The notes beneath the pieces are model-generated. The model saw only the letters and a list, made by a program, of their open reading frames with translations, searched no databases and was not told the DNA's origin. From the IMG/VR virus record IMGVR_UViG_3300022591_000046, positions 1 through 31,099 of that record: a DNA stretch of 31,099 nucleotides, one strand, 5' to 3'. Position numbers and translations under genes: made by a program. Origin of the DNA: a virus. Positions 1 to 31,099 of this stretch are shown here, one piece after another. How positions within the stretch are numbered: the stretch's first letter is position 1; each line of letters opens with the position of its first letter.

Positions 1-2
1 GG

Positions 3-113
3 GACTACTTCTCTGAAGACGACGACGAGCAACTAATCTACAAAATACTCAGCGAGTGGATACACTACGAGAAGGAAGAGCACTTGAATGATTGGTTGAA
101 CTCCTTCTTTTAA
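3..113 (+). CDS. 3' end of an unidentified protein
   Basis: This is an open frame entering from the left edge and ending at TAA 111-113. The 36 visible residues are acidic and aromatic-rich (DYFSEDDDEQLIYKI at the start, ending WLNSFF). No family is recognisable. The next gene starts 10 bases later, so it looks like the upstream member of the same operon. The start lies outside the window. Confidence 0.55.
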   Translation, partial: DYFSEDDDEQLIYKILSEWIHYEKEEHLNDWLNSFF

Positions 114-123
114 GAGGCGAGAT

Positions 124-420
124 ATGACTGAGTCTGAAGAAGTGCGTCAAGCGCGGTTCAAAAAAGATGAGTTGTATCGGCTCGTGTATCAAAGAGATTA
201 CGAAGAGCCAGACTGGGACATGCTCAACGCTCGGTACAAAGGAAGGATCGGGTACATGATAATGGTTCCGCAAGCCGTAGCAGTTCACCCATACAGCGTA
301 GGAAAATATTACGTTGAGCAAATACTCGATAAAATCTTTATATGCAGGGATGACGAACGTTTACCAGAAGGCGAGGACCCCAGTTTGGTTTGCTACGACA
401 GCGATCTGGACTGCGATTGA
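124..420 (+). CDS. Hypothetical protein, 98 aa
   Basis: The ATG follows a purine-rich AGAGGCGAG leader. The protein is charged at its N-terminus (MTESEEVRQARFKKDEL), has a short hydrophobic stretch in the middle (YMIMVPQAVAV) and ends in an acidic, Cys-containing tail (CYDSDLDCD). There is no signal peptide and no recognised family. It sits between an unidentified gene and a MazG-like gene, which suggests an early-expressed accessory protein; function unknown. Confidence 0.6.
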   Translation: MTESEEVRQARFKKDELYRLVYQRDYEEPDWDMLNARYKGRIGYMIMVPQAVAVHPYSVGKYYVEQILDKIFICRDDERLPEGEDPSLVCYDSDLDCD

Positions 421-430
421 GGTATTAAAT

Positions 431-739
431 ATGCTTGACCCAACCCCGCAACGACTGATAGACCTCCCCACGCACGAGAATACGTCCATCGAGCAAATTC
501 CGATCCTTACCTACGAACTCGGCGATCTTTCCAAGAACCTCACCTACGTACAGCGGTATAGTTGGACCGGAAAAGACACCACAGGCTACAAGATTGAAGC
601 CAAAATAGCAATGTCAGACCTCCTCGCGCAGTTAATGCTTATGTGTGAACGCGAAGGGTGGAATTTCTGGGAGCTCGTGAAGCTGGGAAAAGAAAGATTC
701 ACGGAGAAAGTAGAGAGACATAGGCGGTATAAGGAATAA
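431..739 (+). CDS. MazG-like nucleotide pyrophosphohydrolase-related protein
   Basis: The start at ATG 431 is preferred because TGAGGT lies 5-10 bases upstream; an upstream in-frame ATG at 314 would overlap the previous gene by more than 100 bases. The protein is about 102 aa. A helix with an acidic motif (YELGDLSK) is followed by IAMSDLLAQLMLMCEREGW. This resembles the helical E..D...D arrangement of MazG-like NTP pyrophosphatases, which in phages hydrolyse nucleotides such as (d)NTPs or alarmones. The stop TAA overlaps the next start (TAATGA). The family call rests on motif spacing only, and a full EExxE motif is not obvious, so activity is uncertain. Confidence 0.5.
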   Translation: MLDPTPQRLIDLPTHENTSIEQIPILTYELGDLSKNLTYVQRYSWTGKDTTGYKIEAKIAMSDLLAQLMLMCEREGWNFWELVKLGKERFTEKVERHRRYKE

Positions 740-2748
740 TGAAAAAAGGCTGCTCCCGCTGTGGTAAACCCACATCTAAAGGGTTTAAAACGTGTGACGC
801 CTGCCGGGAAGAAAGTCGCGCGTATCGTTTAGAACATCGAGACGAGGAGCGAGGACATAAAACCGAATGGCAGCGGCACGACAGGAAACTAAAACGGGAA
901 GTGCGGTATCTCGAAGGAATCGGCGACAGATACTCACATGATGAACTAAAAGCAATAGCCAAAGGTAAAAGCCTCGACACTTTTTCAGTAACACCCCAAA
1001 AAGTAAAACGAGAACACACAGAAGAAGAAATACGGTTTGGCTTCTTTACCGACACGCACATGGGTTCTATTTATTATCGTGAGGAATTTCTAGATGATTT
1101 CATACAAACGTGCAAGAAAAACAAAGCTGACTTTTGCATCTTCGGCGGGGATCTTACGCATGGGATGGACGCGAGAAAATACAATTTACTCTATGAATTA
1201 AAACACATCGGCTACGCTGCTCAAAAAGAATACGCCGAACAACAACTATCTAAAATACCGTTTCACGTTTATTTGATTAGTGGAAACCATGACCGCTGGT
1301 ATGAATCTGTGGGCGCTAATATTGTTGGAGATGTATGCGAGATAGTGCCGAACGCTGAGTATATAGGGCGAGATGAGGGGGATATTGAAATCGGAGGAAT
1401 AATCATACGTGTCTTCCACGGCGAAGACGGCTCTTGCTTTGACGATCAAACAGAGATAATGACTAGCGACGGTTGGAAACTGTTTAACGATCTAAAGAAG
1501 ACCGATTTTGTTGCGACGATGACAAAGTCAGATCACATATTCCAATGGCAGAATCCGACGCATATTACAGATGAATACTATAACGGTGAGATGGTTCACT
1601 TCAAGGCGCGAACCATAGATTGTTTAGTAACACCAAATCACGGCATGTGGACAAGGGTTTCTGAAGCTGCTACCTACCGCAGATTGTCGGACTTAGAATA
1701 TCCTACAAAATCGCATATCAGGTTAAACACCGAATGGCATAGGAAAGATGCTAAAGATATTCTTAATGAATACGGCAGACAGAAATGGCAGTTTACACAA
1801 GTCTCAAGCGGGTGGGAAGGAGTAACGCTAAAAACAGTTCCAATCCCACTAAGAGTATCTAAGAATACGGGAGTCAAACCGCATCATTTCGGTGACGTTC
1901 CAGTAGACGATATCGCAGAATTGATGGCGTGGTATGTAACCGAAGGTCATGCAAGGAAATATTACGTTACACTATCTCAGTATGAAGGCATCAATCCTGA
2001 AAACTATTCTGCGATACTAGATTTGGCAGAAAGGCTAGGATGCCGTTATGGGTCTTTTAAGAAAGGTATAAGGATTCATAGTGGAGAACTTTCAGACTTT
2101 TTAAAGGCAGAGTGCGGACATAAAAGTTCTAATAAATATCTTCCTACATGGTTGAAAGAGTGTGATACATCGGTATTGCAAATTGTATTTGAAACTATGA
2201 TAAATGGGGATGGATGGGTTACACCGAATGGATACGGTTACAGATCAATCAGTAAACGATTACTCGAAGATTTTTCAGAGGTTGCGATTAAGTTAGGGTA
2301 TAAGATAACTTTCCAGAAGGGCGGCGAATCTGTTACCGTAACGTCTATTCAGACAACACCAACCGTTAATACGCGCCCAGAGATTGTCAAATATTCAGGG
2401 ATGATATACTGTTGCGAAGTTCCTAACGGACTTATTCTGGTCAGGAGAAATGGAAAGACCTTGTGGACGCACAACTCATACGCAGTTTCATATCGCCTTC
2501 AGAAGCTCATAGAGAGCTTTACTGGTGGAACTAAGCCTAATGTGCTTCTCGTTGGCCACGCACACAAACAAGGGTATTTTTTCGACCGCCATATCCACAC
2601 CGTAAGCGGTGGGGCGATGTGTACACAATCACGATGGATGCGTTCTAAACGGATGGCAAATCACGCGGGCTATCACTTCATAACGATAAAGGTTGGTGAC
2701 GGCGGTGTACAGTCCTTCACGGTAACGTTCACCCCGTTCTACGTTTAA
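739..2748 (+). CDS. Zinc-ribbon metallophosphoesterase interrupted by an intein
   Basis: The 669-aa precursor would give a 322-aa protein after removal of residues 233-579. A zinc ribbon lies at the N-terminus (C5, C8, C19, C22), followed by a charged helical linker. The calcineurin-like phosphoesterase motifs are then present: D105-T-H107 (FTDTHMG), G-G-D138, G-N183-H184-D, H227-G, and after the intein G-H607-A-H609. All metal-binding blocks are therefore intact, but only in the spliced protein. Such phage proteins act as phosphodiesterases or nucleases, possibly on nucleic acid given the zinc ribbon. The gene starts where the MazG-like gene ends. Substrate unknown; it could be an SbcD/Mre11-like nuclease or a general phosphatase. 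Confidence 0.88.
   Translation: MKKGCSRCGKPTSKGFKTCDACREESRAYRLEHRDEERGHKTEWQRHDRKLKREVRYLEGIGDRYSHDELKAIAKGKSLDTFSVTPQKVKREHTEEEIRFGFFTDTHMGSIYYREEFLDDFIQTCKKNKADFCIFGGDLTHGMDARKYNLLYELKHIGYAAQKEYAEQQLSKIPFHVYLISGNHDRWYESVGANIVGDVCEIVPNAEYIGRDEGDIEIGGIIIRVFHGEDGSCFDDQTEIMTSDGWKLFNDLKKTDFVATMTKSDHIFQWQNPTHITDEYYNGEMVHFKARTIDCLVTPNHGMWTRVSEAATYRRLSDLEYPTKSHIRLNTEWHRKDAKDILNEYGRQKWQFTQVSSGWEGVTLKTVPIPLRVSKNTGVKPHHFGDVPVDDIAELMAWYVTEGHARKYYVTLSQYEGINPENYSAILDLAERLGCRYGSFKKGIRIHSGELSDFLKAECGHKSSNKYLPTWLKECDTSVLQIVFETMINGDGWVTPNGYGYRSISKRLLEDFSEVAIKLGYKITFQKGGESVTVTSIQTTPTVNTRPEIVKYSGMIYCCEVPNGLILVRRNGKTLWTHNSYAVSYRLQKLIESFTGGTKPNVLLVGHAHKQGYFFDRHIHTVSGGAMCTQSRWMRSKRMANHAGYHFITIKVGDGGVQSFTVTFTPFYV
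1435..2475 (+). other. Intein with LAGLIDADG-type endonuclease domain (in the metallophosphoesterase)
   Basis: This is an in-frame insertion of 347 aa. It begins with Cys (CFDDQTEIMTSDGWK, block A), has the block B motif TPNHGMW, and ends VRRNGKTLWTHN followed by Ser as the first C-extein residue. Cys1, the TxxH-type block B, the terminal His-Asn and +1 Ser are the residues needed for class 1 protein splicing. Two LAGLIDADG-like helices are visible: LMAWYVTEGH (about intein residue 163) and VFETMINGDGW (about residue 251). The insertion lies between HGEDGS and SYAVSYR, separating phosphoesterase motifs IV and V, so splicing is needed for a working enzyme. Confidence 0.92.
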
Positions 2749-2779
2749 GTCGGCACGGAAACCAGTAGAGGAATGTCTT

Positions 2780-2902
2780 ATGGAAAACCTAGCCATTCCG
2801 GATTCACCTCCTTCCTCTGCTGGCCGTATTGCCGAATTGTCGTGTCAACGCGACAGGCTAAAAACAGAAAAGAGGTATAAAAATGGAAAAAGCAAATGCT
2901 AA
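2780..2902 (+). CDS. Small ORF, 40 aa, between the phosphoesterase and the OB-like gene
   Basis: The ATG is preceded by AGAGGAATGTCTT, a good ribosome binding site. It encodes MENLAIPDSPPSSAGRIAEL, then a basic tail ending in KSKC. It overlaps the start of the next gene by 20 bases and contains the 18-bp palindrome at 2838. It may be a real mini-protein or a leader peptide whose translation affects the downstream start. No family recognised. Confidence 0.35.
   Translation: MENLAIPDSPPSSAGRIAELSCQRDRLKTEKRYKNGKSKC
2838..2855 (+). promoter_or_regulatory. Imperfect palindrome, copy 1 (TGTCGTGTCAACGCGACA)
   Basis: TGTCG and CGACA arms flank an 8-base centre, 27 bases upstream of the ATG at 2883. 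It is the exact reverse complement of the copy at 13614. Three other copies in the window also lie just upstream of starts. It could be a repressor operator, a translational hairpin or a recombination site. Confidence 0.5.
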
Positions 2903-3419
2903 AGAAGTTTTGCCTAGCGACGAGCAGTCCGGTTTTAAAGTAAAGAAAGGGCCCCGTATGATGTCCGCTGACGAAGTCCGATCCGAAGGGCCACAAGTGA
3001 AGTCATACAAACAACCTACACCGATTGAACCCGTAGACGACGAAGCATGGGCACCGCCTCGGGAACCGCATAAACCACTGCTTGAGGACGGCAAACGCTA
3101 CAACGCTCAAATCACGAAGATGGAAGTTTTGAAAGACCAGCCGATGTATAACCGCCCTGACCGGCTACAGGACGTTTTAGTCTACACGTTTGATATTAAC
3201 GGGGTAGAAATCAGGCGAAGAGTTACTAAATCAACTGGCGAGATGAGCAACCTAAATAAGTTAGCTAAAGAGTTTGGCTTTGGTGATATTTCACTAACCG
3301 GCTTTGACGGCAGAAAGCTACTTGGGAAATCTTGTCGGGTGAAGATTCACCACTCAAAACCGACTGTTGACGGCTCTGTTTTCGATAACGTGGACATCGA
3401 TTCGGTGGAAGCCCTTTAA
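2883..3419 (+). CDS. Probable phage DNA-binding protein with C-terminal OB-like domain
   Basis: The start is supported by AGAGGTATAAAA immediately upstream. Residues 1 to about 65 are charged and proline-rich, probably disordered. Residues about 66-178 form a predicted beta-rich domain beginning LLEDGKRYNAQITKMEVL and ending DNVDIDSVEAL, with LAKEFGFGDI and a Gly-Lys-Ser turn (LLGKSCRVKI) between. The pattern 'small ligand-like beta domain, then short helix, then GK.. and a closing strand' resembles phage single-stranded DNA-associated proteins in early operons. The placement next to a nuclease-like gene and a methyltransferase remnant fits DNA metabolism. No catalytic motif is visible; the family call is by shape only. 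Confidence 0.4.
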   Translation: MEKANAKEVLPSDEQSGFKVKKGPRMMSADEVRSEGPQVKSYKQPTPIEPVDDEAWAPPREPHKPLLEDGKRYNAQITKMEVLKDQPMYNRPDRLQDVLVYTFDINGVEIRRRVTKSTGEMSNLNKLAKEFGFGDISLTGFDGRKLLGKSCRVKIHHSKPTVDGSVFDNVDIDSVEAL

Positions 3420-3434
3420 GTTTTGAGGTAAACA

Positions 3435-3529
3435 TTGAAACGTCGTTTGTTGGACATGTATTGTGGGGCTGGTGGCTGTTAGCACGGCAGATGCTCGACC
3501 TTATGGCGAAGGAGTTGGGGATAGAATGA
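3435..3529 (+). pseudogene. Remnant of a C5-cytosine DNA methyltransferase (motif I plus probable motif X tail)
   Basis: After the leader TTTGAGGTAAACA, a TTG start opens MKRRLLDMYCGAGGC, then TAG at 3480. LLDMYCGAGG is the classical motif I (S-adenosylmethionine site, DLFCGAGG) of Dcm-type methyltransferases at its usual position near the N-terminus. In a second frame from about 3473 the DNA reads WLLARQMLDLMAKELGIE then TGA, which resembles the C-terminal PPLLAR helix (motif X region) of the same family. That TGA overlaps the next ATG (ATGA at 3526). The simplest reading is an internal deletion of most of the gene that left both ends. The motif I half is clear; the tail assignment is inference. 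Confidence 0.55.
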
Positions 3530-3738
3530 GAGAACGAAAGCGGCTTATAATCCGAGTAGACACGCTACGCGCATTAGCGCAGGCCGGTATAGATGCACAC
3601 GGCACAGATATTCCAAGCCAGTTACTTCAAGCGCTTTGTCACGCCGCCGATGAGGCTGCTATCGAGTTACGGGGACATATCATTAAAACAACTGACGAAG
3701 AAGAACCGGCTTCCATTACGAGGGGGTTGAATGAATAA
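3526..3738 (+). CDS. Hypothetical helical protein, 70 aa
   Basis: The ATG at 3526 is chosen because GGAG lies 12-15 bases upstream and it overlaps the stop of the methyltransferase remnant as ATGA. An upstream in-frame ATG at 3462 lies inside that remnant. The protein starts MRERKRLIIRVDTLRALAQ and is alpha-helical with an acidic tail (KTTDEEEP). It overlaps the next gene by 8 bases. Unknown function. Confidence 0.55.
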   Translation: MRERKRLIIRVDTLRALAQAGIDAHGTDIPSQLLQALCHAADEAAIELRGHIIKTTDEEEPASITRGLNE

Positions 3739-4012
3739 AATGGAGTTTCGGAAGGTGCTTTACTATTGCGCGAGGCAGGTTACATTCGCTGATGTGCGTC
3801 TGGACAAGCTGATGATAAAGGCAGCAGAGCATGGCATTTTTCTCGGTGAGTTGCGATGTCTAACGGAGCTAGACATACTTGAACGCGAAGGCATCGTGGA
3901 GATACGCAAGAACATCGACGGCGATGGTTATACGTGGGTGCGAGTGCTCGAGCCACAGAAATTGTTAAAGGAAACTGCAGCGGCTAATTACAAGCGTGAC
4001 TTAGCTAAGTAA
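3731..4012 (+). CDS. Winged-helix-like small protein, apparently truncated by a stop
   Basis: The start follows AGGGGG. The 93-aa product begins MNKMEFRKVLYYCARQ and has helices then a probable wing (LDILEREGIVEIRKN.DGDGYTWVRV), suggesting a small DNA-binding fold. The frame ends at TAA 4010-4012, but the same frame then stays open and protein-like up to TGA 4133, which overlaps the next ATG. The original gene was therefore probably about 134 aa. Fold assignment is inference from helix and strand pattern. Confidence 0.5.
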   Translation: MNKMEFRKVLYYCARQVTFADVRLDKLMIKAAEHGIFLGELRCLTELDILEREGIVEIRKNIDGDGYTWVRVLEPQKLLKETAAANYKRDLAK

Positions 4013-4135
4013 GAATGGGACACTGAGAAAAGAGTCCGAGAGATCGTTCGTGATGAGCTGCATACGGCTGCTCTAGTCTCAGGCGATTCCGCCAGCATAC
4101 ACATTTTGGATAGGGGGTCTAATAATAAAAAATGA
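4013..4135 (+). pseudogene. In-frame continuation beyond the TAA of the 3731 gene
   Basis: Directly after TAA the same frame encodes EWDTEKRVREIVRDELHTAA, then a short polar tail, and stops at TGA 4133-4135 as an ATGA overlap with the next gene. Amphipathic, charged sequence and the coupled stop are signs of former coding. No start codon with a ribosome binding site serves this part alone. It is most likely the detached C-terminus of the upstream gene. Confidence 0.45.
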
Positions 4136-4737
4136 CAACTGACGAATTAGCACTCACAGCAAACGCCACATTCGTACCTACTCGACTAGGGCTTGTCGTC
4201 ACCGGCAACCCCACAGTAAAAGAATGGGGCGACTTCGGCTCACAAATCAAAGCGGTCGAGGGCGCGATCCAGTGGCTCATAGGAGATTGGCTGAATTATG
4301 GAGAGCTGCATTACGGAGAAAAATACAAAGAAGCCATCGAAAAGACGGGCCTTGATTACAGCACCCTTCGAGACGAGAAATGGATAGCCGGCCGGTTTGA
4401 ACCATCACGAAGACACGACAATGTTTCGTGGGGCCACCACCGAGAGGTTGCAGGCGTTAGACCGGACCAAGTAGCTGATGAACTACTCCTTAAAGCAGCA
4501 GAGAATAACTGGTCACAGAAAGAGTTACGAAAAGCAGTCCGTGAGCTCACGCATCCGGAAGAACCTAAAGAAATCAAAGAATCAGACGATCAAGACCACT
4601 GGTTCAAATTCTTTTTTATTTGGACGGAACTAACCAACGACAAGATGGTCGAAGTAGCAAAAGACCGTGGCTGGGCGTATTACGCAAAGCTGCAAGGGAG
4701 TCACCTTTGGATTTATGTGGAGGCGGCGAAACCATGA
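4132..4737 (+). CDS. ParB-like helix-turn-helix phage protein
   Basis: The 201-aa protein has a conserved-looking core: AIQWLIGDWLNYGELHYGEK, then TGLDYSTLRDEKWIAGRF, SRRHDNVSWGHHREVAGV and AAENNWSQKELRKAVREL. This series of helices matches a widespread group of phage and plasmid proteins related to the helix-turn-helix half of ParB/Spo0J, without the ParB nuclease motif. They are presumed DNA-binding regulators or partition-like factors. The C-terminus (residues about 155-201, WFKFFFIWTELTN) is a separate alpha/beta segment. The start overlaps the preceding stop (ATGA) and a G-rich GGATAGGGGG lies 15-24 bases upstream. Biological role not determined. Confidence 0.55.
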   Translation: MTTDELALTANATFVPTRLGLVVTGNPTVKEWGDFGSQIKAVEGAIQWLIGDWLNYGELHYGEKYKEAIEKTGLDYSTLRDEKWIAGRFEPSRRHDNVSWGHHREVAGVRPDQVADELLLKAAENNWSQKELRKAVRELTHPEEPKEIKESDDQDHWFKFFFIWTELTNDKMVEVAKDRGWAYYAKLQGSHLWIYVEAAKP

Positions 4738-4895
4738 GTGGTGTATGCAATCGTGAAGGGATACACAAAGGTTTCCAGTGCGTGTATGGCTGCTCGCAGT
4801 TTCGCATAGACCATGATGACAACCCATATGATTGCCGCGTTTGTATGGAGGAGCAATCGAAGATACTGGAAAAAGAAGGTGAAAATGACTTTTGA
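4734..4895 (+). CDS. Cys/His-rich mini-protein, paralogue A, 53 aa
   Basis: It begins MSGVCNREGIHKGFQCVYGC and contains later DCRVCMEEQ, giving several Cys and His residues that could bind zinc. The start overlaps the previous stop as ATGA. A second copy occurs at 6180 with the same opening (MSGVCN..G.HKGF.C) and the same ending pattern (C.VC.EEQ), so the two are paralogues. Function unknown; small zinc-binding adaptor is a guess. Confidence 0.6.
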   Translation: MSGVCNREGIHKGFQCVYGCSQFRIDHDDNPYDCRVCMEEQSKILEKEGENDF

Positions 4896-4995
4896 TGAAG
4901 CATGTATCCTCATAGTGACGCTCATTATCAGTTTACCCATACTGCTTGCATGGCCTATCATAAGCGGAATAAGCCGCATAAAAAGGAGAGGATAA
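4885..4995 (+). CDS. Single-span membrane mini-protein, 36 aa
   Basis: ATG 4885 follows GAAGGTGAAA. After MTFDEAC comes one long hydrophobic segment (ILIVTLIISLPILLAWPII) and a basic end (RIKRRG), giving a predicted single membrane span with a positive cytoplasmic tail. It overlaps the paralogue A gene by 11 bases. Role unknown. Confidence 0.55.
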   Translation: MTFDEACILIVTLIISLPILLAWPIISGISRIKRRG

Positions 4996-4996
4996 A

Positions 4997-5194
4997 ATGA
5001 CGAAACCAGACGCTATACTCGCGTGGGGGGGTGGTCTCGACGCCTGTGCGTCCCAGAAAACTATCGACTACATGAAATCAATTGGCCGCGCCTTTACGTT
5101 AAAGGATGCGTGCAACGTGATGAATATGGGACACGGCATACGTTCCGTTATTGGGTTTAAAAATGAGGAGATTAAAAAATGTGTAGAGGCTTAG
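4997..5194 (+). CDS. Hypothetical protein, 65 aa, possible helix-turn-helix
   Basis: AAGGAGAGGATAAA provides a strong ribosome binding site. The product (MTKPDAILAWGGGLDACASQ start) contains two helices around FTLKDACNVMNMGHGIRSVI that could form a small helix-turn-helix. It overlaps the next gene by 16 bases. No firm family. Confidence 0.55.
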   Translation: MTKPDAILAWGGGLDACASQKTIDYMKSIGRAFTLKDACNVMNMGHGIRSVIGFKNEEIKKCVEA

Positions 5195-5643
5195 CAGTCA
5201 TAGCGGAAAAAATAAACGAGGAATGGAAAGTCTACGCACTCGCAAAAGAAACTTCGCATGACAAGTTACTATCCGGGCTCGATGACGAGCTGCGATACGG
5301 TAGACGACCGCACGTTAAGTTTGAAGTATTGTACCCAGACCAGATACGCGACGACATACAGCAGGATTTAGCACAAAGAGCTGGGAAATATTATCCTGAT
5401 GGGTGGGTCATCAAGCGCGGCTACAAGTATCGTGCGCCACGGGAAGCATTCGCCGCAGTTGCACGAAGTATCTACGCCATTGAGGATTTAGAGTCGTGGT
5501 TCACACCGCAGATGTACCAAGGTGCCGACCTTCGGGATGCCAACCTTCAGGGTGCCGACCTTCGGGATGCCAACCTTCGGGGTGCCAACCTTTGGGGTGC
5601 CGACCTTCAGGGTGCCGACAAAGATGAAGCGATAGGACTTTGA
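5179..5643 (+). CDS. Pentapeptide-repeat-tailed protein with N-terminal MCRG
   Basis: The 154-aa product starts MCRGLAVIAEKI after GAGGAGATTAAAAA. A Cys at position 2 in an MCxG context recalls N-terminal-nucleophile (class II amidotransferase-like) proteins, although no further motif of that family can be confirmed. Residues about 35-110 are alpha/beta (DDELRYGRRPHVKFEVLYP). The C-terminus (about 113-148) is a run of A(D/N)L-type pentapeptide repeats (GADLRDANLQ and similar), which normally build a right-handed quadrilateral beta-helix that can mimic DNA. The repeat DNA is almost perfectly periodic, indicating recent expansion. Confidence 0.6.
   Translation: MCRGLAVIAEKINEEWKVYALAKETSHDKLLSGLDDELRYGRRPHVKFEVLYPDQIRDDIQQDLAQRAGKYYPDGWVIKRGYKYRAPREAFAAVARSIYAIEDLESWFTPQMYQGADLRDANLQGADLRDANLRGANLWGADLQGADKDEAIGL
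5521..5619 (+). repeat. 15-bp tandem repeat encoding pentapeptides
   Basis: There are six full 15-base units plus a 9-base partial (units of the type GGTGCCGACCTTCGG / GATGCCAACCTTCAG). The first two units are repeated almost exactly as a 30-base pair. The array encodes the A(D/N)LRDA pentapeptides of the enclosing gene. Confidence 0.9.
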
Positions 5644-5663
5644 CGAATACACGGGGAAAACAA

Positions 5664-5834
5664 ATGACTACAGAAATTCCTGAGCTAAAAGAAGTCGAAT
5701 GTCTCGTTGCAATAAACTGTTCAAATCAGACGGGCATAAGACGTGCCAACGGTGTCGTGACTATGGGCGCTCCCAGTATCTCGTGGGGGTTCGAACGATG
5801 CTTCAAATATTTGCATAGCCCACACAAGTTGTAA
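5664..5834 (+). CDS. Hypothetical protein, 56 aa
   Basis: ATG 5664 follows CGGGGAAAACAA. The N-terminus (MTTEIPELKEVECLVAIN) resembles that of the next gene (MVEVPKLKDIEIVLDGT), suggesting a short related or truncated copy. A TTG 24 bases earlier overlaps the previous stop and is an alternative start. Function unknown. Confidence 0.4.
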   Translation: MTTEIPELKEVECLVAINCSNQTGIRRANGVVTMGAPSISWGFERCFKYLHSPHKL

Positions 5835-5887
5835 TTTACAGAAAGGAACAAAAACAGATGATGAATTCAAAACGCAGGGGCCTATAA

Positions 5888-6175
5888 ATGGTTGAGGTGC
5901 CTAAACTTAAAGATATTGAGATTGTGTTAGATGGAACCGACATCGCGGCCCTCATGGTGCTCTCTACTCAAAACATCGTAACCGGTCTAAGTATCCTTCT
6001 AAACATCCTTGAACGCAGGGGAATACCGGACAGTGATATTGAGGTAGTCAAGATGCAAAGCGACTATCACGAGTACCTTGAACGCTTTGAGATAGCACTT
6101 TCAATACAAGCGAAACTTAGGGAGATGAAAGACGGGGAACCTAAACCGAAACCATACGACGTCGGGTACGGTTGA
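5888..6175 (+). CDS. Hypothetical helical protein, 95 aa
   Basis: It begins MVEVPKLKDIEIVLDGTDIA and is largely helical with a hydrophobic stretch (IVTGLSILLNILERRG) and a charged C-terminus (KPKPYDVGYG). The leader contains CAGGGGCCTATAA. It precedes the second Cys/His-rich paralogue by 4 bases. No family recognised. Confidence 0.55.
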   Translation: MVEVPKLKDIEIVLDGTDIAALMVLSTQNIVTGLSILLNILERRGIPDSDIEVVKMQSDYHEYLERFEIALSIQAKLREMKDGEPKPKPYDVGYG

Positions 6176-6179
6176 GAAC

Positions 6180-6332
6180 ATGAGCGGAGTATGCAATCAC
6201 CAGGGATTACACAAAGGCTTCCTGTGCGTTCACCAACTCTCTAAATTCCGCATTGAACACTGCGACACCGAGCGCGAATGTAATGTGTGCATAGAAGAAC
6301 AGGCCGAGATACTAGGGGTTCAAGATGAGTAG
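6180..6332 (+). CDS. Cys/His-rich mini-protein, paralogue B, 50 aa
   Basis: The frame encodes MSGVCNHQGLHKGFLCVHQL and later ECNVCIEEQAEIL. It aligns along its length with the 4734 product (shared MSGVCN, HKGF.C, FRI.H, C.VC.EEQ..IL), so this is a tandem-type paralogue separated by about 1.3 kb. The stop overlaps the next start region by 8 bases. Probable zinc-binding; role unknown. Confidence 0.6.
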   Translation: MSGVCNHQGLHKGFLCVHQLSKFRIEHCDTERECNVCIEEQAEILGVQDE

Positions 6333-6528
6333 CGTTTTCATAGACCAGATGAACGAAACCCTCGCCGACGTGTTTGACTTACCTATTGGTAGGAAAGAGA
6401 ATATGGAAGCTTTGGTTCGTTACACGCTCCGTGTCCAAATTGAGGATGCCAAAGCACGGTATGCACTTGAAGTAGCGAAAGTCAATGCCTTGGAGCGTAT
6501 AGCTAGCTCATTGGAGGCACGTAGCTGA
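6325..6528 (+). CDS. Hypothetical helical protein, 67 aa
   Basis: The start overlaps the 3' end of paralogue B. The product is helical (MSSVFIDQMNETLADVFDL, then AKARYALEVAKVNALERIA) and probably forms a coiled coil. No membrane span or catalytic motif is visible. Confidence 0.55.
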   Translation: MSSVFIDQMNETLADVFDLPIGRKENMEALVRYTLRVQIEDAKARYALEVAKVNALERIASSLEARS

Positions 6529-6536
6529 CGGAAGAG

Positions 6537-6749
6537 ATGTACTTCGATTATTCGTGGATCGTGAGCGTGACTCAACCGAAGGGGGGTAGTGCTAGCAACA
6601 TGCGAGAGGAAGACCAGCGCGCAGACACACAGAAAAGTTTCTCCAACACACGGCGAATCGAGATTCTTGAACAGAAACTAGCAAAACTTGAGAAGCTAGT
6701 TGACGCACTCAACGGCGGCAAAACAGGCCCGGTAATCCCTAAAAAATGA
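6537..6749 (+). CDS. Coiled-coil protein, 70 aa
   Basis: From about residue 40 it has heptad-like spacing (RIEILEQKLAKLEKLVDAL). The ATG at 6537 follows GGAAGAG; an internal ATG at 6600 (MREEDQRAD) is an alternative start. The stop overlaps the next start as ATGA. It may oligomerise; function unknown. Confidence 0.5.
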   Translation: MYFDYSWIVSVTQPKGGSASNMREEDQRADTQKSFSNTRRIEILEQKLAKLEKLVDALNGGKTGPVIPKK

Positions 6750-7021
6750 CTTTTCTTGAATGGACGGTAATAGGTAAGCATCATTACATCAACTGCCCAC
6801 ATCCACAATGGGGTACAACACGCACGAGAGAAGTAACGACCCATAAATGCAAGGCGGCGTGTAAATGGTGTCGAGGTACATCAGACATAGGAGTACTATG
6901 TGACTGGATACCGGACATGAAGCAGGCCCGCACGTCGCTGGCCCGAACTAGAACGAAAAGAGGCGAAAGATGTCACAATCAGGCGTATGGGAATTACTCG
7001 CAAGAGCCGGGAAGCCAATGA
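6746..7021 (+). CDS. Cys/His-containing hypothetical protein, 91 aa
   Basis: ATGA overlap with the preceding gene supports the start. Motifs include INCPHPQWG and HKCKAACKWCRG, giving a possible zinc site (C, H, C-x3-C-x2-C). The C-terminus is basic and low in structure (TSLARTRTKRGER) and overlaps the next gene by about 50 bases, so the extreme end may be non-essential. No family recognised. Confidence 0.5.
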   Translation: MTFLEWTVIGKHHYINCPHPQWGTTRTREVTTHKCKAACKWCRGTSDIGVLCDWIPDMKQARTSLARTRTKRGERCHNQAYGNYSQEPGSQ

Positions 7022-7179
7022 CGAAGAAGGAACTACAAGAAGCGACTCATATCACATCACGATCACAACTCGACGACGACTTACGCGGACTCCGAATGAG
7101 GCGGGTATTAAAAGTCACTACAGCGGAGAGGGGGCGAAACTTATACTCCCTAAACGATAAGGGGAAACGAGAAGCGTGA
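6970..7179 (+). CDS. Winged helix-turn-helix DNA-binding protein
   Basis: The 69-aa protein begins MSQSGVWELLARAGKPMTKK and continues ELQEATHITSRSQLDDDLRG and VLKVTTAERGRNLYSLNDKG. This is the layout of a small winged helix: helix 1, a 'start-of-program' TKKELQEAT helix-turn-helix, then a wing (K-V-T...G-R-N-L-Y). It is likely a transcriptional regulator or a restriction-type recognition module. RBS AGAGGCGAAAG precedes the ATG. It overlaps the HNH gene (GTGA). Confidence 0.6.
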   Translation: MSQSGVWELLARAGKPMTKKELQEATHITSRSQLDDDLRGLRMRRVLKVTTAERGRNLYSLNDKGKREA

Positions 7180-7499
7180 GTCCAGAAAAGACCGAGAAAC
7201 TTGCACTCGCACAACTAAACCGCCACCTTGATTGGCCTCGTGTAAAGCGGAAGTATCTAAAAACACATCGAGAATGTGCAGTATGCGGCAGAAAAACAAA
7301 GCTTGATGTTCACCACATAACTCCCTTTTGGCTGGACAGAAACCTTGAACTCGAACAAACCAATCTTATAACGCTGTGCGGGGAGCACCATACTTTGGTG
7401 GGCCATCTGATGTCAACTAAATCTTATAATGTTAACGTAGTAACTGACGCAGCACACTGGGCCGATCGAATACGGAACCGACCAAAATGGAAATTATAA
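7176..7499 (+). CDS. HNH endonuclease
   Basis: GTG start overlapping the previous stop. In 107 aa it has CAVCGRKTKLDVHHITPF, then TNLITLCGEHHTL: two Cys-x2-Cys-type knuckles around D-V-H-H, N and H-H, the HNH/beta-beta-alpha-metal nuclease signature. Small free-standing HNH proteins in phages may be homing nucleases or packaging-associated nucleases. Position in the early block, far from the terminase, favours an accessory or homing role. All core residues appear present. Confidence 0.8.
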   Translation: MSPEKTEKLALAQLNRHLDWPRVKRKYLKTHRECAVCGRKTKLDVHHITPFWLDRNLELEQTNLITLCGEHHTLVGHLMSTKSYNVNVVTDAAHWADRIRNRPKWKL

Positions 7500-7690
7500 A
7501 AAGGTGCTGCACCTGCAAAAGCGCCCACACACTAGGCCAGTCCACAATCAGGTGTAGAGTAAAAGATAGACTGTTCAGCGCCTTTACTGAGGCATGCCCA
7601 CACTACGCGGGAGACGTTAAGAAGGAAGCGCGTGGGTGGGGGCTATTAAAAAGACTTGCAGATAAGAAAACTAAGGAGGGAGATGCATAG
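7487..7690 (+). CDS. Cys-rich mini-protein, 67 aa
   Basis: Overlaps the HNH gene's 3' end by 13 bases. Starts MEIIKRCCTCKSAHTLGQ and contains CRVKDRLF and ACPHY, so a zinc site formed by C-x2-C, C and C-P-H is likely. The C-terminus is basic. Function unknown. Confidence 0.55.
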   Translation: MEIIKRCCTCKSAHTLGQSTIRCRVKDRLFSAFTEACPHYAGDVKKEARGWGLLKRLADKKTKEGDA

Positions 7691-7890
7691 ATAGAATAGA
7701 ACAGAGGATAGCACACTATAAAGAAGAACTCAAAGAAATCCGACGCAACAAACTGATTCCGAAAAGCTACCGAACAAAGTGCTTCAAACACAGGAACGCA
7801 GTCAAAGACCACACGGCCAGCTTTGCGGTTTGTACGCTGTGGCTCTCCTTCGTGGTTTTGGTGTTTGCGCTTGGAGTTTTACGGTGCTGA
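7687..7890 (+). pseudogene. Possible start-damaged membrane mini-protein
   Basis: An open frame from 7675 to TGA 7888 encodes IDRIEQRIAHYKEELKEIRR, then a hydrophobic segment (TLWLSFVVLVFALGVL). An ideal AAGGAGGG lies at 7673-7680, but the following ATG (7683) is in another frame and stops after three codons (ATG CAT AGA TAG). The frame itself has only ATA near the expected start. The repetitive ATAGATAGAATAGA there suggests a slippage frameshift at the start codon. It may instead use a non-standard start. Confidence 0.35.
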
Positions 7891-7898
7891 GGTACGAC

Positions 7899-8100
7899 AT
7901 GAACGACACAGAATTGGTATTAGATTTACCGACGTTAGCACTTAACGCCGACCGTAGAACCTCGCTGCTTTAGCGCGAGAGTATGTCAGATCTCCAATAT
8001 TGCGTTAGCATGCGCGACTTGTAATTGTGCAAAGCATACAAAGGCCGCAGAGGAGTTCTTTAGGGATATTAGTAGAAAGTGGGGTGAAAAATGCGATTAA
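7899..8100 (+). pseudogene. Probable frameshifted small Cys-rich gene
   Basis: GAGGTACGAC precedes ATG 7899, which encodes MNDTELVLDLPTLALNADRR and stops at TAG 7971. The +1 frame across the same DNA is open from about 7941 and reads LACATCNCAKHTKAAEEFF, ending at TAA 8098 in ATGCGATTAA, overlapping the next gene's ATG. The coupled stop and Cys motif suggest both parts once formed one gene, now frameshifted. No proper start serves the second part alone. Confidence 0.35.
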
Positions 8101-8258
8101 TACTTAAAGAACGGGCAGAAAAGAAAGGCGACCCACCGAAAAGCATTACCTTGCTTATCGACAACTACCAGATTGTTGCAGGAATTGCAGGGGATGATTG
8201 GGATTACATCGAAGTGCATTTACGGGATACTGGAATCATCGCTAGAAAAAAGGGGTGA
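8091..8258 (+). CDS. Hypothetical mini-protein, 55 aa
   Basis: Leader GTGGGGTGAAAA then ATG. Encodes MRLILKERAEKKGDPPKSIT, then alpha/beta residues (DDWDYIEVHLRDTGIIARKK). First of a run of mini-genes sharing the same GGTGAAAAATG leader; its own stop TGA is part of the next leader (GGGGTGAAAAATG). Confidence 0.55.
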   Translation: MRLILKERAEKKGDPPKSITLLIDNYQIVAGIAGDDWDYIEVHLRDTGIIARKKG

Positions 8259-8261
8259 AAA

Positions 8262-8399
8262 ATGACTTGTGAGAAATGCGCGTACTGGCAATGGACATAC
8301 ATCAGTGGAACTGGCTGGGACCAAACTTTTGTAATTCTACCGACTTACGAACAACGTTGTGCGTATCCTCCATGTAGGTGTAAAGAAGAAAAGAGGTGA
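8262..8399 (+). CDS. Cys-rich mini-protein, 45 aa
   Basis: GGGGTGAAAA precedes the ATG. The protein opens MTCEKCAYWQWTYISGTGWD and ends CAYPPCRCKEEKR, giving C-x2-C and C-x4-C-x-C, a probable small zinc-binding fold. The stop TGA lies within the next leader (GAGGTGAAAAATG). Confidence 0.55.
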   Translation: MTCEKCAYWQWTYISGTGWDQTFVILPTYEQRCAYPPCRCKEEKR

Positions 8400-8402
8400 A
8401 AA

Positions 8403-8468
8403 ATGACTGAACCATGCTATATTTATGAAACATGGAAACACATACCGATTCCACCAGATGCCGCGTGA
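8403..8468 (+). CDS. Very short ORF, 21 aa
   Basis: GAGGTGAAAA then ATG; product MTEPCYIYETWKHIPIPPDA plus one residue. Its leader and MT start match its neighbours, so it may be translated, or it may be a truncated copy of the recurring gene-start cassette. Confidence 0.3.
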   Translation: MTEPCYIYETWKHIPIPPDAA

Positions 8469-8486
8469 ATTAAAGAGGTTTGAAAA

Positions 8487-8645
8487 ATGACTGACCTAAC
8501 CTTTGGCCGGTGCACTCGTTGTAATGAACACGTTTCGGGTCACGCGGTTTACGTTGACGGGGTTTTATATTGCAGTCTGTGTGAGTTGGACAAACGCTAT
8601 CAGAAGCTTGAAGATGTAACGAAGGGAATCGATACAATCAGGTGA
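8487..8645 (+). CDS. Zinc-ribbon mini-protein, 52 aa
   Basis: AGAGGTTTGAAAA precedes ATG. Motifs RCTRCNEHVSGHAVYVDG and LYCSLCELDKRYQ give two C-x2-C knuckles, a treble-clef or zinc-ribbon pattern. The stop overlaps the next GTG (GTGA). Confidence 0.6.
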   Translation: MTDLTFGRCTRCNEHVSGHAVYVDGVLYCSLCELDKRYQKLEDVTKGIDTIR

Positions 8646-8824
8646 ATATATCTATTGCCTGCCCAAAATGTAAATGGCCTTTATTACCCAAGCAGCACTT
8701 ATCCTCGGACGGAGAAAAGATGTATATGCTCTGTCCACGATGCCAGAAAAAAATTTACTTGCCAGCCGAAGAGGAGGCGAGTAACCCGCTTTTAGCCCTT
8801 TGGAATATGTGGAAAGGAGATTAA
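8642..8824 (+). CDS. Zinc-ribbon mini-protein, 60 aa
   Basis: GTG start overlapping the preceding TGA. Encodes IACPKCKWPLLPKQHLSSDG and YMLCPRCQKKIYLP, a classical zinc ribbon (two CPxC knuckles about 25 residues apart), then a short hydrophobic end (LLALWNMWKGD). It is the last gene before the TnpB element; the AAAGGAGA at its end probably served the gene now at 10089. Confidence 0.6.
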   Translation: MNISIACPKCKWPLLPKQHLSSDGEKMYMLCPRCQKKIYLPAEEEASNPLLALWNMWKGD

Positions 8825-8960
8825 TTTCGACACGGTAGTGGCAAGAGTCAATTACCACGCCCTGACGGACGTGGCTTGTAACTGTGTTAAGAACACGCTA
8901 CATTCGGCTGATTGACAGGCAGCCTACTCACGTTGGATGTACCATCATGAGCGATATTAC
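8825..8960 (-). ncRNA. Candidate omega-RNA (reRNA) of the TnpB element
   Basis: In TnpB elements the guide RNA scaffold spans the 3' end of tnpB and the right end, with the guide just beyond the element. Here the post-stop segment (8886 down to 8825) carries the conserved-type hairpin at 8855-8874 (5-bp outer stem CCACG/CGTGG, an inner C/A mismatch, then CC/GG around TGAC). The 5' limit is a guess. Confidence 0.35.
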
Positions 8961-9978
8961 GAGCGGCATTGAGGTCGGCATTGAGCCAAAAGCCACACTT
9001 ACGACAGCGGTAGCTAGAGCCGTCTCTATTCCCTTTATAGACGTGACCACAATTAGAACACTTCTGCGACGTGTAACGAGCATCGACGAGCAAAACAGAC
9101 TTGCCGACGGCTTCGGTTTTATACCGCAGGAATTGTTCAAGCTGATAAAAAGCCCACGAGTTGATAAGCCCGTTGAACTTTCTACCCCGTCGTTTCTGCA
9201 CTCTGACCTTACTCAAGTCTTCGAGCGCATAGACTCCAAAGGGCAACGAAACAAGTTCCTTACTAATACAGTGGTTAACGTCAGTCACAAACCGAGTTTC
9301 CCGTTTACTCATACGCTTAAGCTTGCGCTTAGCGGAACGGGTGCCTTTGGACTGAAGCTCTGCGCGAAGGTGAGCATACTTCCCTCGCACGTTCTTAACC
9401 TGCTTTCCATTGAAAAAAGAGTTATCAGAACAGACAGCGATGTTTTTGATTCCGCGGTCGATGCCAAGAACTGCTCCATTGTCACCAGTCGGCACATTAG
9501 TAGACTCCATCGAGACGTGCAGGTAAAACCCTTTGCGATACGAGAGCGTAACGCTTTTCAGCGCCCACCCCAAATACCGCGAATAGCACGACGGAACAGA
9601 GAAACACGCTTTGATGCGACCGGCAATGGTAGCGATAGACGCAAAGCCTTCGTTGATTCTGATACGAGCGACACGATGGTTGTACCGCATAGCCGAACGC
9701 GGCTTCTTTTGTGGAAGCGTTTTGCATTTATCTCGCTTGAGAGATTCACAAGCGCAGTCTCTCGCACACTGCACGAGCGACGATGGAAGCGGAGAAGTAG
9801 CACGAAACTGGTGATACGTTCCTTTGTGATTCTCAACCTTATTCCACGAATGGTTATCAAAGCCCCACTGCGCCGAAGCGTTGAACGCTTTGGTGTACTC
9901 GTCCATCGTGGTAAGGAGCTTTTGAATATCCTCGTCGGTACAATGCAGCTTGAGGGTAATAGTGCGTATCACGTTCAT
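8887..9978 (-). CDS. tnpB: TnpB RNA-guided endonuclease
   Basis: 363 aa from ATG 9978 (MNVIRTITLKLHCTDEDIQK); a longer upstream frame runs through the element's left end and is unlikely to be translated. The RuvC-like catalytic residues are all visible: D174 in LGIDRGIKN, E253 in YALEDLSKV and D335 in NADLNAARN. A zinc finger (CSNCGHVYKGNRDGSSYRC, then RKCGF) lies between the second and third. Length and layout fit an intact IS605-family TnpB, an omega-RNA-guided DNA nuclease that helps retain the element. No serine or tyrosine transposase accompanies it, so movement would need TnpA in trans. It is antisense to all neighbours. Confidence 0.95.
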   Translation of the reverse strand: MNVIRTITLKLHCTDEDIQKLLTTMDEYTKAFNASAQWGFDNHSWNKVENHKGTYHQFRATSPLPSSLVQCARDCACESLKRDKCKTLPQKKPRSAMRYNHRVARIRINEGFASIATIAGRIKACFSVPSCYSRYLGWALKSVTLSYRKGFYLHVSMESTNVPTGDNGAVLGIDRGIKNIAVCSDNSFFNGKQVKNVRGKYAHLRAELQSKGTRSAKRKLKRMSKRETRFVTDVNHCISKELVSLPFGVYALEDLSKVRVQKRRGRKFNGLINSWAFYQLEQFLRYKTEAVGKSVLLVDARYTSQKCSNCGHVYKGNRDGSSYRCRKCGFWLNADLNAARNIAHDGTSNVSRLPVNQPNVACS

Positions 9979-10088
9979 ATATTGGGTTTGATAGATAATA
10001 AAGGTTATGTAACTATGGAAAAAGTAAAAGGAGGACAGGTACGGTCTCCTCTCCCAGCTATCGCAGGGAGTCTCCGACCTGAATTTAG

Positions 10089-10220
10089 ATGAATAATGAA
10101 CTAACCAAAGCACACGTAATACAATTCTTAGAACGTTTGATAGCGGAAGGAACCTGCGGCGATTACTCTGAGCAAGAGATACAAGAAAAAATAGACAAGC
10201 TGAGAAATGGTGAAAAATGA
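10089..10220 (+). CDS. Hypothetical helical mini-protein, 43 aa, displaced from its RBS
   Basis: Encodes MNNELTKAHVIQFLERLIAE and ends KIDKLRNGEK; helical and charged. No Shine-Dalgarno lies upstream (GACCTGAATTTAG is element end sequence), whereas AAAGGAGA is found on the other side of the TnpB element at about 8814. The stop TGA overlaps the next ATG. Probably a small gene whose initiation was disturbed by the insertion. Confidence 0.5.
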   Translation: MNNELTKAHVIQFLERLIAEGTCGDYSEQEIQEKIDKLRNGEK

Positions 10221-10414
10221 CTCTACCGACGTCGGAGAAACAAATATTACTTCAACGTGTCATGGCTTTAAGACGCCTCGCTAAAATAGCCGTTGCTCAT
10301 GTAGGCACCCCCGATCGGTCTGAGATAGACGCATGGGCTGAAGAATTAGACAAATACATAAAACACGGAATAACTAAAAGTGTCGCGGCGACACGACAAA
10401 AGGAGGATACATGA
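10217..10414 (+). CDS. Hypothetical helical protein, 65 aa
   Basis: GGTGAAAA leader and ATGA overlap at the start. Product MTLPTSEKQILLQRVMALRR is helical throughout with an acidic middle (DRSEIDAWAEELDKYI). Its last codons (SVAATRQKEDT) are encoded by the 18-bp palindrome at 10381 and by the next gene's ribosome binding site, so the tail may be dictated by the DNA signal. Confidence 0.55.
   Translation: MTLPTSEKQILLQRVMALRRLAKIAVAHVGTPDRSEIDAWAEELDKYIKHGITKSVAATRQKEDT
10381..10398 (+). promoter_or_regulatory. Imperfect palindrome, copy 2 (TGTCGCGGCGACACGACA)
   Basis: TGTCG/CGACA arms with 8-base centre, within the 3' end of the 10217 gene and 12 bases upstream of the ATG at 10411, directly before AAAAGGAGG. 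In reverse complement it differs from the copy at 28397 by a single base. Confidence 0.5.
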
Positions 10415-10557
10415 TTCAGGTAGTGGCGTGTCCTGTCACACACGCAACTGTTGAAATTACTAACTGCAAATCGTGCGGACAATTCTGGACATGCACGACC
10501 TTCAGGAAACACCTACGAGAAGAAGCCAACAAAGTGAAAGCAACAGGTAAACAGTGA
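10411..10557 (+). CDS. Cys-rich mini-protein, 48 aa
   Basis: AAAAGGAGGATAC gives a strong ribosome binding site; ATGA overlap with the previous gene. Residues ACPVTHATVEITNCKSCGQF and WTCTTFRKHL give C..H and C-x2-C, C motifs, so a small zinc site is likely. The end overlaps the next GTG. Confidence 0.6.
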   Translation: MIQVVACPVTHATVEITNCKSCGQFWTCTTFRKHLREEANKVKATGKQ

Positions 10558-10691
10558 TAATCTGCTCCGAGTGCGGCAAAGAAATCGGGGAAGAGGAACT
10601 ATGTTACATAACATACGTCAACCCGGAAAACCAAGAAGCGCAGATATATGCCTGCGAAGACTGCAACAAGAAGGTCTGCACAGCTAGTTAA
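10554..10691 (+). CDS. Zinc-ribbon mini-protein, 45 aa
   Basis: GTG start overlapping the preceding TGA (GTGA). Encodes IICSECGKEIGEEELCYITY and YACEDCNKKVC: two C-x2-C knuckles, a zinc ribbon. Last gene of the mini-gene block before a 61-base gap. Confidence 0.6.
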   Translation: MIICSECGKEIGEEELCYITYVNPENQEAQIYACEDCNKKVCTAS

Positions 10692-10752
10692 ACGCAATTT
10701 ATACAAGCAAACAATATAACTAATAAACCCACATAATTCACCTGAGAGTAAC
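10692..10752 (+). promoter_or_regulatory. AT-rich intergenic segment, possible promoter
   Basis: This 61-base gap is one of the few true non-coding gaps. It holds CAATTTATACAAG and ATATAACTAATAAA, which could be a TATA-like or -10-like element ahead of the lectin/protease module. No match strong enough to decide between bacterial and archaeal types. Confidence 0.3.
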
Positions 10753-11199
10753 GTGTCTACTTGTGGCCTCGGAGAAATGGAAACTTCCTACGACTTCACT
10801 ACAATTCAAGACAACATCATCGACCCGAGGAAACGTATTCTATTCTCTAAAATATTCAACTCACTCCTAAAAATCGAAAAAGAACTACATGGCGTTTCAA
10901 GAACTCAAATCACCCATACATCACGCGAACTAAAGAAAATAGAAAAAGGCTTGCTATCAACACCAGAAGAAGAAGCACAGGCAGCCGCTATAATCGCCCA
11001 CTGGAGCAGGGTCCATAACGGCCACTGGGAAAACAACTTCATATTTCTCAGAGAAGGACTCGCCTGCGAACACGCCAGAATAAGTGAACTCAACGATTCA
11101 GAGCTGGAAGAAATCCTTTTGGGGGAGTACATAAGCTTAGAAGAAAGATTAACTCAGCTTAATGATGAATATCTGGCAGTACAGGCGTTAAAGAAATGA
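10753..11199 (+). CDS. Hypothetical helical protein, 148 aa
   Basis: A GTG at 10753 (after CCTGAGAGTAAC) or ATG 10777 (after GGAGAA) could start it. The protein is helix-rich: ILFSKIFNSLLKIEKELHGV, then AAAIIAHWSRVHNGHWENNF and a long acidic C-terminal helix (LEEILLGEYISLEERL). No signal peptide, membrane span or known motif. It precedes the enzyme/lectin module by 13 bases and may be a chaperone or structural partner, but that is a guess. Confidence 0.5.
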   Translation: MSTCGLGEMETSYDFTTIQDNIIDPRKRILFSKIFNSLLKIEKELHGVSRTQITHTSRELKKIEKGLLSTPEEEAQAAAIIAHWSRVHNGHWENNFIFLREGLACEHARISELNDSELEEILLGEYISLEERLTQLNDEYLAVQALKK

Positions 11200-11212
11200 T
11201 AGGAGGAATATA

Positions 11213-12058
11213 ATGGCAAATCACAGTTGCGTATATTTTATTTCTGGGGACTCGTACTCAGACCTGGCTGCGCTGCGAAGTGCAGGCATAATTGATTTTC
11301 ACTACGTCATTCATGGTGGGGGTGTTACACCATCAGCGCAAGTAGTAGCAGACTGTAACGCCGCAGGCATCTCACCAGTTCTAAACAACGGCAACGATGG
11401 CGGCGCTGGTTGGAACGGTTCAGACGCTTACTACGTTAATATCGCCTCACAAGGATGGCACGCAGTAGGCGGAGAATCAGAACAAGCGGGTGAGATAGAT
11501 TCTATAATGAATCACCTAATTTTTCTAGATTATGGTGGTGAAGGGACTGGTGGGAGTACTAATGACGACGTCTGGGCCGTAACCCACTCAGCACCGGTTC
11601 ACGGCTTTGGCTCTGCGGGATACTATGAAACCTACGATGGCAGCTCAAACTTGTGGGGTTGGGACACTATCGGCAACAGCCTCCTGGACTGCAAAGCCCA
11701 CGGCGTTAAAGAAATCGGCATAATGGTTGGTAGCTGGATGATGTCTCATTCAACAGCACAGGACTATATCACGCTCGCGCAGGATATGGAATCGCACGGA
11801 ATAACATGCGCAGGCATCGGCGTATGGGGGGGCTACGGAAACAATGCGAACAACCTCTACAACGAGTTTTCTTCGTGGTATCAAGAATGGATGGCTATCT
11901 GGCCGCCTACGAACATCACAATGAAAAACCGTTTTGGAGGTGTAACACCAGGAGTAACCGTAGCAGCCTCACCAGCAATAACGTCACTCGATGGAAAAAG
12001 CATAGACCGCTTCGTAACCGGCTCAGATAAAGCCCTCTGGTGGAATCATGAGAGCTAA
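11213..12058 (+). CDS. Putative TIM-barrel-like enzyme ending in a truncated lectin repeat
   Basis: AGGAGGAATATA gives a strong start. In 281 aa, alternating strands and helices with acidic and aromatic loops (HYVIHGGG, SQGWHAVGGESEQAGEID, GSWMMSH, GIGVWGGYG) suggest a TIM-barrel glycosidase-like fold; the family is not recognised and the acids are only candidates. Residues about 250-281 (VTVAASPAITSLDGKSIDRF, then VTGSDKALWWNHES) match the start of the lectin-propeller region in the next large gene (VTVASSPA..., RFVTGSDNALW), but stop after one strand. A 20-bp tandem duplication lies exactly at this end. No signal peptide, so it is more likely virion-borne than secreted. Confidence 0.5.
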   Translation: MANHSCVYFISGDSYSDLAALRSAGIIDFHYVIHGGGVTPSAQVVADCNAAGISPVLNNGNDGGAGWNGSDAYYVNIASQGWHAVGGESEQAGEIDSIMNHLIFLDYGGEGTGGSTNDDVWAVTHSAPVHGFGSAGYYETYDGSSNLWGWDTIGNSLLDCKAHGVKEIGIMVGSWMMSHSTAQDYITLAQDMESHGITCAGIGVWGGYGNNANNLYNEFSSWYQEWMAIWPPTNITMKNRFGGVTPGVTVAASPAITSLDGKSIDRFVTGSDKALWWNHES

Positions 12059-12078
12059 GGTGAAATCATGAGAGCTAA
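12039..12078 (+). repeat. 20-bp tandem duplication at the 3' end of the 11213 gene
   Basis: GGTGGAATCATGAGAGCTAA is followed immediately by GGTGAAATCATGAGAGCTAA, one mismatch in 20. The second copy is the leader and start (ATGAGAGCTAA) of the next gene; the first copy supplies the last codons and the stop of the upstream gene. Confidence 0.9.
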
Positions 12079-12214
12079 TAAAATGGATTGTAAGATATGT
12101 TCTTACTTCAGTGACGAGGTCTGCGAAGCCGGTTTAGACCTTAATGAGGATGGCACATGTCCCAAGTTCGTAAACTGGGCGATTAATAGAGCTATGCTCG
12201 GAGATAAAAAATGA
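12068..12214 (+). CDS. Cys-rich mini-protein, 48 aa
   Basis: AAGGTGAAATC precedes ATG. Encodes MRANKMDCKICSYFSDEVCE and GTCPKFVNWAIN: C-x2-C...C...C, probable zinc binding. The stop overlaps the protease start (ATGA). The duplicated leader upstream suggests this gene was inserted or rearranged here. Confidence 0.55.
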   Translation: MRANKMDCKICSYFSDEVCEAGLDLNEDGTCPKFVNWAINRAMLGDKK

Positions 12215-13464
12215 CAGATAAGGTATTTTATGAAACGAATGGTAGGGTCTATGGTATGGGGGCCCTGCGGGATAAACCACACGATGACGCTCCACGCTTA
12301 TTGAGTAGGGAACAAGAAGAAACTCTACCAGCAAGTTATATGATTAAGGATCTCACCCCGGTAGGTGACCAAGGCCAGGAAGGTAGCTGCACGGGTAATG
12401 CAGGAGACAACGTTTATAAAATCCGGGACGCCATGGTAACAGGGAAATTCGTTAACGGCTCACGGCAACAGCTGTATCAATGCGCCCTAGCTCACGACGG
12501 TAATCCAATGCAGGATGTCGGGTCCACATTAAGCACAATGGCATGGGTACTAGAAAATAAAGGCGTAGCACCCGAAACAGAGTTTCCCTACACCGCGCAA
12601 CTCGGCACGCCAGTACCCGCTAACGTACTCGCCGACGCCAAGAAACACATAGCAACCAAAGCAACACGCCTCGACGCCACCGACGAGAACGTCACAATAA
12701 CCAACATAAAAGCAGCCATTGCGCCGAACGCAGTGATCCAGTCAAGTTATCCCGTCATGTTCGGCTACAACTGCTATAATGAAATCTTTAGTGTAGGTTC
12801 TGACGGCAACGTTCCGATGCCATCTCCAGGGGAACAACCGGCGGGGGGTCACGCGAATGTTTTCATCGGCTACGACGACAACCACGCAAACCCCGACGGA
12901 ACAAAAGGCGCACTACGCTTTAAAAACAGTTGGGGTACATCATGGGGGGACAACGGCTATGGTTGGATGTCCTACTCTTATGCACTTGACACCGACGATG
13001 CAATGGGTGATTGTTGGGCCATCATCAACGAGAGTGACATCCCTATTACAGGAAACGTTACAGTCGCCTCTTCACCAGCTCTAAGCAGTACAGAACGCTT
13101 CGTAACAGGTTCAGATAACGCACTATGGGATCGAGCCCTGGGGGGTACAATATGGCAATCTCTAGGGGGGATTATAACCAGCGCACCAGCAGTTGCAACA
13201 CTACCCGGCGTACGAGAAGACGTCTTTGTTAGAGGAAACGACGGTGGGCTGTGGCAGTTAGCGTTATTCAGTGATGACACAACCTCACTCTGGAACAACC
13301 TAGGCGGCCACATTGACGCTACTAACCCAACCCCTAGCGCAGTATGGGAAAACCCAAATACTTTAGTTGTTGAAGTAATCGGCACAGACGGCGCTATATG
13401 GGAAAAGACGTGGAATGGCACGGCATGGTCCGGTTGGACTTCGATCGGGAAAACTCTGAAGTAA
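12211..13464 (+). CDS. Papain-like cysteine protease (C1 family) with C-terminal lectin-type propeller
   Basis: 417 aa. The catalytic set of the C1 family is present: Q54 (oxyanion) and C60 in DQGQEGSCTGN, H214 in GGHANVF and N239 in FKNSWGTSWGDNGYGW. Residues 1 to about 275 are therefore a complete protease domain without signal peptide or long propeptide. Residues about 280-417 repeat short strands (FVTGSDNALWDRA, VFVRGNDGGLWQLA, EVIGTDGAIWEKT), as in PLL/fucolectin-like beta-propellers that bind glycans. The upstream gene ends in the same repeat. A virion-associated enzyme that grips surface glycans and cuts protein is the likely role; a host-lysis function is an alternative. Confidence 0.85.
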   Translation: MTDKVFYETNGRVYGMGALRDKPHDDAPRLLSREQEETLPASYMIKDLTPVGDQGQEGSCTGNAGDNVYKIRDAMVTGKFVNGSRQQLYQCALAHDGNPMQDVGSTLSTMAWVLENKGVAPETEFPYTAQLGTPVPANVLADAKKHIATKATRLDATDENVTITNIKAAIAPNAVIQSSYPVMFGYNCYNEIFSVGSDGNVPMPSPGEQPAGGHANVFIGYDDNHANPDGTKGALRFKNSWGTSWGDNGYGWMSYSYALDTDDAMGDCWAIINESDIPITGNVTVASSPALSSTERFVTGSDNALWDRALGGTIWQSLGGIITSAPAVATLPGVREDVFVRGNDGGLWQLALFSDDTTSLWNNLGGHIDATNPTPSAVWENPNTLVVEVIGTDGAIWEKTWNGTAWSGWTSIGKTLK

Positions 13465-13469
13465 ATAGC

Positions 13470-13592
13470 ATGACAGTAAAAGAACTAGAAAAAGTATTGG
13501 CTTCTGTCATGATACGGCAGGATGCTCTCGAAAAAGAGATTGAACAGCTCAAAAAAGCGCTGCTGAAAGTGGCACATGGCATACCCTTATAA
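13470..13592 (+). CDS. Coiled-coil mini-protein, 40 aa
   Basis: Starts 5 bases after the protease stop. MTVKELEKVLASVMIRQDAL and EKEIEQLKKALLKVA form a continuous amphipathic helix. No clear ribosome binding site (CTGAAGTAAATAGC). Role unknown. Confidence 0.45.
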   Translation: MTVKELEKVLASVMIRQDALEKEIEQLKKALLKVAHGIPL

Positions 13593-13613
13593 CCCGTATG
13601 ATGACTAAAACAG

Positions 13614-13631
13614 TGTCGCGTTGACACGACA
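13614..13631 (+). promoter_or_regulatory. Imperfect palindrome, copy 3 (TGTCGCGTTGACACGACA)
   Basis: Lies 7 bases upstream of the terminase small subunit ATG at 13639, so it covers the space where a ribosome binding site would be expected; no GGAGG is present here. Exact reverse complement of copy 1. Confidence 0.5.
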
Positions 13632-13638
13632 AAGATAC

Positions 13639-14172
13639 ATGACTAAACCCTGGGAACGCCTAAAAGCTAAAAAGGAAAGCTCCAAGGCTTACGAGGCGTT
13701 CTGTATTTATAGAGATCTAGGGCAAACCCGTTCGTGCGAGCAAGTGAGCAAAGAGGTAGCCAAAAATGCACATCATATCAGGAGGTGGAGTTCTAGATAT
13801 AACTGGGTCGAACGCGCGGCTGCGTATGATGATTACATAGCCGAAAAACAAAGGAAAAAATATGAAGCCCAGCTCGGGCGAATCAAAGACAAAATAACCG
13901 ACACTGGCGAGGCAGTCCTTAAAAAAACAACAGAAGAAATGCTCAGTGATAAACCAGGGGCGTATGCAGCTACTGAGCGGTTTACCGCCGTAGTAAACGC
14001 ACTATGGAAAGTTCACGGCTTGGATAAAACAAAAATTGAACACAGTGGGGAAGTCAAAACAGACGCTAAACTTTCAAATCTTAGAGAAACCCTCATGAGC
14101 GCCTTAACCCCAGAAGAACGTGCGAAGTTAGCCGCAAAGTGGATGGAACTAGCAGATGGCAACAGCGATTGA
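13639..14172 (+). CDS. terS: Terminase small subunit
   Basis: 177 aa from ATG 13639; a TTG at 13621 inside the palindrome could add six residues. The N-terminal part (EAFCIYRDLGQTRSCEQVSK, then HIRRWSSRYNWVERAAAYDD) is the helix-turn-helix with the W..RA.AYD signature of many phage small terminases, which bind the packaging site on DNA and feed it to the large subunit. A long central helix and a polar C-terminus follow (KAKLAAKW-type helices near 165). It overlaps the large-subunit ATPase gene by 17 bases. Gene order supports the call. Confidence 0.8.
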   Translation: MTKPWERLKAKKESSKAYEAFCIYRDLGQTRSCEQVSKEVAKNAHHIRRWSSRYNWVERAAAYDDYIAEKQRKKYEAQLGRIKDKITDTGEAVLKKTTEEMLSDKPGAYAATERFTAVVNALWKVHGLDKTKIEHSGEVKTDAKLSNLRETLMSALTPEERAKLAAKWMELADGNSD

Positions 14173-14947
14173 ACAGGAGATATACAGTCTTACTAAAAAT
14201 GAACTTAGAGCATTAGCATTATCCATCAGCCCCGTCCAGCTCGCTCTGACGCTCGGCATCAGTCCCGATCCGTGGCAAAAGGAAATTTTACTTTCAGAAG
14301 AAAAAAGAGTTATACTCAACTGCTCTAGGCAGTCCGGTAAATCGACTATAGCAGCCATACTCGCAATACACCACGCACTTAACGACCCAGGGTCGCTTGT
14401 ATTAGTGTTATCCCCTTCCCTCAGACAATCAGGTGAGTTGTTCAAGAAGGTTATGGGCTTCTATAAAGACTTAGGAAAACCCATAGAGTCAGAGATTGAA
14501 CAAGCCCTTACGTTACAACTAGCAAACAAAAGCCGCATCGTCTCACTGCCTGGCAAAGAGCAGACAATCCGAGGATTCAGTGGTGTTTCTCTCCTAATAG
14601 TAGACGAAGCCGCCAGAGTAGACGACGCGCTCTACTACTCAATCAGGCCCATGCTCGCCGTATCACAGGGTCGTATGATCCTACTCTCGACACCTTTCGG
14701 CAAACGTGGCTTTTTTCACCATACTTGGACGCAGGAAGAAGATTGGATAAAAATTAAGATAACCGCATACGAATGTCCTCGTATCTCAAAAGAATTTTTA
14801 GAAGAAGAAGAAGCTACGTTGGGTGAGTGGTGGTTTAGACAGGAGTACTGTGCAGAGTTTAGTGAGAACGTCGATGCTTACTTTTCAAACGACGAAATCC
14901 AGAACAGCATAAGCGACGAAGTTAAGCCTCTGTTTGGTGAACTATGA
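14156..14947 (+). CDS. terL: Terminase large subunit, ATPase half
   Basis: 263 aa. Walker A-like motif SRQSGKST (G61-K62-S63), Walker B LLIVDEAAR with D150-E151, and coupling motif LLSTPFGKRG are all present, with an adenine-binding DPWQKEIL near residue 37. This is the packaging motor ATPase. The gene ends at EVKPLFGEL, and the nuclease domain that normally follows in one chain is encoded by the next gene with ATGA overlap. It must work as a two-chain terminase or be joined by some recoding; nothing suggests the latter. Confidence 0.93.
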   Translation: MATAIEQEIYSLTKNELRALALSISPVQLALTLGISPDPWQKEILLSEEKRVILNCSRQSGKSTIAAILAIHHALNDPGSLVLVLSPSLRQSGELFKKVMGFYKDLGKPIESEIEQALTLQLANKSRIVSLPGKEQTIRGFSGVSLLIVDEAARVDDALYYSIRPMLAVSQGRMILLSTPFGKRGFFHHTWTQEEDWIKIKITAYECPRISKEFLEEEEATLGEWWFRQEYCAEFSENVDAYFSNDEIQNSISDEVKPLFGEL

Positions 14948-15621
14948 GCTCCGCAGCCGTGGAAGAAGTAACGGAAGAACCACGGTTGCAGCACCAAGCG
15001 TTTTACATGGGCCTCGACTTAGGACAGTCACGAGACTACACCGCGATCATAGTAGTCGAACAATTAGCTCTAGGTTCAGACGCAGAAGATAAAGAATACC
15101 ACATACGCTACTGTGAAAGGATGCAGTTAGGCACGAGTTATACTGAAGTCACAAAACACGTTAAAAGCCTTCTTGCTAGAATCAACGAACCCACTACGTT
15201 GATCGTAGATTCTACAGGCGTGGGGAGGCCCGTCATTGACGCACTTAGAGAAAGCGGCCTAACTCCGGTCCCGATCACCGTTCACGGCGGTCAGAACGTA
15301 ACCATCGACGAATCAGGGTGGCACGTTCCCAAAAGAGATTTAGTAGCAGCGGCCAAAGTCTTACTCGCTAAATCACAGCTCAAGATAGGTAAGACAATCG
15401 GATTCGCGGATGTGCTAATCTCAGAACTGCAAAACTTTCACGTGAATATCAACATCAACACAGGCCGTGACTCGTATGAGGCTTGGAGGGAGGGCGATCA
15501 TGACGACTTGGTATTTGCAGTATCCTTAGCGTGTTGGTGGGCCTTGAAACATCCAAAGAAGATAGAAGAACCCACGTATGTACCGAGAGAGATGTGGCGG
15601 CCAAACCCGCATAAGATATGA
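14944..15621 (+). CDS. Terminase large subunit, RNase H-like nuclease half
   Basis: 225 aa with the three acidic positions of the terminase nuclease: D25 in MGLDLGQSRDYT, D89 in LIVDSTGVGRP and D187/D188 in HDDLVFAVSLACWW. This domain cuts the concatemer during packaging. It starts by ATGA overlap with the ATPase gene and has about 20 extra N-terminal residues (MSSAAVEEVTEEPRL) of linker-like, acidic sequence. A 108-base gap follows, so it ends the packaging operon. Confidence 0.92.
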   Translation: MSSAAVEEVTEEPRLQHQAFYMGLDLGQSRDYTAIIVVEQLALGSDAEDKEYHIRYCERMQLGTSYTEVTKHVKSLLARINEPTTLIVDSTGVGRPVIDALRESGLTPVPITVHGGQNVTIDESGWHVPKRDLVAAAKVLLAKSQLKIGKTIGFADVLISELQNFHVNININTGRDSYEAWREGDHDDLVFAVSLACWWALKHPKKIEEPTYVPREMWRPNPHKI

Positions 15622-15729
15622 TAAAAAATTAAGCTGAGTTAATGCGAATTAAAAAAAGATACTAGGCAATGTTATAGTTTCCTAGCACCATATACATACA
15701 CGAGATTTAAAAAAGGAGGATTCTACTAG
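15622..15729 (+). promoter_or_regulatory. Intergenic leader ahead of the structural genes
   Basis: An AT-rich 108-base gap (GAATTAAAAAAAGATACTAGG). A possible hairpin CTAGG-N14-CCTAG lies at about 15662-15685, followed by ATATACATACACG and a strong AAAAAAGGAGG 10 bases before the ATG at 15730. It is the best promoter candidate for the structural operon. Promoter type not assignable. Confidence 0.4.
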
Positions 15730-16383
15730 ATGCCAGCATGGAAAGAAGGAGACGTTACTGAGCCAACACTAGACGGTTGCGTAGGAGTGAGCGGCACCAC
15801 GCCTGCGCTCAATGTTATCATATTAGACGGTGCAAGTGAGGAAGTTCAACTTAAAGCCACTGACCCGGGTCTTGTCGCACTCGCAACGGCAATCGCAGGA
15901 GTTACACCAAAGGCAATATCGGACGTTGTAACCTCCCTGACGGCACTCCAAGGCACGACACCGAACTTTAAGACGTTATATGACATTTGGTACTTGCTCA
16001 GTTCAAGTGGCGGGATCAAAGTCGCCACGCTTCCCGACTGTACGAACTCGGTGCTCACAAATTCTTATGGAACCACCGCCGCACCTGCCGACTGGTCAAA
16101 ATACCTTGCAATTAAATCACAGGCGCTTCAGGATGTCTGGGATTCAACGAACCACAACCTGCAGGTAACTTCCGACAACGACTTTAACGTCAATAATCTC
16201 ACCGTAGCGGCAGGCAAGACCATCGCAATCTCGACAGGTCAGGAATACACCTGCGCCGCGCTCGACGTTGGCGGAACGGTGATGAACATGGGATATCTAC
16301 GCTGTTCTTCATGCACGATTGAAGCCGGAGGCCAGTTTATCAGCGGCCCGGGCAGTGTGAAGGAGATATTTGCGGGGTACTAG
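15730..16383 (+). CDS. Structural or tail-associated protein, 217 aa
   Basis: Strong GGAGG leader. Starts MPAWKEGDVTEPTLDGCVGV; Ala/Thr/Ser/Val-rich with a helical segment (AISDVVTSLTALQGTTPNF) and a C-terminal beta-rich part (LTVAAGKTIAISTGQEYT, CTIEAGGQFISGPGSV), which looks like a parallel beta-helix typical of tail fibre or spike ends. No enzyme motif. Virion protein is inferred from composition and place. Confidence 0.5.
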   Translation: MPAWKEGDVTEPTLDGCVGVSGTTPALNVIILDGASEEVQLKATDPGLVALATAIAGVTPKAISDVVTSLTALQGTTPNFKTLYDIWYLLSSSGGIKVATLPDCTNSVLTNSYGTTAAPADWSKYLAIKSQALQDVWDSTNHNLQVTSDNDFNVNNLTVAAGKTIAISTGQEYTCAALDVGGTVMNMGYLRCSSCTIEAGGQFISGPGSVKEIFAGY

Positions 16384-16393
16384 GAGAATTATT

Positions 16394-16984
16394 ATGACAC
16401 AAACAACTATTGAACTTGTACCAAACGTTTATCAGGTAATTGTAGACGACGTGGCGATGACCGTCACCGAGCAATGGAAAGTTGCCGGTTCGTGGTTCAC
16501 GTCAGAAGTAAGTTACTCGAACGGGTTAGCCTACGACGTCGGCGGCAACAAAGTGCCGTATGTCTTTAGTGCACTTGCGGCAGACTACACCAACACCAGT
16601 GCGACCTACGTGGCAACCGGCCATGCGGCGACCATAACGCCGACCGACACGGCGGTTGAACTCTTAGGCTCCATCACCGTGCAGAACAGCACCGTGAATG
16701 ACGGTGTCGGCGTAGCGATTTATCGAACGACTGCCGGTGAAGCGGCTCCCGCTGCAGGCTCGGCCTTTGGAGTTTCCGATACGAAGGTATGGGAGAACTC
16801 GACACTGCACCCGATAGCGGGATGCAATCAGAGCGTCGGCTTTGACTTTGTCGATACCGGATTAGTCGCTGGTTCAGTCTACACGTATTACGTCTGCATC
16901 AAGGCAATTACCGCAGGAACGGCAAAAGAAGTAGGCAGCGCAACACTGGTGAACGCATCGACGATAGAGTTACAGCATATCTAG
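16394..16984 (+). CDS. Beta-rich virion protein, 196 aa
   Basis: TAGGAGAATTATT precedes ATG 16394; an upstream in-frame start at 16370 lies inside the previous gene. MTQTTIELVPNVYQVIVDDV begins a beta-sandwich-like chain rich in Thr, Val and Gly (TVQNSTVNDGVGVAIYRTTA; VAGSVYTYYVCIKAITAG), resembling fibronectin III or Ig-like phage decoration domains. Function inferred. Confidence 0.5.
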   Translation: MTQTTIELVPNVYQVIVDDVAMTVTEQWKVAGSWFTSEVSYSNGLAYDVGGNKVPYVFSALAADYTNTSATYVATGHAATITPTDTAVELLGSITVQNSTVNDGVGVAIYRTTAGEAAPAAGSAFGVSDTKVWENSTLHPIAGCNQSVGFDFVDTGLVAGSVYTYYVCIKAITAGTAKEVGSATLVNASTIELQHI

Positions 16985-16994
16985 GGGGTTAACG

Positions 16995-18347
16995 ATGGCC
17001 CTCGGAAAACGAAAGACCTCAGCGACCGTGGCAACGGCGGCGGGATGGCAACCGCCGTCTGATTGGCCCACCATCAGCGACTGCGCTCTTGGCAACATCA
17101 AACTGCTCGTCAACGATGGCGGCATGGCTACCTACGCCTTCACGTGCTCCACGACCAACGCCACATCCTACATGATCGACTGGGGCGATGGCACCGTAGC
17201 ACTCTACGCTTCAGGGGCGACAGCGCAGCACACGTATGTTGTTGGTGCTGGGCAAAAGTGCAGTCTTGGCTACTCGACATTCAAAGTCACCATCTCAGCG
17301 CCAAACGGCTATTTGAAAACGTTCTTAGTGGCCGCACACAACCTCGCCACAAACTACCAGTACGTGGGGATTCTAAGCGCGGTGATTCGCGCAACAAACC
17401 TAACATCGCTGGGTGGTGCGTTTTATGTCTCTGGCGTCTACTGCGCGCAGTTGGAAAGTTGCATCGTCAGCGACCCTATGCCGCTTTGCACTAGCGCTGC
17501 TACTATGTTTGACTATTGTTACTCCCTGCAAAACGTCAACGTCTCTGGTTTGACAGCGGTAACCACGGCGACGAGCATGTTCAACGCCTGCTACTCCCTC
17601 GAAACCGTTGATGTGAGCAAGATGACTGCGGTAGTCACGGCAACAACCATGTTCCAATCTTGCTACAGCCTGCAAACCGTTGATGTGAGCAAGATGACGG
17701 CGGTAACCACGGCGACGAGCATGTTCCAATCTTGCTTAAGTCTTCAAACCGTTGATGTGAGCAAGATGACGGCGGTAACCACGGCGACGAACATGTTCAA
17801 CGCCTGCTCAAGTCTTCAAACCGTTGATGTGAGCAAGATGACGGCGGTAACCACGGCGACGAACATGTTCAACGCCTGCTCAAGTCTTCAAACCGTCGAC
17901 GTTAGCGCGATGAAGGCAGTAACCACGGCGACGAGCATGTTCAAAAACTGCTTTGCACTCTCCGTACTAAACCTCGCAAACTTTGGATCGGTGGCGGCAA
18001 GCGTGCAATGTGACACGATGTTCCAAGGCTGCGAACAACTCACCACAATCACTATGCCCAACGCGAAAGTAACCACGCTCGGCGCACAGGGGGCAACAGG
18101 CAAACTCAACAAACTGGCGACCATCACGTTCAATGCCTCTTCACTTTTCAACAACGCCACAGCTCCACAGCTTGACATCTCGTACACCACACTCACCGAA
18201 GCACAGATACTTGCCATCATGAGCGCGTTACCGGCGGCAACTACCCAAACAGCACGCATAACCGGCGCTACCGGAGCTGCGGCGTTCGTGACGGATTATG
18301 TAGTTGGTGGAAAATATAACGGTTGGACGGTAAATTCAGCAACGTGA
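16995..18347 (+). CDS. PKD plus BspA-type leucine-rich repeat surface protein
   Basis: 450 aa. Residues about 30-80 contain a PKD-like signature (YMIDWGDGTVALY and AQHTYV). From about 170 there are six 24-residue repeats of the type MFNACSSLQTVDVSKMTAVT, the BspA/DUF285 leucine-rich repeat found in adhesins of bacteria and archaea and in some phage tail proteins. A further degenerate repeat (MFKNCFALSVLNLANFG) and a C-terminal cap ending GGKYNGWTVNSAT follow. GGGGGTTAACG precedes ATG. Likely a receptor-binding or host-mimicking adhesin; no signal peptide. Confidence 0.8.
   Translation: MALGKRKTSATVATAAGWQPPSDWPTISDCALGNIKLLVNDGGMATYAFTCSTTNATSYMIDWGDGTVALYASGATAQHTYVVGAGQKCSLGYSTFKVTISAPNGYLKTFLVAAHNLATNYQYVGILSAVIRATNLTSLGGAFYVSGVYCAQLESCIVSDPMPLCTSAATMFDYCYSLQNVNVSGLTAVTTATSMFNACYSLETVDVSKMTAVVTATTMFQSCYSLQTVDVSKMTAVTTATSMFQSCLSLQTVDVSKMTAVTTATNMFNACSSLQTVDVSKMTAVTTATNMFNACSSLQTVDVSAMKAVTTATSMFKNCFALSVLNLANFGSVAASVQCDTMFQGCEQLTTITMPNAKVTTLGAQGATGKLNKLATITFNASSLFNNATAPQLDISYTTLTEAQILAIMSALPAATTQTARITGATGAAAFVTDYVVGGKYNGWTVNSAT
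17505..17936 (+). repeat. Six tandem 72-bp repeats in the LRR gene
   Basis: Each 72-base unit starts with ATGTT(C/T) and encodes 24 residues. Units 4 and 5 are almost identical over their whole length (AGTCTTCAAACCGTTGATGT shared exactly), pointing to recent unit duplication and variable repeat number. Confidence 0.9.
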
Positions 18348-18421
18348 TGAGATGACAAACCCCGACATGACGGCGTGCGTTTCGGCCAATACTGGATCAT
18401 GAACGTGGCAGAAAACGATGC

Positions 18422-18649
18422 GTGGCACGCTTCGCTTTACAATATGACAAAGGTGCTTTACGGATTGTGACAGGAAACAAGTATTTCTTTGGCTCGGCTT
18501 CATACGACACGACTACAATAGATTGGGCGCTCGCAAACGGCTGGAAGATTATGGTCTCGATAGTGAAGTCAACAGCGGCAAGTGATGTCGCTTATGCTTA
18601 CATCGACGCACTCGAAATGATAATGGCTAAAAAGAGGGTCTATTTATGA
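18422..18649 (+). CDS. Hypothetical protein, 75 aa
   Basis: GTG 18422 is used because the frame is open to TGA 18647, overlapping the next ATG. Product begins MARFALQYDKGALRIVTGNK and ends ALEMIMAKKRVYL. A second frame through 18374-18475 (GTG, VRFGQYWIMNVAENDAWHAS) also looks coding-like, so this stretch may hold one frameshifted gene. No family recognised. Confidence 0.35.
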   Translation: MARFALQYDKGALRIVTGNKYFFGSASYDTTTIDWALANGWKIMVSIVKSTAASDVAYAYIDALEMIMAKKRVYL

Positions 18650-19848
18650 CGGATGCGCCGGGCATACAGTGGGTTCAAGGGACAGGCACTTGGACGCGGT
18701 TAGGGGCATTAGCGGGAATGACGCTTCCGCAGGCAATCGCATATTGCGACCAAACACCCCCATGGGTATATATGCGCCGTTTGAACCTACTTGATAATGG
18801 CGTTATCACGGCGATTCAAAGCAGTTATGGCGCTGGTTGCTATTCCGACACAGACAATACAAACGGTCAATGCATGGTTGACCTTGAAAGAGGGGAGTAT
18901 TTCACCGACTTTACTACCCCGAATACGTACAAGTGGTACGTCAGGCCAGCAGGTAGCAACTGGACGGTCAACGGTCAGAGCGTGGCATTTAAGACGCACC
19001 CGAACTTTGTCCGTAACGGTATCACAAAGGACAGGACGTTCTTTTCAGCTTATGAGGGGTATGTCTCAGGCATTGGCGGCAGCACTCCAAAACTCGAATC
19101 GAAAGCAGGAGTACAACCGACGACCGATGCGAACACACATCCAACGATAAACTCAACGTTCGCGAACTTCAGGACATGGGCGCATAACCGAGTTGGCGGA
19201 ACGGCGGACAAATGGGAGCTTCAAGATTACCTAAGTACCGCGTGGGTTCAACTCCTTTACCTTATAGAATACGGCGGCCCTGATGCGCAAACGTTGCTAA
19301 GTCCGGGCATAACGAACATGCATAACGACGCTGGCCCAAATCAGGCGTCGAATACCGGTCACACTTCAACTCTCGGAAACGCATCGGGAAGCGTACTGCA
19401 CACCTTTGACTATGTTCCGAGTGTCGCCCCGTTCACAGGCTATGCGATGAGTTATCGCGGTATCGAAAACTTTTACGGGAACGTGTTTAAATTCATCGAC
19501 GGAATCAACATCAAAGCGGACTATAATCCGTGGATTGCAGATCACGGTTTCGCGTGTGACACGTTCGCAAGTCCGTATGTTGATACCACACTAACGCTCC
19601 CCTCAACAGGCAACTACATAACGAATATCGCATTTACCACAGACTTTGATTATGGATTCCTTCCGTCAGCGGTAGGAGGCGTCGGCGGACTTTATGATCA
19701 GTACGGCTTGGCTACCGGAAACAGAATGGTTTTAAATTCGGGGTATTGGGCTTCGGGCGCAGGGGACGGGATGTTCTATACTTACAACTATTTTGCCTCG
19801 AAGTATCACGGCTACTACTTAGGCGGCCGACTGATATACATAGGCTAA
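18646..19848 (+). CDS. Tail protein with C-type-lectin-like C-terminus
   Basis: 400 aa, MTDAPGIQWVQGTGTWTRLG. The C-terminal third (YRGIENFYGNVFKFIDGINI, YWASGAGDGMFYTYNYFASK, YLGGRLIYIG) matches the look of the formylglycine-enzyme-type C-type lectin fold used by phage receptor-binding proteins, including variable proteins of diversity-generating retroelements. The mid part has QDYLSTAWVQLLYLIEYG, commonly seen upstream of this fold in phage proteins. ATGA overlap with the previous gene. Host recognition is the likely role. Confidence 0.65.
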   Translation: MTDAPGIQWVQGTGTWTRLGALAGMTLPQAIAYCDQTPPWVYMRRLNLLDNGVITAIQSSYGAGCYSDTDNTNGQCMVDLERGEYFTDFTTPNTYKWYVRPAGSNWTVNGQSVAFKTHPNFVRNGITKDRTFFSAYEGYVSGIGGSTPKLESKAGVQPTTDANTHPTINSTFANFRTWAHNRVGGTADKWELQDYLSTAWVQLLYLIEYGGPDAQTLLSPGITNMHNDAGPNQASNTGHTSTLGNASGSVLHTFDYVPSVAPFTGYAMSYRGIENFYGNVFKFIDGINIKADYNPWIADHGFACDTFASPYVDTTLTLPSTGNYITNIAFTTDFDYGFLPSAVGGVGGLYDQYGLATGNRMVLNSGYWASGAGDGMFYTYNYFASKYHGYYLGGRLIYIG

Positions 19849-19856
19849 GTAACACC

Positions 19857-21542
19857 ATGACCGCACCGCAAGACATGCCTCGACCGTGGCCGCTTCCTAA
19901 TGACCGAACGAAGTTTATGTCTCCCGATGTGGCTATGGCGCAGGTCTACGAGGAGATGGCACCGGCTCTTGTGCATCTTGAAGATAGTAACAACCTATTC
20001 TCGGTGTATTCAAAGTTTCTATATGACCAAGCGGTATTGACCGCACCTGCGGCAGCGTCGCAAAAAACCGTACAAGTTGACCCTACGTCTACGCTTAAAG
20101 TGCGGGAAATTGTTACGATGTGGAGTCCGACGTTTGTTGAGATGGCTCAGATACAAGCAATAAACGGCAATACGATCACGATGGTCAACGATTTAGTGAA
20201 CCCGTATGACACAGGCACGAAAGTCGTTGGCGGCAACTACTTTTCCGGTGATGTGATAGGGCAAATATCGACAGACTATGGCGAGACGTGGGGCGATGAG
20301 ATAGTGGTAATGCACATTGACGGTTCCATTTGTTACAATCCTGTCATGATGAGGTTTGTTGAAAATGGAGTTGAAACGATCCTTGTCTCAGTCACCACAC
20401 AGGTATCTACGGTTTCGGGGGCGTATAGAACATATTACTCAACTAAATCGGTTGACGGTGGGTTAACGTGGAGTGCACCATTTCAGATACCAGTCCCGTA
20501 TTTGGAGTGTGGCGGCCCCGCCGGTGCTGCCGACCCGATAATGCTGTCAAACGGCGAGATTATGCAAGCGGTGTACTTTGTAGGCGTCCCGAGTTGCTAC
20601 CCAAATCCCACGACCGGATTTGTACCTCATTGGAGATCTACGGTAATCAAATCTTCAGACTTTGGGAATACATGGACTGACCCTATTCCTGTTTTCCAAG
20701 ACGACGACCGACAGGTAAGCGAATCGGCGGTTATCGAACTCAAGACTGGGGGGATGTTCGGCGAGTACACTGGCAAAGTGTTAATGTTCTCGCGTGTTCA
20801 AGCAATGGGTAACGCGCTTAATCTAGCATCACCGGTCACTGCGGGAGATACGACAATAACACTCACGACAAGTACCGTTTTAGCCGGTGACGTGATCCTC
20901 TTAATGAACTCAGACACGGAGGCGTATGAGGAAATAGTCGTAGGTGAAGTCAACGGCGCGGTTCTTACTATTGCAGCGGGAGGAGTTGCACAAAACTCGT
21001 ATGTCGCAACAGCGCACACGATAGTTGCTCATAGATGGATAACCCATGTCTCAGAAGATTATGGTGAGACATGGACAGAAGGAAACACGTCAATGTTCCT
21101 CCGTTCACAGCCTACGAAACCCTCTCTTATCCGGCTTTTTGATGGGCGGATTCTTTTCATAACGGGCGGCCAAGTAGTCGCTAGTTCAAGTTCAGATTGT
21201 CCGAACTCCACTGGCGTAGTGTATTACATATCAGAGGATGAGGGAGAGACATTCACATGCGCGTATGTTCCGGTCCAACATGGAACCGACCCTATAACGA
21301 AATACGCATCTTCTCCGTATCCTGATACGGTATGTGTAAACAACAACCTCGTTACGGTATGGGCTAGTAATCATGGTGGGGGTCTAATGCCGCATTACAT
21401 TGCGAATATACTGGTTACGATCTCCCCGTTGTTAAGTCTCGGCCCCATTGTGGTTGACCCGCAAATAAAAGTCGAGGAGATCACCGCAACACAAGAAAAT
21501 GAAATTGATATAGTGCAGCAAATCGGATGGGATCAAGTATGA
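19857..21542 (+). CDS. Sialidase-like Asp-box beta-propeller protein
   Basis: 561 aa from ATG 19857, which follows the previous stop by 8 bases. Five Asp-box motifs (S.D.G.TW/F) occur at about residues 138 (STDYGETW), 198 (SVDGGLTW), 266 (SSDFGNTW), 399 (SEDYGETW) and 459 (SEDEGETF), the mark of a six-bladed sialidase/BNR propeller. A segment about 320-380 (TVTAGDTTITLTTSTVLAGD) looks like an inserted beta domain. The arginine triad and nucleophile Tyr cannot be assigned safely, so it may bind rather than cleave glycans. An upstream in-frame start overlaps the lectin gene and is less likely. Confidence 0.75.
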   Translation: MTAPQDMPRPWPLPNDRTKFMSPDVAMAQVYEEMAPALVHLEDSNNLFSVYSKFLYDQAVLTAPAAASQKTVQVDPTSTLKVREIVTMWSPTFVEMAQIQAINGNTITMVNDLVNPYDTGTKVVGGNYFSGDVIGQISTDYGETWGDEIVVMHIDGSICYNPVMMRFVENGVETILVSVTTQVSTVSGAYRTYYSTKSVDGGLTWSAPFQIPVPYLECGGPAGAADPIMLSNGEIMQAVYFVGVPSCYPNPTTGFVPHWRSTVIKSSDFGNTWTDPIPVFQDDDRQVSESAVIELKTGGMFGEYTGKVLMFSRVQAMGNALNLASPVTAGDTTITLTTSTVLAGDVILLMNSDTEAYEEIVVGEVNGAVLTIAAGGVAQNSYVATAHTIVAHRWITHVSEDYGETWTEGNTSMFLRSQPTKPSLIRLFDGRILFITGGQVVASSSSDCPNSTGVVYYISEDEGETFTCAYVPVQHGTDPITKYASSPYPDTVCVNNNLVTVWASNHGGGLMPHYIANILVTISPLLSLGPIVVDPQIKVEEITATQENEIDIVQQIGWDQV

Positions 21543-21555
21543 AACTGGTGATATA

Positions 21556-22083
21556 ATGGCAGTAGGACATCCTTACAATGGAGGCGCGTTGCGGTTAGGC
21601 GCAACGATTGGCGGAGAGACAATCAACTGGACTGATGACACCATAAACATAGCGATTATGGCGAACGGATACGTGCAAGATGTCAGGACAAAAGCGCAAT
21701 CTTCGGCGAACGGTCAGGAGCACTGGAGCGACATAAGCGCGTCCGAGATTTCGCCAACAGGGGATTATGTCGCAGGTGGAGCAGCACTCACGACAATAGC
21801 ACCATACATTGAGGCGACGCTACTTGCACCGTACACGTATGTCGTTTATACGGCGAACCCGTCAACGCCAGCGGTGCCGTATAGCGCAACATGGGACGGC
21901 GTCTCGTTTACTGCCGCTGCGGGGGCCGCGATCTATAAGGTAGGGACTACCGCTGCGACGTCTCCGTTACTGACCTTCTTGAATTTTGCAGACAGTCCGC
22001 CGACCACAAGCGGGGATAAATATTATATCATGTTCGGAACGCCGGGGACGACATTAGGAATCTTCAATCGGTTTTTGCCGTAA
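21556..22083 (+). CDS. Putative virion protein, 175 aa
   Basis: CTGGTGATATA precedes ATG. MAVGHPYNGGALRLGATIGG begins a beta-rich, Ala/Thr/Pro-containing chain with WSDISASEISPTGDYVAGGA. This kind of sequence is common in phage minor structural proteins annotated only by position. No enzyme motif. Confidence 0.45.
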   Translation: MAVGHPYNGGALRLGATIGGETINWTDDTINIAIMANGYVQDVRTKAQSSANGQEHWSDISASEISPTGDYVAGGAALTTIAPYIEATLLAPYTYVVYTANPSTPAVPYSATWDGVSFTAAAGAAIYKVGTTAATSPLLTFLNFADSPPTTSGDKYYIMFGTPGTTLGIFNRFLP

Positions 22084-22095
22084 GGAGTTAAACAA

Positions 22096-22302
22096 ATGGC
22101 CGACGTGTATCAAACCGTAACGAGCGTGGAGGAATCAATGCAAGGTTCCTGCGTCGTGTCTCTTGATGGGGGATCAAAAATTACGCAAATAGACAGCGTA
22201 TTAGAGGCTATGCAAGGCTCATGCGTTACGTTTCTCATTTCTAATATAGGCGCGGCTTATACGAGAGACATCATTGTGTATCGTGATGACGGGGTGACGT
22301 AA
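22096..22302 (+). CDS. Hypothetical protein with internal duplication, 68 aa
   Basis: AAGGAGTTAAACAA precedes ATG. Residues 10-23 (SVEESMQGSCVVSL) and 34-47 (SVLEAMQGSCVTFL) are an internal repeat. Beta-rich; probably a small virion protein. Function unknown. Confidence 0.5.
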   Translation: MADVYQTVTSVEESMQGSCVVSLDGGSKITQIDSVLEAMQGSCVTFLISNIGAAYTRDIIVYRDDGVT

Positions 22303-22305
22303 CGA

Positions 22306-22695
22306 ATGACCGATATTGACCTTGTGAGCGGCACAGAACTGACGTTGAATATCACCTACCTTTCAAGTAAAACGTCTGCACCTATTAACCTAACCTTAAT
22401 CGAAAACATAGTTTGGCTGGTAACTTCAGGGTCAACGGTAGTCATACGAAAGCACCTTGTAGATAACTCGATTGTAATTATTGACCCTCTGTCGGGGACG
22501 TTTAGGATATTTATTCGTCATGGAGACACCGCTCCCGAAATAAATGAGTGGGGATTTACTGTAGGCTCAACAACTCTTGATAAGGTTTACTGGCATGAAT
22601 TGCGGCTTGTTTTCGCTGATGGTACGGAAGATGTCCCGAAATCATTTAGAGGCGAGTACAAAGTATATCTCACTAAATCGTGGGGTGTTGAATAA
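22306..22695 (+). CDS. Beta-sandwich virion protein, 129 aa
   Basis: Begins MTDIDLVSGTELTLNITYLS and continues with strand-rich sequence (SGTFRIFIRHGDTAPEINEW; YWHELRLVFADGTEDVPKSF). The layout resembles the N-terminal Ig-like domain of siphophage baseplate/BppU-type proteins. Its last base is shared with the portal start (TAATGG), so it is coupled to the portal. Confidence 0.5.
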   Translation: MTDIDLVSGTELTLNITYLSSKTSAPINLTLIENIVWLVTSGSTVVIRKHLVDNSIVIIDPLSGTFRIFIRHGDTAPEINEWGFTVGSTTLDKVYWHELRLVFADGTEDVPKSFRGEYKVYLTKSWGVE

Positions 22696-25214
22696 TGGCA
22701 CGTAAGACTACGAAAGTTACCCGATCCAAAACAACGAACCCCACCGCAGGTAAATCCCTCTTGGCGGAAGTAGGCGCAGTCGGTTTACGACAGTTCGGTG
22801 GATACGTCTACGAAGAGATACTCCCACAACTACAAGGCCAGAACGGCGTTAGAACATTTAAAGAGATGGCCCTTAACGACGCCACCGTTTCAGCCATACT
22901 CTTCGCCGTTAATATGTTCTGTAGACAAGTGCCAGTACGAGTATCACCAGCCGGAGCACAACCCACGAAAAACGACGCCTTAGCAACCACGTTTATAGAT
23001 CAGTGTTTACAGGACATGAGCATGAGCTGGCAGGACACGCTCTCTGAAGTACTCTCGATGCTTCAGTACGGCTGGGCGTGGCATGAAATAGTTTATAAGA
23101 TCAGAGGTGGCCCTGATACTGACGACCCCACTAAAAGGTCACAGTATAACGACGGGCGTGTTGGCTGGCGAAAGTGGGCATTGAGATCTCAGGACTCATT
23201 ACTTAGGTGGGATATTGATAATTATGACGGCACAGTTCGAGGTATGTTTCAACTCGCCCCACCACTGTACCAACTCACATATGTGCCAATAGAAAAATCT
23301 CTGCTTTTCAGGACGAAACCTGCTAAAGGAAACCCGGAAGGCGAATCGATACTTAGACATGCTTACACGTGCCATAGCGACGATACCGACGTCCTCACGC
23401 GATCTGGGTGGAAGAGCATAACTGAGATAACGCTTGATGATTCAGTAGCCACACTCAATCCAGAAACAAACGAACTATTCTACCAGCAGCCTACTGAGCT
23501 GTATTCGTATCCATATCACGGTGAGATGGTGCATGTATCATCTAGATTCTTAGATATGCTCATAACGCCAAACCACAACGTCTGGGTGCGGCACGCACAT
23601 ACCGATGAGTGGAAGATGGAAGAAGTTGCCGATGTTCCGGTTACAGCTCACTACAAGCGCGATGCTGACTGGAGCGGGGAGGAAAGGGAATATTTCACAC
23701 TCCCAGCAATCACTGTTCAGAATGGTGGATTTGGTGGAGAACGGGAACACCCAGATAAAGAAATACCGATGGATGACTGGCTGCGTTTCTTTGGAATATG
23801 GATCGCAGAAGGACATACATACAGAGGAAAAACTGGAAAGCGACAGGCAGTAGTTTCAATTACACAGAAAAGATCGGGTTCACAGTTTGAGGACATACAA
23901 ACATGGGTAAACGCATTAGGCTTTAAGGTTCAAGCTAACGATAGGCACGATCATGAATATGCTGACGATATTGTAAACCTCAGAATTTCGTCGTTACAAC
24001 TTTATGAGTACCTAAAACAATTCGGCAAGTCGCACGACAAGTTCGTTCCGCAATTCATAAAAGAACTGCCGCCTAGACAAATACGAATTTTCCTTGATGC
24101 GTATTATGCAGGTGACGGGACATACGGGACTACCAAGAGACACGACCATTACGCTGATAGAGACTATCGCAGGACGCCTTACAGCTTTACTGTGTCAAAG
24201 CGATTAGCAGACGACATCAGCGAGTTAATATTAAAAGTTGGTAACTGTCCGTCGCTTGCATGGAAGAAAGGAAACGGATTTGGAGCGGGCATCTGGCGCA
24301 CCACTGAAGGTAAACGATTTGCTAACGGTTGCCGCCCGTCAAAGTATGAGCTAGTTGATTATCACGGCGACGTATATTGCTTGACGGTTCCTAAACACCA
24401 CCTTATTTACACACGGCGCAACGGCAAGTCGTGTTGGGGGGGTAATAGCTGGTACCGTAAGAAAAATATTGAAGAGATGGAAGCGGTAGGAATTGAACGG
24501 GATCTCGCAGGCTACCCGATCATACGCGTACCCGAGAAAGTATGGAACCGCAGCAGCCTTGAAGACCAGGCTTCTTTCGCTAGCTTCGAGAATATCTCTA
24601 AAGGCATCCATAGAAACGAATCAGAAGGTTTAATTTTGCCTAGTTCAGTCGTCACCGTAGAAGATGGTGTAGGCGGCGTCACTGCGGTGCCTGGCACCTA
24701 CAAATACGACGTCCAGCTCATAACCGCTGGTTCGAGAAGACAGTTCGACACGAACACGATTATTAACAGGTATAACTACGACATCGCCCGTGTGATGTTG
24801 GCAGACGTTATCATGATCGGCGGCTCTGATGTAGGTTCGTATGCGCTCACCACCAAAAAATCTGAGATGTTTATTATCGCTCTCGGAGCTATTTTAGATT
24901 CAATCGCTGACATCATCAACTCTTTCGCTATTCCAAGGCTCATGCACCTCAACGCCTTTCCACAATTATCAGGAAACCCACAAGTCCAGTTCGGGCCTAT
25001 TGCTAAACAGGACATACAACAACTCGCGCAATCACTACTGTTCCTACAACAAGCAGGCGCAGAACCCTTCGGCCCCGGCTCAGATGAGTTACAGAAGTAT
25101 ATCTTCGAAGAAATGGACTTGCCCGTCAAGCAGAAAGTTCCACAGTGGGAGAACCCCAACGCTGAGGAACTTGAACAACCCGGGACGCAGAGTGAGGAAG
25201 TAGAAGGAGCTTGA
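22695..25214 (+). CDS. Mu-like (DUF935-type) portal protein interrupted by an intein
   Basis: 839-aa precursor, 480 aa after removal of residues 226-584. Portal features: LNDATVSAILFAVNMFCRQV, SWQDTLSEVLSMLQYGWAWH, then RTKPAKGNPEGESILRHAYT before the intein and SWYRKKNIEEMEAVGIERDL, AGYPIIRVPEKVW after it. NPEG.SILR.AY..WY.KK is the hallmark region of the Mu gp29/DUF935 portal family, which forms the dodecameric DNA gateway. The C-terminus (FGPGSDELQKYIFEEMDLPV) is also typical. It follows a baseplate-like gene and precedes the protease fusion. Splicing is needed for a working portal. Confidence 0.9.
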   Translation: MARKTTKVTRSKTTNPTAGKSLLAEVGAVGLRQFGGYVYEEILPQLQGQNGVRTFKEMALNDATVSAILFAVNMFCRQVPVRVSPAGAQPTKNDALATTFIDQCLQDMSMSWQDTLSEVLSMLQYGWAWHEIVYKIRGGPDTDDPTKRSQYNDGRVGWRKWALRSQDSLLRWDIDNYDGTVRGMFQLAPPLYQLTYVPIEKSLLFRTKPAKGNPEGESILRHAYTCHSDDTDVLTRSGWKSITEITLDDSVATLNPETNELFYQQPTELYSYPYHGEMVHVSSRFLDMLITPNHNVWVRHAHTDEWKMEEVADVPVTAHYKRDADWSGEEREYFTLPAITVQNGGFGGEREHPDKEIPMDDWLRFFGIWIAEGHTYRGKTGKRQAVVSITQKRSGSQFEDIQTWVNALGFKVQANDRHDHEYADDIVNLRISSLQLYEYLKQFGKSHDKFVPQFIKELPPRQIRIFLDAYYAGDGTYGTTKRHDHYADRDYRRTPYSFTVSKRLADDISELILKVGNCPSLAWKKGNGFGAGIWRTTEGKRFANGCRPSKYELVDYHGDVYCLTVPKHHLIYTRRNGKSCWGGNSWYRKKNIEEMEAVGIERDLAGYPIIRVPEKVWNRSSLEDQASFASFENISKGIHRNESEGLILPSSVVTVEDGVGGVTAVPGTYKYDVQLITAGSRRQFDTNTIINRYNYDIARVMLADVIMIGGSDVGSYALTTKKSEMFIIALGAILDSIADIINSFAIPRLMHLNAFPQLSGNPQVQFGPIAKQDIQQLAQSLLFLQQAGAEPFGPGSDELQKYIFEEMDLPVKQKVPQWENPNAEELEQPGTQSEEVEGA
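23370..24446 (+). other. Intein with LAGLIDADG-type domain, unusual C-terminus (in the portal)
   Basis: 359 aa in frame. Starts CHSDDTDVLTRSGWKSITEI (block A), block B TPNHNVWVRH, LAGLIDADG-like helices WLRFFGIWIAEGH (about residue 137) and IFLDAYYAGDG (about 240), and ends YTRRNGKSCWGGN before extein Ser. Cys1, terminal Asn and +1 Ser are present, but the usual penultimate His is Gly. Its end (RRNGKSCW) and block organisation resemble the phosphoesterase intein (RRNGKTLW), so the two share ancestry. Confidence 0.9.
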
Positions 25215-25215
25215 G

Positions 25216-28200
25216 ATGGCTACTGATAAGACGTATCCATCCAACCGACCGGAGAATCCAACAGGCAAGCCAAAGCAACCGTCACGAGAAGCGGCTGAAC
25301 GCGAGAAGGAAACTGCCGGTAAACCTGCGGCCAATTACACTATTGATTATATCCTCGCAGCAATCGACAAAGCCGAGAAAAGCTTACCTGCATGGCTTTT
25401 TAAAGAAATCAAACAAGAGGCTATTCCTTTAAGCGGCGCTAAAGCACGGTGGGCCCGCGCAGCAAAGCAAGGTCTTGAATCTTTACCCCCGCGTCATGTT
25501 CAATCACTCGGCACGCAGGCCCAGCAAGGCACAACACCCTGGGATGACTTCGGCGAGAGAGCTCCGTATGCTGAGTCGTCTATGCAGCAGTACACTCAAG
25601 AGTATTTAGATTCGTTGATGTATCGCATCAAGAAAAAACTACTCGATTCAAATTATCAATACGTCTGGGAACAAATACACAATCACGCCAAATCATCAGC
25701 AGGTGGCAGGGCAAGCGGTCGAAGTAAGAAACAAAAGAGAGTTGACGAATACAAAGCAGACCCCGCTACAACCGAGGACTTTAAGGCCATGCCCAACTCA
25801 GAGCTCACGACGGCGTGGCTTAGATTGCATCAGCGGTATAACAAAGCCAAAAAGAGTCGTAAAGCAGTCGGTCAATACGTCGCTGCCGCCTCTGTTGCGA
25901 TGAAGGAAGCAGACCGCCGGGGATTGGCGTATTCAAAGACTAGTCCGTTGGCAGTCGCGGCGAAAGCGTACTCATTACCAGCAAAACCAATAGAAGCATC
26001 AGAAGACCTAGCCAAACGCGCTGCGGAGTCCGCTGCTGAAGATGCCAGAATAGCAAAAGAACTCCTTGTAGAAGAGCTAGAGAAGACCAACGCTAAACTA
26101 GTGGACTATTTGACCCAAAAGCTGCCTCGCACCGATGTCATGCTGATTCCTGACTTCATATCTGTGGTTGGAAGCACCGTAAAAGACTCTGATGCCAAAG
26201 AACCGAATGATCTTGATGTGTTATTCCGTGCGGAGCACGACGACTCAGGAAAGAACTTCTTAGTGCAATCCGAGAACGTGGGCATACAAGTTCGGAACAT
26301 ACTCGACCCGGACAAGTCTAAAAAACTACACTACATAGACGGCCCACAAGGAAGTCATGCTGATTATGTTCCTTTGTATGATTTAGTTTTAAGACCGAAG
26401 AAAGAAATAGAAACGAAAGTTGTAAAAGATCAGACAGGCCCCGAACGTTTCTATCCCGAGGGAAGTATTATACCCGCGATGCTTGGCGGGTTAGTTGACG
26501 AGAGCGATATTGAACTTGCTAAATCAGTCTCGTTAGGTAAACGGTTCGCAGTGGAAAAGCCAACCACCAAGATGACGACACAGAACTTCTCCTTTAATCA
26601 ACTCTGGCCGTGGGTAGAAGAACAACTTAAAGCCGGAGCGGAGTTGATCGGGGAAGTTAAGAGAGATGGATACCGCTGCATAATCACCAAAAACGGAGAT
26701 ACGGTAACGGTATGGTTTGAGGACTCTAATCAGGACAGGTCACGCGCGTTACCGAACTTAGTGGCAGCAATTAAGAAGATGCCACAAAAGAACTTTATCC
26801 TCGATGGTGAGATGCTTGCCACATGGAAGGGTAAGTTTGTCCCACGCACGCAACTAATCGGCATACTCACCAAACAAGAGTTTGAATTTAATCCAATTTA
26901 TTACGCCTTTGACTGTCTTTACCTTGATGGCACCGACCTATCAGGCAAGCCATTGAAAGAACGCCTAGGCTCTTTGAACTCTCTAAAGAATTCATTGAGC
27001 CCTCAGTTCTTTAAGATCGAGCAGCCTAAACCGATTAAAGACCAATCATCTATGAACGCCGTAGGCAAATGGGCAAGTAAGCAGCCGGGTTCGGAGGGCA
27101 TGCTAGTCAAAGATACAACCCAACCATATCACTTCGGCGGTTCTGACTCATGGGCGAAGCTCAAGGGCGTCGTCGAATTAAAAGTATTAGTAACGAAAGT
27201 TAACAAAGTTAAAAACGGGTTTACCTACTCGTGTGCGTTAACCGAAGGCAACCTTACACCGTATTCAAACGTAGTGGACTATGAGGGTAAAAAGGTCGTG
27301 GATCTCAGTAAAACATTCGTCACCCCTACACAAATGGCGAAAGAAGGCGATACGCTCAATGTACGCATCGAAGAACTTATCGTTATGCGAAATCCTGCGG
27401 AACCCAATTTACTCTCTCTCGCCTGGGGCAAGCCGACTGCGGTGGGGCCGGACTCGGCGGAACCAAACACTGCGCTCCAAGCGGTTGCTATCGCCAAACG
27501 CGGCGCTATATTAAAGCAGGAAATTAAGAAAGCTGATGTAGCTTCTTACGTGGGTAATAATCCACTAGTCACGTTCGTATTTCCCTCACCAACAGCCGCC
27601 GAAGCAAGTAGAGGTACAACAATGATTTCAAGCCCTCTGCTTAAATCAACGTATCTTGATCCTTTAAATTTATCAAAAGATGATGTTGGAATCACGTACT
27701 TATCACCTGTTCACTACACCGACGCACACAACGCAACTCGTGACCCTACCGATCTGGAGGCAGTTAACTGGCTTGGTTACACGCTTCAGGAATTAGCATC
27801 TATTAACGCGCCGGTAACGGTGGGGATCGGGTCAGTTACGAAACATATCTTAGGTGATATTATCGACGTGGTTTTGCCACATCCGAATGATATTGTTAAG
27901 AAAGAAGATTGGAAGGGTGAAATCGTTCGTAAGTTGCGGGGGATTAATAACAAACTAGAAAGTGTTAGAAAAAGTGATCATAAACCGTGTGAAACTGGCA
28001 ACTGTGCGCCGCATAGAGTGACGATAACTAAAATGGACTCTGAAAATCATACTGTCTGCGGTGTTGTTTACGAACCTAATGTAATTGATACACAGGGTGA
28101 GTGGGCAAATGCAGATACGATTGCGAAGGCCGCAGATAACTACATGGCCACTTTCAGAAAAATGTCTGAAGAGCACCGCAAGAGCGTCAAGAGCGTACCA

Positions 28201-28395
28201 GTCCGTAGCTGGATAACAGACCAGGAGGGTTATCAAGGCGAGGGGAAACTTCGGACTAAGGTTAAAAAAGGCGCGTGGATGCTTTGTAGCCGCATCCAGG
28301 ACTCTAAATTATGGGAAGACATCAGTAGTGGTAAACTCAACGCGTATTCTATGGGTGGGCGTGCGACGAAAGTGAAAAGGTCGCCACCAGCATAA
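25216..28395 (+). CDS. NTase - ATP-dependent DNA ligase - UDG-like - XkdF protease fusion
   Basis: 1059 aa, start after GGAGCTTGAG. Residues 1 to about 290: unassigned helical and charged region. About 290-400: nucleotidyltransferase-like, with VVGSTVKDSD (G319-S320) and N-D332-L-D334-V. About 455-760: ATP-dependent DNA ligase with motif I EVKRDGYR (K482 for adenylation), motif III DGEM (D530-E532), IIIa YYAFDCLYLDG, IV EGMLVKD (E627, K632), V WAKLKG (K648, K650), then an OB-like part. About 776-885: FVFPSPTAAE...YLDPLNL...VTVGIGSVTKHIL, like a family 4/5 uracil-DNA glycosylase. About 945-1059: XkdF putative prohead serine protease (VCGVVYEPNVIDTQGEW, KKGAWMLCSRIQD, AYSMGGRATK). A repair-plus-maturation polyprotein is inferred. 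Confidence 0.85.
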   Translation: MATDKTYPSNRPENPTGKPKQPSREAAEREKETAGKPAANYTIDYILAAIDKAEKSLPAWLFKEIKQEAIPLSGAKARWARAAKQGLESLPPRHVQSLGTQAQQGTTPWDDFGERAPYAESSMQQYTQEYLDSLMYRIKKKLLDSNYQYVWEQIHNHAKSSAGGRASGRSKKQKRVDEYKADPATTEDFKAMPNSELTTAWLRLHQRYNKAKKSRKAVGQYVAAASVAMKEADRRGLAYSKTSPLAVAAKAYSLPAKPIEASEDLAKRAAESAAEDARIAKELLVEELEKTNAKLVDYLTQKLPRTDVMLIPDFISVVGSTVKDSDAKEPNDLDVLFRAEHDDSGKNFLVQSENVGIQVRNILDPDKSKKLHYIDGPQGSHADYVPLYDLVLRPKKEIETKVVKDQTGPERFYPEGSIIPAMLGGLVDESDIELAKSVSLGKRFAVEKPTTKMTTQNFSFNQLWPWVEEQLKAGAELIGEVKRDGYRCIITKNGDTVTVWFEDSNQDRSRALPNLVAAIKKMPQKNFILDGEMLATWKGKFVPRTQLIGILTKQEFEFNPIYYAFDCLYLDGTDLSGKPLKERLGSLNSLKNSLSPQFFKIEQPKPIKDQSSMNAVGKWASKQPGSEGMLVKDTTQPYHFGGSDSWAKLKGVVELKVLVTKVNKVKNGFTYSCALTEGNLTPYSNVVDYEGKKVVDLSKTFVTPTQMAKEGDTLNVRIEELIVMRNPAEPNLLSLAWGKPTAVGPDSAEPNTALQAVAIAKRGAILKQEIKKADVASYVGNNPLVTFVFPSPTAAEASRGTTMISSPLLKSTYLDPLNLSKDDVGITYLSPVHYTDAHNATRDPTDLEAVNWLGYTLQELASINAPVTVGIGSVTKHILGDIIDVVLPHPNDIVKKEDWKGEIVRKLRGINNKLESVRKSDHKPCETGNCAPHRVTITKMDSENHTVCGVVYEPNVIDTQGEWANADTIAKAADNYMATFRKMSEEHRKSVKSVPVRSWITDQEGYQGEGKLRTKVKKGAWMLCSRIQDSKLWEDISSGKLNAYSMGGRATKVKRSPPA

Positions 28396-28396
28396 G

Positions 28397-28414
28397 TGTC
28401 GTGTCGCCACGACA
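28397..28414 (+). promoter_or_regulatory. Imperfect palindrome, copy 4 (TGTCGTGTCGCCACGACA)
   Basis: Starts 1 base after the stop of the ligase/XkdF gene and lies 18 bases before the ATG at 28433, directly followed by AACGGAGG. It marks the left side of the ~1.8-kb segment that separates the two XkdF parts. One base different from the reverse complement of copy 2. Confidence 0.5.
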
Positions 28415-28432
28415 AACGGAGGTTTAAATCAA

Positions 28433-28864
28433 ATGGGTATAGAAAGTGATTGGAGGGGTTACCCGATCGGGACGGCCCAGATAGCAGACGGAGCAATAAC
28501 CGCAGCCAAACTAGCAGCGGGAGCAGTAACGCCAGATATAGCAAACGCGTCAATCACGAACGCGATGTTAGCGGCCAACGCCGTGACAGAAGCAGTTACC
28601 ACAGCAGGAACGTTTACGACTGCATCAATAGCAGCAAACGCAGCAATAACGGGATCACAATTAGCGGCAAACACAATAGCCGAGTCGAATATTACTGCCA
28701 AGACAATTACGCACGTATCATTGTCAGACACGGCAGGAGTTCTAGGTTCCCAGCTCGGCGCTGGCACAACGCACGTGCTTACAGGAAGCCTGACGTACCA
28801 ATCAACTACCGGTCCGCTGCTACTGTGGCAATCTCTTCAAGGACTGCGAGCTCGAGACGTATGA
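28433..28864 (+). CDS. Repeat-type tail-fibre-like protein, 3' end altered
   Basis: CGGAGGTTTAAATCAA precedes ATG. Residues 13 to about 100 are degenerate repeats of (A/D)GAITAAKLAAGAV, SITNAMLAANAV, SIAANAAITGSQLAANTI type, seen in phage tail-fibre shafts and some head fibres. After about residue 118 the composition changes (PLLLWQSLQGLRARDV) where another frame becomes clearly coding, so the last 25 or so residues are probably not native. Expected length may have been longer. Confidence 0.55.
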   Translation: MGIESDWRGYPIGTAQIADGAITAAKLAAGAVTPDIANASITNAMLAANAVTEAVTTAGTFTTASIAANAAITGSQLAANTIAESNITAKTITHVSLSDTAGVLGSQLGAGTTHVLTGSLTYQSTTGPLLLWQSLQGLRARDV

Positions 28865-29006
28865 CTATGGCAATGTGCCAGGGCAGGGCTATGCGCTCGA
28901 GGGGTTCAGGTTCAAGCAATGGGTTTACTTCCATTGCTCGAAATGCCAGAATGACACGGCGATCTGGAAAGTCGTTCACATCGGCGTAAAGAACGCTTTC
29001 ATGTGA
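28794..29006 (+). pseudogene. Zinc-ribbon protein fragment without start codon
   Basis: Frame open after TGA 28791 and ending TGA 29004. It encodes LPVRCYCGNLFKDCELETYD, GNVPGQGYALEGFRFKQW and VYFHCSKCQNDTAIWKV: C-x-C...C and C-x2-C with an aromatic-rich loop, clearly protein-like. No ATG, GTG or TTG precedes the conserved part. Its 5' end overlaps the tail-fibre-like gene in another frame, so the two were fused by an indel or recombination, or programmed frameshifting joins them. Confidence 0.5.
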
Positions 29007-29013
29007 GGTGAAA

Positions 29014-29214
29014 ATGACTGACAAATACGAACATGCGAATGACGTTCAGACAGTTATGGTAAACGAGATTGCCCCATTGTTCGAAGGACGATGTATCACG
29101 CCCGAAGAAGAAGAGCTCCATATCGAGATCGGACTTCGATTATATAATGCCGGATATGAAGCGGGATACGGTGCAGGATTCGATGATGGACTTGACGAAG
29201 CAGGGGAGGGCTAA
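29014..29214 (+). CDS. Acidic hypothetical protein, 66 aa
   Basis: GAGGTGAAA precedes ATG 29014 (GTG 29008 is an alternative). MTDKYEHANDVQTVMVNEIA, then LRLYNAGYEAGYGAGFDDGL, a repetitive Gly/Tyr/Ala helix pattern. Unknown role. Confidence 0.55.
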   Translation: MTDKYEHANDVQTVMVNEIAPLFEGRCITPEEEELHIEIGLRLYNAGYEAGYGAGFDDGLDEAGEG

Positions 29215-29215
29215 C

Positions 29216-29485
29216 GTGACGATATGTATGATAGCAGTGAGTGATAAGACCCTCGCAAAGTTCTATGAGGTCAAAGAGATGGCGGCTAAAGGCGAAGCGC
29301 TCAAAGACAACGACTTCCTGATGATGCTGCTCCGTGTAGCATACCTCAAAATCAGAGAGACTGAATCACAGATCAGAGCAGCTGAAGCGGCAGCGAGAGT
29401 GGGAGCTGAAAGGACGCGAGGGATGCCGTATAACCAACCTCAGCCGAAGTGGGGGAGGTACCATGGCCTAGGGAGAGATCAATGA
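29216..29485 (+). CDS. Hypothetical helical protein, 89 aa
   Basis: GGGAGGGCTAAC precedes GTG 29216; ATG 29228 is an alternative. Helical: KFYEVKEMAAKGEALKDNDF, ESQIRAAEAAARVGAERTRG, with a proline-rich end (PYNQPQPKWGRYHG). The stop overlaps the next ATG. No family. Confidence 0.5.
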   Translation: MTICMIAVSDKTLAKFYEVKEMAAKGEALKDNDFLMMLLRVAYLKIRETESQIRAAEAAARVGAERTRGMPYNQPQPKWGRYHGLGRDQ

Positions 29486-29631
29486 CAACGCAACCTTCTA
29501 TATCCACATGGGCACACCCGATAAAAGCGTATTATAACAGCTCAAATGCCGTTCACGCTACAATCTCGCACTCGGGTTCACCAAGCACCGGCGCGATGAC
29601 GGTGTACTGTGTGTATGTGCAGTTGGCCTAA
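29482..29631 (+). CDS. Hypothetical mini-protein, 49 aa
   Basis: ATGA overlap at the start. MTTQPSISTWAHPIKAYYNS, then polar, beta-rich sequence (HATISHSGSPSTGAMTVYCV). Possibly a small virion protein; unknown. Confidence 0.45.
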   Translation: MTTQPSISTWAHPIKAYYNSSNAVHATISHSGSPSTGAMTVYCVYVQLA

Positions 29632-29633
29632 AA

Positions 29634-29759
29634 ATGACAGAAGACGAACCAGAAATAGAACAACTCAAAAGAGATGTCAAAGAGTTACGTCGTGAGCTTA
29701 GGATGCACATCCAGGATTGCCCCTTCGCGGAGATGAAGTGTCACCATGAAGCAAAATGA
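29634..29759 (+). CDS. Coiled-coil Cys/His mini-protein, 41 aa
   Basis: Starts 2 bases after the previous stop. MTEDEPEIEQLKRDVKELRR forms an amphipathic helix; the end DCPFAEMKCHHEAK has C..C-H-H and could bind metal. Overlaps the next gene by 14 bases. Confidence 0.45.
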   Translation: MTEDEPEIEQLKRDVKELRRELRMHIQDCPFAEMKCHHEAK

Positions 29760-29919
29760 GTGGGTGCCCTTAACAAGAGAAGAAAAGAAAGAGCTTAACA
29801 ACGCACTTAAAGACGTTACTGACGCACCTTTTAACACATCAGCCCTCTTTGCTTTGTTTATAATCTTCATATACCCGCTTATCTGGGTAGCCGTAGCGCA
29901 CTTCTTGTTCCACTGGTGA
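29746..29919 (+). CDS. Single-span membrane protein, 57 aa (holin-like position unknown)
   Basis: MKQNEWVPLTREEKKELNNA is a charged N-terminus, followed by a hydrophobic segment (SALFALFIIFIYPLIWVAVA) and a short end. One predicted membrane span. It could be a lysis accessory protein but nothing specific shows this. Confidence 0.5.
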   Translation: MKQNEWVPLTREEKKELNNALKDVTDAPFNTSALFALFIIFIYPLIWVAVAHFLFHW

Positions 29920-29986
29920 TACGGTGACATGGGGAAGGCCGCCAAGCAACGGAGTATCACGCGCTATGAAAGGCGCAGGAGATTAC

Positions 29987-30121
29987 ATGCCCGTGTATGC
30001 GCTACGTTCAGATCATGAGAAGATAGTAAAGAAAGCAAAGTTGGAGGGTGTGCCTATTTATATTATCGTGAAACAACTTGTTAAGGATCACTTAGACGAG
30101 GTATCTGATGTCTCTTTTTAA
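29987..30121 (+). CDS. Ribbon-helix-helix-like regulator, 44 aa
   Basis: CAGGAGATTAC precedes ATG 29987. MPVYALRSDHEKIVKKAKLE, then GVPIYIIVKQLVKDHLDE: a short strand followed by two helices, the CopG/Arc-type layout. Longer in-frame starts (GTG 29924, ATG 29966) have poorer leaders. Another short basic frame (29929-30018) overlaps here. A 67-base AT-rich gap follows. Confidence 0.5.
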   Translation: MPVYALRSDHEKIVKKAKLEGVPIYIIVKQLVKDHLDEVSDVSF

Positions 30122-30188
30122 TTTTTAGCCTCTTTATGGCTGGCAGTACGCCTTACCTATTTACTTTCAAAGTTAAGTAGTATTATAC

Positions 30189-31099
30189 GTGGGTAGCGCT
30201 AGCGATAAAGATATTTATGAGCTCACTGAACTCGAGATTCCAGACGTATCATACGTAGCAGCAGGCGCTAACCGCAAGACGTGGACTGTTATTAAATCTG
30301 CTGAAGAACTAGAAAAAGCAGAGCTAGAGAAATCCGGCGGCTGTGAAAAAGTCAGATCCAACTGCATGTCGATGAAAGAACAAGCAGGGGAATCCGGCAA
30401 ACAAGCAGAGAAGGATTGCGCTAAAACGGTAGCGGCTTGCGAGAGGATGAGTAAGTCTGCCGATTCTGTCGATAAAGCCTCTGGTGATGAAGAAGATGAC
30501 GAGGACGAAGAAGACCCGACCGATGCAATCACCGGCGCGTGGCGACTTATAGCTCCTTATAAAGACGAACTAGCTGTTGGACTTATCGCAGCGTTCGCAG
30601 CTGCACTCAAAGCAACAGGCAAAGATTTTAGTTATGGTTATCCAGCTCCCGAAGCGGAGCTGTCTGATGAATCTGAGGATGACGAGGAGGCAAGTAAGAG
30701 TGTGAAATCAGAAAGTGCTAACAAAAGCGTTCAGGCAACAGGGCTTCCACTTGCCGACCCGGGCACTCCGTGGGATGCAGGAAAAGCCAAAGCCGCCCTT
30801 AACGACTGGGCCGGAGATGACATGGGCAAGTACGCACGTGCTTTCCTCTATTATGATGGCTCCGGCAAAAAAGGCGGTTGTAAACTCCCGATAGCGATGC
30901 CGATTAACGGCACTCTTAAAGCAATCCCTAATGCAATCCGAGCGGCTAAAGGCCGGTTTAATCAAACACAGGCGATCCCAGCAGCGGAAAGAGCGCGGAT
31001 TCAGTCTATTCTGAATGGGTATTCAAAGAAATTAGGCTGGGATGCGAATACTACCAAGACAGAAAAATCAAGTTCACCCCTCACTTTGGAGGGTGGAGA
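30189..31099 (+). CDS. XkdF C-terminal continuation / prohead protein, runs off the right edge
   Basis: Open frame from GTG 30189 (no clear Shine-Dalgarno) to the window end, 303 residues visible. Residues 9-30 (IYELTELEIPDVSYVAAGAN) carry the 'I.E(V)S.V..GAN' signature that follows the SMGG.A segment in ordinary XkdF proteases. A long acidic, Lys-rich linker follows (GDEEDDEDEEDPTD). Near the end TPWDAGKAKAALNDWAGDDM and YYDGSGKKGGCKLPIAMPIN are a domain commonly appended to phage prohead proteases or capsid proteins. It is therefore the detached second half of the protease chain, possibly leading into a scaffold or capsid. Confidence 0.7.
   Translation, partial: MGSASDKDIYELTELEIPDVSYVAAGANRKTWTVIKSAEELEKAELEKSGGCEKVRSNCMSMKEQAGESGKQAEKDCAKTVAACERMSKSADSVDKASGDEEDDEDEEDPTDAITGAWRLIAPYKDELAVGLIAAFAAALKATGKDFSYGYPAPEAELSDESEDDEEASKSVKSESANKSVQATGLPLADPGTPWDAGKAKAALNDWAGDDMGKYARAFLYYDGSGKKGGCKLPIAMPINGTLKAIPNAIRAAKGRFNQTQAIPAAERARIQSILNGYSKKLGWDANTTKTEKSSSPLTLEGG

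Follow-up and report, generated by a model that had tools for sequence, protein, structure and literature searches.

A predicted head-maturation protease fused to nucleotidyltransferase, DNA ligase and UDG-like domains in viruses that probably infect methane-cycling archaea

The gene directly behind the portal gene in this viral DNA raises the question of why a predicted head-maturation protease should carry a row of domains resembling DNA repair enzymes, and whether these might travel with the genome. The window, by which we mean the whole stretch of DNA that was analysed (31,099 nucleotides), contains a single frame with an ATG start at 25216-28395, and from the frame itself, Pfam matches and relatives-only profiles its product is a fusion protein of 1059 aa with the order NTase-ligase-OB-UDG-XkdF; this and all other features given with coordinates below are on the + strand. 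When these bases were shuffled 200 times, the longest open frame reached 168 codons. A good ribosome-binding site, AAGGAG, is seen in the sequence at 25204..25209, within the last bases of the portal gene; the TGA stop codon of that gene (25212-25214) is separated by one base from the ATG of the fusion. The portal gene (22695..25214) encodes a Portal_Mu-like protein with a 480-aa extein, and contains a LAGLIDADG-like intein of 359 aa (23370-24446). The terminase large subunit is found in two adjacent open frames at 14156..15621, and a scaffold-like gene at 30189..31099, assigned by the similarity of its start to a gene of the relatives, runs off the contig.

Searching directly with the full-length window protein revealed no close relative among viruses, the N-terminal 454 aa had zero matches among phage records, and region 655-935 gave chance-level matches only. 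A search with an alignment of phage ligases identified 18 virus contigs with a ligase 43–54% identical to that of the window, well apart from the ordinary phage ligases that reach up to about 33%, and when the frames of these contigs were read they contained the same giant fusion. Further fusions were added by scans with NTase and phosphoesterase (PE) alignments, and a profile census of all fetched loci finally gave 65 non-redundant multi-domain fusion proteins (no identical 60-residue stretch in common, some of them cut by contig ends), almost all of them on environmental virus contigs. NTase-ligase-UDG-PE-XkdF is the order seen most often (27 of 65), and nine of the 65 have NTase-ligase-PE-XkdF; the window protein is the only member with NTase-ligase-UDG-XkdF and no PE. 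The order is swapped in L136, a ligase was not detected in L188, L162 and L192, and the protein is split over two frames in L141, L144 and L145, which from the sequences may be frameshifts or real. The preliminary description had allowed that an assembly error might have joined two genes. Since dozens of contigs show the same fused order, a chimera is ruled out as the source of the frame, and with E values of 1e-28 to 1e-112 for the window against the relatives-only profiles there is practically no chance that either a chimera or a fortuitous resemblance explains it. Nei-Gojobori estimates from five unsaturated pairs of relatives gave dN/dS values of 0.05–0.21 across every module, which on these sequences indicates that all modules are under purifying selection, the enzymes as strictly as the protease.

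Are the enzyme domains what they appear to be? The ATP-dependent DNA ligase (26539..27471) is identified by Pfam, by alignment and by a relatives-only profile. Its adenylation domain comprises residues 468-650 with K482 as nucleophile, matches Pfam DNA_ligase_A_M over the same residues with E 2.1e-24 and the relatives-only ligase profile with E 2e-112, and is followed to about residue 752 by an OB-like region that is conserved in sequence across the relatives. Motifs I, III, IIIa, IV and V and the nucleophilic Lys are present in the window ligase, while motif VI was not clearly found in the window protein. The residues named in the preliminary description, K482, D530, E532, E627, K632, K648 and K650 in the ligase and G319, D332 and D334 in the nucleotidyltransferase, are all in place, and those of the ligase are invariant columns in an alignment with other phage ligases.

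The ligases of the relatives are less uniform. In more than half of them N replaces D in motif I (KxNG), and in many D replaces E in motif III (LDCD-like), which might mean an altered substrate or lost activity, and in the provirus-like copy G017 the nucleophile is changed from K to L, giving a dead ligase next to a preserved UDG and XkdF. The altered motifs and the dead ligase would both count against a role in repair. They also bear on the idea that the fusion is a counter-defence effector, whose injected domains would remove nucleotide signals, or modify or repair nucleic acid (perhaps RNA) that the host has attacked: altered motifs in half the family make another substrate possible, and the extra modules present in some relatives (2H/LigT phosphoesterase, methyltransferases, metallo-beta-lactamase, PAPS-reductase-like) are of a conflict type. 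We nevertheless regard this as improbable, because the most frequent combination makes a coherent set for DNA repair and the window ligase retains the DNA-ligase motifs KxDGxR and LDGE.

The Pol-beta-superfamily nucleotidyltransferase, residues ~290-396 (26083..26403), is defined by profiles and conserved residues. This region is below scoring against Pfam but matches a relatives-only profile with E 2.9e-35, and nine of 44 NTase relatives match NTP_transf_2, the best with E 1.8e-5. The site residues in the window are G319-S320, D332, D334 and a third Asp, D389; G319, D332 and D334 are invariant in the 44 NTase relatives, and the third Asp is found in 44 of 52. A sequence search gave no PDB match to the NTase, and the AlphaFold prediction of the window region had a mean pLDDT of 50, with values below 45 over most of the domain and good confidence confined to a helical domain at residues ~185-255. 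As no usable model was obtained the assignment is made from sequence, where the presence of GS, DxD and the third Asp places the domain among the Pol-beta-type NTases. The helical domain (25768..25980), which is seen in both alignment and AlphaFold model, has a conserved 'AWLRLxQWY' among the relatives. Closer to the N-terminus a motif, LPAWLFKEIKQEAIPLSGAKARWAR, was located by regex at residues 51-83 (25366..25464); it has a degenerate second copy at about residues 139-172 and is found by the same regex in about nine of the 65 relatives.

A UDG-superfamily domain at residues 760-917 (27493..27966) was recognised through Pfam matches of the relatives and a relatives-only profile. The UDG domains of the relatives match PF03167 with E 2.4e-20 to 3.1e-10, and the window region, which has no direct match to PF03167, matches the relatives-only profile with E 3.9e-35. 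Against solved structures the UDG profile reached 2.4e-14 at best, with type-4 enzymes and UdgX on top; no cysteine column that could correspond to the family 4 Fe-S cysteines is common to five or more of the aligned UDG domains. The UDG-like stretch of the preliminary description was thus correctly placed in the superfamily, with an extent of ~760-917 instead of 776-885 and with motifs that are partly lost: motif 1 of the window is FPSPT vs GASPG in the relatives, and the loop after it has a 2-residue deletion, although the LPHP motif is kept. Glycosylase activity is therefore probably absent from the window copy, and base excision by it is doubtful.

The C-terminus is formed by the XkdF/Peptidase_S78_2 domain, a predicted head-maturation protease (28021..28374; Pfam and alignments). 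Pfam matches it at 936-1053 with E 1.7e-25 (95 bits vs a cut-off of 24) and the relatives-only XkdF profile with E 7e-28; an initial alignment of mixed XkdF sequences proved too diverse to be used in scans. Conserved residues are D958, H987 and S1045, of which H987 and S1045 are invariant in the alignments, and among ungapped relatives the H is present in 50 of 51 and the S in 48 of 48. XkdF itself is a predicted protease only. All four domain assignments made earlier, ligase, NTase, UDG-like and XkdF, are hence supported by Pfam or relatives-only profiles, as is the location of XkdF at the C-terminus of a gene adjoining the portal gene that ends at 25214. XkdF proteins in Lactococcus, Rhizobium and Pseudomonas phage records carry the label 'DNA methyltransferase', which is probably a misannotation since the genes are at the head-protease position and the matched part is XkdF.

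The gene order of the relatives is terminase, portal, sometimes one extra gene, the fusion, and a scaffold-like gene starting with VSFVPxGAN, after which follow a phrog_673 head scaffolding protein and a phrog_1005 major capsid protein. In the window the XkdF gene likewise stands between the portal gene and the scaffold-like gene, whose start, DVSYVAAGANRKTW, resembles the VSFVPxGAN start, and the capsid gene would be past the contig end. As had been anticipated, the same domain order occurs beside portals elsewhere, with a portal of the same family upstream of 32 of the 47 fusions having at least 1.5 kb of upstream sequence. Each of 14 records searched has exactly one XkdF match, and in 13 of them this belongs to the fusion frame or to one part of a split fusion, so that a fused XkdF appears to be the sole copy.

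The relatives contain a fifth domain that escaped the preliminary description because the window copy does not have it; by the relatives-only profile the PE is absent from the window protein and from the rest of the window. The only Pfam match of this domain is LigD_N, in seven of nine members and at best with 4.6e-5, which is under its cut-off, and the PE profile found nothing among PDB sequences, so that the LigD identity came from the predicted fold alone. An AlphaFold model of the domain from the relatives (pLDDT 78) was compared with the PDB by Foldseek, where the seven best matches were all LigD phosphoesterases, with E 3.4e-7 to 8e-5, and in BFVD only one viral protein was a good match. 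The PE-site columns H56, D58 and R60 are kept in 54 of 54 ungapped sequences. The predicted structure and its site residues confirm the fifth domain as a LigD-type 3'-phosphoesterase, with the same fold and site residues as bacterial LigD (polymerase-PE-ligase) and the archaeal stand-alone PE (PDB 3n9b, 3p43, 5dmp).

The domains had been proposed to form a short-patch base-excision repair set. The idea of a repair set is supported, whereas the base-excision label is not, since the module shared by independent systems consists of NTase, ligase and PE; healing and sealing of ends as in LigD, with an optional glycosylase, fits better. No AP lyase or endonuclease was identified, which leaves a gap in a base-excision route, and the window protein in particular is not a complete base-excision set as the PE is absent and UDG motif 1 is degenerate. 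Like LigD, the relatives combine an ATP-dependent ligase and a PE in one chain; they differ in that a Pol-beta-type NTase takes the place of the primase-polymerase, a UDG is added and a virion protease is fused. An archaeo-eukaryotic primase-polymerase had no Pfam match in the fusion proteins, and Ku was absent from the 18 records searched, some of 50-100 kb (fragments), so the proteins do not have the full set for LigD end joining (primase-polymerase, PE and ligase, with Ku).

This comparison raises the alternative that the delivered module trims, fills and ligates the ends of the incoming linear genome for immediate circularisation, as LigD does in non-homologous end joining. The common core is indeed the LigD-like set of NTase, ligase and 3'-phosphoesterase, and a passage in PMC7719229, citing Pitcher 2006, has the Omega and Corndog phages encoding Ku and using host LigD for infection and genome circularisation. 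We consider it unlikely in view of the missing Ku in those 18 records, and end joining needs no glycosylase.

Two further cases outside the XkdF fusions show a similar module beside head genes. ANMV-1 (KP703175; PMC4372165), reported in 2015 as a virus of methane-seep archaea, has a portal gene (PF06381) followed directly by an 866-aa NTase-ligase-PE protein, AJP62006.1, which is annotated as a ligase and is unmentioned in the article text; unlike in the fusions, XkdF and UDG are absent from its chain. UDG was undetected in ANMV-1 and in L124. On the archaeal contig C77, from a genome (G056) that belongs to the order of the Methanothrix MAG described below, a ligase, a PE and a DUF2213 head-maturation protease are in one protein, located between the portal and capsid genes, with an NTase-like stretch GG..NDAD that was spotted by eye only. 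The DUF2213 fusion and the portal neighbour of ANMV-1 indicate that the module was attached to head maturation independently, in at least two protease families.

We therefore propose, at about even odds, that the fusion to the prohead protease of a tailed virus brings a LigD-like strand-repair module, with or without a glycosylase, into the prohead, where it would mend packaged or just-injected DNA. The XkdF domain, together with the scaffold, would draw the whole chain into the prohead, and cuts between the domains during maturation could leave the enzymes folded and enclosed together with the DNA. Inside the virion, or right after injection, the phosphoesterase would clean 3' ends, the NTase add a nucleotide, the ligase seal the nick and the UDG strip uracil, so that the genome might be mended ahead of any viral gene expression. 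The window copy would serve mainly as a nick-sealing ligase, as its ligase and NTase motifs are kept, the PE is missing and glycosylase activity is probably lost. Against packaging count the split-frame relatives and the status of XkdF as a predicted protease, and the heavy N-terminal load could hinder assembly of the prohead.

Alternatively the enzymes may act in the infected cell, on DNA that is being replicated or packaged, XkdF freeing itself in the cytoplasm or on the surface of the assembling prohead, and the fusion would merely couple expression and dosage. Repair enzymes are common as ordinary phage genes, and the fusion is not obligatory, because in L032 XkdF has its own gene, immediately upstream of a polyprotein of 2592 codons which contains inteins, a ligase, a D12 methyltransferase, a PE and a metallo-beta-lactamase, and the ANMV-1 chain has no XkdF. 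This alternative is given roughly one chance in five, since the fusion is widespread, a comparable module has been gained by another protease family, DUF2213, and prohead proteases normally work inside the prohead, so an attached domain should be carried along.

Packaging has a precedent by analogy in the polyvalent proteins found in heads. In the passages concerned, Iyer et al. 2017 (PMC5512222) describe these as chains with several catalytic domains from phages and conjugative elements, including MuF-domain fusions and modules of the Pol-beta NTase, 2H and methylase types; they share with the fusions the location among the head genes of portal-terminase viruses, the expected travel with the DNA and a peptidase expected to process the chain. 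With at least two effector domains per chain within the portal-terminase head genes, the fusion can be counted among them. It differs in its anchor, a head-maturation protease (XkdF or DUF2213) instead of MuF or portal, and in hosts that appear archaeal, unlike the setting in those passages. Glycosylase and LigD are absent from that article by word search, and DNA ligase from the passages concerned. The mycobacterial LigC/Prim-PolC complex (PMC5663958) similarly joins a ligase, a short-gap filler and a glycosylase as an excision-repair set, but as separate cellular proteins with an AEP-type polymerase. The polymerase-lyase-ligase PolX of the giant virus PgV, in the portion of PMC5537341 dealing with it, also unites viral repair activities in one protein; it differs in belonging to a eukaryotic giant virus, in its other domains and in having no protease fusion. 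The open-licence literature searched gave no description of a prohead protease fused to a ligase or to a glycosylase, and the features that set the fusions apart from the polyvalent proteins, namely a head protease as anchor, a set of ligase, glycosylase and phosphoesterase, and an archaeal setting, were likewise not found in it.

As to the host, among 84,980 species genomes scanned there was one close match, a Methanothrix MAG contig with the same arrangement, and PE relatives occur in two of 394 genomes from the phylum of that MAG. The TnpB of the window shares up to 65% identity with copies from this phylum, vs 33–37% among the plasmid matches listed. An archaeal host of the window virus from the phylum of the Methanothrix MAG is thus likely, and the viruses of the fusion family probably infect methane-cycling archaea; the MAG contig may have been binned wrongly, and hosts may differ for other contigs of the family.

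A bolder reading, to which we give somewhat less than even odds, is that tailed viruses infecting methane-cycling archaea pack a complete kit for strand and base repair, made up of glycosylase, end-cleaner, nucleotide adder and ligase, in each particle by means of a self-processing capsid-protease fusion, the DNA being mended in the particle or on entry. If this is true, damage from long survival outside slow-growing hosts would be mended, and virion-borne DNA repair would exist in prokaryotic viruses, reached independently through at least two protease families. The 65-member family, concealed by annotations such as 'DNA ligase' or hypothetical protein, with its shuffled phosphoesterase, glycosylase, methyltransferase, 2H and metallo-beta-lactamase modules, could directly supply constructs. 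Should the enzymes be packaged, repair carried in the virion could explain how these genomes withstand hydrolysis and breakage where hosts grow very slowly, as in sediments and digesters, and the head protease would offer enzyme cargo a general loading dock, perhaps usable for capsid loading.

A + strand gene at 739–2748 encodes a calcineurin-like metallophosphoesterase, which carries a zinc ribbon and an intein of its own; a distant likeness to the small subunit of archaeal DNA polymerase II and to SbcD can also be seen. A TnpB gene is located at 8887–10113 on the - strand, opposite to the virus genes, with an identity of up to 65% to copies from archaeal genomes of the Methanothrix phylum, and an open frame of 402 codons runs antisense to it. 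Close to the terminase genes, on the + strand, lie CDSs for a papain-family cysteine protease (12211–13464) and a BspA-type leucine-rich-repeat protein (16995–18347). BNR (sialidase-type) repeats are encoded at 19746–21542.

The portal protein is interrupted by an intein of 359 residues (23370–24446) with a LAGLIDADG-like domain and with Cys first, Gly-Asn last and Ser at +1 as junction residues. Inteins also interrupt the ligase region in two related loci, L031 and L032, the polyprotein of the latter having several, as well as an HNH domain within its 3'-phosphoesterase (PE) region. A single frame in the related locus L217 (4881–9011) encodes a PAPS-reductase-like domain, possibly DndC-like, followed by ligase and PE. 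The Ligase-PE-DUF2213 protein of L124 (contig 77 of the archaeal genome G056) has an in-frame TAG upstream; this codon may be read as pyrrolysine, may act as a stop or may stem from an error. Several public phage records label XkdF head-protease proteins 'DNA methyltransferase', for example ANS02374.1 in KX456206 (L014), probably a propagated misannotation.

A gene for a short tail-fibre-like repeat protein (28433–28864, + strand) lies downstream of the protease fusion and upstream of the scaffold-like gene, with no counterpart at the same place in the relatives examined. The fusion itself has an N-terminal motif, (A/K)xxLPxWxxxxIHxxAxPxSGGKARWR (25366–25464), shared with the related loci L016, L017, L145, L149, L158, L167, L179 and L208; it occurs twice in L017, the window has a degenerate second copy, and it is a possible targeting or cleavage signal.
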